Below, piece after piece: positions 1 to 64,000 of a DNA stretch of 64,000 nt. The notes below the pieces were generated by a model. It did no database searches, was not told the origin of the DNA, and saw only the letters and a list, made by a program, of their open reading frames with translations. The position numbers and the translations under genes were made by a program. Source of the DNA: Spisula solida (lineage: Eukaryota > Mollusca > Bivalvia > Venerida > Mactridae); the NCBI GenBank assembly GCA_947247005.1, contig OX365954.1, forward strand, positions 512,001 through 576,000, given 5' to 3'. Numbering within the stretch: position 1 is the stretch's first letter; each line of letters starts with the position of its first letter.

Positions 1-101
1 GTTACTGAAAGCTTCACATGGTGATCAAATCAAAATGGAGATTTTACCGACGAGATTAGTGGAACAAAAGATGTCTACAGATATGGTCTATCTGAACGCA
101 G
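1..101 (+). CDS. GRIP: GRIP exon a (partial): end of a PDZ domain
   Basis: Open from base 2 and truncated by the window edge. It reads [19 protein letters not shown], the last helix and strand of a PDZ fold, probably PDZ3. Donor CAG|GTATGT; ends in phase 1. Confidence 0.8.
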
Positions 102-3100
102 GTATGTTCTATTGGTACTACCAAATATCACAGTGTTTGCCTGATCAAAATCCCAAATAGTCAAATGTTTAAACTTAACATGTACACTATATTATTCGTC
201 CCCGGCTTACCATTTATATTGATATGAATTAAAATATGGTTGATGGGGTTTTTAGTTTTGATTTATTACCAGTATGTATCAGGGCTCCTACAATTCTTGA
301 ATAATCCGGAAATCCCGATTTACTGCACTAGAAAGAATGAAAAAAAATTCAGAGAACTGACAAAGTTATGGTCATTTGGAATTTCATAACTTGAATTTTA
401 ACTACAAAACTATGTTTGAACGGAGTTTTGGTGTAGAGATGTATGTTTATGGCAACCGAAACATTGTTGCGATTCATTTTCAGGATTGGGCATCATGCCT
501 CAGTAGAATCCCTGATGTATGTTTAAGGAACCAAACTTAATGAAGTACAGTCAAACCTGTCTTGACTTAAGCAATCTTATCTGGGAATGTTTTGATTAAA
601 GCAAGTGACTTACTTTTACTTTTCCTCTTCATCCCCAATGGGACATAAGGCTACAACAAGCTCTCTCCATCTTCTGCTGTCCTTTGCTATGTATTGGGAC
701 TGGCCAAAGCAAGTGACTGGGTACTTAATTAAAAAAAAATCGAATAAGGATTTCATGTAATAGGCTGTTTAGGATGGGTGGTTGTTTAGTTTAGGTGACT
801 TACACAGGTTTGACTGTATTTCAGGTTTGTTTGTCTGAAACCTGATTATTCCAATATTGTTTAAATTTATCCATACAATTCTGATGATAACATTCTTAGA
901 TATAGCTTCATGAATTTCCCATAGTTACCGTACATACCTGCCATTTCTAGGTCAAAACATTAAGCACATATTAATCAACCTGAAATTACTAAACCAGTCT
1001 GTTAAACTAATCTTACATTAGTGAAATGGTTTGGTACCTGGCGATCTGGGTTTGATTTTCAGTCATGGCCTGGGTTTGATTCCCGGTCACAGCCTGGATT
1101 TGATTCCCAACTGAACCAACCAAGCACAGAAAACATAGAACACATACAAGGCACAATGCCCAACTAATCAAGTAAAGATCTGCCAAAAACCAGTCTTCTA
1201 AAGGGTTTATTTTAGAACCAGTCTGTGTATTGCTGGACTGGTCTGTTATATCAGAATCAGCCTATTGTGTATATTGTATAACCAATTGTTATCAGCTGTA
1301 AGAAACTGGTCCATATTTGTTTTCAGGATAATGCATGTTGTCCATTGGTACTTAGTAATATGGTAAACTTCCATTAAGCATGGATAAACTCTGTCTCAAG
1401 TAGATATGTCTGTTTCTATTGAATCATGAAATCTTACATTTAGGCATGCTTGTATATGTATGTACAGATATGCAATTTTGTTTTCGATGTGGCTTAATAA
1501 TTTTTTTTTCAAAATATGTCAATCTTTCTTATTTCACTCCTCCTTTATTGTGCACTATTTCTTATTTCATGTTGAACTGCCCTTTGAATGTTAATCTGTA
1601 ACTTGCTAATTATTAAAAAAAATCTTAAATTAAGAAATATTCTCACCAATCTGTTTGAAGTTCTGACTTTTATTTCTGTACTTTATTCTTTAATTTTGTC
1701 TCATTTATGTACATACATATCAATAATTAACATCTACGACTAAATGTTCAGCTGCTTACAGTTTAAACAATTATGTCAATTTGCTGCTAGTGATTGTCAT
1801 TGTGCTTCACCTGGGCTAAGTTAGGTCTTATGGAAATATTGATGGATAACTTGTAGACATATTTTATCCATTGCTTTATTGAATGTTGTACTTCCCTGAA
1901 CACCGATGTCTACTGCAGTATAATGTCTCACGTTCACTATAATCTCTCGTTAGGATATAGCCCCAAAAACTAGTTAACTGAATCCGATATTGTGTATAAC
2001 TGCAAAATTGTTGATAAAAAGCGTTAAACCCAAACCAACAAACAACAATTATTCAGACTTTTGTTTTTGTAGAGGTTGTCCTAGTTTTGGGGAAAACATA
2101 ATGTTTTAAGGATTGTTGCCCTGTGTGGATGCATTATATGACCAATACTATATAAAGGAAAAAAAGCCATGCGCTTCTATATAAAATGTGAACATTAAAA
2201 CATGAAACTGCAGTAGTTAAAGGTATACTAGTCTGTGTGAATCTGAACAAGTCAACAAAAACTATTCAATCCTTCAATTTATTAATGTTATGTCACGTAA
2301 ATATGCGACAAAAATTAATATTTTCAGCTGCAATTTTATCACAATGGTTTTAATCGCAGATGTTCTCCCCAATGCGATCACAAAACAAATTAAAAAAAAA
2401 ATTGTGTAACTTGTTCAGATGTGCCTAGTACATCTTTAAAATTTATCAATTTTCCATTGAGCATGTATGTATATATATATATATATCTCTCGGTATCCTT
2501 CTATCCTATAGGCTTTCAGAAGAAAAACATCATCCCCTCCATCTCCTCCCCTGTGTTAAACAATCCATCTCTATATAATGGTCTCGGCTCATGTAAAAGT
2601 TACAACACTCTAGGATTCTCTGGACGATTATCAACTGATATGCTAAATAAGAAACGTCGATCATGGATGAAGTCTGACAAGAGAGTTGGATCTTGTGGTA
2701 TTTTATGTTTGCATTTTGTATCCTACTGTTAGGGTCACTACAAGGCCGGAGTAAATAAATTCCTAGATTATCATCCTGGCCTGCCCAAGATTTTAAGACA
2801 GTTATAATGACATACTAACTATCCTGGCCTGTACCAATTTTCATGGCATCTTAATTTTTTTATTTTCTTGAAGAAAACATTAGACTGTTGAAACGCTTAA
2901 AGCACATCAGTCCTAACCTAAACAGGAAACATATTTCTGATACAAAATAATTTTCCCTTTTTCCCCTTTTTGTGAAAAAGTTGGATGATAATCTGGTGAT
3001 GTTTAATGGCCTGAGTTATATTTATTGGTTTACAAAACCAGGGACCATATATTTAAAAAAAATTGAAATAATACTACACTTTTAAATGCTCATTTTTTTG

Positions 3101-6100
3101 GTGATTACAAATTAATTGTAAGTGTTTCAATTTAAAAACAATCAAGACCTCCACAGAAGAGAGTGTTAAATATTTCAAAGAGTCAGGGGATCAACATTTA
3201 ATGCTGAAAATAGTTTTATATGGGCTATATATTGAGTGTGTCGTTCTACAGTATTCGCTATATTTCATATTGTTGTGCTTATATTATTTCAATTGGCTTA
3301 TGAATTTGGGGGGGGGGAATTGTAAACCAAAAGATAGAAGTAGTGGCCTTACTTACATATATGCATATATTTCTATTATGTTATTCACTATCTCTGCTTC
3401 CCTGAAGTATGTATGAAGCAAAATATATAAATATTTATGTATGCTTTGGTAATGCTCAGATAGTTTGTTTATCAAAGGTTTGTATATTGTTAAATAACTT
3501 GCAATAATATGTCTGTCAGACCAAATATAAGAAAAAATATAAATCTAGGACTGATACAGGGTGAAAATTAGTCTGTCTGAATCAGATTCTGGCAGTCTTG
3601 TCTGTCAGACTTGTAGGTCGGTAAGTCTGGTTTATAATTCTAAGATTTGATGTTTACTATTTAAAATGGTAGATATGTCGATCTTAATGTATGATAAATA
3701 AATAAATAATTCACAAAGTTATAATGATAAATCTCAATATTAAGACCACTCTTTAAACCCTTGAATGTGTGTTGTCAATATTTGTATGGGATTATTATGT
3801 GGGTGGTCAAAGTGAAGTTTTACTCAATATACAAAATAAGTCAGTAAAAACCAATGTACTGTAAATCATTTTCGCTTATATTCGCGAAGATGTTGACACG
3901 AAACACAAATGCGGAATTGAACATTTTTAATGATATCAAAATACAAAAAAATAATGAAACTTTTGGAAAAATTGCGAAATAAAAGTTATGCAAAATTAAG
4001 TGATTTACAGTACTGAGGAATTCAGCAATGTTGCTCTGTCTATTTTCAGGTTATAGTGATTATTATGACTAATAAAAGATTTTAGGTCTTGATGACAAAT
4101 TAAATTAATTGAATTCTTTATTATTAAATTGAATAGAACCTTTAGAAGTAAAAATATGTACTATTCACTTTAGTTCAAACTAGTAAAAGACTGTGCATTA
4201 TTTTTCATCAAAACAAATCATACCATGTATTATTGATGCAAAATCACATTTGCCAATGAGACAGAAGGCGGCTTTTGGCTAAGAGAATATGATTTGCCCA
4301 TCTCATCATTAAGGGTTGAAACTTTTTAGTCGTTTTTAGCTGACTTAATTAATACTGGTTAGGCTGATAACATATAGTTAGTCCCCAACAGGTTTTGAAC
4401 CAGAGGGGACTATAGGTTTGCCCTCTGTCCGTCAGTCTGTGCGTCCATCCGTCAAAAAATTTGCGTCCTGACTCAACTCAAACAGTTTTCAAACTAGGTT
4501 TATGAAACTTGGTATGTGGATAGGGGGCAATATGGGGATTATGCATGTCTATTATTATTCTGACAAATTGTGGTTGCTATGGAGACAAAAAGAGTGAAAA
4601 AGAGCCAAATTTTGGATTCTGCCATAATTCAAACAGTTTCCAAGCTAGGTTTATGAACTTGGTATGTGGGTAGATGCCAATAAGGAAATTATGCCTATCT
4701 AAATAATTTTTGATTCTGACAAAAATTGTGATTGCTATGGCAACAGAAACATTGAAAATAATTTAAAGGCCATGGCTTCAAACCAGTAGGGGACTTCTGT
4801 ATTGATTGCAATTCTTAATGACTTGTTTATTTAGTAATGGAGAGAAGTATACTGACAGGGAATGAACAAGTATACCATGGAGTAAAGAGTTAATACAATA
4901 TGTATTGTTACATTATGGTATATGAGTATGGTTTATATGTAATATTATCATATTGCAGCATCGGTAGCATCCACATCTACCTCAGTATTTACTGCCAGTA
5001 ATCAAGTATGTCGTATGGATGTTAGTGAGGTGATATTGTATGGTGAGAGGGCGGGGCTTGGGCTGGTCCTAGATAGTACAGTCCCACCTTCCTGCATACT
5101 ACAAGATCCTCCTCTTGTTACTAGGATGGAACCTAATACAGCAGCTGAAAGGTGAGTAATCAACTGGCCACGCCCCCTAAACAGTGTGGGAGGGGCAGAC
5201 AACTTTGTGAGAGTTATTTGTCATAATTAATAGAGTAGTATAAATGATAGTACTTTAAAAAAGGACTTATACATGTAGATTAAATATTGATAATTTCACT
5301 AAAACTTTCTATGGGGAGGATTAATGTCAAATATTGTGAGTATAAGAATTACAAACAATGTCAAATTCTAAAATCATGCCATCCATCGGTTTTCTACACA
5401 GACCACCTGAATTCACATATTTCATGCAAACGTTCTAACAGTTTCAAGCACACATACTAGGTACCACTGTCAGACACATAGTCTGACAAAGGTGGAAAAT
5501 ATGTCAGAATGCAAATAAGGCTGTGATACCAAAACAAATATAAGTAGACAAAATGCAGGACAGTTGCTGGGTATTTGAAATGATTGCATTTGTAACTTCC
5601 ATTCTAAGTTGGTTTTGTTAGATGATAAAGGTTTTGTGCATGAATGTAAGGATGGACAGGGTATATTTCTGGCTGAGTGAGACTTGTTTACACTGAAAGG
5701 AACTGTGAAAAAATTTAACTTACCAGTATGTATTACTTGTTTTATAATTATTCTACTAATTAATTTATACCCTGACAGGTGTGGGGTGATTCATGAAGGG
5801 GACAGAATCCTTACTGTAAATGGTATAGATGTATGTGAAAAAACTCTGGATGAAATTAACCAAATGTTACATGATTCTTGGCAACATGCTAAACTGGAGG
5901 TAGAATTTGATATAGCGGATGCTGTTATGGCCAGTAGTGGAACGTTTGTCGTCAAGTTGCCCCGGAAACCAGGTGGGATCGGAATAACATTAAGTGGTAC
6001 AGTCTTGTGTTACATTTTGCTGATTAAGTTGTATAACTTGTTTTATCAGGTCAGTCCCCTGTTTACATATTATTGTATATATGAACATTGCAAATTCTCT

Positions 6101-9100
6101 TATTAATGTATTATTTTGATAGAGATGTTTTAGGTATTATATGCAGCTTAGTGAACAAGGTATTAGGTTTCACTGCCATTTTCTCAAATTAGAATGTTTA
6201 AAACAATAGAAATACAATGTAATGATATTTCAATGTTTGTATACAAGTGACAGACCTGATTAAATGGACTATATTATGTGATAACTGCTAGAATCAGACT
6301 GCAGCTTGTAGCATTCTGTTTGCTTTATATTGTATATTTCATTTTGAATTTTATGTATTCATAATGGTCTTAACCAATAGCTGAAAATTGTTTGTAACAT
6401 TTGTAACAACTTTTCTGCTGTGTCGAGTAAAGACATTGTACATATTAGTACAGATGTACAATAGTTGAAATCAATTTACTTTGTTTATACATCATAATTC
6501 ATGCTGAGCTATAAGTTCTATAAGAGTGATTTTGATATAAATTATAGAACTTGTTTCACAATCCACCTAAAATAAATCAGTATTAAGTAAATCATCCATG
6601 ATCCTTTGTATATAACCGTTATATTAACATATGTTAGAAAGAGGCATGCATGTTTTAGAACTTTATATTCTTATTTTAGCCAAATCAAAGCTCGGAAATC
6701 CATTACTGATAACAGAGGTGAAGAAAGGTAGTGTTGCATACAGGTGAGTCCTTTCAGATTTCTCACTGGAAGAATTATGAAGAGGTCCATTTGGAAGATT
6801 GCATTTGTTTATTTGAAATATGTTAGTCCCGGTAAAATAAAGACTTGACTTGCCTACTTACTGATTGTACCCAATTACATGTGTGTGAATGGGGGGATTA
6901 CGTGTGTGTGAAGGGGGGATTACGTGTGTGTGAAGGGGGGATTATGTGTGTGTGAAGGGGGGATTACGTGTGTGTGAAGGGGGGATTACGTGTGTGTGAA
7001 GGGGGGATTACGTGTGCGTGAAGGGGAGGATTACGTGTGCGTGAAGGGGGGATTATGTGTGTGTGAAGTGGGGGATTACCTGTGTGTGAAGGGGGATTAC
7101 GTGTGTGTGAAGGGGGGATTACGTGTGTGTGAAGGGGGGATTACGTGTGTGTGAAGGGGAGGATTACGTGTGTGTGAAGGGGGGATTACGTGTGTGTGAA
7201 GGGGAGGATTACGTGTGTGTGAAGGGGGGATTACGTGTGTGTGAAGTGGGGGATTACCTGTGTGTGAAGGGGGATTACGTGTGTGTGAAGGGGGGATTAC
7301 GTGTGTGTGAAGGGGGGATTACGTGTGTGTGAAGGAGGGGATTACGTGTGTGTGAAGGGGGGATTACGTGTGTGTGAAGGGGGGATTACGTGTGTGTGAA
7401 GGGGGGGATTACGTGTGTGTGAAGGGGAGGATTACGTGTGTGTGAAGGGGGGATTACGTGCGTATGAAGGGGGGATTACGTGTGTGTGAAGGGGGGGATT
7501 ACGTGTGTGTGAAGGGGGGAGTAAGTGTGTGTGAAGGGGGGAGTAAGTGTGTGTGAAGGGGAGGATTACGTGTGTGTGAAGGGGGGGATTACGTGTGTGT
7601 GAAGGGGAGGGGGAGGGGGGAGGTTTGGGGTCAGTGTGTTCTATAGACATATGTCATGTTTATTATACTGGTATATCAGTCATTTGTGTGGGTATTCTCC
7701 TGTTTGGTATACTTCACATCGCTAGACGATAACATTATTCAGTACAAGATGAAATCCCACTAGAGGTGCTCACTGTTACTTTGTTAGCAAAACAAAAAGT
7801 ACTCTATAGCTTTTTATGCGCCGGCGTCTACTGATATGGAGGCGATTATCCCGTCCGTTCGTTCATCCGAAAATGTTTACCAAAACTTTCAAGTTCTTGA
7901 AACTCAAATATTTTTTAAAGTCAATCAAGGTATTGCTTTCAAACTTGGTATACTTATTTACCACCATAAACACCTATTATTGTCAAAGCCATGTAACAAT
8001 ATCCAAAATTTCAATAGAATTATGGCCGCTGATTGACTTTGCTAGTTTTTTATGGACAAGGCTTCCACGGGTGCATAAGGTTTTTTTATTGAATGTAGTC
8101 TTGTTCTGTATTGTTGTTGTCACACCATTTATATCCTGATATACCAAAATATGATATCAAGTCAGACAGGGAAGGCAGCACTCAGACACCCGAGTATAGA
8201 AAACATTAAAAACATACAAGGCACATTGCCCAACTAAACAAGTAAAAGATCCGCCCAAGTCCCTCCTGTCAAAAAGTAGAATGAATTAGTTTCAGCATTC
8301 AAAAAGCTGAATGCCCTAGCTGAATGACCCAGTCCCAACAGTTTCAGCAGTAAAACGGCTTCAATGCCTAGTTTTAGCTGTCAGAAATCCTAAAAAGTCG
8401 ACAATTAAGCATTGTTTTATTCACAGATGTGGATCAGTACAAGCAGGGGACAAGTTGTTATCTATCAATGATGTACGGACACATAATCTCAGTATTGATG
8501 AAGCTGTAGCTCTTCTAAAAGGAGAGGAAGAAATTATCAAACTGAAACTAAAGAGGGACGATCATTCGACAGGTAAACTGGATTCTACTCTGTTTGAAGA
8601 TGAAGCAGCATCATTATGTACATTTTTGGTTTCTATATTGATCAATATTTATACATCGGTTGTATTACTTGTTATGAAGCTGGCAATTAATGACTTGAAA
8701 ATTGTGTTCTTAATTTTTCCTGTAGATTATTGAACATATGAAGTGTTCTTAAATAATTATAACTTAAAGATATTTAAGGCTCAAGTAATGAAATATACTC
8801 TCAAGATATATCTTTATCACATAAACACCATGGTCTTCCATGTGAGAACAAATGACAGAACAATGTTCTCCAACACGTGTGATAACAAATGTGTGACGTC
8901 ACCAGCTTTTCGACGTGAAAAAGTAACGTGGTCAGCTTAAATTTGTTATTTCTGACGTTCTTACTCGATAACTATGGTAATGTGATAAGAAGAAACTGTT
9001 GCTTGTTGTCTTTGGGGTCAACATTTCTTAAACTTGTCACAAAAACAAATTATTAAACTCGCCAAAGGCTGGCTTAATAACCTGTTTCATATAGACTGGT

Positions 9101-12100
9101 TTATTAAAGAAATGTGGATCTCCAAAGACAACTTATGATGGATCCTATATTTATAAATAATGTGTGAATGTTCACTTTGTAAGCAGTGAGTGTGTTATCT
9201 ATACCTTCTTATAGATGTAAATGGAGAAGAATTAATCTCCTATACTGTGGAGTTGGAGAGACATGGTGGACCTTTAGGGGTCACAATCTCCGGTACAGAT
9301 GACCCCTCGGACCCTATAATTATATCAGCATTAGTCACAGGAGGTCTAGCTGCCAGGTATGACTATACAGCTTAATCCATTATGTCATGGAGATCCATTT
9401 TAATACTCATGTAAGATTTCATTAATGTGGCTCAAAATCAAAATGTAGCTTACAAATATCACAAATATTAAACTAACAATTTTCATAAAGGTTCCATAAA
9501 CAAAATATAATACACTTTTGATACTGTATATTTATACAGTATTAGTGAAAAACAGTGAATTTTGAATTTCAGATATTTGGAAATATTAGCAATTGTCTTG
9601 TAGCTTTTTTTACAGACCGAAACTTGTGCTTGATGAAATGTTAGCCAATTTTGTAAATTTTTATACGCGGTTGAAAACGGGACTAATTATGTGAACATCC
9701 TTGGCGTGCGGGCCGCGCGTCCAGTAATTTGTCTGTACTCTAACTCAAACAGTTTTCGTGCGATCGTCTTCAAACTTGCTGACAAATATCTAGGCCAAGT
9801 TCGATTATAGGGTTAAATCAGCCCAGGCCTTCTTGGGTTATGGTCCTTCATTTACCAAAAAAAGAGAAATTGGCCTTGTCTGTACTCCAACTCAAACAGT
9901 TTTCGTGCGATCGTCTTCAAACTTGCTGACAATGCTTATGGACGTAATATCTAGGCCAAGTTCGATTATAGGCCAAATCGACCCAGGCCTTCTTAGGTTA
10001 TGGTCCTTCATTTACCAAAAAAAATGTGAAATTGGCCTTGTCTGTACTCAAACAGTTTTCGTGCGATCGTCTTGAAACTTGCTGACAATGCTTATGGACG
10101 TAATATCTAGGACAAGTTCGATTATAGGCCAAATCGGCCCAGGCCTTCTTGGGTTATGGTCCTTCATTTACCAAAAAAGTGAAATTGGCCTTGTCTGTAC
10201 TCTTACTCAACCAGTTTCCGTGCGATCGTCTTCAAACTTGCTGACAATGCTTATGGACGTAATATCTAGGCAAAGTTCGATTAAAGACCAAATCGGCCCA
10301 GGCCTTTTTGGGTTATGGTCCTTCATTTACCAAAAAAATGTGAAATTAGCCTTGTCTGTACACTAACTGAAACAGTTTTCGTGCGATCGTCTTGAAACTT
10401 GCTGACAATGCTTATGGACGTAATATCTAGGCCAAGTTCGATTATAGGCCAAATCGGCCCAGGCTTTCTTAGGTTATGGTCCTTCATTTACCAAAAAAAA
10501 TGTGAAATTGGCCTTGTCTGTACTCAAACAGTTTTCGTGCGATCGTCTTCAAACTTGCTGACAATGCTTATGGGCGTAATATCTAGGACAAGTTCGATTA
10601 TAGGCCAAATCGGCCCTGGCCTTCTTGGGTTATGGTCCTTCTTTTACCAAAAAAGTGAAATTGGCCTTGTCTGTACTCTTACTCAACCAGTTTTCGTGCG
10701 ATCGTCTTCAAACTTGCTGACAATGCTTATGGACGTAATATCTAGGCAAAGTTCGATTATAGACCAAATCGGCCCAGGCCTTTTTGGGTTATGGTCCTTC
10801 ATTTACCAAAAAAATGTGAAATTAGCCTTGTCTGTACACTAACTGAAACAGTTTTCGTGCGATCGTCTTCAAACTTGGTGACAACGCTTATAGGCATAAT
10901 ATCTAGGCCAAGTTTGATTCAATCAAACTTATCATGAATTCGTATTAAATTTACCACATCTTCATGTTGTATTGGTGTGTATTAAATCTTGCTATGCATC
11001 TTACTTGACTTGTGGTCTTGCAAGATACAGATAAATCAAGCAAAAGCATTCCTATAAATTAGTATGAATATAGGAAACAACTGATATGGTGCATTTGTCA
11101 AAACCGTATATATAGTTTGTGATTATAAAGATTAGTTTAAAGATAATTGTTTTGACATAATATGGGCTTTTATTTCACAATCAATATTTTTTGTCACTAC
11201 CACAACCAAGACGGGCGTATTTTGTGACATTTTGGCACTCTTGTTGAATTTGCCATTATTTCCATAGCCTCTTCTGCAGTTATAAAACCATTAGAGAAGG
11301 AGAAAATGTATGTGAACATGCTTCACTGTAATGCAGGGCTGTCAATTTTCCTGATTTATCCGGAAGTCCGAATGTATCATTTCTGAGAGAGCAATGGCTT
11401 CTGACCAAAATAAAAGTTATTTGATGAAAATATCTCAAGAAATGGCAAAGTTATGGTAAATTTAATCTGCTGTAAAGGATTTTCTTTAATACAAACTAAT
11501 TATGGAAATTGTTGACCCTTTTGACACCCCTGTTTCATGCTGACTGAACATTGTCTGTTTTACAGAACTGGTGCTATACAGATTGGTGATAGATTGTTAG
11601 CTATAAACAGTGTTCTCACACTGGGTAAATCACTAGATGAAGCTAAGACCATGTTACACACAGCTGGTGATCTAGTCACATTGAAGATTGCACGACCAGA
11701 AAAACCAAGTAGGTCAACTTTGATATGGTTCTTGTATAGATTTCAATTTATACATGTAAAATTTATCTATTATTATACACCCAGATACTTAGTATATGTG
11801 GGCTATATTGGAGTCATGCTTAAGGTCTGTTGGTTGGTCTGTGAAAATTTTGTTCGGTCCATTTCTCTGTAACCATTGGTCAGATTTCATTGAAACTTTG
11901 CATGACTGATCAGTACCAAGTCTAGTTGGCCATATCATATGCGTACGTTGGTAGTATAAATTTTAAGACAGTTATGGCCCCTTTGTTTTTTACACTTATA
12001 AATTTTGTCCGGGCTATTTCTCTGTAACCATTGGTATGATTTTATCAAACTTTGCATGACTGATCAGTACTTAGTTTAGTGGTGCATATCATTGGCACAC

Positions 12101-15100
12101 ACTGGTTGGATCAATTTTAAGGAAGTTAATTTGGCTTATGGTTGCCTGCCAAGCATATTTTGCAAGACTCATTAGTACTAAAGCTAGACTAGATATATGT
12201 ACATATCATCATAATTTGGATGTCTGCTACTAAGTCACTGTGTCAAGCAGTATCTGGAGGTATTCGTCACATTCAGTGATATTTCTTGTTATGCTATGAT
12301 TTGGGTTATCATTATACTTGACACAATTTCAGTTTTGGTATCATTTATGATGTCTCCCATGTGTAGTGCATGATGTCCCGATGTCTGGATGGATTTCATA
12401 AAGTTTTTCCACACTTGATCTTTTTAACCATTGGTCAAGTTTCAATGTAACTTCACATGAATACTTTGTTGCATGCCTAGTTGTACATTTACCATTAATC
12501 CCATGTAAAAGACACGGTCATGTATTGAATGCAGGTAAAAAATGAGAGCAGATTCAAGGGAAATTTTTTTTTTGAAGGAAATTGAGCAAAAATTGTGAAA
12601 ATACGAGTTATTTGAATCCCAACCACTTGGTTAGGGTTCATATGTATACAACTTGTAGAACAAGTGCAGTTAACAATGTTATTTTATTTGCAGAGAGTGA
12701 GATGAATCAGAGTAATAACAGCAGTAAAACTAACGTAAGTCTGACCACAGGGGTGTCAATATTCCTGATTAATCTTGAATTCCATATTTATCTATCCTAA
12801 AAGAGCTATGATTTCTCACCAAAATTTGTTTGACGAAAAGATCTCAAGAAATGGCAAACTTAATCTGCTCTGTAGGATTTGAATCAAATACTAACTGAGT
12901 TAAATATGGAAACATTGTGTTTGAAGTGACATGAAGGCCTCTTGTTTGGCAAAAATGGTCAGCGGCATATGATTTTCAGGATTTTTAATTTGCCTCTGTT
13001 GACACCCCTATAACTTTATTATAATTATACATGTATGTGGTGGCACAGTGGACTAGTCTTGCCTATGGATCAAGAGGCCCCTGGTTTAATTCCCTGCTGT
13101 GTTTCTTGATCATGTTTTAAAGGTTTTTCAGTGCTTCTGACCCAACTAGAGATGAACTGGTTGGTAACCCAGGGGTAGTCTCGCCTGTATTTGTGCTGTA
13201 CACAGGGTATCTTAAAAAACACGGAGTCTATTCAGAAAGAGCTAGGACATTACACCTGGATTCTATGTATCACAAACTCACAGTATGTTGACTCACTGTA
13301 CCCCCAAACCGGAAGTCGCTGATAACTAGGCGTTCAGAAAATAAAATGATCGTGTTTACCGTCTCGGATAGTTTGGATTTTATTAGTTTATTCCTTAGTA
13401 TCGCATAAAGTAAGTGCACTGTTTTAGTTAAAATGTAGTCCATAAAATACTGTTTAGGTAGATACCAAACATTCCTGATAAAAGCCCTTATAAACTTTAT
13501 TTTCAAGTTAAATAACGATTAGATATTTGTTTGAGCGTGTAATGAACCTACAAATTCTTTGAAAAATAGTATATTTAGCTTTCCAAATTCTTGCAACCTT
13601 TTCTGCATTGTAAATGAATGTATAACACATCGATACACACAAACATTGCTCTATCTTAACGGATACGTTTTGAAGAAAATGTGTTTTCTGGGACATGTAT
13701 GCCGATTACACTGTACGACTAGTCGAAACATGACTGACCCACTAGTCACATTTTGTAAAATCTGGACTGTACGCTTAGTCGCAAAAAAAAACTGTACGCC
13801 TATGCAAACGTATTTTCAACCTTGCATTTATTGCTCTGACCTTGTTATGTGTTAACCGTAGAAAGTAGACATGGAACAGTATCAATGCTACCGCAGCAAT
13901 TTTTATTCAAAGAAAATGTTTTCTGGAGTAAAAGACCCGAAGAATCTGGGACATATGCATTGAGTAATGACCTTGGATAACTTTGACATTAAAGTTTAGT
14001 ATAATATACGTATAGACACGGTCCCTGTAAAAACTGTGTTTGTTAACTGCATGTAATTATGTGACAGTCCAGTAAAATATAAAGACTTAATAGAATCAAG
14101 AGATGTTTATAAAATTGTAATACATTGTACACGTAAGTCCCCGTGACATCCCGATAGTCAGGAATGTTTAAGGTTGAATGACGACTTTGACTAAATGACC
14201 TTGTTAAGTTATTGAACGGAAACCATTGGACCTATTCATTCATGTTAAAGGTCACATTGATACTGTCCCTTGACCTACCGACCGCACAATCCATATAGGT
14301 CATCTATTGTTGATGCCCGCCGCCCCCTGGAACAAAATATGGATAGGTGCGAAACGGATATGCCAGGGTCATTGGTGAGGAAAATGACCAAAAACTTACT
14401 GTTTTCTTGTCGAAAATAAAGATACAATGCATAACTGATATTTATTATTTCAATGAGTACCTTGAAAAGGCTAATACCCACAGGCATTTCGTAATTGGTT
14501 ATTTGAATATTTTATTGAATAGGCATACAGTGGTACTGCGACTAGTGGGACAGACGGATTTTCGCATTTTCCGAATAGGCGTCCAGTGCATGATTCGAAT
14601 GCACACTGGATTAAACACTATTGCAACGATTCAGGACAGAAATGCATCATTGCACATATACACTCATACGTATAGATTGATAATGAAACACCTAGAAGAG
14701 ATTATTACTCAAGCATTTCGTAATTGGATATTTAAATATGTTATTGAATAGGCGTACAGTGGTGCTGCGACTAGTGGGACAGATGGATTTTCGCGTTTTC
14801 CGAATAGGCGTCCAGTGCATGATTCGAATGCATACTGGATTAGACACTATTGAAACGATTCAGGGGAGAAATGCATCAATGCACGTATAAACTCATACGT
14901 AAAGATTGATAATGAAACACCTAGAAGAGATTAGTACTCGAATTTCCTTATCATTTCCAAAATAACGGACATTTTATCGTGATTGAATCATCTTTCGCTT
15001 TAAGCAGCTGTCTATTTTGAGAAAATACGTTTTCATTTTAAATGCTAATACCTAGTATGGGACATTCTAATGAAGATACTTTTATTTCACGCTAAAAAAA

Positions 15101-17262
15101 TATATATAACAAGTATATTCAATTCAAAAAGTTTGATAAAACATTAAATACTTACTGTTGACAGCTTTCCAAAATGAAACTGAACGCCTAGTTATCAGCG
15201 ACTTCCGGTTTGGGGGTTCAGTGAGTCAACATACTGTGAAACTGTAAATTCCTGAGGTTATTGGCCAATCTTGCAGGACAAACAGACAACTAAAAACTTG
15301 CAACTTTCTCAGTTGAAAAAAGCATAGTTGTAAGAATAATGATTTCTGTGTTTTAGATGCGAGTGTTGACTATGGAAATGAACAGGGATTTTCATTTAAC
15401 AATAACGTTACAATTTACTAAATAATTGCATTATATTTCAGGCTTTACGAGAGGAAACATGTAAATCAACTACGCCAGTGTTCAGTGTAGATAGTGCTTT
15501 AGATTCCTGGGACAGTTCTGGGCAGGACTTGAATGCTTTATCTCAGCACGGTCTGCATAATGCTGTACCCAAACCTAGACCTACCAATCTATGTATGATG
15601 AAATCACGTGACAATAGGAAGAAGAGTTCAAGGCTGTATTCCTCAGATTCTACTGACACAGGAGATGATGTAGGTAGAAGATTAATGGAGTTACAAATAT
15701 CGGACGAAGCGTGGGAGGGTGACGAGAGTAGTCATAGTGACGAGTCTAGTCCCAGGGATAGAGATTGGGTGAAAGCATTTAATAGTTTTAAAGCTCAAGC
15801 TGAAGTGTTAGAGAATTTACCATCTCCGGACAAACAACACAGTACGGGTAGTCTAGATCGTAGATCTTTACGTAATATCGCAGTGAAAAAAGAGAGACAG
15901 AAAGTTCGACGTAATTGGTCACACAGTACAAGTCGTGGTGCAACCAGTCAGAATGACCTACGACCTTACGTAGTTGACAGAAGACAGAGACGTTGTGCAA
16001 GCAGTGCTAGTGCTCGAGATTTAGATAAAGTTCCGTTAAAGGAACAACTAAGTGAGGTGTTTTCTCCGCAATCTATTCAGCTTCATAGAGTGACTTTAGT
16101 GAAGGATTCTCCCGTCGAGGATTTTGGATTTGGCGTGTCGGATGGGGTGTATGATAAAGGTGTATATATAAGTGCAATTCGTGGAGGATCAGTGGCAGAT
16201 GATATGGGGCTGAAACAGTTTGATAGGATACTACAGGTACGCAACCTTATCTGTAAACCCAACTTTTGTTTTTTTTATTGACCTTATGCCAATGCTAATA
16301 GACAATTCTGTTCCCAATGAAAGGATTTAATTTTAGTTCAGTCCAGGGACCATATGCTTTCAGAAAAATATAGAGAACAAAATTCCCTTGGGGGGGGAGA
16401 GGTCTATGGGTGGCCTATGGACTTAATGTTAAAATATTGGAAATATTGCTTATGTTGGTATAAGCCAATGGATTCACTTTAAAATAGCTGACAAACAATA
16501 AGGTTCTACTTGCATGGTTCTTTTAGCATTGTCAATATGTCAGCTATTTTTGTTGTGGCTTAAAGTAGAATTTACTAAAGAAAACCTGAAACTGGAACTT
16601 TGATATTTGGATGCTCCTCTACCTGATCAGGAATGGGTTACCCGAGTATTATGAGTACAAATACTGATTTTCCAGTACTCACTGGTTTGTTCATAGTATG
16701 ACCTTGGGATCAGAATGTCACATGTTTTCTATAGGATTATATTAGGAGAACTTTCAAGATTTCTCTAAATCTACATGGTCCATTTAACCAAAATAAATAA
16801 GTTATATTTATGATAAATATTCCACCACAACTTCTGGTAAGGGATTTATCTGATTATACTAGGAATGGTATCAGGTGAAATTTTTGTGTGGGGTATAGCT
16901 GTTCTATAGGCTGTCTTGTTTACATAATATAATATTAAGTCTTTTATTTTTATTAACTCTATAATTTTATGTTTTAGATCAATAAAGTACGGACACGTGA
17001 CTTCGATTGTAGTCTAGCTATTCCATTAATTGCTGATGCCGGTGAAAGTTTAGATATTGTCGTGTGTAGAAATCCATTAACTCTCAATAAAACTGCCTTG
17101 AAAGACCATCAGACCCGCCGACCTCTTCCACCAGAACCTCCGACTGATAAAATGTCACAGGACACAGACGGCCAATCAACAGATAGTATTCCAGTGTATA
17201 TGAACGTGTATAACTTGGACACACCTATTGCTAGAAGTGAGAAATCTTGTAAAACTGTATGA
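1..17262 (+). CDS. GRIP: GRIP-family multi-PDZ scaffold protein, C-terminal part (11 exons)
   Basis: Spliced gene whose 5' part lies outside the window. Coding exons: 1-101, 2512-2697, 4959-5151, 5779-5996, 6680-6743, 8427-8572, 9215-9356, 11566-11708, 12694-12734, 15442-16236, 16978-17262. All join in phase with GT-AG signals to give 770 visible codons. In visible residues: tail of an upstream PDZ (1-20), basic linker with [10 protein letters not shown] (34-95), PDZ4 about 113-205 with loop GLGLVL, PDZ5 about 214-297 with loop GIGITL, PDZ6 about 308-393 with loop GPLGVTI, a linker with [10 protein letters not shown], and PDZ7 about 625-706 with FGFGV and VRTRDFDC. These motifs and the domain order match vertebrate GRIP1/GRIP2, scaffolds that cluster AMPA receptors and other membrane cargo; the PDZ6-PDZ7 linker is reported to contact kinesin. 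The invertebrate role is inferred. No signal peptide or membrane segment is visible. Confidence 0.93.
280..514. mobile_element. CAGGGGTCC-type MITE with 6-bp TSD
   Basis: 235-bp non-coding element between CAGGGCTCCTAC and AGTAGAATCCCTG, flanked on both sides by ATGTAT (274-279 and 515-520). It has the same body as the copies at 18192, 36180, 53408, 58765 and 61066. The terminal CAGGG resembles hAT ends, but hAT duplications are usually 8 bp. Confidence 0.85.
548..816. mobile_element. TA-flanked MITE, ends CAGTCAAACCTG
   Basis: Inverted ends CAGTCAAACCTGTCTTGACT and TGACTTACACAGGTTTGACTG, each bounded by TA. The 269-bp body is non-coding. Tc1/mariner-type by its TA target. Confidence 0.75.
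1031..1190 (+). repeat. SINE-like fragment with repeated B-box-like motif
   Basis: GGGTTTGATTCCCGG and near copies occur three times about 28 bp apart, like an amplified tRNA B box. They are followed by AACACATACAAGGCACAATG, a tail shared with the repeats at 8158, 29246 and 30560. No A box is convincing. Confidence 0.4.
1191..2511. other. Intron sequence, nothing recognised
   Basis: AT-rich intron between GRIP exons a and b with a short TA run just before the acceptor at 2512. No gene or readable transposon ends were seen. Confidence 0.5.
2512..2697 (+). CDS. GRIP: GRIP exon b: PDZ3-PDZ4 linker
   Basis: Acceptor TCCTATAG, donor TGTG|GTATTT, phases 1 and 1. It encodes a Ser/Asn-rich linker ending in the basic stretch [13 protein letters not shown], matching a basic RRSW motif at the same place in vertebrate GRIP1. 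Confidence 0.85.
3859..4010. mobile_element. TA-flanked MITE, ends CTGTAAATCA
   Basis: 152 bp with inverted ends CTGTAAATCA and TGATTTACAG, each next to TA (857-858 and 4011-4012). A TTCGCG motif lies near the left end. Non-coding, in the intron between exons b and c. Confidence 0.75.
4380..4795. repeat. Stem-loop-headed dispersed repeat, AGTCCCC family, copy 1
   Basis: Starts with a stem-loop (AGTCCCC...GGGGACT) followed by CTGTCCGTCAGTCTGTGCG, then repeated phrases around GTTTATGAAACTTGGTATG, and ends AGTAGGGGACT. Copy 2 is at 38528. Non-coding. Confidence 0.7.
4959..5151 (+). CDS. GRIP: GRIP exon c: first half of PDZ4
   Basis: Acceptor ATTGCAG, donor AAAG|GTGAGT, phase 1 in and 2 out. 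It encodes the PDZ4 start with carboxylate loop GLGLVLDS and the strand [15 protein letters not shown]. Confidence 0.88.
5779..5996 (+). CDS. GRIP: GRIP exon d: end of PDZ4 and start of PDZ5
   Basis: Acceptor CTGACAG. Codes [12 protein letters not shown], then [11 protein letters not shown] and [20 protein letters not shown]. The pattern EVEFDVAES...SSGTFHVKLPKK is characteristic of GRIP PDZ4-PDZ5. Donor AGTG|GTACAG. Confidence 0.9.
6680..6743 (+). CDS. GRIP: GRIP exon e: middle of PDZ5
   Basis: Short 64-bp exon, phase 1 in and 2 out, encoding [16 protein letters not shown], the counterpart of the EPLIISDIKKGSVAHR segment in vertebrate GRIP. Donor ACAG|GTGAGT. Confidence 0.88.
6874..7625 (+). 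repeat. 22-bp G-rich minisatellite, about 33 copies
   Basis: Unit ACGTGTGTGTGAAGGGGGGATT in near-perfect tandem, with changes mostly in the G-run length. It lies in the GRIP intron between exons e and f, with the G-rich strand being the transcribed-sense strand. The open frames here are a by-product of the repeat. Confidence 0.95.
7815..8110. repeat. Dispersed repeat shared with 43592-43870
   Basis: Both copies carry CCGTCC..., GAAAATGTTAACCAAAACTT-like text, AAACTCAA.TATTTTTTAA, GCTTTCAAACTTGG and GTTATGGCC. Non-coding, diverged. Confidence 0.6.
8158..8390. repeat. Dispersed repeat, GACAGGGAAGGCAGCACTC family
   Basis: Same head and AACATACAAGGCACA body as 29246 and 30560, followed by a few units of the AGCTGAATG.CCTAGTTTCAG minisatellite. 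It ends about 35 bp before the exon f acceptor. Confidence 0.65.
8427..8572 (+). CDS. GRIP: GRIP exon f: end of PDZ5
   Basis: Acceptor TTCACAG. Codes [20 protein letters not shown] and ends with [11 protein letters not shown]. Donor ACAG|GTAAAC, phase 1. Confidence 0.88.
9215..9356 (+). CDS. GRIP: GRIP exon g: first half of PDZ6
   Basis: Acceptor CTTATAG. Codes [20 protein letters not shown] and then [16 protein letters not shown], almost the GRIP1 PDZ6 signature. Donor CCAG|GTATGA, phase 2. Confidence 0.92.
9665..10918 (+). repeat. About 159-bp tandem repeat with trimeric higher-order structure
   Basis: CGTGCGATCGTCTT recurs at about 9757, 9904, 10060, 10219, 10380, 10536, 10696 and 10856. 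Units variant at the CTCAAACAG, CTCAACCAG and CTGAAACAG positions recur every 476 bp, so three units were duplicated as a block. The long open frames follow from the low number of stops in the unit and are not called genes. Confidence 0.9.
11334..11532. mobile_element. CAGGGGTGTCAA-type MITE
   Basis: Ends CAGGGCTGTCAA and TTGACACCCCTG are inverted copies. The body shares AAAATAAAAGTTATTTGATG and GGCAAAGTTATGGT with the CAGGGGTCC family. No clear target duplication. Ends 33 bp before GRIP exon h. Confidence 0.75.
11566..11708 (+). CDS. GRIP: GRIP exon h: second half of PDZ6
   Basis: Acceptor TTTTACAG. Codes [19 protein letters not shown] and ends [11 protein letters not shown]. Donor CCAA|GTAGGT is chosen because it gives phase 1, which the next exon needs. 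Confidence 0.9.
11849..12130 (+). repeat. About 155-bp repeat, two copies
   Basis: TTTCTCTGTAACCATTGGT and AACTTTGCATGACTGATCAG occur twice, offset about 155 bp, with divergence. Non-coding intron sequence. Confidence 0.65.
12694..12734 (+). CDS. GRIP: GRIP exon i: 41-bp micro-exon in the linker
   Basis: Acceptor TTTGCAG, donor AAC|GTAAGT. Phase 1 in and 0 out is exactly what is needed to join exons h and j. It codes [13 protein letters not shown]. It is short and could be missed by prediction; it cannot be skipped without a frame change. Confidence 0.75.
12748..13009. mobile_element. CAGGGGTGTCAA-type MITE
   Basis: Begins CAGGGGTGTCAATATTCCTG and ends CTGTTGACACCCCT; same body as 11334 and 53759. 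It starts 13 bp downstream of the micro-exon i donor. Confidence 0.75.
13037..13210 (+). mobile_element. tRNA-derived SINE-like element
   Basis: A-box-like TGGCACAGTGG at 13041 and a decayed B-box-like GGTTTAATTCC about 45 bp later fit a tRNA-derived head. The tail carries GGTAACCCAGGGGTAGTCTC. No poly(A) or target duplication resolved. Confidence 0.4.
13279..15238. mobile_element. 1960-bp TIR element with 59-bp ends and 5-bp TSD
   Basis: The 59-bp terminal inverted repeats begin CACAGTATGTTGACTCACTG and differ at one base. They contain CCGGAAGTCGCTGATAAC. AAACT flanks both ends (13274-13278 and 15239-15243). The interior has only short open frames (at most 134 codons) and no recognisable transposase, so it is non-autonomous or decayed. 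It sits in the intron between GRIP exons i and j. The 5-bp duplication and CACAGT start recall Transib, but the superfamily is not established. Confidence 0.85.
14484..14941 (+). repeat. 229-bp direct duplication inside the TIR element
   Basis: GCATTTCGTAATTGG starts two copies at 14484 and 14713. Both continue through GACTAGTGGGACAGA and GCGTCCAGTGCATGATTCGA with few differences. Confidence 0.85.
15442..16236 (+). CDS. GRIP: GRIP exon j: PDZ6-PDZ7 linker and start of PDZ7
   Basis: 795 bp, phase 0 in and out; acceptor TTTCAG, donor CTACAG|GTACGC. The linker carries [12 protein letters not shown] and DWVKAFNSF, matching conserved islands of the vertebrate GRIP1 linker. It then enters PDZ7 at [19 protein letters not shown]. 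Confidence 0.93.
16978..17262 (+). CDS. GRIP: GRIP last exon: end of PDZ7 and C-terminus
   Basis: Acceptor TTTTAG. Codes [19 protein letters not shown], then a Pro-rich tail ([12 protein letters not shown]) and ends SEKSCKTV with TGA at 17260-17262. Confidence 0.93.
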   Translation: MNKVRTRDFDCSLAIPLIADAGESLDIVVCRNPLTLNKTALKDHQTRRPLPPEPPTDKMSQDTDGQSTDSIPVYMNVYNLDTPIARSEKSCKTV

Positions 17263-17366
17263 TATTTGTCAACTATGATGTGTTTGTACATGTATTTTTA
17301 TAACGGTGTTCAGGTAATCATATCTGATAAATTAGCAGGTGTTTGTTTGTTTATGTTATTCATCCA

Positions 17367-17372
17367 AATAAA
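17367..17372 (+). promoter_or_regulatory. Polyadenylation signal AATAAA of GRIP
   Basis: First canonical AATAAA after the GRIP stop, 105 bp downstream and followed by a T/G-rich stretch. A longer 3' UTR using later signals (for example near 23670) cannot be excluded. Confidence 0.55.
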
Positions 17373-17391
17373 GCCAGTTTTGTGTCAATAT

Positions 17392-17648
17392 CAGTCCCTG
17401 ATCTCCCAAAGCATCTCAAGTAGAAATCTCAACTCAAATTGAGATTTTGCTCAAATCAGAGTCTGAATTTGAGATAAATATGTAGATCGAGCTCTCGAAA
17501 TTTTACTGTAATAAACACAGATTAATGTTTCTGTTTTGTTATACCAATTTAGAGTACAATTTCGCATGGAAACTATCTCAATCGCTAGGTGACAGAATTT
17601 GAGTTAAGATTGAGCTCAGATTGAGATGTTTCGGGAGATCAGGACCAG
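17392..17648. mobile_element. MITE with CCTGATCTCCC inverted ends
   Basis: Left CAGTCCCTGATCTCCC and right GGGAGATCAGGACCAG form inverted ends. The body is rich in GAGATTGAGCTC-like text. A second, inverted copy lies at 27103-27346. It begins just after the GRIP poly(A) signal. Confidence 0.65.
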
Positions 17649-17649
17649 G

Positions 17650-18190
17650 TCTCATTGTTTCATGGATCACTTGAATATTTGTATCATTAGGTTTATGAAA
17701 CTTACCTGTTTAAAGCTTCGTCCTCAAGTAAAAAGATTTTAGATTATTCCATTATAGATTTTGGTAGACATGTTTTCATGTTTTCTTCAAAGCTTCTGAC
17801 CGGCTCACCTGGTTTTGAGATCTTAAATCTGATTGGTTGTTTCTGAGAAGTGTTTAAACATTGACCAATGACAACGCTGCTTTCATAAACTGATCTCCAA
17901 ATCAGTTTGATTACACGATACCTATTTGTTACATAATTAGTAAAGCCATTTTGACACAAAAATAATTTATTTGTTGATTATTATTGTTACAGCGGTTATA
18001 CAAACAATATGAAAAGTATTTTGTCATCCACATATATATCTGTCAATCTATTGTTTTGAAAATAAGTTATAATCATTTGTGAGTGTATTAGAGAACCTGA
18101 TGTTTTCATTGATTATAGGAGAAGATGTTCAAACAAAGTTTTAATGCTGAAATAAAAAATATTTGTGGTTTAGATAATCCAACCTACCCT
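17650..18190. other. Intergenic, nothing recognised
   Basis: AT-rich sequence downstream of GRIP. No gene supported; the minus-strand open frame here has no recognisable protein features. Confidence 0.4.
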
Positions 18191-18191
18191 T

Positions 18192-18415
18192 GATTTTTAG
18201 ACCTACGGAATAATCTGGAAATCCACTGGAAAGAATGAACTTATCTGTAGAAATAAATTCAAAGAATTGACAAAGTTATGGTCATTAAAGTTTCATAAGC
18301 TGAATTTTAACAATAGAACAATGTTTGAAACAGAGTTTGCTCTACGTATGTGTGCCCCTAACAGACTAACAACTCATTTTCAGGATTGGGTATTATTCCT
18401 CAGTAGGCCCCCCTG
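18192..18415. mobile_element. CAGGGGTCC-type MITE, decayed left end
   Basis: Body matches the family (AATAATCCGGAAATCCACTG, GACAAAGTTATGGTCATT, TTTCAGGATTGGG) and ends CAGTAGGCCCCCCTG. The left terminus has diverged and no target duplication can be read. Confidence 0.65.
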
Positions 18416-18578
18416 CATTTACTTGAAATACATCAGATTTTTGTTTATTTTTGTAACATATACATGCAGATGAATCATGTCAGACTTAATTAGTTACCTG
18501 AACCACATATATTTTTATTTGGCCTAATTGAACGTATGGTGCTATTCCCTTATGTTTGAAATCAAACACGATCCTTAC

Positions 18579-19541
18579 ACATTAAATGGGCGTCTACACT
18601 CGCCCCACTACGCAGACACAGAGCACATTAAATGGGCGTCTACACTCGCCCCTCTACGCAGACACAGAGCACATTAAATGGGCGTCTACACTCGCCCCTC
18701 TACGCAGACACAGAGCACATTAAATGGGCGTCTACACTCGCCCCACTACGCAGACACAGAGCACATTAAATGGGCGTCTACACTCGCCCCACTACGCAGA
18801 CACAGAGCACATTAAATGGGCGTCTACACTCGCCCCACTACGCAGACACAGAGCACATTAAATGGGCGTCTACACTCGCCCCACTACGCAGACACAGAGC
18901 ACATTAAATGGGCGTCTACACTCGCCCAACTACGCAGACACATAGCACATTAAATGGGCGTCTACACTCACCCCACTACGCAGACACAGAGCACATTAAA
19001 TGGGCGTCTACACTCGCCCCTCTACGCAGACACAGTGCACATTAAATGGGCGTCTACACTCGCCCCACTACGCAGACACAGAGCACATTAAATGGGCGTC
19101 TACACTCGCCCCACTACGCAGACACAGAGCACATTAAATGGGCGTCTACACTCGCCCCTCTACGCAGACACAGAGCACATTAAATGGGCGTCTACACTCG
19201 CCCCACTACGCAGACACAGAGCACATTAAATGGGCGTCTACACTCGCCCCACTACGCAGACACAGAGCACATTAAATGGGCGTCTACACTCGCCCCACTA
19301 CGCAGACACAGAGCACATTAAATGGGCGTCTACACTCGCCCCACTACGCAGACACAGAGCACATTAAATGGGCGTCTACACTCACCCCACTACGCAGACA
19401 CAGAGCACATTAAATGGGCGTCTACACTCGCCCCACTACGCAGACACAGAGCACATTAAATGGGCGTCTACACTCGCCCCACTACGCAGACACAGAGCAC
19501 ATTAAATGGGCGTCTACACTCGCCCCACTACGCAGACACAG
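18579..19541 (+). repeat. 46-bp minisatellite, about 21 copies
   Basis: Units start ACATTAAATGGGCGTCTACA and end CGCAGACACAGAGC. Copies are almost identical; the main variant is CCCCAC versus CCCCTC. Intergenic. Open frames across it are repeat by-products. Confidence 0.96.
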
Positions 19542-19612
19542 TGATGTCATCGTTTTATACTTCTTGTTAGTGCTATTATTTTTGATGGTTAAAATGAAAG
19601 GTTATTGGTATA

Positions 19613-19777
19613 CAGTGCAACCTCTCCAGAGCAGCCCTCTATAGAGCAATCATCTCCTGAGCAATATAATCATTTTGTTTAACCATTTACTATATAATTT
19701 ACCTCTCTGAAGCAATAACTTTATAACTACCAATTTCTGTGATTCCTAAAGGGTGTAGCTCTAGAGAGGTTGTACTG
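19613..19777. mobile_element. MITE with CAGTGCAACCTCTC inverted ends
   Basis: CAGTGCAACCTCTCCAGAGC and GCTCTAGAGAGGTTGTACTG are inverted copies. TA precedes the left end; the right flank is TTG, so the target duplication is not intact. Non-coding. Confidence 0.6.
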
Positions 19778-20075
19778 TTGTTTCATAATAAGATCTGAAT
19801 AATGATTTCATTAAAATTATACATTTATGTGTATGTTACATTTACATATGCGTATGTTATTGGTATTTTGTACATGTTTTTGGTATTTCATTCTTAAGAT
19901 CTGCGTTGTGTATAAATTTATACTCATTATTTACCAATATTTTATATTAACTTATTTAATACCAGTATGCATTTGAAACATACTGTTGTTTGTATATACA
20001 ATTTATGTTTATAATATGAGATATCTTTCATGATTAGCCATAATCTTCCTCTCAGAGTAAGGTACAAGTCAAATA

Positions 20076-20324
20076 CACTCAACCACTTTTCTATTTGGTC
20101 TCTATTCAAACCCGAAATATCTTTTAACAGTGATCATAATGTTTGATGGCGAAAATGCAAAATTTATCGCATGATTGACCATGCATGCTTTGGCACGTGA
20201 TTTAGATTTTTAATGATTTATTAGTGTTAAGACAATTGCATAAAACGTTTGTGTGCAAAACATTATGATCACAGTCAAACGTATTGGGGTTTGAAAAGTA
20301 ACCAATTAGAAAAGGAGTTGAGTG
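20076..20324. mobile_element. TA-flanked MITE with about 75-bp inverted ends
   Basis: CACTCAACCACTTTTCTATT pairs with AATTAGAAAAGGAGTTGAGTG. The arms extend past TTCAAACCC and GTGATCATAATGTTT. TA lies on both sides. No coding content. Confidence 0.7.
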
Positions 20325-20329
20325 TAATT

Positions 20330-23300
20330 TATTCCTGTTATCCAAGTCAAGTATCGTCAATTTGGTGTGCAGTGTAACGTCTCTAGCAAAGCCTGCTCTT
20401 CAGCAACACTTTACAGCAACACGAAACATTCCCCCTATGTCTGTCTATTCACAATTTGTTTATTCACTTGATTTTTTACAAAATTCACAAATCTTGTAAA
20501 ACCAGGGTAACAAGGTAAACTAGATCACCAGGCTAAATCAATAAAAAAAAACTTGTTTACACTTTAGAGGTTAATTACAATTTAAGCTTAATCTTAATGA
20601 AACGTATAGTCAAATTGTTTATCTCTATAATATCTAGGCCCAGCTAGATACTGGGTCTTTTGAGGTCAAAAACTAGATCACCGGGCCAAATAAAAAAAAT
20701 TAGATATACATTGTTTACTGATAAGCAACATTGATGAAAAGTCATAGCACTTGAAAATCACATGTTTTACATGAAAAACAATATGTATTTTCAAATTGTT
20801 TAAAAAATGTATCCTATATTAGCTACAATAATTTATAAAAATAAATAAAAGGGTTACAGAATATTTATACTGTAAACTTACATGTTTGACATGATGTCAT
20901 AGAGACTATTCATAAATTTCTGCTCATTCATTTTGAGATTCTTGAGACAATTTTTGAGATTCTTGACGCAATCTGTTGAATGATTGAAATGTATGTATAT
21001 ATGCCGAGATCTTACGCAAGATACGTAACTGGTGCTATAACGTGTTATTGCCATATATAGCTTATAATATTATATTCTTGATCTCCACGATTATTGTCAT
21101 GATATTAGTTATACTTGTGTTATATTTTTGTGCTGTTATAGGGATTTTAAGCTTCACTATTCGAAGAATTAGGGGAGCTATTGCAGTTATCCGAGCGTAA
21201 TATAGCGAGTTTTTTTACCTCTTATATTTTCAATGTCCTTTGACATATTGCTTGGATACTTTGCATTCTTGTTCGCCATCATGACCCCAACCAATACGCT
21301 GGAGTAAGTAACTGTATCAAGTATTTTGTTGAAATTAAACTTTAAATGAACGATAGTGTTTTTACACATTTAAACTTTTTACAATAGTTGTCTTCTCTAT
21401 GCACCTCTTTATTGAATGCACTTGGCTTTAATGAATGAGTGGTTTTTACTTGAAGAGTGTGTGTTGTTTTGTAGAGGAGGTATTCCGATGTTATACATGT
21501 ACTTAAGTTCATTCCATTAACTTACAATACCGGTTCTTTGTCCCCCATTGTGCCTGTATATTATATGTATGTGCAACCTGAAGTGCTTATTATAGTAACT
21601 GTATATGGAGCGCTATAGTGCGCTCAGGATAATGAGAAAAGAGGTAAAATTTGGTATATTCCTCAAAGGTGGATTAGACATGCACAATTTATTTATCAGT
21701 GATGTTTTGAGTACAATACTGACCTTATCTGTTTACCTAGGTAATTTGTAAAACCAATTTTGCAACATTTGACCAAACTGATTCATGTTTGTAAATATCA
21801 CATTATACTGGGCGCACTATAACATGTTCATTTTAGTAACCATTTACCAGTATATTTAGCAAAAATTATTGAATTTATCACTAAATATACTATAAAACCT
21901 GTATTATTGATCACTTAAAATGTGGCTTTTTAGTACAGGTGAATTGATAGCAAAAATACACAGTGGAATCTAAAAAATATTGGCTGTTTTGAGACAGGTT
22001 GTTAAACTAGGTGACCACTAAAACAGGTATGACTGTGTATACTACTGTTCACTGTTCAGTGTTTATATTCTTGTATTACATCATTTGCTCCTGTAAATTG
22101 TCTCCATTCTGTCACTTTCTTATTCATATAAACACAATATTTACGTATAGACTACAATCTGATTGTTTTGAAGTTTCATGCTCATTACAAATATAACTCG
22201 GCATGTAATCATAGTTATATGAAAAATAACCTGACAGGCGAAGTTTGTATTTCATGCACATGTCTTGTGATCCTGGATATAGTACTGTACCAACAATATT
22301 TCTGTCCAATGTTGAAATGCTAGTATGTGAGCATTAATTTTCTTTATTTCAGAAATTGGTAAAATTGGCATCAATTTCAATAAATATAAATTCGATACTA
22401 GGTGACAGTTTTACCCCAGTCTCCTCCTGAGCTGATCCCTAAAAAGTGTGATTTTCATTATTCTTGTTAATGCGTGTAAAATTTTCTATCCTGCTTTAAG
22501 CTGAATTCCTATGGATGGATACATGTATAGTTGTAGAGAACTTTGCTGCAATTTCCTTGTTGCCTCTTTGTGTACATGAACTTGTTTGATGCTGTAAGTT
22601 GTTCATGTAACTGCCATAGTCTGTCATGTATTACACATGTTTAACAATTTCACGGTTCTGTGAATGCAATGGAAGTACCAACTGTTTGTTTGGTTTGATT
22701 GATTCCTTGTTTCATATAATGACCAACTTATTATGCCTCATTAGTTAATTGTTTGAACACTATCATGAAACTTGTGACTGTCATGAGCTTCTTGTTAAGA
22801 TTATCTTGAACTGGTTGCTATGAGTAATTGTGATCATTCTTTATTCTGTCTTACTTCTTACAATATCCTCTTCCTTTCATTGTTTCATTCTCGTCTATAA
22901 TGCCTTCATTAACTATGTACAATATTTGATGACCAGCCAATTGAACGATACATATTCTTTACTTTATCAGGAAACATTACTATGCTTTATTTTAGACTGT
23001 CTGAAAAAGCTGTAAAATCATGGAGCCCCTTTTGGTTTGGTTTTCTGTAAAATTTGCAAAAGTCAGAATTTATCACACATATGCAAAAGAAATTACAGAA
23101 AAACTTCCTTGGTGACCCTGTTTCAATAGCTATTTAGAATTGTAAATATTAGGAGGCATTGCAGCAAGGATGTTGCGCTAGTGTTCATGTATGTTTTATA
23201 CCTGTTTTAGCTGTGAAACTCGTGTGAGCGATCAAGGCCCACTGCGGTCCTCTTGGTCTGATATTCTTTCGACTTGTACAAAGTTGCTTTTATTTATTGA

Positions 23301-23857
23301 TACCAGGTTGGCATTAATTTCAACATCCTTCGATTTTTCATTTTCGAGAATCTAAGGTTTCAATGAAATGTAGCAATGTTTGTATTATTTCTGTTTATAT
23401 AATTGATATTACATTGATTTATAGGGTAACCGAGTTTGATCGTACATAAATTAAAATGAACTTGGTTGAGATAACGTCATGTTACTGTGATAAGGTGTAA
23501 CTATACAGCTAAATGCCATTAGTCAGTGAGTAAAAATGTATTAAAAACCTGTTAACTGATTCTTGTTTTCCTTCATTCCTTGACTGTCTCCTTCAGTTTT
23601 ACTTCTTGTGACAGTGAGGCTGCTTAGATTGTGTTAATGTTGCTCTGACTACATTGTACCAGTTTCGAAAATAAAATTTTACCAATTCCTTGCTTGGCAC
23701 TCAGTAGTAAACTAGGAAAATAGGAAAAGGTAACTTCTGCCATGCCCTAGATGCTATCAAGATGGTGATGTGAAGAGTGATAAATGTATGTTGCCGAACT
23801 TGTTTCACAAGCAACCTAAAATGAATTGATACAAACTATTTGCTATAAATTTAGATA
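20330..23857. other. Intergenic, no gene supported
   Basis: AT-rich DNA with only short open frames lacking domains. Diverged repeat fragments are present (for example near 20370 and 21900-22030). AATAAA-like signals near 23670 could serve a long GRIP 3' UTR, but nothing shows it. Confidence 0.4.
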
Positions 23858-24321
23858 GATATAGTTTTGCACGAGTTATCAACAATCAGATATAGTTTTA
23901 CACGAGTTATCAACAATCAGATATAGTTTTACACGAGTTATCAACAATCAGATATAGTTTTACACGAGTTATCAACAATCAGATATAGTTTTACACGAAT
24001 TATCAACAATCAGATATAGTTTTACACCAGTTATCAACAATCAGATATAGTTTTACACCAGTTATCAACAATCAGATATAGTTTTACACCAGTTATCAAC
24101 AATCAGATATAGTTTTACACCAGTTATCAACAATCAGATATAGTTTTACACCAGTTATCAACAATCAGATATAGTTTTACACCAGTTATCAACAATCAGA
24201 TATAGTTTTACACCAGTTATCAACAATCAGATATAGTTTTACACCAGTTATCAACAATCAGATATAGTTTTACACCAGTTATCAACAATCAGATATAGTT
24301 TTACACCAGTTATCAACAATC
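23858..24321 (+). repeat. 31-bp minisatellite, about 15 copies
   Basis: Unit AGTTATCAACAATCAGATAT plus AGTTTTACACC. The early copies read CACGAG and all later ones CACCAG, apart from single changes, showing one-directional spread of a variant. Confidence 0.95.
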
Positions 24322-24957
24322 ATGTTTGGGAGGAAGTCATGTATGATCTAGCCAGAGTTCATGGAGTTAACATCCAGTATTATCTTACTCTTCCACGAAC
24401 AACTGAGGGCATGACCATATATACCCAATGTCATAAAACTACACACTCAGATATCAAACCCAGATTTCACCTGAGTATGTTGCAATTTTGGCAAGTAAAC
24501 GTTCTTGCAGTGAGACCTAGTTGTTTACCCTCAGATGAGCCAGTTTCAAACTTAGCATCAATTTTACAGAAACAAAAATTGCTACTATGTTTGGTAAAGG
24601 TAGGATAAAAGCTTTAACCGTCAACCCTGGAGGTTTTTCTTTTTTATTAGTCTACAGTGGCCTTGTGTGTTTAACTCCCCAGATAACCCATTGATAACCA
24701 GACCTGAACGTACAGAGGCGGTACATACAATGCAGGCGATCAGTATGATCAGGTTTCATAAGATTAGGACAAGACTGTGACTTAGAATGTTCACAATTTA
24801 TTTCTATGATTTGACCGAGTTAACCAGTGTTTGACATTAGTAATCAGTTAACCCAAATATTGAACTTATGATCTAGATTTTACAGAGACAAACGTGATGA
24901 CCAAGTTTCATTAAAGATTAAGTGTAAACTGCGACATCTACTGTTGAGTGTTAGTCA
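24322..24957. other. Intergenic, unassigned open frame
   Basis: An 89-codon + strand open frame (24339-24608) begins just after the 31-bp array. It has no motif I recognise and no clear splice or promoter context, so no gene is called. Confidence 0.35.
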
Positions 24958-25105
24958 GGGCTGGTATTCAATATCGATCTTATTTAATTGGAGAATAAGG
25001 ATAGCCAATCACATCGCCTGTTACTGACCAAGAGTTTAATATGGTGTGATCTGATTGGTTGTCCTTATCCTTAAGTCAAGTAAGATCAATATTGAATACC
25101 ACCCC
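24958..25105. mobile_element. Foldback MITE, GGTATTCAATAT ends
   Basis: GGCTGGTATTCAATATCGATC pairs with GATCAATATTGAATACCACC, and an inner pair around CCAATCACATC and GATCTGATTGG follows. 148 bp, non-coding. Confidence 0.65.
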
Positions 25106-25804
25106 AGGTCAAAATGTTGACAACGCTGGACATGGAGTGACCTTGAGCACTTGGTGCTCAGCAGAGCATAAACACTCTGGTAAGCTAAAGAAATGGACAT
25201 CATGTGCAGCGAAATGATCATGTATACAAGGTATCCCAGGAGCAATAGAATATACACTACTAAGATACTGAAAACAAACTGTGTACTTATGAGACGGCAA
25301 CTGATTGTTGTCATGACTTGCCTTACCTTATATGCCTCTTTATTTATACTACTTTGGAGAGCAATATATACAAAGAACATGTACGGTAAACTGATCTTGT
25401 ATTCTTTACAAAGCACTGGAGAAACCTACGGCAAATGTGTAAAGGAAAACTGCATTGCTTTATATAAATCACGTAAGGAGCAAAACTTTTTAAGTACATG
25501 AAGGAAAATAAGTACAGGGTCCAGATACTTGTATATTGTACATGTCCTGGAGAAAGGTTATATGTTGTGGTTGTATGATATATTTAACATGTACAGTGAT
25601 CATACTCGTGACAACTGAGCAAAAGTAGGAGACTTACTCTTCTTAACATGCGTTTGTGATCTTTAATATGGCCAAATGACGAGTTCTGTTCTTTGTGCCA
25701 TTTCATGCATATTTTAACACTCTTCGAACCCAGATAGGACATCTGAAGAGGACAAACCACTTAGCCTTTCAATCAACACGATCACTGAAACTGCATGTTC
25801 TGCA

Positions 25805-25918
25805 CATGGGCATTTGGTTTCAAGTCGCCGTAAATTAATGATTTGCCCTAGTCATTGATCGACCCAGATACTGAAGAGAAATCATTAATTTACGGCGAGT
25901 TGAAACCAAATGCCTATG
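25805..25918. mobile_element. Foldback MITE with perfect 8-bp TSD
   Basis: 40-bp inverted arms begin CATGGGCATTTGG / CATAGGCATTTGG and differ at two sites. GTTCTGCA flanks both sides (25797-25804 and 25919-25926). An 8-bp duplication fits hAT-type transposition. No coding capacity. Confidence 0.88.
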
Positions 25919-26059
25919 GTTCTGCACAAATCATGTCATTGTGTCGATTTGTTTAACAATGTTTAAATCCTTAAATGGTGTAATTCAACCAAAATAATAA
26001 TAATATATCAGACAGGGAAGTCAGCTTCCAACAGTAACAGCAGAGCACGATTTTCCCCA

Positions 26060-26196
26060 CGCGTGTACCCCATAATAACGCGATATAGAGAGACGCGTGT
26101 ACCACATAATAACGCGATATAGAGAGACGCGTGTACCACGTAATAACGCGATATAGAGAGACGCGTGTACCACGTAATAACGCGATATAGAGAGAC
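26060..26196 (+). repeat. 34-bp minisatellite, 4 copies
   Basis: Unit ACGCGTGTACCACGTAATAA plus CGCGATATAGAGAG, CpG-rich in an AT-rich setting. Open frames on the minus strand are repeat by-products. Confidence 0.9.
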
Positions 26197-26199
26197 ACT

Positions 26200-27102
26200 T
26201 CTAGTTGTCATTTTATTACAATGTTTATAGTTGTGGAAGTTTTATCCAATGCAATCTCAGAACGGAGTAAATAGTTTTTGGTTGTAAATTGTTTAGATGG
26301 ACGAATAATGTTGTACCTTTTACTCATAGGCATTGATTTGCCAAAATATCGCGATGCATCGCAATCGTGCATACATTATAAGTTATAAATACATTAATAA
26401 ATTTCAACTGAGTATAGGCTAGATTAATATTACCAAACAACTAAATGCATTAGATAGATATTTTATTTCCTCCAATACAAGATTAGTTGAACACATACAA
26501 TATACATTTTTTACTTACAGAAAAATGCAATACCATAAAAAACCTACCCTTACGAAATAAAACAGCGTCAGATAGGCTACCACTGTTAACGAGCAACAAT
26601 CTCCAAAGGTATAACGATGCTACCTTTTAAGAGATTTCCAGGCTCCAAAGAAATAATGAAGTACATTAACTTCCTTTAAGCAGCAAAATCCTACCCCACA
26701 TGATAATATACATACAATACAACAGTCAGTATAACACTCAATAAAACAAAAATCCTGTTTCTTACATCATGTACCAGATCAAATCTCCAAATCAAATTAA
26801 TACACGTATATCAGGAGCACAACACATTGAGAACATATATAATGAACACGGAATCAAATATCAAGTTGATGTTCAATAGAACACTTTACATGTTTTCGCA
26901 AACATAAACGTCAGACGCATAATTTGTATGCATATATTCATATTTATAATTATTATGGAGAATGTTTTCTTCCCTCAGGCGGTATGACTAAACATTTTAT
27001 TTAGAAAAACGTTTACTCTGGATGGAAATATATGTTAAAATTTGTCGGTGCTTGTAAAAATACGTGTTGTCATGGAAACATTACGTACCCGATTATTTTA
27101 AA
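26200..27102. other. Intergenic, nothing recognised
   Basis: AT-rich, no open frame of note and no terminal repeats that I could pair. Confidence 0.4.
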
Positions 27103-27346
27103 GATCTCAATCTGAGCTCAATCTCAACTCAAATATTGTCACCTATCGTTTGTGATAGTTTCCATGCAAAATTTTACTCTAAATTGGTAGAACAAAACAG
27201 AAACATTATTCTGAGTTAATTACAGCAAAATTTAGAGAGTTTGATCTTCGTACTTATCTCAAATTTAGACCTTGATTTAAGAAAAATCTCAATTTGAGTT
27301 GAGATTTCCACTTGAGATGCTTAGGGAGATTGGGGCCTGGTTGTTC
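27103..27346. mobile_element. MITE, inverted copy of 17392-17648 family
   Basis: Contains the reverse complement of the 17392 body: AATTTGAGTTGAGATTTCCA, GATAGTTTCCATGCAAAATT, ending GCTTAGGGAGATTGGGGCC. Confidence 0.6.
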
Positions 27347-27532
27347 ATGTCTTTCACAAGTGAATCCTGGAGACGTCGTCAGTTATTTGCAAATGTGCAA
27401 GTTACAATAAATCCAGGAAACCCAAATCTAATGTAGAAAACTGGTGGTAATCTTCAACATTTATTTTCTGATGTATTGTGCATTTACAAAGATCATGTAT
27501 GTTAGAGTATCTAGAGTATAATTTGACATTTA

Positions 27533-29002
27533 CGAGGGGTGTTCGAAAAGAAATGCAATTTACTCTATAACTTTTTGATGACAGAACCATTTACAATAAA
27601 ACTCACAGAAAACATTCAATGAACTCTCCTAAATACACATTGCACACGAATTTAACCTTTTAATTCAAGATTAAAGGTATGTTTTGTCATCTGCAAAAGG
27701 TACTACACTCATGCACTGTAATATGGCGGACCACATAGGTTTCCTGGAACCGTACCTATGGTCTTCTGCATGCAATTTAAGTCGAGGGGCTTAAAAATTA
27801 TTCGCATATGACTAATCCTACAGAATAGACTTGGTGATAAAGTATTCTCATGCGTTTATCGTTCCAAAACTCCTTTACAGTAAAGCTCTGTGCGAAGAGG
27901 CATTTTCGTGAGAAATATATGCAAATGATCTATTCCATTGACAATTTGACACTCTATGAAATATTTCTGAAGTTTTCCATGCACACATTATCTATATAAC
28001 CTTCTTGGAACATATTTGTCCATTGGTTCCGGTTTTTGAATTACAAGACCTTTGTGGATGAAGAAAATCAAATGAATCATTTCCGTCAGTGACTGTGTGT
28101 GTTTTACAATTACGGATTTCTTAGAATTTCTGGTAGCACATATATGATATTTCTGCTTACTTCTTGGTTAATGATAGTCAACGTATGTTCTATCCTTTGT
28201 TATACTACGTAAAAACTTCTCTTGAAAGTACTGGAGGTATAACTTTAATATGTTCTTGGCATTTGAAATAAGATGACCTTTTGGACACCACATAATGAGC
28301 ATGGTATACAGTGGGTACAAATGTTGTTAACTTCAAGAATTTTCTTCCAAATGAACACAGGTGCAAGACACAAAATCAAATTTGGCTATATAGGCCTATT
28401 AGTATGTATAAGAGAGAATACATACTAATAGGCCTATATAGCCAAATTTGATTTTGTGTCTTGCACCTGTGCAAATGAAGTGAACTTGAGATAAACTCGA
28501 GCTTGTATGAGCAGCTAACATTCCAACTTTTAAAATTGCAGCTTTGAGACGTATACGGCTACTTTTTATCAATGTCCTGTTTGATTATTGTTGTTTTCGG
28601 TTGACCACTTTTGTTGTTGTCTTTCAGGTGCTATCGGCCAATTTTGAAAAATGTAAAAAAGTGTTACATTGCTAAAAGACGTCATTTTATCTCAAAATAT
28701 TCTTCATGTATAAATTTATCACTTAAATTAAGTTTAGACCTTTCTTTTATATAAGGCATAATTTCAGGCAATTGGACAACACGTTTTATAACGTGTTTAG
28801 CTTAGTATAAATACAGGGCCTGATAAATAAGTAAGTGTTTATTAAATCAATTATTACCAAACTGGTCCATGTATTTCAACCAAATTTTACTCGAGGGCAG
28901 ACGATGGTCTAATGAGTAAATGTGCCAAGTTTGAAGCACGCGTGAAACCCCTAAAAATACTAAGATATGCATGGAATTGCATTTCTTTTCGAACACCCCT
29001 CG
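27533..29002. mobile_element. Mariner-like element, 28-bp perfect TIRs, no intact transposase
   Basis: CGAGGGGTGTTCGAAAAGAA starts a 28-bp inverted repeat found again at the right end; TA flanks both sides. The length is 1470 bp, or about 1.35 kb without the nested foldback, the usual size of a mariner. GAGGGGTGTTCGAAAA is typical of mariner ends. I could not read a DDD transposase in any frame, so it is dead or non-autonomous. Confidence 0.75.
28356..28471. mobile_element. Perfect 54-bp palindrome element with 8-bp TSD
   Basis: Arms 28356-28409 and 28418-28471 are exact reverse complements over 54 bp, separated by AAGAGAGA. CAAATGAA flanks both sides (28348-28355 and 28472-28479). The ends are CACAGGTGCAAGAC. 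The perfect arms mean very recent insertion or strong conversion. It is nested in the mariner-like element. Confidence 0.95.
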
Positions 29003-29245
29003 TATTACATCACAATGGCATGTTTGATTATTTAAAGATGTACGTTCATAACTTTAGCTTTCGAATGCAGTTCATTTGCGTCATATTAAAATACACGACC
29101 CATGATGATTGAAACGACAATGGAAAGTAAAACATAAACACAAGTTTGGAATTAACATGTCTGACAATGTCAGACGATTTATTAAAAAGTGTAATAAAAT
29201 GATAAATTATGACGTAAAGTTGGACACAGCAAAAAGATAATATTA

Positions 29246-29400
29246 AGTCGGACAGGGAAGGCAGCACTCAACTTAAACAGAAAACATGAAAACATACAAG
29301 GCACAATGTCCAACAAACAACCGAACGAGAAAATGATCCGCCCAAGTCACAGCTGTCAAAAGGCTGAATGAACTAGTTTCAGCAATCAAAAGTTCTTCCA
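29246..29400. repeat. Dispersed repeat, GACAGGGAAGGCAGCACTC family
   Basis: Same head as 8158 and 30560, with AACATACAAGGCACAATG and GATCCGCCCAAGTCAC, and one or two AGCTGAATG units. Confidence 0.65.
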
Positions 29401-29551
29401 TCCATTTAATGAAACATGGACATACCATGCATATTCATGTACAAATGTATATATATTTAGAGATATAGGCTACATGACTGTTTTGCCCCGTATCTTTCTG
29501 AAAACAAACGACTTGCATTAAATATCTGCAAATAAAGATAGCCCTTTTGTT

Positions 29552-29719
29552 TATTTAATTAAAACATCTATATTCTCAAACAATATGTATGTGTATAGAT
29601 AGTTACATAATTATTTACATTGGATACAATACAAATATTTAATTAAAACATCTATATTCTCAAACAATATGTATGTGTATAGATAGTTACATAATTATTT
29701 ACATTGGATACAATACAAG
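29552..29719 (+). repeat. 84-bp direct tandem duplication
   Basis: The segment starting TATTTAATTAAAACATCTAT occurs at 29552 and 29636 and looks identical over the unit. Confidence 0.9.
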
Positions 29720-29870
29720 TACTAGTCTACATTATTGAAACAAACGATTAGAACAGAATGAAAGGTCATCTCCTTTGGGTCGGACCTGCAAAATTACCTC
29801 TAAACTAGTCTTCGATATCATCTATGAGCAAACATTTTAACAAATGTCATGGGTCATGGCTCTGTTTTAT

Positions 29871-30091
29871 CAAAGCACTTACGAAAATCTAAAAGTTACG
29901 CTCAAATTTAAATTCTTTATCATTCTTAAACAACAGCAATTGGTAACGGATATGATTTGTAGGAGTTCATTCATTGAATCATTATTAGTCATGCAGCTCC
30001 ATTAAAACCCACATTTTATAATTGTAAACAATTTATAAATACTTAAAATTTGATCGTAAATTTACGATTCCGTAAGTGCTTTGATAAACCA
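29871..30091. mobile_element. MITE, CTGTTTTATCAAAGCACTTACG family
   Basis: Ends TGTTTTATCAAAGCACTTAC and GTAAGTGCTTTGATAAACCA are inverted. Related copies at 49392 and 57201 share the inner phrase GTAGGAGTTCATT. Confidence 0.7.
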
Positions 30092-30559
30092 GGACCATGT
30101 ATATATCATACATGTATATGTCTCAACTGCAACAGGAAACGGTGTCTACTTTACAAACACAGGCAACATTTTATGACTCATGAATACGTGATACGTATCG
30201 TGCAATCGATTTTCCTTATTACCTACTGGTTTATACAATGTACGTACGTCACAAATAATGTGTTAACTGAAACAGATAGCGGTGGTTTATCTTGTCATTG
30301 TGTTTTCTATGTTATATAATCATATGTAACTGTATAATAATATTTTGCTTTCATTACGTATTCATGTTTTACAAAGACTTCTTCAATCAAGTAGGTATGG
30401 TTATAGCATTAGAAAAGTCAAACATGTGTAACTGTTAAGGACCATCTCTGACCAGAGAACACTATAACGAAACCTGTCTGTAAAGACCGCCAATTTCATC
30501 TCCCATCATACCATTTCAATGATATATAACCTGATTAGACAGACTATCCGTCAACAAAA

Positions 30560-31200
30560 AGATAATAGAAAATCGGACAGGGAACAAGGCAATACTCAAC
30601 CAGTCGAGCATAAAAAAATAAAAACATCACATACCACAACTCAAGGCACAGTGACCAACACATAACTGAGTGAGAACATGAACTTAACCGCTGAAAGCCC
30701 ATGTTTCAGCTGTCAAAACATCGAAAGCACTTGTCACAGCTGTCAAAAAGCTGAATGACCTAAGTTTCAGGCATACAAAGCTGAATGCCCTAGTTTCAGT
30801 AATTAAAAGCTAAATGGCCTAGTTTCAGCTATCAAAAACCTGAATGTCCTAGTATCAGCAATAAAAAGCTGAATGTCCTAGTTTCAACAATAAATAGATG
30901 AATGACCTAGTTTCAACAATAAAAAAGCTGAATGACCTAGTTTCAGCAATAAATAAGCTGAATTATCTAGCTAGTTCCAGCAATAAAAAAGCTGAATGCC
31001 CTAGTTTCAGAAATAAAAAGCTGAATGACCTAGCTAGTTCCAGCAATAAAAAAGCTGAATGACCTAGTTCCAGCAATAAAAAAGCTGAATGACCTAGTTT
31101 CAGCAATAAAAAAGCAGAATGATCTAGCTAGTTTGTGCAATAAAAAAGCTGAATGGCCTAGCTAGTTTCAGCAATAAAAAAGCAGAATGACCTTGTTTCG
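30560..31200. repeat. Dispersed repeat carrying an expanded about 31-bp minisatellite
   Basis: Begins GGACAGGGAACAAGGCAATACTC, a diverged head of the 8158 family, then more than a dozen irregular units of AGCTGAATGACCTAGTTTCA plus GCAATAAAA. The 8158 and 29246 relatives carry only a few units. Confidence 0.8.
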
Positions 31201-31869
31201 CGTGGATGGTCTTTACAAACAGGTTATAAAAGCGAGGGAAGCAATTTAATTGGCGAGGGACATAACACCAATAATCTGAACAGATGGTGCGAACCTTCTA
31301 CGCATTCCGACGGTCACGAGCTACAACTCAAGAATTAAAAATTTAGCATGCAGACTATAAGATCTCGTGAGATTCACCATGGCGAGCCGGTCGTTCTATC
31401 AAGATTCAACCAAGGCCTGTCAGGCATCGTGACTGTGCCTGAATTGAGAGTAATTACCTTTCACAATGTCACATGTCCGATGTACATAATTTGTTCGTTC
31501 AACAATATGGGTAAAATTTTAAGACACTGAACAGTGGACATTATCTATAACCATGATCATCTCAGAGACACTGTAGACCTGGTCCCGATGATAAGTCTTA
31601 ATTTTTCAAAAATAAATACACGAAACAAGCAAGTGAGTTAATGCATCTTACAATTGGCCGTATGCCTTTCGTCCTGCATAGTGTGAACTTATGCCCCTCG
31701 ACCTTTAACCCCTTGTATTGGCTTTCGTTTTTTCTTGCCTTGTACCTCCCTTTATTGATTTAAGTATTTCCTCTTAGAATTTGTTAACATCCATGTACTC
31801 TAATGTCTGGATGCTGAACAGTGTTTTTGAGTTATGTACATGTGTAGTTGTATACTAGATGATACCTAA

Positions 31870-32159
31870 TGCACCTATCAATGTTTTCCCACAGGGGGGC
31901 GGGGCGGCCGTCTGACCCAGGGGAATTAGACATTTTTACTTTTTCAAAGTCTAAATTCCCACCCTAGAGCAAGGGCAATTTGTCAAAATCCCCTCACTGG
32001 GAGATACTTTACATACCCTCGGGATTAAAATTTCGGCCAAAGTCAAAATTTCCCGGGACTCGGCACCATTCTGTCTGTCAAATTCCCACCTATCGGGAAC
32101 AGCCTTCTGTCAAAAGTCCCGTGTATGCCACCCCCCTGGGGAAAACATTGATAGGTGCA
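31870..32159. mobile_element. Harbinger-like MITE, TSD TAA
   Basis: Ends TGCACCTATCAATGTTTTCC and GGAAAACATTGATAGGTGCA are inverted; TAA flanks both ends. 290 bp. A 3-bp TWA duplication is the PIF/Harbinger hallmark. The open frames are not transposase. Confidence 0.85.
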
Positions 32160-32336
32160 TAAATGTACGTTGTCGATGTGCTGAGAATGTGTCCACGTAT
32201 TCCCCAATGATTGTTAATTTGTTAATTTATTATTCCCATTGACCTAATTAGTGTTCCCTTTTTAAACTCTTTGTATATTCATATTAGAAGCAAATTCCGA
32301 GATACAACATGCACCAAAAAGCACATATGAACTTTA

Positions 32337-32632
32337 TGCACCTATCAATGTTTTCCCCCAGGAGGGGGGCGGCGGGCTGACCCAGGGGAAGTTGACAATT
32401 TTACTTTTTCAAAGACTAAATTCCCACCCTAGAGCAAGGGCAATTTGTCAAAATCCCCTCACTGGGAGATGCTTTACATACCCCCGGGATCAAAATTTCG
32501 GCCAAAGTCAAAATTTCCCGGGACTCGGCACCATTCTGTCTGTCAAATTCCCACCTATCGGGAACAGCCTTCTGTCAAAAGTCCTGTGTATGCCCGCCGC
32601 TCCCCCCCCGGGGGGAAACATTGATAGGTGCA
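32337..32632. mobile_element. Harbinger-like MITE, TSD TTA
   Basis: Second copy of the 31870 element in the same orientation, 296 bp, flanked by TTA on both sides, so it inserted independently rather than by tandem duplication. Confidence 0.85.
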
Positions 32633-32639
32633 TTATTAA

Positions 32640-33985
32640 GTGGTGTGTCCCATACATGAGGTAGACTGAACTCATTACAAGTTATAAGTACACCAACTTG
32701 TTATGCTTGTATCTTTTTTACTATACACGATAGCTTGTTCAATATTTGCACGTGTTCATGCGAGTAGTATAACAACAATATCCGATAATTGGATATGTGT
32801 ATTTGGCTTGGTGAAAGCAGTGAACCGTGAACCCTCCAAATATAGAAAAATGCACGTGCACAACACTGTGTATTGTACAATGTCTTGAAATGTTGACTAC
32901 ACATTGTCCAACAATACCAAAACCACAAAAACATAAAATCTTAAGAATTCCGATTACAGAAAGAACACGAGATGTTTGTAAAGCATGCCAGTCTCATGAC
33001 AACCGAATAGTCATGTATACTTAAGACCATCCTGACCTTGACCTTTCACCTATTGACCTACAAATTTGTAGAAGTATTCTGCTGATGATCAGCAATCTGT
33101 CTGTGAAGTTTTACGATCTTAGGCATAAACGTTCTTACATTGTGGATCAGAAACCGTTGTGCATTCGAAGCCGAAGGTCACGGTAATTTTGACCTTTGAA
33201 CCATAGCGACCTCAAAATCAATGGGGATCATATAGTGATGATGAACAACCTCCACTGAAAGTCTGTAGGTTCTGGAACCGACCGTTCTGCAGTCATTGAT
33301 CGGAAATCATTTAGTCTACTAACCAACCGAACGATCGACATGCATGTGTGAAGTAATAAAGACCACACTTACGACACGGAGACATAAACATCTTACCTAC
33401 TTACAATTCCGAAGATGTTTAAAAATAATAACTTTTAAATAAACATAATATCATACATTTTGTAGTTCTATATTGTGTAATATTTCAAGCTAGAAGCAAA
33501 ATGATATACACCATTTGCATATATATCGCTATTTACTTTGTTGCTTTACTTATAACTTTTAATGAGTGTATAGTCTTCATCTCTAGGCGTTGTGTGTCAT
33601 TAGATTATATAAATATCTAAGCAATGACCTACATGTATTTACTTCTTAAAACATCATACAACAGAACGAAATACTTGTATGGTTGTTGGACCTGATCATG
33701 TCACGTGATATAGAACTAGGCCTTTGTACAATGCCAGGCTGTCGGAATTCGTGTAGAGTACTTGAGAAACAAGTCATGTGACACTGTTGTTTGACTCATT
33801 GGCAACCGATGTTTACAACATCAATATTCTCAAAATAGACACTTCAAGTCAGTTGTAGTTTACATAATTTCGAAATTGAGGTGCCTATTGCAAGTAATAA
33901 ACAATTTTCTTCCATAAAATGACCTTCACACACGATTTCCAATTGTTGCCCTACATTAATTTGCTGCTCGGCTCACCAAAGGCTT
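32640..33985. other. Intergenic upstream of gene 2, nothing recognised
   Basis: Several overlapping short open frames on both strands, none with motifs or splice context. No readable transposon ends. Confidence 0.4.
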
Positions 33986-33989
33986 TCGT

Positions 33990-34262
33990 CAAGGGAGGTA
34001 ATCACATTGGGTTACCCGGATGTTAGCTTCTCTGGAAATCCGCCATTTTGCGCAATCTTGCGACAACATAAACCAAATATCGTCTTAAAGGACACATTTT
34101 TAGATCTGGTTTGTAACTTATCTATGTTTAAAGATCGTCCAAATAATTCATTTTTTCTTTTAACTGTGTTTATTGCCGTTGATTTGTGGGCTATATTTAG
34201 AAATCGCTGATTGCTTTCGTCAGCGGGCCGCTGTCATTGTCAACTAACAGTTCACTGTTCAG
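33990..34262 (+). promoter_or_regulatory. Probable promoter and 5' UTR exon of gene 2
   Basis: Locally CpG-richer than its surroundings. A YY1-type element CCGCCATTTTG lies at 34040-34050, usually found at or just after start sites. A good donor, TTCAG|GTATTT, ends a candidate exon at 34262 that could splice to the acceptor TACTTGCAG at 36705. This is inference from signals. Confidence 0.35.
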
Positions 34263-34465
34263 GTATTTGTTGTTCGGTGACCCGGCTTTATTACGTCGTA
34301 ATTTCTTTAAATGGCCAAACGAAAACATCAGTTTTCTTCTGTTTTATTGCCAATATATTAATTTAATGAAGTGTAATGAACTATAAGCGATATTTTAGCT
34401 GTGTATTCAACTTGTAAAAGTTTGTATCGAGCGTATTCATCATTGCGTAGAACCGTGTATCGGAA

Positions 34466-34679
34466 AGGTACAAGTTTATCGGATATTGCCGTCACACTCA
34501 GCGTACATTCTGGCTATTGGAGTTATCTTGTTGTGGCTGCATGTTTATAAACAAAGTTTTAACCATTTCAATGTAAATATACACGTGACTTAGGAGAAGT
34601 TCATAATTACCAGTTTAATAATTATTTAATTCACATGCTATTGTTTAACTTCATTGACATTGTGACTTGGGCCTATTTT
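34466..34679 (+). repeat. 214-bp segment duplicated 790 bp downstream (source copy)
   Basis: Runs AGGTACAAGTTTATCGG... to GGGCCTATTTT and is repeated at 35256-35469 with about three substitutions. The source copy is not flanked by direct repeats. Confidence 0.85.
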
Positions 34680-35255
34680 CCCCCATTAAAATAGGATGTT
34701 TTATAGCCCCTATTAACGTTATTTGGAGTCAACGGTAGCCCATGAAGTTTGGAATCAATGTCTTGATGACTTATTAAATTTGGGAAACAAAACTATTAAA
34801 CATGTAAATTATAAACATTAATTTATAATATAAATTTTGGATATTTTAACAAAGGACTCACCTTTGATCTTTCAGTAATAGATATATTTTTATAGCCCTC
34901 TTAGTTAAAAAAAACAAAAGAAAAACATTAAATAATTCTCCTTTTTTACATAAATATTTTTATCTTTTTTGTAATGATTGTTACAGAATAGTTTTAATAA
35001 AATAAGTCTTATTTCAGCATTTATCTGGGATCATTTGCCAGAAAAAAAATTGATTAAATTTGAAAATGAAAAAGAAATTAATCAGATGCAGTTTTACATA
35101 GTGGCAGATAGGTGAGAAGCGTATCACAGATCTGCGGTCATACATTTGGGAAAAGGGCCAAATAGTCTGGGGTACAAATGAACAATTTCTTTGAAACATG
35201 TATACTCCTTGTTTCATGATGGGTGTAACACCCCCCCTCCCCCATGAAACTCGAA

Positions 35256-35469
35256 AGGTACAAGTTTATCGGATATTGCCGTCACACTCAGCGTACATTC
35301 TGGTTATTGGAGTTATCTTGTTGTGGCTGCATGTTTATAAACAAAGTTTTAACCATTTCAATGTAAATATACACGTGACTTAGGAGACGTTCATAATTAC
35401 CAGTTTAATAATTATTTAATTCACATGCTATTGTTTAACTTCATTGACATTGTGACTTGGACCTATTTT
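35256..35469 (+). repeat. Inserted copy of 34466-34679 flanked by 24-bp direct repeats
   Basis: The same 214 bp, bounded on both sides by a 24-bp direct repeat (35232-35255 and 35470-35493) containing CTCCCCCATGAAACTCGAA. No poly(A) tail and no inverted ends. Confidence 0.85.
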
Positions 35470-36179
35470 CCCCCCTCCCCCATGAAACTCGAATACTTAT
35501 ATTTTCACTGAGTCACAAATATTTTTAACTGGCATTGTAGGCGGATAAAAAATGCGTAAATTAATATCCAAAAAATCTTGCGTACTGACTACCAAAAGAT
35601 GTTTTTACTGCATACTGTTTTTACAACCCTCGAGTCTGTCCGGTATATAGTCTAAATTGCTGATGAATCTTGCATTAAAAGAGGGGGTGTCACCCTCCAT
35701 TATCATGTCAGATTATAATAAACCAGTCATACTTAATTTATGATTTTATTAAACTCTGCAGAGCTTTCAGTGTGCAGTATTAACAGTGGCGCCCGTAGGC
35801 CAATGTCATGGTAAAGGATTTTGGGCCATATCAACTTAAAATTAGACAGCCCATGTTTTTTTTGAAATATAGGCTATTTTTGATACTGGGTCAAACACTG
35901 AAAATATTTTATCACTCATGATGTATCAGTTTTGTCCAAAAATGCTTATAAACAGGGATGTATTTAGTCAATAGTGGGGGAAGGACTTACCCGCTTTAGG
36001 GGTTGAAGCCCTCCCCCAGTTGGCTGAATACCATATTAAATCAAGCATCTAGGGGGCTAACAAGATCTATTGCCCCCCCCCCCCAACCAAACTAATCAAG
36101 CACTACTGCTGGTGAAGGTGTGATTAAAGCAACTGATAAAAAGTTAAGTGTGTTTAAGTTGGTTATAGACAGGGGTTCA

Positions 36180-36419
36180 CTTCCGGAATAATCCAGAAAT
36201 CTGGATTTGCTACATTAGAAAGAATTAGCATATCTGCACAAAATAAAAATTATTTGATGGAAAAATTCAAATAATTAACAAAGTTATGGTCATTTGAAGT
36301 TCCATAATCTGAATTTTGTCTATAGAACAATGTTTGAAACCTAGTTAAGGTGTAGAAATGTTGAAACAGGCTTGTGGCTTGTTTTCAGGATTGGGGTTTC
36401 AGCCTCGGTAGGACCCCTG
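36180..36419. mobile_element. CAGGGGTCC-type MITE with 6-bp TSD
   Basis: Starts CAGGGGTTCACTTCCGG, ends GGTAGGACCCCTG; TATAGA directly flanks both ends. 240 bp. Confidence 0.88.
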
Positions 36420-36705
36420 TATAGATGATCAGTCAGGAATGACTTTGTTTCACCATTTAATCACATTAAATTAGAGCATGTCAGATGAATAAATTGGAAA
36501 ATGTAGTTGGTCATGTAGAATTGAATATTTACGTAAAAAATATAAGTTTAAAGTGCATGAAAATGTACCTTGGAATGGAAAATTAAAACATTGAATTGAT
36601 ACATGTTGTAGACGTTAGTTGGCATGGCAATATATTTTTCAGTAAAGTATAAATCATCATCATCCAGTTAATTAATATTGATTATTCTATCCTATTTACT
36701 TGCAG

Positions 36706-36794
36706 TTGTTGACATAATGTCATGTACATAAAGATGGTGTAAGATGGCTAGGAAACCACTTCAATTCCATTATACTGTGTGTGGCAGTTGTGAG
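36706..36794 (+). CDS. Gene 2 exon 1 (5' UTR tail and first half of CXXC)
   Basis: Acceptor-like TACTTGCAG at 36705; ATG at 36744 starts MARKPLQFHYTVCGSCE. Donor GAG|GTAAAT, phase 0. The intron cuts the CXXC motif between CGSCE and GC. Confidence 0.8.
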
Positions 36795-39700
36795 GTAAAT
36801 TTTAAGTGATGTTGAAATATTTTAATAAATATTTGGTACAATTTATAATTATATGTTCATATTGGGATACAACATCATCGATGTTAACATCCTTAAATTT
36901 TCAGAACAAACAGGAATTGATATAACTTTTCATTGTGCAAATTTCGTTAAATTATCTTGACAGGTTTAAGAGATAGTTGATAGTTCGCACTATATATTGA
37001 TTTTGAATGATTGTATACTACACTATGACTTTTCAGTAACCATTGCTACCCCATCATGCACTGATCAATTTTCGGTTATTTGTTGCTATTTGAATTTTTA
37101 TTATCCCCGCTGAAGTGCAACTCCTCCTACATTTCTTAAGGGATTTTGACGAAACTTTCACATAATTACTGCTATGATGTCCCGCAGCGCATATTGTCAG
37201 GAATTTTTTATTCAACCATTTTTGAAAGAGTTGTTGCCCTTTGTTGATCTTTTACATATAAACTCTTCTGTGTGCAACTCCTGCATTTCTCTAGGAGTTT
37301 GTCAAAACATTTACAGAAGTACAGTTATGAGGTGCCCTAGCGCATATCCATACATGCCATACTTTGCTGAACCATTTTCAGGAGATTGGTGGTGGAAATG
37401 CAGGAGATTTCAATAAAATGCAGGAGATTTTTCTTACTCGAACTATCGACTAAAATTAATGAAGTTTATATGCAGTTTGTACTTATTTTACTTGTATGAC
37501 AATACCATGCATGCATACATGCTTCGTGAAGTAATTTAAACTAGTGTTTGAGATGATATATTATTCATGATATAAACAACAAATGTCCAGTATGTTCAAG
37601 TCTTATGACTCATAGTTAAATATTTGTAAGTTACCAAACCAAATGCTGACTGGACATGTATTAGTTATTGTTACATTTATGCTATACCAGTTCATTTATC
37701 ATACATCTGAAAATAAGACATGTCAAGCAGAAGATTACCTGATAAAAAAACCATAGAAAAGAACTCATATGTTCAAAATGGTGCTAACATATTCATTCAA
37801 ACTCAAAAATGCATTGATAGTACAGAAATAAAATAAATTCAGTTAATTTAAAAGCTTCAAAAATGTATCTGAAATTGATGTGGACTGAATATCATGCAAA
37901 TTCCAAATTACAAACTAAAACTTTTTGAGGTCCTTTTCCTTTGATACTGTAACTGCAAAGGGAAGTAACTGCTACGAGTTTATTTCTGTAATGTACGGTC
38001 ATGTTTGGGCTTTAAACCTTACCAGTAAACAAACATATTTTCGGCTGCTTGGAAGATGTTTATCAGTTTATGACACCTTAGCGTACTCTTATCGGGACAA
38101 TTATCGATTGTTTATTGGAGTGACCCTCTCCTGGGGTGTTATGAAGGTTTGTTATATAATGACTTGTTGATTAATTGTAAATTTATCACCGGAAATTACG
38201 AGGAAAGGGAAACTTGAATCATTCTGAGATTCTTACGCGGATTTTTGTCAAATCCGGTAGATTTTATCAAAATGCGGGAGTGCGTGAGTTGAGGCTCAAA
38301 TGCGGTAGACTCACGCACGATCCTGGAGATATGGCATGTATGCATATCATCTGGGTTTTTCATTTCGGTCATTTTTGACAGAATTATGGCCCTTTGTTCA
38401 TTTAGTACCTTTGTGGGATATAGAAAAACTGATAAACTCTTCTGTGTGCAACTCTTCCTCCATAATTGATGAAATCTTCTCAGATATACCCTCATGAGAT
38501 GCAATTGTGCATGTTGTCATGGTTTTTAGTCCCCTACCCGTTTTTGACCGGAGGGGACTACAGGTTTGCTTTCCGTCCGTCAGTCAGTCCGTCAAAAAAT
38601 CTGGATCCTGACATAACTCAAACAGTTTCCAAGCTAGGTTTATGAAACTTGGTATGTGGCGAGGGGGCAATAAGGAGATTATGCATGTCTAAAAATATTT
38701 TGATTCTGACAAATATTGTGGTTGCTATGGCAACAGAAAGAGTGAAAATATGCCCAAATCTGAATCCTGCCATAACTCACACAGTTTTCAAGCTAGGTTT
38801 ATGAAACTTAATATGTGGATATTAAGGGGCAATAAGGGGATTATGCACGTGTGATTGCTATGGCAACAAAAACATTGAAAATGGCTTCAAACCGGTAGGG
38901 GACTTCTGTACTGCTTGCCATTCTTAATTACTTGTTAATTTGGCCATTTTGGACATAATTATGGCCCTTTTATCCTCATATTTTTGTTTCTGATGGATAA
39001 CTTAAGTTTGGGATGAAATATCACAATGAAAATTAATGTGTAGATTGTTTGTGTGCAGACAGCACTTGCAATGGGAAGTGAGGTTGGTGGGGGTCTAGGT
39101 CACCATAACTAATAATAGAAAAAAGCATTTATGCTCATATCTTTGTTTCTGATGGATAACTTAAGTTTGGGATGAAATATCACAATTAAAATTAATGTGT
39201 AGATTGTTTGTGTGCAGACAGCACTTGCAATGGGAAGTGAGGTTGGTGGGGGTCTAGGTCACCATAACTAATAATAGAAAAAAGCATTTATGCTCATATC
39301 TTTGTTTCTGATGGATAACTTAAGTTTGGGATGAAATATCACAATGAAACTTGCTGTGTAGGTAGTTTGTGTGCAGACAGCACTTGCAATGGGAAATGGG
39401 GCTGGTGGGGGTCAAGGTCACCATTACTAAAAAATAGGAAAAAGGTTTTCGCTCAATAACTTTTGTAAGGAATGAGATGTCATTGTGAAACTTGGAGTTT
39501 ATGTAGCTTATGTGAAGACTTCACTTGCAATTGACTGTGGGCAGATGGGGATCAAGGTCACAGTTACTTAAAATAGATAAATTGTTTTTGTTCAATAACA
39601 TTAGTTAGGAATACGATATCATGATAAATCTTGCTATGTAGGTAGTAGCTTTTGTGAAGACAACAATTGGTATCTATTGAAAGTGGGACTGGTTGAATCA

Positions 39701-42700
39701 AGGTCACCGTTAACCTGGTTTTCGTGTAATGTTGACTATGTTTATTTTGTATGTAATAAATTTGGATATAGTAAAAAATCTTTTGTGCATCTCAAACATT
39801 TCTCTTGGGATTGAAACCAAACTTTCACACAACTTACGTTATAAAAATATTGATTGTACTCATTAATCTTTGGTACAATTATTTTCCCTTGGGCGGGGGA
39901 TATGGCTGTCTGTGACTGCTTCTTGTTTATATTTGTATCACATTATTATCATGAGGTATTCATCACCTTCTGAAAACTCTTGTTTACTTCAGGGATGTGA
40001 ACAGAAGAATTGTGGCAAATGTGAAAATTGTCAGCACATGTTATGTTTTGGTGGTACAGGAAAAAAGAGAAGGCGATGTATGGCCAAGGTCTGTACTGCT
40101 CAAGGAAAGAAAGTTACCAAATCTCGTAGTCTTTCAACACCTGCCAGGAAAGCTAGTCCATCACCTGCCAGGAAAGCTAGTCTATCATCTTTGAAATTAT
40201 CACCAAAGTCTGTTGGAAAGATTTCCAAGGGAGGAAAGAATGAGCATATAGTAAAATCACTGTCTAGTAACAAACTTAAGGTGAGAACCAACTCAAAAAT
40301 CGAGAAAGCAAGTTCAAAGAAAGTCTGTGATTCAAAAGGGTCTGGGGCACTTCCTAAAGGCTCTGGGACACTTCAAACTGCGACTGTAGCACCTATAAAA
40401 GCACCACGCACATCTCCAAAAGGGTCTGATGAGACATCCCCTAAAAAGTCTAAGAAGTCTCCTATAGATCCCGGGACATCTCCGAAAAAGTCTGCACAAT
40501 CTCCTAGAAAATCTGGGACACCAAAAGGGTCGGAAGTACCTTCTAATAAGAAACAATCTGACTCAAGTGATTGCAGTACCAGTAAAACAAATAAGGTTGA
40601 CAAAATGAAAGTATCAGGCACAGGGACAAAAGCTAATTTGAAAACAGCTCACAGAAATAACGTAAAAAACCTAGCTGATAAAGACAACCTGAGTAAGCCA
40701 GCTACTATTCTTCATAGCAAAAGTATGCCTACCATGGCATCACTATTGAATAGTACACCTCGAGTAAATGATTGCCCTAGTAAGACTGCTAGTATTGGTA
40801 CCATGACTCCAATATCAAAGAAAACATTACTACACAACTTTCTTGAAGTTACTTCTCCAAGTAAACGTGTTCAACTAGCTTCTACTTCTCCAAGTAAACA
40901 AGTTCAACAGACGGCAACTTCTCCAACTAAACGGTTTCAACCGGCAGCAACTACTCCAACTAAACATGTTCAACTGGCAGTTACTAATAGATTTAAGCTG
41001 ACTTCTCCGGAGAAGGTAACTTATCCTTTTATATCACTTTACAGCACTGACGGTCCATATTGGATCGGTTATACCTTACAGCACTGACGGTCCATATTGG
41101 ATCGGTAATACCTTACAGCACTGACGGTCCATATTGGATCGGTTATACCTTACAGCACTGACAGTCCATATTGGATCGGTTATACCTTACAGCACTGACG
41201 GTCCATATTGGATCGGTTATACCTTACAGCACTGACGGTCCATATTGGATCGATTATACCTTACAGCACTGACGGTCCATATTGGATCGGTTATACCTTA
41301 CAGCACTGACGGTCCATATTGGATCGGTTATACCTTACAGCACTGACGGTCCATATTGGATCGTTATACCTTACAGCACTGACGGTCCATATTGGATCGG
41401 TAATACCTTACAGCACTGACGGTCCATATTGGATCGGTTATACCTTACAGCACTGACGGTCCATATTGGATCGGTTATACCTTACAGTACTGACGGTCCA
41501 TATTGGATCGATTATACCTTACAGCACTGACGGTCCATATTGGATCGGTTATACCTTACAGCACTGACGGTCCATATTGGATCGGTTATACCTTACAGCA
41601 CTGACGGTCCATATTGGATCGGTTATACCTTACAGCACTGACGGTCCATATTGGATCGGTTATACCTTACAGCACTGACGGTCCATATTGGATCGGTTAT
41701 CATCTGATTATTGCATATATTTTAATATGCAGCCCGGGTCATTTAGTCCAGAGAATTTGACACAACTCTACCTTATATTAGCATAATTTCAGAGCTTATT
41801 TATTGTCTATATTTATAATCCCGGTTGTGTATTTTTATAAGCGTGGAGTATCACGAAGACGAACAAGGTGTAATACCAACACAAATCTGAAGGACCGATA
41901 TTGCCCGCGGAAATTTATAAATTCAACGCAAGAACCTTGTAATATATTCATGGATCAAGGTCAGGATTAGGTCAAATTATCCGTGCTATACAATTCCGGA
42001 AATCTGCAGAAAATAAAAGTAATTTGATGAAAAAATTAAAGTATTAACAAAGTTATGGTCATTTGAAGTTTTTAAAGCTGAATATAACAATAGAACAATG
42101 CTTGAAACAGTTTTGGTGTAGGGATGTGCAATTTGCACTTGAAACAGACTTATGTATAATTTTTAGGATTGGGGATTATGCTTTAGTATGAGCCCTGTGA
42201 TCTGATTATTGAAATTTTGAAGGGGCCTATAGGAAATTGTGAAGGGGCCTTATATAGGCCCCTCGTATATAGTAAAAAAAGCCCTGCTGTTGTTAATGAT
42301 ATAACTTTAGGATTCAGAGTTTCCCCGACTCATATAGTTCATATTTTGATATTTTCTTCTCAAAGGCTTCACAACCGCCTGATGCAACAGGCCTCCCAGA
42401 GGACATGGCAACAATGCCACGTAAAAAAGATATTCGACTTCCCAAGGTCAAACTAGATTCTATGACAAAGGTAAGGCTGTGTTGATTAGATGTTGGTGCT
42501 ATCATTCTTTGTCCGTTGTCAGTACAAGTTTCATACATGTCTTTGTATTTCAGACCTATTTGTGTAGTTTAGTATTTTGTCGTTTAACACAAATGTTTGA
42601 GAAATTCAGTGGATTTGATGAATACTGTATAGCGGGTATATTTCGCGGGGGTCTAATTTTCGCTATATTCGCGGTTTACATCGATAGCGCGAAATCAAAA

Positions 42701-45700
42701 CCCAGCGAAATATTTCCCTCGTAAATATACAAATTTTACAAAGGGAGACAAGTCATGATTAAAAACATTGAAGAAGCAACCAGAAAAAAACTTGATGACA
42801 TTGCAATAAGTGCGTCGGTTAAGCAAAATAGGGTAAATACGCCAATAAGACTAATAATAAATAACGAAATATAATTCGAAATTAAAACGTGTGTATACTC
42901 TTTGCATGTGTACGTACATCATGTTTTCTCAACGTTAAAGGTGTTAATTATAAGCAGGTGTATCAAACCTGTTGAATTTAATGATTTTATTTGCAAAACG
43001 TGTAAATGTTTGCCGAAAAGTATTTGTTTGTGTACATTTTCTAATGATAGTTAACACGGCCATCGAACAAACCGTTCAGAATAACAGTATCTGCATATCG
43101 GAAGCGTTGATTTGATTTTGCGTGCATGAAAAATAATAACATAGCGTATCGTCAATTATAAATTGTCGGACTTGTTTAATTAATTATTAATTATGGACTA
43201 TGATAGCAATATGGGACTTGTGAAAACGTGCGTATATTCGCAATTAATCAACACTAATTGTCATTACGCCCGGTTTTCTTACAATATTGCATTTAAGTTT
43301 TAAGCTTTATAAATTGCCGTTTTCAGCAATCTTACCTTACGTAAGATTGACCTCCAATTCCATTTTTACCAACCAGGTTTTAAATTCGCGGTCGAGGTAG
43401 TTTGCGCGAAATCAAGACACCGTGAATTCAAAAGGATCCAGATAACGCGAATATTGGACCCCGTGAAATATACCCGCTGTACAGTATCCAAATTTCAGGG
43501 TGTCCGAATACTATTCAACTTCAATTGATAAACAGCTGCACTGAAATTATGACATGTGTATAATACTCGTCACCTTCTTCAAAACCTTTTTCTTATGTCC
43601 CGGCATATACTGATACAGAAGGTATATAGTGATTGTCGGTCCGTCCCATTGAAAATGTTAACCAAAACTTTTAAGTTGATGAAACTCAAGTATTTTTAAA
43701 GTCCATCAAGGCACTGCTTTCAAACTTGGCATACTTGTTAACAATCATAAACACCACCTGACATTGTCACCGCCATGTAGCACTAACCAACATTTCAACG
43801 GAGTTATGGCCCCTGATTTACTTAAGCTTGTTATTAGGGACAAGGCTTCCACTAGGGCTTAAGCGTTTATTGAACGCAGTCAAGTTTTGCATTATTATAA
43901 TAACCTTAATCACTTATGACTGAATTTTAATGAATGCAGGTCAGTTGTGCTTATATCAGAAAAAAACCCATGTTATAATGGCCTGTGGCAACAATTTTAT
44001 TTCCTAGCAAAAGTGTCATGTATTATAATACTATATTATATTTATACTAGACTGTATTATATGCTACTATATATTGCAGAGTGAACTGAAGGAATTTATT
44101 CCACGATTGTTAAAACTTGTGACGGGTAGGGATGAAGTGTTCTACAGTCGACGATCAGCGAGACCCGAGTGGTGGCCGGATGATGTACCATGGGCTGCCA
44201 GTCGTGCTGCTTGGCATACTGAGGTATATATATGTATATGATCAATACACTGTCACATGATCAATACACTGTCACATGATCAATACACTGTCACATGATC
44301 ATTATGCTGTCACATGATCAATACACTGTCACATGATCAATACACTGTCACATGATCAGTACACTATGTTACATAAATTATGTGTCGTTAATCTTCTAGA
44401 TTGTTCTCATTTACTGTGTTAACTGCTTGTATATAAATGGGATTGTATTTGAAATATTTTTGTGAGCTGTTAAAATTGCCAATGTATTCTGGTAGAATGC
44501 CATGCTGAAAATGAGCAAATGTACAGTAAGGCCAGAGTTCTTTTATTTTTTGTTTCTCGGACCCTCCTGCCCAATTTTTGGCATTTTCAAAAATAAAAAA
44601 ATTGAAAAACTGGAAAAAAACAAAATTGCATTATAATGTTTGATGATAAATGGACCAGCCTTGTATTATTATTTCATTATTTTGTTAATAATAAGTTTCA
44701 TTATTTTATAAGGAAATTAATCAAACAACACTGAGGAAGGTTTTACACGAACATTTAATGCTGTGACTAAGCATAAAGTAATCATAACACAGTTTTAGTT
44801 TCAGCTATTATCACCAGCTTGGCTCAATTTAGATCTACATGAATGTATCATACACAATTTGTAATTAAAGCACACAATAAATAGTTTGTAATTAGTGTGA
44901 GTGGAAAATATGGCCGCAGAAACAGATAGGTGGGTCGGCTAGAATAAATTAACGAGAAGTTGTAGCTAGGCCCAAATCTATCTGTTAAATCCAACCAGCC
45001 GAGAGATAGGTATTAGACTTGCCAGACGCAAAATTCACGTTACAATTTGGTAATTGCTATACACCACGCAACTCCTCATCTACTGAAGGATTTACAACAT
45101 GTGTCCTTGGACGCAATGAGACTGGATGCAAAACGAGGTGTTCCCTGTACACAAAGGGAGACAACCTCGGCCTGTATAGACGCAACATGAGGTGTTCCCT
45201 GTACACCAAGGGAGACAACCTCGACCTGTATAGACGCAAAACGCAACATGAGGTGTTCCCTATACACCAAGGGAGACAACCTCGACCTGTATAGACGCAA
45301 AACGCAACATGAGGTGTTCCCTGTACACCAAGGGAGACAACCTCGGTCTGTATAGATCAGATCTATACTTTGTAACATGAGACACAGTATGTCTGAACGC
45401 AACACGCAAAAAACCTGCAAGTACACGCAACATGAGGTGACACCAGTACACAAAGGGCGACAACCTCGACCTGTACAAATTAAATATAACTCCACTTGCA
45501 GGAACACGCAACATGAGGTTTTACCAATACACAAAGGGCAATAACCTCTACTTATGAAATATGCAACTATGTGAATTGCGTCAAGCTATCCTAAATTAGA
45601 ATTTAGTGAACATGTCAGTGACCACCAATACACTGCAGGGATTGGGGTTAGCTACATAAATTTGTAGCCAGGCCCCATCGACAGCTGCAAGTTGGCCACA

Positions 45701-48700
45701 GACTTAAACTATTGTAAAATATTGAAATTCACCACAAATGGTGGATTAGATCTGCTTTAGAATAAATATAAAGGAAAATATTGGCCTAATCTCTCGGCCC
45801 GTTGAATTTTTCCGCGACTAGAAATTCAAAAAATTGTTTACCACGTATAGGAAAGTTCCATTGATGACGAGTTAACTAAACTATTAGATACAGTTTGTGA
45901 ATGAAATAATTATCCCACTTCGATGTCGACTTGACAATAGGATGTCTTGAGCCTGATGTGAATATGTTGAAGCAGCCTGCTGGAACTTTATTTCACTAGC
46001 ATAAGCGGCATGGGCCTGAAAGATATAATATAAAAACCGCAGCAAACAAGTATCACAAAACAAGTCAGTCGGCAATAGAACCAGCATAACCATAGATTCC
46101 GCTAAGCACAACACCTAACAAGCTGACAAGGGGTCTGGGAGGGCGGGTGATTTTCGTGATTATTAATTTTATCGTGTGTTCGGCTACTGCTTGGCGTAAA
46201 AAGGAAGTGGTACAGACTGGTATACAGGTTCCAGTGACGAATGACTAGAAACGAATCCTTTCAGACGAAAAAGTGAGAACCCGCCTACCTTACGGACTGG
46301 GTTACCGACATTACACAGGATCTGCGATTTGCAGAGTTAAACACAGCGGATCAGTCTACCATTTAAATTCGGATGCCTTTTGTTTACATCCAAAAGCTGG
46401 ATAAACACGGAAGTAATTTGTGTAGAGGCTACATGAGCGGAGACACAAGTAATTTGCTAAAAATAAGTGTCGTTATGTTTATGCAATCATAACGAATATT
46501 ATATTAGTGTTTCACTGCAGTGTACTAGTCTTAAGATAAATGGATTGTTTTCTTGAAAACTAACACTGTTGTTGAGTGTTGATTGCTTTAAATCGGACCG
46601 TCATTGACTATTCTACCACCAACAGCTTGTGGAAGCTATATTTTGGGAGTTTTTAACCAGGTTTTTTAAAAAAAAATCCTGGTTATTAGATTGGCGATTT
46701 CGTCGGGCGGGCGGACGGGCGTCAACAATTGGTTTCCGTTGGATAACTTCAGTTAGGAATGAGATATCATAATGAAACTTGCTGTGTAGGTAGCTTGTGT
46801 GAAGACCCCGCTTGGGATTGAAAGTGGGGCTGGTGGTGTCAAGGTCACCGTTACTAAAAATAGAAAATCGGTTTCCGCTCAATAACTTAAGTTAGGAATG
46901 AGATATCATAATGAAACTTGCTGTGTATGTAGTGAAAACCCCGCTTGGGATTGAAAGTGGGGCTGGTGGGGACAAGGTCACCGTTACTAAAAATAGAAAA
47001 ACGGTGTCCGTTCAACAACTTAAGTTAGGAATGAGATATCTTAATGAAACTTGCTTTGTACGTAGCTTGTGTGAAGACCCCGCTTGGGATTGAAAGTGGG
47101 GCTGATGTGGTCAAGGTCACTGTTACTAAAAATAGAAAAACTGTTTTAGCTCAATAACTTAAGTTAGGAATGACATATCATAATGAAACTTGCTGTGTAC
47201 GTAGCTTGTGTGAAGACCCCGCTTGGGATTGAAAGTGTGGTTGGTGGGGTCAAGGTCACTGTTACTTAGAATAGAAAAACGGTTTTTGCTCAATAACTTA
47301 AGTTAGGAATGAGATATCATAATGAAACTTGCTGTGTACATAGCTTGTGTGACGATCCCGCTTGGGATTGAGAGTGGGGCTGGTGGGGTCAAGGTCACCG
47401 TTACTAAAAATAGAAAAACGGTTTTTGCTCAATAACTAAAATTAGGAATGAGATATCATAATGAAACTTGCTGTGTTGGTAAAACGGTTTTTGCTCAATA
47501 ACTTAAGTTAGGAATGAGATATCATAATGAAACTTGCTGTGTACATAGCTTGTGTGACGATCCCGCTTGGGATTGAGAGTGGGGCTGGTGGGGTAGCTTG
47601 TGTGTAAACCCCCCTAGGATAGAAAGTTGGGCTGGTGGGGTCAAGGTCACCGTTACTAAAAATAGAAAATCGGTTTCCGCTCAATAACTTAAGTTAGGAA
47701 TGAGATATCATAATGAAACTTGCTGTGTATGTAGTGAAAACCCCGCTTGGGATTGAAAGTGGGGCTGGTGGGGACAAGGTCACCGTTACTAAAAATAGAA
47801 AAACGGTGTCCGCTCAATAACTTAAGTTAGGAATGAGATATCTTAATGAAACTTGCTTTGTACGTAGCTTGTGTGAAGACCCCACTTGGGATTGAAAGTG
47901 GGGCTGATGTGGTCAAGGTCAAGGTCACTGTTACTAAAAATAGAAAAACTGTTTTAGCTCAATAACTTAAGTTAGGAATGACATATCATAATGAAACTTG
48001 CTGTGTACGTAGCTTGTGTGAAGACCCCGCTTGGGATTGAAAGTGTGGTTGGTGGGGTCAAGGTCACTGTTACTTAAAATAGAAAAACGGTTTTTGCTCA
48101 ATAACTTAAGTTAGGAATGAGATATCATAATGAAACTTGCTGTGTACATAGCTTGTGTGACGATCCCGCTTGGGATTGAGAGTGGGACTGGTGGGGTCAA
48201 GGTCACCGTTACTAAAAATAGAAAAACGGTTTTTGCTCAATAACTAAAATTAGGAATGAGATATCATAATGAAACTTGCTGTGTTGGTAAAACGGTTTTT
48301 GCTCAATAACTTAAGTTAGGAATGAGATATCATAATGAAACTTGCTGTGTACATAGCTTGTGTGACGATCCCGCTTGGGATTGAGAGTGGGGCTGGTGGG
48401 GTAGCTTGTGTGTAAACCCCCCTAGGATAGAAAGTTGGGCTGGTGGGGTCAAGGTCACCCTTACTAAAAATAAAAAAAACGGTTTCCGCTTAATAACTTA
48501 AGTTAGGGATGAGATATCATATTGAAACTTGCTGTGTAGGTAGCTTGTGAGAAGATGCAGCTTGGGATTGCAGAGTGGGACCAGTCAGTGGGGTCAAGGT
48601 CACTGTTACTAAAATAGGAAAAACAGTTTCTGCTCAATAACTTCCACAGTCATTTCTCAGTTATTACCTGTCCTGTGGACTTTTTTCTGAAAAATGTCCG

Positions 48701-51700
48701 AGTAACAAAAAATTAAAAAACTGGCCTAAGGAATACAGCTAGTAAAGTAGTTACAATTTACAAATTTAAAAAGCTAAGCATGCACAAAGTATGAAAACAA
48801 GATGTAATGGAGGTAAACATGATACATAGAACAATTACTGTTACACTACAGGAAGTTAATATTAGTACAGACATCAGTCGGTATTATAACTGAAGTTAAA
48901 CGTTGAGTACCTAGATGAAATTTATGTGATTATTTTCAGAAATATTGGATGGACAATTTGAGGTCGGTTGTGAAGAATTGTTACAAGTATGTAGGAAAGG
49001 AAGAATTAATTCAGTCCTTTGTTGTACCAGAGGTAAATATATAAAATAAAAATACAATTTCTGATTTTTTGTGCATGAGTTAACCAGTCATGGCAGGTCA
49101 TACAGTTCAATGAAAATTTGACAACAATGTTGATTTTCCTCCACATGTGGAGAAGTTGCTTGTTCATTGTAGAAGGGGAAATTGGAACTGGTTAGGATAC
49201 AGTCCAGGAAAATTGGTTAGGTGAATCTGCTTTGGTATATAACTGAACAATTAAGAAACAGCGATAAATCTGAACCAACAAACAACTGGATTATGCTGTA
49301 TTTTAAAAGTGTATGTACATTGTCCTTACCGGTAGAACACTATATTGTGGTCAGATGCTGCTCTCCATGCTGTACTCTAGGCCTAATTGGTAATGTTTTA
49401 TCAAAGCATTTACGGAAATCAAGTGTGGTAAATGGAGCTGCAATACTAATAATGATTTAGTTAATGAACTCCTACAAACCATATCTTTCACCAATTTGCA
49501 GTTGTTTAAGAATTACAAAGAATTTAAATTTGAGTTGTAACTTTGATAAAACTGTACCCTGTACACTAGCACATCGTCTCATGTACATTGTACACTAGCA
49601 CACCGTCTCATGTACCCTGTACACTAGCACACCGTCTCATGTACCCTGTACACTAGCACACCGTCTCATGTACATTGTACACTAGCACACCGTCTCATGT
49701 ACATTGTACACTAGCACATCGTCTCATGTACATTGTATACTAGCACATCGTCTCATGTACATTGTACACTAGCACACCGTCTCATGTACATTGTACACTA
49801 GCACACCGTCTCATGTACATTGTACACTAGCACATCGTCTCATGTACATTGTATACTAGCACATCGTCTCATGTACATTGTACACTAGCACATCGTCTCA
49901 TGTACATTGTACACTAGCACACCGTCTCATGTACCCTGTACACTAGCACACCGTCTCATGTACCCTGTACACTAGCACACCGTCTCATGTACCCTGTACA
50001 CTAGCACATCGTCTCATGTACCCTGTACACTAGCACACCGTCTCATGTACCCTGTAACCTAGCACATCGTCTCATGTACATTGTACACTAGCACATCATC
50101 TCATGTACCCTGTACACTAGCACACCGTCTCATGTACATTGTACACTAGCACACCGTCTCATGTACCCTGTACACTAGCACATCGTCTCATGTACCCTGT
50201 AACCTAGCACATCGTCTCATGTACCCTTGTACACTAGCACACCGTCTCATGTACCCTGTACACTAGCACATCGTCTCATGTACCCTGTACACTAGCACAC
50301 CGTCTCATGTACCCTGTAACCTAGCACACCGTCTCATGTACCCTGTACACTAGCACACCGTCTCATGTACCCTGTACACTAGCACATCGTCTCATGTACC
50401 CTGTAACCTAGCACACCGTCTCATGTACCCTGTACACTAGCACACCGTCTCATGTACCCTGTACACTAGCACATCGTCTCATGTACCCTGTAACCTAGCA
50501 CATCGTCTCATGTACCCTGTACACTAGCACACCGTCTCATGTACATTGTACACTAGCACACCGTCTCATGTACCCTGTACACTAGCACATCGTCTCATGT
50601 ACCCTGTACACTAGCACACCGTCTCATGTACCCTGTACACTAGCACATCGTCTCATGTACCCTGTACACTAGCACATCGTCTCATGTACATTGTACACTA
50701 GCACACCGTCTCATGTACATTGTACACTAGCACATCGTCTCATGTACCCTGTACACTAGCACACCGTCTCATGTACCCTGTACACTAGCACACCGTCTCA
50801 TGTACATTGTACACTAGCACACCGTCTCATGTACATTGTACACTAGCACATCGTCTCATGTACATTGTACACTAGCACATCGTCTCATGTACATTGTACA
50901 CTAGCACACCGTCTCATGTACATTGTACACTAGCACACCGTCTCATGTACATTGTACACTAGCACATCATCTCATGTACATTGTACACTAGCACACCGTC
51001 TCATGTACATTGTACACTAGCACACCGTCTCATGTACCCTGTACACTAGCACACCGTCTCATGTACCCTGTACACTAGCACACCGTCTCATGTACATTGA
51101 ACACTAGCACACCGTCTCATGTACCCTGTACACTAGCACACCGTCTCATGTACCCTGTACACTAGCACATCGTCTCATGTACCCTGTACACTAGCACACC
51201 GTCTCATGAACCCTGTACACTAGCACATCGTCTAATGTACCCTGTACACTAGCACACCGTCTCATGTACCCTGTACACTAGCACATCGTCTCATGTACCC
51301 TGTACACTAGCACACCGTCTCATGTACCCTGTACACTAGCACATCGTCTCATGTACCCTGTACACTAGCACACCGTCTCATGTACCCTGTACACTAGCAC
51401 ATCGTCTCATGTACATTGTACACTAGCACACCGTCTCATGTACCCTGTACACTAGCACACCGTCTCATGTACCCTGTACACTAGCACACCGTCTCATGTA
51501 CCCTGTACACTAGCACATCGTCTCATGTACCCTGTAACCTAGCACATCGTCTCATGTACATTGTAAATGGCATAGATTTTATCAGGGAATGTCTGAACTA
51601 GCACACCGTCTCATGTACATTGTAAATGGCATAGATTTTATCAGGGAATGTCTGAACTAGCGCACCGTTAATTAGGACATTAAATAACCTTGCCTGTCAT

Positions 51701-54700
51701 TCATGATAAGAAAACCTGAATGTGTATGAATATGTCAGCATTATGAATTGGAGTTATTTTGTATCTGTTAAAAAATGGTGTACTTTCATACCTGATATTG
51801 GAGGGTATTTATAATTAGGTGATGCTGCCAGGTAAAGTTTTAACTCTATATACTTGATAATGAAGCGTGTTGACATATTGTATGGTTTAAAGTGAAGTAG
51901 AGCTGTGAGTTATTACTCAGACAAATCAACCTGATACATTAGAACTAGTACTGTAACAGTGGAATGCTTGTCTACATTACACTTTGGTATCTGTATATAT
52001 CCATGCAGGAAGTCTTTACACTTTGGTTTCTATATATGCATGCAGGAAGTGTTTTGATTACCCACCAGCTTTACTTTAAATGTAAATCTAAAGGTTTGTT
52101 GATGCACTGCTTGATCACAGAAATTAACCCATTATGCCTGAAAAACTTGTAATATATTCATTCATATCATGATAAGTCAAGGGTGCTAATTTTGGATAAT
52201 AACGCAAAACAATTATATATGAGTTTTTACGTTGTACAGATAAATTCATGAAGGCATACTGCATATATGTTCTGGTGATGGTACTGGCCAATATTTTCGA
52301 GGGCTGCTTTCAGCAGTTCAGCCCTCTTTAGTCGAGTGGAGCATTGTGGGTTATTCTTGCTCAGAGAAATTAAGCAGTGGCGCAGACGAGGATCGAACCC
52401 GGGAACTTTCGATCTGGAAGCGTCAACCCTACCTCTAGGCCACCGCCTCCCGCAGTGTCGTTCCTATTCTAACGGCCAGCTGTTATGAGGCACTTATATA
52501 ATACATTTATTTCCTGACTCCTACCTTTCTAATGTCAGGCACCAGGCTGTTACGCTCATATGAAACTTGTTTAACCATCTGGAAGCTCACCACCCAGCCA
52601 TATCAGCACAGACTTTTGAGATTTGAACCTTTGACCTCCTGTTTTCAAGCTGGATGCCTTCATCTCCCATTCACAGAGACTATATATATGATACAGAACA
52701 TTGATTTGTTATGTGTTTCAGGATACAGAGTATAAAGGCTTGTACCCTCCATCTCCACTGAAAATGCGAATGTTTCCACAAGGTGAGTCATCTTGTCTGT
52801 TATAATTCTTCTTTTATAGTCAGGGGTCAGTTTTTAAAGCTGAATTTAACAATAGAATAATGTTTGAAACAGTGTTTTGGTGTAGGGATGTGTGCAAATT
52901 TGCGTCTAATTTTCAGGATTGAGTATTACGCCTTAGAAGGACCCTTGCATAGTGCCGATTCAAATATTTCCATATTTGTCTGTATATGCGAAAATACTTG
53001 TGAATATATTTGACGACCCTAATAGTTAATAGTGTTGATCAGGAAATTGATTAATTGACTAATGTTGTAATCTAATCTCAAATGACTTTAAATATCAGTA
53101 GAATTGATTTTATTTAAAATGTCAAGTTCGCACATGAGGATACCTTGGTTGTAACCCAGTATCATCAACACACGATGCTTTCGTTTCTGCATCTACACAT
53201 ACCAGTAGAAGACTGAGACTGACCAAATTTGGGACAATATCTTGGACATGATTGGCTTAAGTTCATCATTCCCAACTGTTCCCCCAGAACAACACAACCC
53301 TTCTGTTACATAAATAAAATCAATCAGTTTAGTCAATTAGTCAATTATCAGTCACTTGGTTTGAAGTGACGATCTGTGATCAAGTCTCAAGTGATTCCCA
53401 TAACAATCAGGACCTGTTCCAGAACTATCCGGAAATTCGGATTTGCTGCACTGGAAAGAATGAAATTTCTCTGCAGAAAATAAGATTTATTTTAAGAAAA
53501 AGTACCCAATTTTGACTCAGTTAGGGTCATTCAAAATTTCGTCAGCTGAGTTTTGCTGTTGGGATGTTTGCTAATTATGGCACCCGAAACAGACATGTGA
53601 CTCATTTTCAGGATTGAGCATTATGCCTCTGTAGGACCCCTGAACTATGTACCTTTTCCTGTATTATCTTGTTTAACATTCTTGTAAAACATCAATGAAT
53701 TTATATCACACTGACCAACAGATATATACTGAAGTAAAATGAATTCATGTGTAAAAGTCGGGGGTGTCAATATTCCTGATTTATCCGGATTTATCTATCC
53801 TGAAAGAGCTATGATTTCTTACCAAAATAAAAGTTATTTGATGAAAATATCTCAAGAATTGGCAAAGTTACGGTTGATTTAATCTTCACAGAAGGATTTT
53901 ATTCAATACAAACTGAGTTAAATATAGAAACAATGTGGTTGATGGCCTTTTGTTTGGTGAAAATGGCCGGCCGCTTATGATTTTTAGGATTTTTAATTTG
54001 ACACTGTTGACAGCCCTGAAAATTGTAAGTCTTCATTAATTGAATATATATTCATTTCAGATTTGTTCCTACCGTTCTCAGCTGAAATCTACATTTGCTT
54101 CTTTTGTGAGAAGGAATTCTTGAGTAAAGACAAAATGCGGAGTCATCAAAAAGGTTGTATTGAGAGACCTCCTAATTTGCAGAGTGTTAGTACTGTGCCA
54201 CCGTCTGAAAACAATGTGAATCAAGGTCCGCCTTGTATGAGTCCAAAACGTCCTCTTGCTCAGAAATGGTCCGACTTAACTAAGACTGCATTTACTGAGA
54301 ATATTGGCTTAGTGCCAAAACATACAGCAGCGAAACTAAGAGAACAAAGGCCAAGTCTTGAAGAAATTAACTGTGAAATATTAGATGATGTAGAGCCTAT
54401 GTCTCCTGTAACTCCGAAGACTCCAAAGTCTTTGATATCTCAGCTGAGTCGTGAGGACAGCGGGCATGCTTCTAGGAAGAGGTTGTCATATTCTATCTCA
54501 ATGGACAAACCGGACAAAGATAAAATTGATATTATTGTAGAAAGTGATTCTGACAGTGAGACTGAAACCGGTACGGTGAAGAAACCTGTCCAGGAGATGA
54601 ATCTGTTGGACATACCGATAAGTTCATTGTTAGGACAAAGAGTGAAGAACAATATACATGTGGATGCTCCTCTATGCATTGTTGAAGATACTGGATCATT

Positions 54701-56393
54701 CTGTCGTACTCCTGTGAAAAATTCCTTCTTAGAGAAGTTGAGGAAGAAGCCTATGGCTTACCCGGTACTATATCGTCCTAGACGTATTGCTAACTTACAT
54801 AAACAGAATCATGTCTATCGTTTCAAGAAATCGGAAGTAAAAGAATTCATGTGTCGAGCTAGCACTGGGCTGAACTTGAAAAGTGTAGAAAAGTTGAAAT
54901 CAATGAAAAAGTTTAGTATACGACTTCGCCGTTTGTCTCGTAGAAGGATGCTGGAGTGGATACCTAGAGGAAGACTTGATAGGCAGTTGATGGGCAAGTT
55001 TAAGGGATTGAAGTACAGATTTGATGCTAGATATGATGACATGGAATGCATGTTTCCATCAGGTCCCACCTTACTGGCCAAAAATATAGATAAACTGCTT
55101 GGTCTGAAGATTCGAAATTCGCAAACAACAAAACCAAAACTGAATCATTCATTGTCTTTAAGCAACTGTATATCGGAGGAGATGGAAGCTGAAGTATCCA
55201 AACAAAAGCTGACATTATATAGGAGCTTATTGTACGAGATGTCGGTACTTAAAGCAGCAGTTGTTGTTGAAGATGTTGGTAAATCAGATCATGTTACAAA
55301 GAATAACAATAACAATACAAGTGATACAAAAAACTGTCAAACTCCAAGTCTTAATAATGACGAGGAGAACAAATCTGATTATCCGAATCTTAGAACAATT
55401 TTGCTTCGTCCTAATTTACCGTCGATGCCGTCTATAGTGAGTTCTACGCCAGTGTCACTGTATATACCTGAGAAGAAGGAAACTAAGCAATCGAAAGATT
55501 GTTCACTCTCTATAATATCGGTCGGATCGTCAGATTCTGACTCGTTGCTGTCAACTTGTTGTCAAGCGTGTAGTGAGAAGCAGCATGGTTCACCATATTA
55601 TCCTAGCCCTAATGGAGGAAAGCCATGTGTATGTGTACATGGTGAACACGGTGATGGTTCCATGCATGGACCACTTCATGTACAAGTTGATATGCCTGTA
55701 GGCTCAAAGACTGAAGACTATGGTATACCCTCGCCTATATCCGTGTCGAGTGAGTCACCATTCCCACCCTCTGTATTCAAAGCTGAGAGTATACCTCAGG
55801 GGAAACTTATAGACTTATCTCCATCATCTTCTCCTGGTAGGGAGACTAGATATTCTCGGTCCTCTCAGTCACCGGTAAAACATGAAAAAAGTACTGCAGC
55901 TGGCAAAGTATCGAAGTTGATCAATGTAGACAGTGCTAGGGGTCGTAAAAAATGGACTAAGAAGAAATGTGACCCAATCACAATGTTGACAAGGTCATGC
56001 TCGGTCACGCCAAGTGGAAGTCCATTGAAAAGAATCACAACAAGATTTAATAGTTCATCTTTACCAAGTTCACCCAGAAAGTCTGTGAAACCAACTCTGC
56101 CTTTGGATGTGAAAAGTGTATGTAAAAAACTGAAAAAATCGTCAGATTCTGTCAAAGACAAAGGAAAAATAACTTCAATTTACAGGACAAAGTCTCCTTT
56201 GAAGCGCATGCTTCAGTTGAACAGAGCTTCATCAAACCCTGCTTCACCTTCAAGGAAACAGGTGGTTGATCATTCTACACCACCGGACTCGCCTGCTCGT
56301 GGCAGGAAAAGGAAATCATCACTCCCCATTGACAAAGTATATCCCTCAAAATTACGCAAAGTCGTGTCAGATAATGTGATCAGTAAACAGTAG
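36706..56393 (+). CDS. CXXC zinc-finger / NRF1-like / C2HC nuclear protein (gene 2)
   Basis: Coding from ATG at 36744 (AAGATGG context). Coding exons: 36744-36794, 39993-41015, 42366-42470, 44080-44223, 48940-49032, 52722-52782, 54061-56393. All join in phase (1269 residues). Residues 13-51 form a canonical CXXC finger (CGSCEGC, CGKCENC, FGGTG, final C46 and C51), a fold that binds unmethylated CpG. A Ser/Pro/Lys-rich linker follows. Residues about 388-470 (SMTK, ELKEFIPRLLKLVTGR, EWWPDDVPW, LRSVVKNCYKYVGKEEL) align without doubt with the C-terminal half of the NRF1/Erect-wing DNA-binding domain as I recall it. A C2HC finger (C505, C508, H521, C525) precedes a long low-complexity tail with basic nuclear signals such as RGRKRK. 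I know no described protein with this combination. The function, CpG-dependent transcription control, is inferred. Confidence 0.85.
36717..36742 (+). promoter_or_regulatory. Three short upstream ATGs before the gene 2 start
   Basis: ATG at 36717 (4 codons then TAA), 36722 (6 codons then TAA at 36740) and 36734 (ATG GTG TAA, same stop). The last stop ends one base before the ATG at 36744. Confidence 0.6.
36800..38527. other. Gene 2 intron 1, first part
   Basis: AT-rich. Diverged repeat phrases such as TTATGGCCCTTTG and a duplicated theme CTTCTGTGTGCAACTC at 37265 and 38440 suggest an old repeat, but boundaries are not readable. Confidence 0.4.
38528..38904. repeat. Stem-loop-headed dispersed repeat, AGTCCCC family, copy 2
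   Basis: Head AGTCCCCTACCC...GGAGGGGACT folds on itself, then TTTCCGTCCGTCAGTCAGTC. The right end ACCGGTAGGGGACT inversely matches the left end. Confidence 0.75.
38960..39720 (+). repeat. About 150-bp tandem repeat in gene 2 intron 1
   Basis: ATCTTTGTTTCTGATGGATA and GACAGCACTTGCAATGGGAA recur; the first units are near identical and later ones decay. Related in wording (GAAACTTGCTGTGTAGGTAG) to the 46.7-48.6 kb array. Confidence 0.8.
39993..41015 (+). CDS. Gene 2 exon 2 (second half of CXXC and SPKK-like linker)
   Basis: Acceptor TACTTCAG, donor GAGAAG|GTAACT, 341 codons, phase 0. Codes GCEQKNCGKCENC then many SPARK, SPKKS and TSPSK motifs. Residues 304-347 are four 11-residue repeats of the form TSPSKRVQLAS. 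Such S/T-P-x-K motifs are usual proline-directed kinase sites and SPKK-type DNA contacts. Confidence 0.88.
41038..41700 (+). repeat. 37-bp minisatellite, about 18 copies
   Basis: Unit ACCTTACAGCACTGACGGTC plus CATATTGGATCGGTTAT. It begins about 20 bp after the exon 2 donor. Each unit carries a splice-acceptor-like TTATACCTTACAG. Confidence 0.95.
41735..41985. repeat. Dispersed repeat, pair with 61866-62132
   Basis: Shares TAGTCCAGAGAATTTGACAC, TAGCATAATTT, ATTCAACGCAAG and GGTCAGGAT with the second copy. Non-coding. Confidence 0.7.
41986..42197. mobile_element. CAGGGGTCC-type MITE, truncated left end
   Basis: Carries AATTCCGGAAATCTGCAG, AACAAAGTTATGGTCATTTG and ends TAGTATGAGCCCTG. The left terminus is missing; it abuts the 41735 repeat. 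Confidence 0.6.
42366..42470 (+). CDS. Gene 2 exon 3 (entry to NRF1-like domain)
   Basis: 35 codons, phase 0, acceptor CTCAAAG, donor AAAG|GTAAGG. Ends KKDIRLPKVKLDSMTK; the SMTK boundary matches a DKMTQ segment in NRF1. Confidence 0.8.
42625..43484. mobile_element. 860-bp TA-flanked element, ends CTGTATAGCGGGTATATTTC
   Basis: Left CTGTATAGCGGGTATATTTC and right GAAATATACCCGCTGTACAG are inverted, with TA on both sides. The ends are CpG-rich (TTCGCG). No coding capacity; in the intron between gene 2 exons 3 and 4. Confidence 0.8.
43592..43870. repeat. Dispersed repeat shared with 7815-8110
   Basis: GTCGGTCCGTCCCATTGAAA, TGCTTTCAAACTTGGCATAC and GGAGTTATGGCCCCTGATT mark it. Diverged, non-coding. 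Confidence 0.6.
44080..44223 (+). CDS. Gene 2 exon 4 (NRF1-like core, WWPDDVPW)
   Basis: 48 codons, phase 0, acceptor ATTGCAG, donor GAG|GTATAT. Codes ELKEFIPRLLKLVTGR and PEWWPDDVPWAASR, the strongest NRF1 signature. Confidence 0.88.
44238..44361 (+). repeat. 19-bp minisatellite, about 6.5 copies
   Basis: Unit ATGATCAATACACTGTCAC, with one variant unit. Starts 15 bp after the gene 2 exon 4 donor. Confidence 0.92.
45127..45540 (+). repeat. About 61-bp tandem repeat, 5-6 copies
   Basis: CAACATGAGGTGTTCCCTGT, AAGGGAGACAACCTCGACCT and TATAGACGCAAAACG recur, the last copies diverged. Overlapping open frames on both strands arise from the repeat. Confidence 0.88.
45560..46650. other. Intron sequence, no gene supported
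   Basis: Short open frames only. TAGGCCC and CTCTCGGC-like words in opposite orientation at 44970-45005 and 45665-45800 hint at an older inverted element that I could not delimit. Confidence 0.35.
46655..48660 (+). repeat. Stem-loop-headed repeat with about 139-bp array and 808-bp block duplication
   Basis: Starts with a stem-loop AACCAGG...CCTGGTT, then CGGGCGGGCGGACGGGCGTC, then units around TTAGGAATGAGATATCATAA and GTGTGAAGACCCCGCTTGGG. The junction word GTGTTGGTAAAACGG occurs at 47473 and 48281, showing a block duplication with an 808-bp offset. Confidence 0.9.
48940..49032 (+). CDS. Gene 2 exon 5 (end of NRF1-like domain)
   Basis: 31 codons, phase 0, acceptor ATTTTCAG, donor GAG|GTAAAT. 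Codes LRSVVKNCYKYVGKEELIQS, matching the LRTIVKNCYKQHGRED part of NRF1. Confidence 0.88.
49392..49557. mobile_element. MITE, GTTTTATCAAAGCA family
   Basis: ATGTTTTATCAAAGCATTTA and CTTTGATAAAACTGTAC are the inverted ends. The inner sequence matches 29871 and 57201 in opposite orientation. Its right end runs directly into the 29-bp array. Confidence 0.7.
49555..51570 (+). repeat. 29-bp minisatellite, about 70 copies
   Basis: Unit TGTACACTAGCACACCGTCT plus CATGTACCC. Two common two-state positions (CCCTG/CATTG and CACCG/CATCG) and a rarer GTAACCTAGC variant are mixed along the array. In the gene 2 intron between exons 5 and 6. Confidence 0.97.
51549..51665 (+). repeat. Duplicated end of the 29-bp array
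   Basis: The last units are joined to AAATGGCATAGATTTTATCA and TCTGAACTAGC, and this compound unit occurs twice. Confidence 0.8.
52290..52451 (-). mobile_element. tRNA-derived SINE
   Basis: On the minus strand the sequence starts GGGAGGCGGTGGCCTAGAGG. The A box is TGGCCTAGAGG and the B box GGTTCGATCC, at tRNA spacing. The 3' part contains a small hairpin GAGGGCTG...CAGCCCTC. No target duplication resolved. Confidence 0.7.
52722..52782 (+). CDS. Gene 2 exon 6 (61 bp)
   Basis: Acceptor GTTTCAG, donor CAAG|GTGAGT, phase 0 in and 1 out. Codes DTEYKGLYPPSPLKMRMFPQ. Supported mainly by phase fit with exon 7. Confidence 0.75.
52821..52947. mobile_element. CAGGGGTCC-type MITE, internally deleted
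   Basis: Starts CAGGGGTCAG, ends AGAAGGACCCTTG. Flanks TATAGT and CATAGT differ at one base. Only 127 bp. Starts 38 bp after the gene 2 exon 6 donor. Confidence 0.75.
53408..53642. mobile_element. CAGGGGTCC-type MITE
   Basis: Starts CAGGACCTGTTCC, ends GTAGGACCCCTG. Flanks AACAAT and AACTAT match at 5 of 6 bases. Full-length body. Confidence 0.8.
53759..54018. mobile_element. CAGGGGTGTCAA-type MITE
   Basis: Starts CGGGGGTGTCAATATTCCTG, ends CTGTTGACAGCCCTG. Flanks AAAAGT and AAAATT match at 5 of 6. Ends 42 bp before the last exon of gene 2. Confidence 0.78.
54061..56393 (+). CDS. Gene 2 last exon (C2HC finger and basic tail)
   Basis: Acceptor ATTTCAG; 2333 bp, ending TAG at 56391. Starts with the finger CFFCEKEF...HQKGC, followed by an acidic patch SDSDSETETG, an Arg-rich segment (RLRRLSRRRM), Ser-rich tracts and basic clusters near the C-terminus. 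Confidence 0.92.
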
Positions 56394-56523
56394 TTCATGT
56401 CTTGTTGTAAAATATCCCTAACAGGGGATCACATTAATGTTTGTTGATAAATCACTCTAAATTACTCAATATTTCGACCTAAAAGGTCTTTTTCAGGAAA
56501 TGTAGAACACTAAAAATTCTTTA

Positions 56524-56618
56524 CATTATTTTGTTGTATTGGTAGCATGAATGCATGACTTGTTATGACGTTATGATGCATCTCCATGCATTCATGCTTC
56601 CAATACGATAAAATAATG
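56524..56618. mobile_element. Foldback MITE in gene 2 3' UTR
   Basis: Arms CATTATTTTGTTGTATTGG... and ...CCAATACGATAAAATAATG with AGCATGAATGCATG inside; three arm mismatches. TA flanks both ends. It would form a strong hairpin in the mRNA. Confidence 0.75.
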
Positions 56619-56754
56619 TATTCAAATACAATCATGTGTACAGTCAGTTTATAGTGAGTTACTGGAATCCATTTTTTATATAATCTAAATCAGCCTGTAT
56701 TTCTTCAACTTCAAACTGCACTGAAACAATTGCGATTAGTACTGACAATTCTTA

Positions 56755-56760
56755 AATAAA
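56755..56760 (+). promoter_or_regulatory. Polyadenylation signal AATAAA of gene 2
   Basis: First canonical AATAAA, 362 bp after the gene 2 stop. Confidence 0.5.
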
Positions 56761-57200
56761 CTGTATAAAACCTTTACACGAATATACTTTAATTTACATA
56801 GGTACATTAATTATCTATCTATGTTAAATCTGATTGAGCAAGTAGTACTGTCAAATATCTTACAAAAATGATCTTTTGGAAGAAGTACAGATTGATTCAC
56901 GTTTATATTTGAAAGGTTGTTTCACGTTTTTAACACACACTGTAATATATCATTAAAAGTGCTAATTAACTTTTTCCTATTTCAACTATTTTTGCCAAAT
57001 TGTGACTTAGCATGTCCAGTAAAGCCTCAATGATAAAACCACCTTTGGTCCTATTAAGTGTTTTGTCCTTTTATTATCAGTAATCAGTTGAAATAAAGAG
57101 AAATATAATGAAAATGGACTTTGTTTGAAAACTGGTTTTAATTTTGAGGTGGTCTTATTATTGAGGTTGTGTTTTAAGTGAAGTTTTACTGTACTACAGT

Positions 57201-57680
57201 GTACTGTTTTATCAAAGCACTTACGGAAATCGTAAACTTACGTCCACATTTTAATTCTTCATAATTCTTTACCGACTGCACATTGGGGACTGATATGGTT
57301 TGTAGGAGTTTATTAATTGTATTATTACTTGTAATGCAGCTCCATTTACCAATACAATACAATACCTTTATTACACTCAATACATTAACATGTAAATATG
57401 AGGTGAATGACATTCAATACATACAGATGAGGCTACACACATATTAAATTGCAACACATATGATTATTATACATGGAAACTGTGACATGGTATAATATGA
57501 CATACTTAAGTGAAACATACATACATTTCATCATTAACACTTGTACCAAACAATATAATTATGGTCTTATCGTTATCAATATAATTTTAACTCCACACCT
57601 AATAGTTGCAAAAGAATTATAAAGAATTTAAATTTGATCGTAATTTTACAATTTTCGTAAGTGCTTTGATAAAACAGTAC
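57201..57680. mobile_element. MITE, GTACTGTTTTATCAAAGCAC family, enlarged
   Basis: GTACTGTTTTATCAAAGCAC and GTGCTTTGATAAAACAGTAC are perfectly inverted 20-bp ends. At 480 bp it is about twice the size of the 29871 relative; the extra block at about 57345-57590 looks like an insertion. Confidence 0.8.
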
Positions 57681-58038
57681 TATAGGTACGTTCATTATTC
57701 TCATTCACTTCACTTTATGTGACATAGAATGATGACTAGCATTGTAAATATGATCTGCCATATGTTTAATTGATTAATGCAAAGTTTGGCACTTGAGGCC
57801 AAAATAAATCTATTGCTAGACTACTGTACCCTGTCCCAATATTTCTAAACTGCATCAACCTTTTTAATTTTCATTTAAACAAATGATATAGGCTTGATAT
57901 GTCTCAGAAATATGAAAAAGAATGGATTTGGGGCAACATTAAAATGTTTTATCGGATGGTAAACATTGAAAATATGAAATAAATCACTTCCCCATGTCTA
58001 AATAAATGGTGATGATCTTGCAGTTTATATATTATGTA

Positions 58039-58399
58039 GAGCTGTCATTGATAGAACTGATATCGACGTATCAACAATATTTTTTATCCGATCGATTATC
58101 GATTCACATTTTGAAAAATCGATACATGGGTAAATAAATGGAACTACCGAAATGGAAGTTCTCAAATTGAAAAAAATTGGGTCAAGTCTAAACTCAAACC
58201 AAAGGTTATATTTTCAAGAGCTGAATCTATCTATACCCAGCATGTACAGTGTAGAATGACTAAACGCGAATCATGAATGATGACTGGTCTGTTTCTTGTT
58301 CGTCTATATGTGTAAATCGTTATATCCATGTATCACCGATGCTTGTCTTCAGATATATCGGAATCGTCAATATGCCTCGGGTGGTATCAATGACAGCTC
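58039..58399. mobile_element. MITE with 15-bp ends GAGCTGTCATTGATA
   Basis: GAGCTGTCATTGATA and TATCAATGACAGCTC are exact inverted ends. ATATATTA follows the right end and also occurs 4 bp outside the left end, a possible 8-bp hAT-type duplication. Confidence 0.65.
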
Positions 58400-58764
58400 A
58401 TATATTAAATCTTAATAGTGTATCTTAGAATTACTATCTAGTTGAAACATGTTTTGTTGAAACATGTTTTATGATCAATGGTAGAATTATCTTATAAATG
58501 TGCTGTTTTAATGATACTGCAATATGTATTGTTCATAATTTGTCTCTTGTACATATACGCCCATTATCTGTGATCATTTTCATACTTTCTTATAATAAGT
58601 ACCAGTATTGCTTGTAGCTTTAGTACACACTAGACCATGACTATTTAGATGTTATTATAGATGAAGTTGATTACTGAAGTCATGTACTTCATACATGTAT
58701 ACGCAAGGACTATTGTAGAGGTCACTTTGTTGTATAAGGCCAAAATAAATAAATTGCTAGATTC

Positions 58765-59000
58765 AGGGGACCTAATATTCCTTCTATATTGCTGCACTAA
58801 AGAGAAGGAACTCTGCTGAAAATGAAAGTTATTTGATGAAAAAATACCAATTAATCACTGAGTAATGGTCATGTGACATTTCATATGCTGAATCTTAACA
58901 ATAGCACAATGTATGAATCAGAGATTTGGTGTATGGATGTGTGCTAATGGTGTGGTGTCAAATGTTCAGGATCGGGCATCATGCATCAGTAGAATCCCTG
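58765..59000. mobile_element. CAGGGGTCC-type MITE with perfect 6-bp TSD
   Basis: Starts CAGGGGACCTAATATTCC, ends AGTAGAATCCCTG; TAGATT directly flanks both ends. 236 bp. Confidence 0.88.
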
Positions 59001-59006
59001 TAGATT

Positions 59007-59905
59007 ATCATCCAGTAAAATCATTCCAATCTGCCTTTGAAGCATATGAACGATAAACTTGAAAATGATTCATTATTGCCTTAATGCAAATAAGTTAGTA
59101 TTTTAGTTAGCTGTAAATGTTCTGATTTAGATGTATTCAGAGTGTCTGTCGATGAAATGTTTGGTGTAAAAGTCTTCATGAGTAGGTGATTAAATGGTGA
59201 CAGATCAGTTCTAGTTCATTGTTACTGATGCGTTTTCTTAAATCCAATACAATGCTAAAGTTATCATGCCCCCGTCATAAAGTGGGTGTATATGGCTTTA
59301 CACACAATGATCTATCATTCATCCAGTCTATCAGTAGACTTTGCTGTCTTTGATGGATTTCAATTAAAAACTTGAGTCTACACATTAACTGCAGATGAAC
59401 GCTACTTTTTTAGGTCAGCAGGTCAAAAGCAAAGTGACTTTAAGGCTTAAACACATTACTTTTGTTGGTAACATAATTTGTAAACCTGGTATTATTGTAG
59501 CTCATTAGCCATTGCATGCAATGAAAACCAATAGTATTTTAGAGTAGTTTAGTAAATATGCATTTTATAATTATTTTATAAATAAGCATACTTTTATTAG
59601 CATTAAGAAATATTTTCTATGTTTAGAACTGCATTTGAATCAACATTGTTTGGAAAAAGTGGATTGTTGCATTATGTGTAATATGTACTAGTGGTTTACT
59701 GAATGAAGTTGTCGCCTGTTTTAAGCAGTCTAGTTAAATGATTCTAAGTGAGCTGTTCTTATATATACTATATTATACACCTGTTGTAAACAATCACCTG
59801 TTTTTAAAGGCCACATTTGATGAATCAATTAACTTGCTGCTTAACACAATCATGTTTGACTGTATTCATGTATTAGGAATTAGGCCAGAAACAAAATGAT
59901 AATTG
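59007..59905. other. Intergenic, no gene supported
   Basis: AT-rich. A repeat head-like ATGCCCCCGTCATAAAGTGG at about 59269 begins a decayed dispersed repeat. Confidence 0.4.
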
Positions 59906-59908
59906 TGA

Positions 59909-60489
59909 TTCTGGTAACACTGCCTACCCTATTTTTTGTCCCTACCCTAAACATTTCACTGGTATTTTGCTGAAAGTTACTGTGGATCGTAGATTTTCCA
60001 TTGCAAAAAATCAATATATGGAGGATATTTGTTGATTTTAGTGTAAGATCGAATTATATTTCACCGAGTGATCACAGAAAATCAATATTTACGAGTGTAA
60101 ATTTTATTTTCTGTGATCACAAGTGAAATAAAATTGATCTTACACCTAAAATCAACAAATTTTCTGTTTATTATATGCCTCAATTTCTCTTCAAATGTGC
60201 CGTAATTGGCTTAATTGGAAAATTGGAACGTCACGACGTGAGAATTATGACGTCATGATTAGGTAACGCATATTTTAAAGTCCGGCGCCGTTGACGTTAC
60301 GTTTCTTTTTCTGCATGATACTGGAACCAGGTTCAAAACAGTGAAAATAACAAAGTGGTATTTTCACTGTTATTTTCACTGAAAAAATTCCATAATCTAT
60401 TGAAAGCAAATAATAAAATAAAATAAATATAAAATAAAATGTTTTTCCTACCTACCTTCCTACCATATTTTACCGCATGTTACCAGAAT
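59909..60489. mobile_element. Putative 580-bp non-autonomous element with internal palindrome
   Basis: TTCTGGTAACA and TGTTACCAGAA are the outer inverted ends. Inside, 60027-60160 is a 134-bp imperfect palindrome (ATTTGTTGATTTTAG, GTGATCACAGAAAAT and their complements). TGACGTCA lies at about 60249. Outer boundaries are tentative. Confidence 0.45.
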
Positions 60490-61060
60490 TACAACTTTAA
60501 TTTGTTTTGGTCATACATGTAGTAGAAACTTCTGTTAACACTGTTGTATTATATATGATACACAAAATATTTGCATTTTCTGCCTTTTACCAACATTGAT
60601 AGTGAATATTGGTATGGCCTTCATGTTCAGTATTATTTGTTTCTGTTCTTCATTATAAAAGGGATGGTACTGGTCGTCATTTCATCATAACATCGTTTCT
60701 CTGTATTGTTGTCACATGTATTTCTATGTGTTAAAACTTTACTGTACCATAACTTTTTAATCTAGACAAAAATGTCAGAACCGGTGTTCTATTTTAATTT
60801 GCCTTATAATTCTTATATGTTTGCTGTAATGTTTATAAAGGTTTGATCTAAAATAAGTGATATTATTCCTGGTCAACTGATTCATCTACTTGTTGCAGAA
60901 TGTTTACTGCTTGTATGCATGATAGTTTTAGCCTGTGTTTCCTATGAATAAACCTGGTTATTAGTTCGGTGAATATGCCTGTTTGTTGGATGGGTGTCTA
61001 CAGTTCAGAAGTGCATGTATCTCAAAAAGTATGCATTAATACATTCATGTGAAGATGTTT
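60490..61060. other. Intergenic, nothing recognised
   Basis: AT-rich. AAACCTGGTTATTAGTTCGG at about 60952 resembles half of the stem-loop head at 46655, so a decayed copy may lie here. Confidence 0.4.
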
Positions 61061-61065
61061 ATCTT

Positions 61066-61276
61066 CAGGGGTCCTACAATTTGCTGCACTAGAAAGAATG
61101 AACTTTTCTGCAGAAAAAAAAAGTTATTTGATGGAAAGAGTCAAAGAATTGACAAAGTTAGGGTCGTTTGAAATTTGATAAGCTGAACTTTAACGATAGA
61201 ACATTGTTTAAGGCCACCAAAAAAAGACTTGCAACTCATTTTAAGGATTGGGAATTATGCCTCAGTAGGACCCCTG
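61066..61276. mobile_element. CAGGGGTCC-type MITE, best TIRs
   Basis: CAGGGGTCCTAC and GTAGGACCCCTG are a perfect 12-bp inverted pair. TTATCT is found on both sides, one base off on the left. 211 bp. Confidence 0.85.
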
Positions 61277-61608
61277 TTATCTATGGTGTGTGTATGGCGG
61301 GTACCAAGTTTATCAGAGTTACGGGCCATGTTTGAAACAAATGATTCTCACAGAATCTCCACATCTCTTTGCTATAACTACAAACTAGGTATGTTAATAT
61401 ATACACGTAGGGCTCCACTAAATGTGTGTATAAATACTGTCCAGCTCGATTGATTTTGTAAATTAAGCTTGGATTGTTAATATGATAATGTCCCAATAAT
61501 GAACTCACTGTGTGTGAACGTTTTATCTTGTTTTATGAGTTAGCTTGTATATACTCATACTTAATTCATCTGATTGGTGCTTTTCTTGTTTTGTTGTAAG
61601 ACAAATAT

Positions 61609-61744
61609 TGAATGATATAGCTTGTATGTATTCACCTGGTCCTGAATGATATAGCTTGTATGTATTCACCTGGTCCTGAATGATATAGCTTGTATGTATT
61701 CACCTGGTCCTGAATGATATAGCTTGTATGTATTCACCTGGTCC
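61609..61744 (+). repeat. 34-bp minisatellite, 4 identical copies
   Basis: Unit TGAATGATATAGCTTGTATG plus TATTCACCTGGTCC, four copies without visible change. Confidence 0.95.
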
Positions 61745-61865
61745 ACCTAATCTCGATTAGTATAACTAGTAAGTCGCCTATTTTACTTTTATATCTTATA
61801 AATGTTAGTGGCAAGAAGTATGTGTATGTATGTTCATTAGGTATACTAAAAAGTAGAATATTCAC

Positions 61866-62132
61866 AAGGTATATAGTCCAGAGAATTTGACACAACTCTT
61901 GCCCTTCAATTAGCATAATTTAACAGCTGATATATTGTCTGTATTTATAACCCCGGGTGTATGTTTTCATAAGCGGGAAGTATCACGAGGATAATCCATG
62001 TGTAATATCAACACAAATCTAATGAACCGATATTTCACGATTTGCTCACAGAAATTTATATATTCAACGCAAGTACCTTGCAATATATTCATGCATAAAG
62101 GTCAGGATCATGTCAAATTATCTGTGCTATAT
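61866..62132. repeat. Dispersed repeat, pair with 41735-41985
   Basis: Same ordered words: TAGTCCAGAGAATTTGACAC, TTAGCATAATTTAACAGC, CCCCGGGTGTATG, ATTCAACGCAAGTACCTTG. Confidence 0.7.
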
Positions 62133-62965
62133 TAGAAACATAAAACATTGAATATTCATGATAAGGTGTACTAAAAACTTACTAATAATAATGAGATATT
62201 GGAAATGTCAAAGTAAGAGTAAGAACTGATCAAGAGAAACTGTTGTAGAAAATGATATTACTCGAAATGACCTTTTCAGATATTCAGGCATGCATTAAGG
62301 TGAGGATGAGGTTAATATATACAAGCTATAGCATACACATGTCTTGATATTATTACATGATTTGAATGATTGTGTAAACTGGTTATAATACATGTACTAA
62401 TTGATTAGGTTAATATTGATGTACTATATATAACCTGTGTTAGCGGTCACCTAAAATGATCAAACAACTTGTATAATCAATAAGCCAATTTTGTTCAATT
62501 CCAATCAGCCATTTTTATATAGAACATGTATTTAACACAACTTATATGGTTACTAGACAATGTTTGTAGACAGGGCGTCACTGAAAAGTTACCTACCGGT
62601 ATATACCTCTGTATTTTGTATACAATATGACCTATCTGTACAAAAGTTTTATAGTGTGCATTTGAATACTGTTAAAGGATAGCTGTGACAACACAGTAAG
62701 GTCAAAACATAGTCATAGGCTTTTAACTAAGTGTAATGTGAATTTTAAAATATTAGTCAATAGGGTGGTAACTTTTCATTGACGCTGAGTATATTATGAA
62801 TTACGTCCTGTAGATAAAGTTAGTTGCTGTAAATTGTATGTATGTTAAAATGTATAAATGTGCTTGATAAACTGTATGGAATTCATAAATCATGCTAGGG
62901 TTGGTTCCAAACTTGAAAAGACAGGTACAATTCATGCTTCATTGAGACAACTTTCTCTAGTTTTT

Positions 62966-64000
62966 AGCTCACCTGTCACATAGTGACAAGGTGAGCTATT
63001 GTGATCACTCTTCGTCCGGCGTGCGTCCGTGCGTCAACAATTCATTCAAACAACTTCTCCTCCTAAACAACATGACCAATGTCAACCAAACTTCACAGAA
63101 ATGTTCCTCTGGTGGTCCTTTCTAAAAATAGCTAAAAGAATTGTAATCTATAAATAATTGCCATGGCAACCAATAGGAAAATCTTTTAAAAAATCATAAA
63201 AAATCAACCGCTGGTCAGATTTCAAAATCATTTTACAGAAATAATTGTTGGGTGACCCTCTTACAAAATTGACATTTTTGTATTGATTCGTCAAACAACA
63301 TGGCCGCCAGTGGGTGGGGCGCTGTTTTTCCCTATATATCTATAGTAAAATCTTCAAAAATCTTCTCCTCAAAGTACTTATTGGATTTTATTATAAATTG
63401 GTAACATGTTTCCTTGGATGGTCCTTTCTTAAAATAGCTAAAAGAATTATAATCCATGCAGAACTCTGGTTGCCATGGCAACCAATAGGAAAATCTTTAA
63501 AAAATCATAAAAAATCAACCACGGCCAGATTTCAAAATAAGTTTGCACAAATAGTTGTTGGTTGACCCTCTTACAAAATTGACATTTTTGTTGTGATTCG
63601 TCAAAAAACATGGCTGCCAGTGGGTGGGGCTCTGTTTTTCTCTATATATCTATAGTGAAATCTTTAAAAATCTTCTTCTCTAAAAGTCGTTGTTGGATTT
63701 CACTATAAATTGGTTAAATTGTTTCTTGGGTGGTTCTTTCTTAAAAGAGCTAAAAGAACTATAACCTATGCAGAACTCTGGTTGCCATGGCAACCAATAC
63801 GAAAATCTTTTAAAAAATCGTAAAAAATCAACCGCTGGCCAGATTTCAAAATATTTTATAGAAATAGTTGTTGGGTGACGCTCTTACAAAATTGACATTT
63901 TTTTCGTGCTTCGTCAATAAAACATGGCCGCCAGTGGGTGGGCCCTGTTTTTTCTATATACCATAGTAAAATCTTTTAAAATTTTCTTCTCTAAAGGTTC
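62966..64000 (+). repeat. Stem-loop-headed repeat, AGCTCACC family, about 300-bp units, runs off the window
   Basis: Head GCTCACCTGTCAC-ATA-GTGACAAGGTGAGC forms a stem-loop, then CGTCCGGCGTGCGTCCGTGC. Three units follow, each with GGTTGCCATGGCAACCAAT-like, AACATGGCCGCCAGTGGGTG and CTCTTACAAAATTGACATTT words. Confidence 0.88.

Follow-up and report, generated by a model that had tools for sequence, protein, structure and literature searches.

NRF1 is a methylation-sensitive factor which, to our knowledge, is treated as one conserved gene per animal. Its DNA-binding domain (DBD) is assigned by crystal structure to residues 201-284 of the human protein, and the DBD alone is reported to bind a half-site (PMC10810270). 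In CpG-reading CXXC fingers the CpG is described as being contacted by a KQ/RQ dipeptide, whereas the type-2 fingers of MBD1 are characterized there as modules for interaction (PMC3685328). The locus analyzed here lies in a 64,000-nucleotide stretch of Spisula solida DNA (hereafter the window) and encodes a patchwork protein that is real and new and that recurs, unnamed, in the databases. A preliminary description knew of no protein in which a CXXC finger, an NRF1-type DBD, and a C2HC finger follow one another; this still holds for print, since our literature search found no description of this order, but the order itself is already present in database entries.

The gene, rebuilt from genomic sequence, consists of seven coding exons at positions 36744-56393 of the forward strand, which specify a predicted protein of 1269 amino acids. 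All six introns are GT-AG, exons 1-5 are joined in phase 0, and the rebuilt frame contains a single stop codon, at its end. From the N- to the C-terminus, the predicted protein comprises a CXXC finger, a basic linker, an NRF1-type DBD, a C2HC finger, and a basic conserved core. Rfam gave no match at the gathering threshold over the window, and a script that looked in the same stretch for nearby NRF1 sites of the form GCGC..GCGC had no hit.

Coding exon 1 (36744..36794, +; 51 bases, phase 0, donor GAG|GTAAAT) supplies the start codon and the first CxxC of the CXXC finger (MARKPLQFHYTVCGSCE), and coding exon 2 (39993..41015, +) the remainder of the finger and a basic linker rich in S/T/P/K, in which short repeats keep the frame. 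The finger (C13-C51) is complete only after exon 1/2 splicing (CGSCE|GCEQKNC), as had been proposed, and matches the Pfam zf-CXXC profile with 30.3 bits at a cut-off of 26.5. All eight cysteines are retained, and the type-1 clusters CxxCxxCx4-5CGxCxxC and CxxRxC are present as CGSCEGCEQKNCGKCENC and as CMAKVC, with K for R. The KFGG motif of type-1 fingers is replaced by CFGG in the window protein and reads QFGG, IFGG, or KFGG or is absent in its orthologues. Likewise, the KQ/RQ dipeptide is RR in the window protein and KA, KV, KK, or KT/KT/KC in the orthologues, so that the Q is gone in all five CXXC-bearing proteins while K or R is retained at the first position. The intron within the finger coincides in codon and phase with the one in the DNMT1 gene of the same genome (CGSCE|GC in the window vs. 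CGICE|AC in DNMT1, both phase 0), for which reason the CXXC exons may derive from DNMT1, the donors compared being DNMT1 and one other CXXC locus. A survey of the genome listed two CXXC loci, one besides DNMT1, and missed the split finger of the window itself; the KDM2-type CXXC of this genome is not split by an intron.

The NRF1-type segment begins in coding exon 3 (42366..42470, +), which holds the end of the linker and LPKVKLDSMTK, and continues through coding exons 4 (44080..44223, +; first part of the DBD, SELKEFIP...EWWPDDVPWAASR...HTE) and 5 (48940..49032, +; second part, KYWMDNLRSVVKNCYKYVGKEEL...). Its match to the Pfam Nrf1_DNA-bind profile spans positions 124-212 of 213 and scores 65.7 bits against a cut-off of 23.5 (E 6.3e-18). 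The preliminary description correctly recognized this segment and took it for only the C-terminal half of the NRF1 domain; however, the DBD (human 201-284) is complete, and what is missing is the dimerisation domain (human 54-172), as the profile positions before 124 are unmatched in the protein. Two complete NRF1 genes are located on the same chromosome as the window gene. Both match the profile from position 1, and at the locus the profile matches one exon only. The introns preceding exons 4 and 5 are shared with these canonical NRF1 genes at the same codon and phase, and these two exact intron positions mark the window gene as a descendant of an NRF1 duplicate.

We scored the NRF1 base-contact residues R206, N242, and R244 as a triad. 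It is intact in both canonical NRF1 genes of the genome, reads K, A, R in the window protein, and is kept in full in none of the 24 relatives examined. Among the five CXXC-bearing proteins, R206 is replaced by K in all, N242 is lost in three, and R244 in the other two, being retained in the window protein, Mactra, and Mercenaria and lost in Mya and Dreissena. Mya and Tegillarca are missing from the DBD table because of the motif pattern used for it; read separately, Mya has the triad K-N-Y. In Tegillarca, whose gene model diverges afterwards, the triad reads R-A-K by eye only and was left out of the count. The DBDs of the four orthologues are 88, 82, 64, and 48% identical to that of the window, and in the predicted structure the domain retains its fold, with a net charge of +3. 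Because the CpG-reading residues of both modules are largely changed, the protein is probably not a simple CpG sensor, and loss of CpG binding by the modules would fit these replacements. Binding of the DBD to a CpG-containing half-site is possible, since R244, a CpG contact in NRF1, is kept and the change of R206 to K is conservative.

Coding exon 6 (52722..52782, +; 61 bases, DTEYKGLYPPSPLKMRMFPQ) was located with orthologue peptides. Coding exon 7 (54061..56393, +) encodes the predicted C2HC finger, with the spacing C-x2-C-x12-H-x3-C, the conserved basic core, a low-complexity C-terminus, and the stop. The zf-MYST profile matches 16 of 38 relatives with E values of at most 1, the lowest being 0.0074, and C2H2 profiles match similarly weakly, so that a MYST-type assignment is tentative at best and not superior to a generic C2H2 one. 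In the four orthologues, blocks of the core share 52-77% identity with the window protein. No Pfam domain is common to most members in the core at E up to 1, and no PDB match to it was obtained by profile; in the fold search, the DBD and the finger filled the match list and other parts of the protein were barely sampled.

A first protein search used a 1242-aa query without exon 6. The second and third scored 8000 candidates each, and the length windows of the searches leave out ordinary NRF1 proteins. The whole architecture was recovered in four annotated proteins of neoheterodont bivalves (Mactra, Mercenaria, Mya, and Dreissena), which are likely orthologues of the window protein. Other bivalves, and gastropods as well, have proteins with DBD, C2HC finger, and core that are without CXXC (Ostrea, Argopecten, Mytilus, Solemya, Haliotis, and others). 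In three relatives these parts lie, again without CXXC, in one open frame on contigs of 3.8-4.4 kb, as spliced RNA would give. The searches only weakly suggest that the architecture is absent outside molluscs, because candidates were limited, length windows applied, and protein collections rather than animal genomes were searched.

The history of the CXXC finger was followed in trees. In a core tree of 29 rows, for which 17 of 46 candidate rows, Dreissena included, were dropped for motif mismatch, the CXXC label needs three changes, because the N-terminally cut fragments lgn5, ena6, ena9, and ena10 fall among the bearers. In a tree built from the DBD with 28 rows, lgn12/13/16/65, which have no CXXC, group within the bearers, weakly (84/76). 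When the core tree is restricted to the 22 rows whose N-termini are known or annotated, a branch with support 70/48 separates the five bearers from the rest and appears in 75% of 200 bootstraps. Set against the mixed placements in the other trees, this branch makes a single gain of CXXC plausible; gain plus loss would also fit.

Taken together, we favor, at a probability of roughly 55%, the reading that this mollusc NRF1 paralogue is a chromatin-associated regulator which binds DNA as a monomer and whose specificity is altered. An NRF1 gene was duplicated at the DNA level, with the DBD exons kept and the dimerisation domain lacking; missing that domain, the protein would be monomeric. In bivalves and gastropods the copy also has a C2HC finger and the conserved basic core, and in some neoheterodont bivalves, including Spisula solida, an N-terminal CXXC finger whose intron is placed as in DNMT1. 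The DBD would dock on DNA as one unit, without the paired GCGCATGCGC readout of NRF1, and K206/A242/R244 would relax or change its half-site preference. Unspecific DNA or chromatin contact could be added by the basic linker and core, the core may recruit partners, and the CXXC finger might contact DNA weakly or without reading CpG, or serve as a protein-binding module, as for MBD1 type-2 fingers. A bolder version, which we consider rather unlikely, holds that neoheterodonts set DNMT1-derived CXXC exons before the dimerisation-less NRF1 duplicate and that both CpG surfaces were re-tuned together to a composite site foreign to either parent.

The preliminary description saw in the two modules a dedicated CpG-state transcription factor that binds unmethylated CpG through both. 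Both domains do exceed their Pfam cut-offs, the CXXC cysteines and K/R at the first dipeptide position are retained, and R244 survives in three proteins, but the Q is kept in none of the five bearers, R206 has become K throughout, each bearer has lost either N242 or R244, and there is no dimerisation domain; with RR in the finger and K/A/R in the window DBD, we regard this explanation as unlikely. It is similarly improbable that the protein modulates NRF1 as a monomer on TGCGC half-sites, competing with or assisting the NRF1 dimer. Two complete NRF1 genes coexist with it in the genome, R244 is retained in the window, and the NRF1 DBD alone is reported to bind a half-site (PMC10810270); however, R206 and N242 are changed, R244 is lost in Mya and Dreissena, and a protein without the dimerisation domain has no known heterodimer route.

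Rather unlikely, too, is the view that specific DNA binding is gone from both modules, which would then be protein-interaction surfaces, with the function residing in the conserved core. The drift of base-contact residues in the family, the identity of the core blocks, and the interaction role described for MBD1 type-2 fingers (PMC3685328) speak for it, but the DBD matches the core in degree of conservation, keeps its fold in the model, and stays positively charged. Very improbable, finally, is a gene-model artefact joining CXXC and NRF1 exons of neighboring genes. The model is predicted from genomic sequence, 14 kb of introns with minisatellites separate the domains, and exon 2 could extend by 24 codons to an intronic stop. 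Nevertheless, we rejected an artefact as the main reading because the same order recurs in four annotated bivalve proteins; the phase-0 joins and the one-frame contigs, though these lack CXXC, also oppose it.

The NRF1 duplicate described here lost dimerisation, and its base-reading residues changed; in one bivalve clade it stands behind a DNMT1-like finger. If binding data agree, the gene would show how exon shuffling can turn a CpG reader into another kind of DNA reader. The natural triads (R-N-R, R-D-K, Q-G-K, K-A-R, etc.) form a series for testing how the NRF1 DBD sets specificity, and domain matches alone do not justify naming such proteins CpG sensors.

Compared with NRF1/P3A2/Erect wing (PF10491), the window protein shares DBD sequence over human 194-282, the predicted DBD fold, and two intron positions and phases, whereas it lacks the dimerisation domain, has a changed base triad and a deletion of five residues around K253, and adds CXXC, C2HC finger, and core. 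The type-1 finger of DNMT1 shares the eight cysteines and the intron codon and phase and is the best PDB match of the window finger, with 19 of 39 residues identical; it differs in having KFGG for CFGG and KQ for RR, and its methyltransferase is absent from the window protein. MBD1 type-2 fingers have the CXXC framework without the KQ/RQ dipeptide, and MBD1 resembles Mactra in its three fingers, which are consecutive in the latter; in contrast, the window finger retains the type-1 loop FGG, and Pfam found no MBD. Closest are the unnamed proteins of Mactra, Mercenaria, Mya, and Dreissena with the whole architecture, although Mactra has three CXXC fingers and the Dreissena model misses the first CxxC. 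The other unnamed mollusc proteins agree in the succession of DBD, C2HC finger, and core, but have no CXXC; in 19 proteins the N-terminus lies 29-55 residues ahead of the first DBD helix motif.

The gene at 36744-56393 on the plus strand is real, conserved, and unnamed, and the open-access literature searched contained no description of its architecture. Lying on contig 12 (the window being 512001-576000) of a genome of 932 Mb in 36 contigs, it comprises seven exons that encode 1269 aa; each of exons 1-5 has a length divisible by three, and exon 6 (61 bases) was located with orthologue peptides. As the preliminary description had proposed, the CXXC finger is assembled across a splice, with the first CxxC encoded by exon 1 and the remainder by exon 2. 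In-frame short repeats in exon 2 (40138-40980; units of 24, 21, 42, and 33 bases) extend the linker. Two minisatellites are intronic: one at 41039-41700 (37-base unit, 17.9 copies), beginning about 25 bases past the exon 2 donor, and one at 49553-51559 (29-base unit, 69.2 copies). Elsewhere in the window, exons of a PDZ-domain gene, nearest in the PDB to glutamate receptor interacting protein (GRIP), occupy 5681-16278 on the plus strand.

Profile searches bore out both DNA-binding modules claimed earlier for the protein. Pfam zf-CXXC matches residues 12-51 (30.3 bits, cut-off 26.5) and Nrf1_DNA-bind matches residues 385-468 (65.7 bits, cut-off 23.5), the latter spanning only profile positions 124-212 of 213. 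Among solved structures, DNMT1 is the best match for the CXXC finger (33 bits) and NRF1 for the DNA-binding domain (DBD; 8k3d, 78 bits, and 8k4l, 76 bits). Residues 493-533 follow the pattern C-x2-C-x12-H-x3-C and look like a C2H2 finger with cysteine replacing the last histidine. The core matched no Pfam or PDB profile and is basic (+20 over 260 aa), as is the linker (+43 over 324 aa), which contains 10 S/T-P-x-K/R motifs.

Relatives numbered 64 in one search and 68 in a second, and the organism-named rows (17 and 20, respectively) all carry mollusc genera, which beyond the four looked up we take to be molluscs. Among 80 distinct proteins fetched, only those of Mactra, Mercenaria, Mya, and Dreissena, all four Neoheterodontei, show the CXXC pattern; 19 CXXC-less proteins with a complete DBD begin 29-55 residues ahead of its first helix motif. 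Judging from the trees, a single gain of the CXXC finger is plausible but unproven. P0012 (1190 aa, contig of 4137 bases), P0013 (1193 aa, 3816 bases), and P0016 (1338 aa, 4375 bases) each have a single open frame over a stretch that spans 14 kb of exons and introns in the window, as expected of spliced RNA. Because they lack the CXXC finger, these relatives support the DBD, C2HC finger, and core on one transcript, the CXXC join excepted. In P0073, from the limpet Patella vulgata, the DBD is strongly eroded and the Nrf1 Pfam model no longer matches in the search listing.

Identity to the window protein (Mactra, Mercenaria, Mya, and Dreissena, in this order) is 88, 82, 64, and 48% in the DBD, 83, 88, 68, and 56% in the C2HC finger, and 72-77, 72-74, 52-59, and 52-59% in the core (641-900), against 20, 15, 10, and 10% in the linker. 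The CXXC finger, with 49, 49, 41, and 34%, is the least conserved domain across the four orthologues. All eight of its cysteines are present in the window, Mactra, Mercenaria, and Mya proteins. The Dreissena model begins past the first two, at the exact point at which exon 2 opens in the window gene, so it is probably short of one overlooked exon. P0001, from Mactra antiquata, has three consecutive CXXC fingers (residues 29-194), two of them close copies of one another that lack KFGG.

According to a review (PMC3685328; likewise PMC12361114), CXXC fingers contact CpG through a KQ or RQ dipeptide, KFGG stiffens the loop, and type-2 fingers without this motif are non-binding. The dipeptide position reads RR in the window protein, KA in Mercenaria, KV in Mya, KK in Dreissena, and KT, KT, and KC in the three Mactra fingers, and the KFGG position reads CFGG, QFGG, IFGG, or KFGG, or is missing. 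KQ is retained in S. solida's own DNMT1 (93 bits to 3pta) and KDM2-type (61 bits to 4o64) fingers. By its residues, the window finger lacks the CpG-reading feature of type-1 fingers.

The NRF1 base-contact triad (R206/N242/R244, human numbering) is intact in none of the 24 family proteins examined. It reads K-A-R in the window, Mactra, and Mercenaria proteins, K-N-Y in Mya, and K-N-I in Dreissena, and K253 is missing from all 24, with a deletion of four to five residues. R244, kept in three of the five CXXC bearers, and the conservative lysine at 206 would speak against loss of DNA binding. We rate at slightly better than even (about 0.55) the odds that the protein is a chromatin-associated regulator that works as a monomer and whose DNA specificity has changed.

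Two full-span canonical NRF1 genes lie 14 Mb apart on the same chromosome as the window gene (L009, 3.877-3.882 Mb; L010, 17.951-17.956 Mb), and both keep R-N-R. Under random placement, the chance that two further loci fall on this 48-Mb chromosome is 0.27%, rising to about 5% should the two canonical genes depend on each other, as they may. Both genes are interrupted by phase 0 introns directly before A203 and again two residues ahead of W258. Introns stand at exactly these positions in the window gene as well, which argues for a DNA-level copy of NRF1; a retrocopy origin is disfavoured by these same two introns.

With the E-value at its default, a CXXC search of the genome turned up two loci, the split finger of the window gene itself not being among them. 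The window CXXC is interrupted between CGSCE and GCEQKNC, and that of the resident DNMT1 between CGICE and ACQSPDC, both in phase 0. Over 39 residues, the window finger is identical to that of DNMT1 at 19 and to the KDM2-type finger at 13. Given the shared split and the higher identity, the CXXC exons likely came from DNMT1, the comparison covering DNMT1 and the KDM2-type finger. Compared with known systems, the window CXXC matches DNMT1 in intron site and phase, whereas the KDM2-type finger is unsplit; and the protein, by its sequence a descendant of NRF1, differs from that family in having neither its dimerisation domain nor its base triad.
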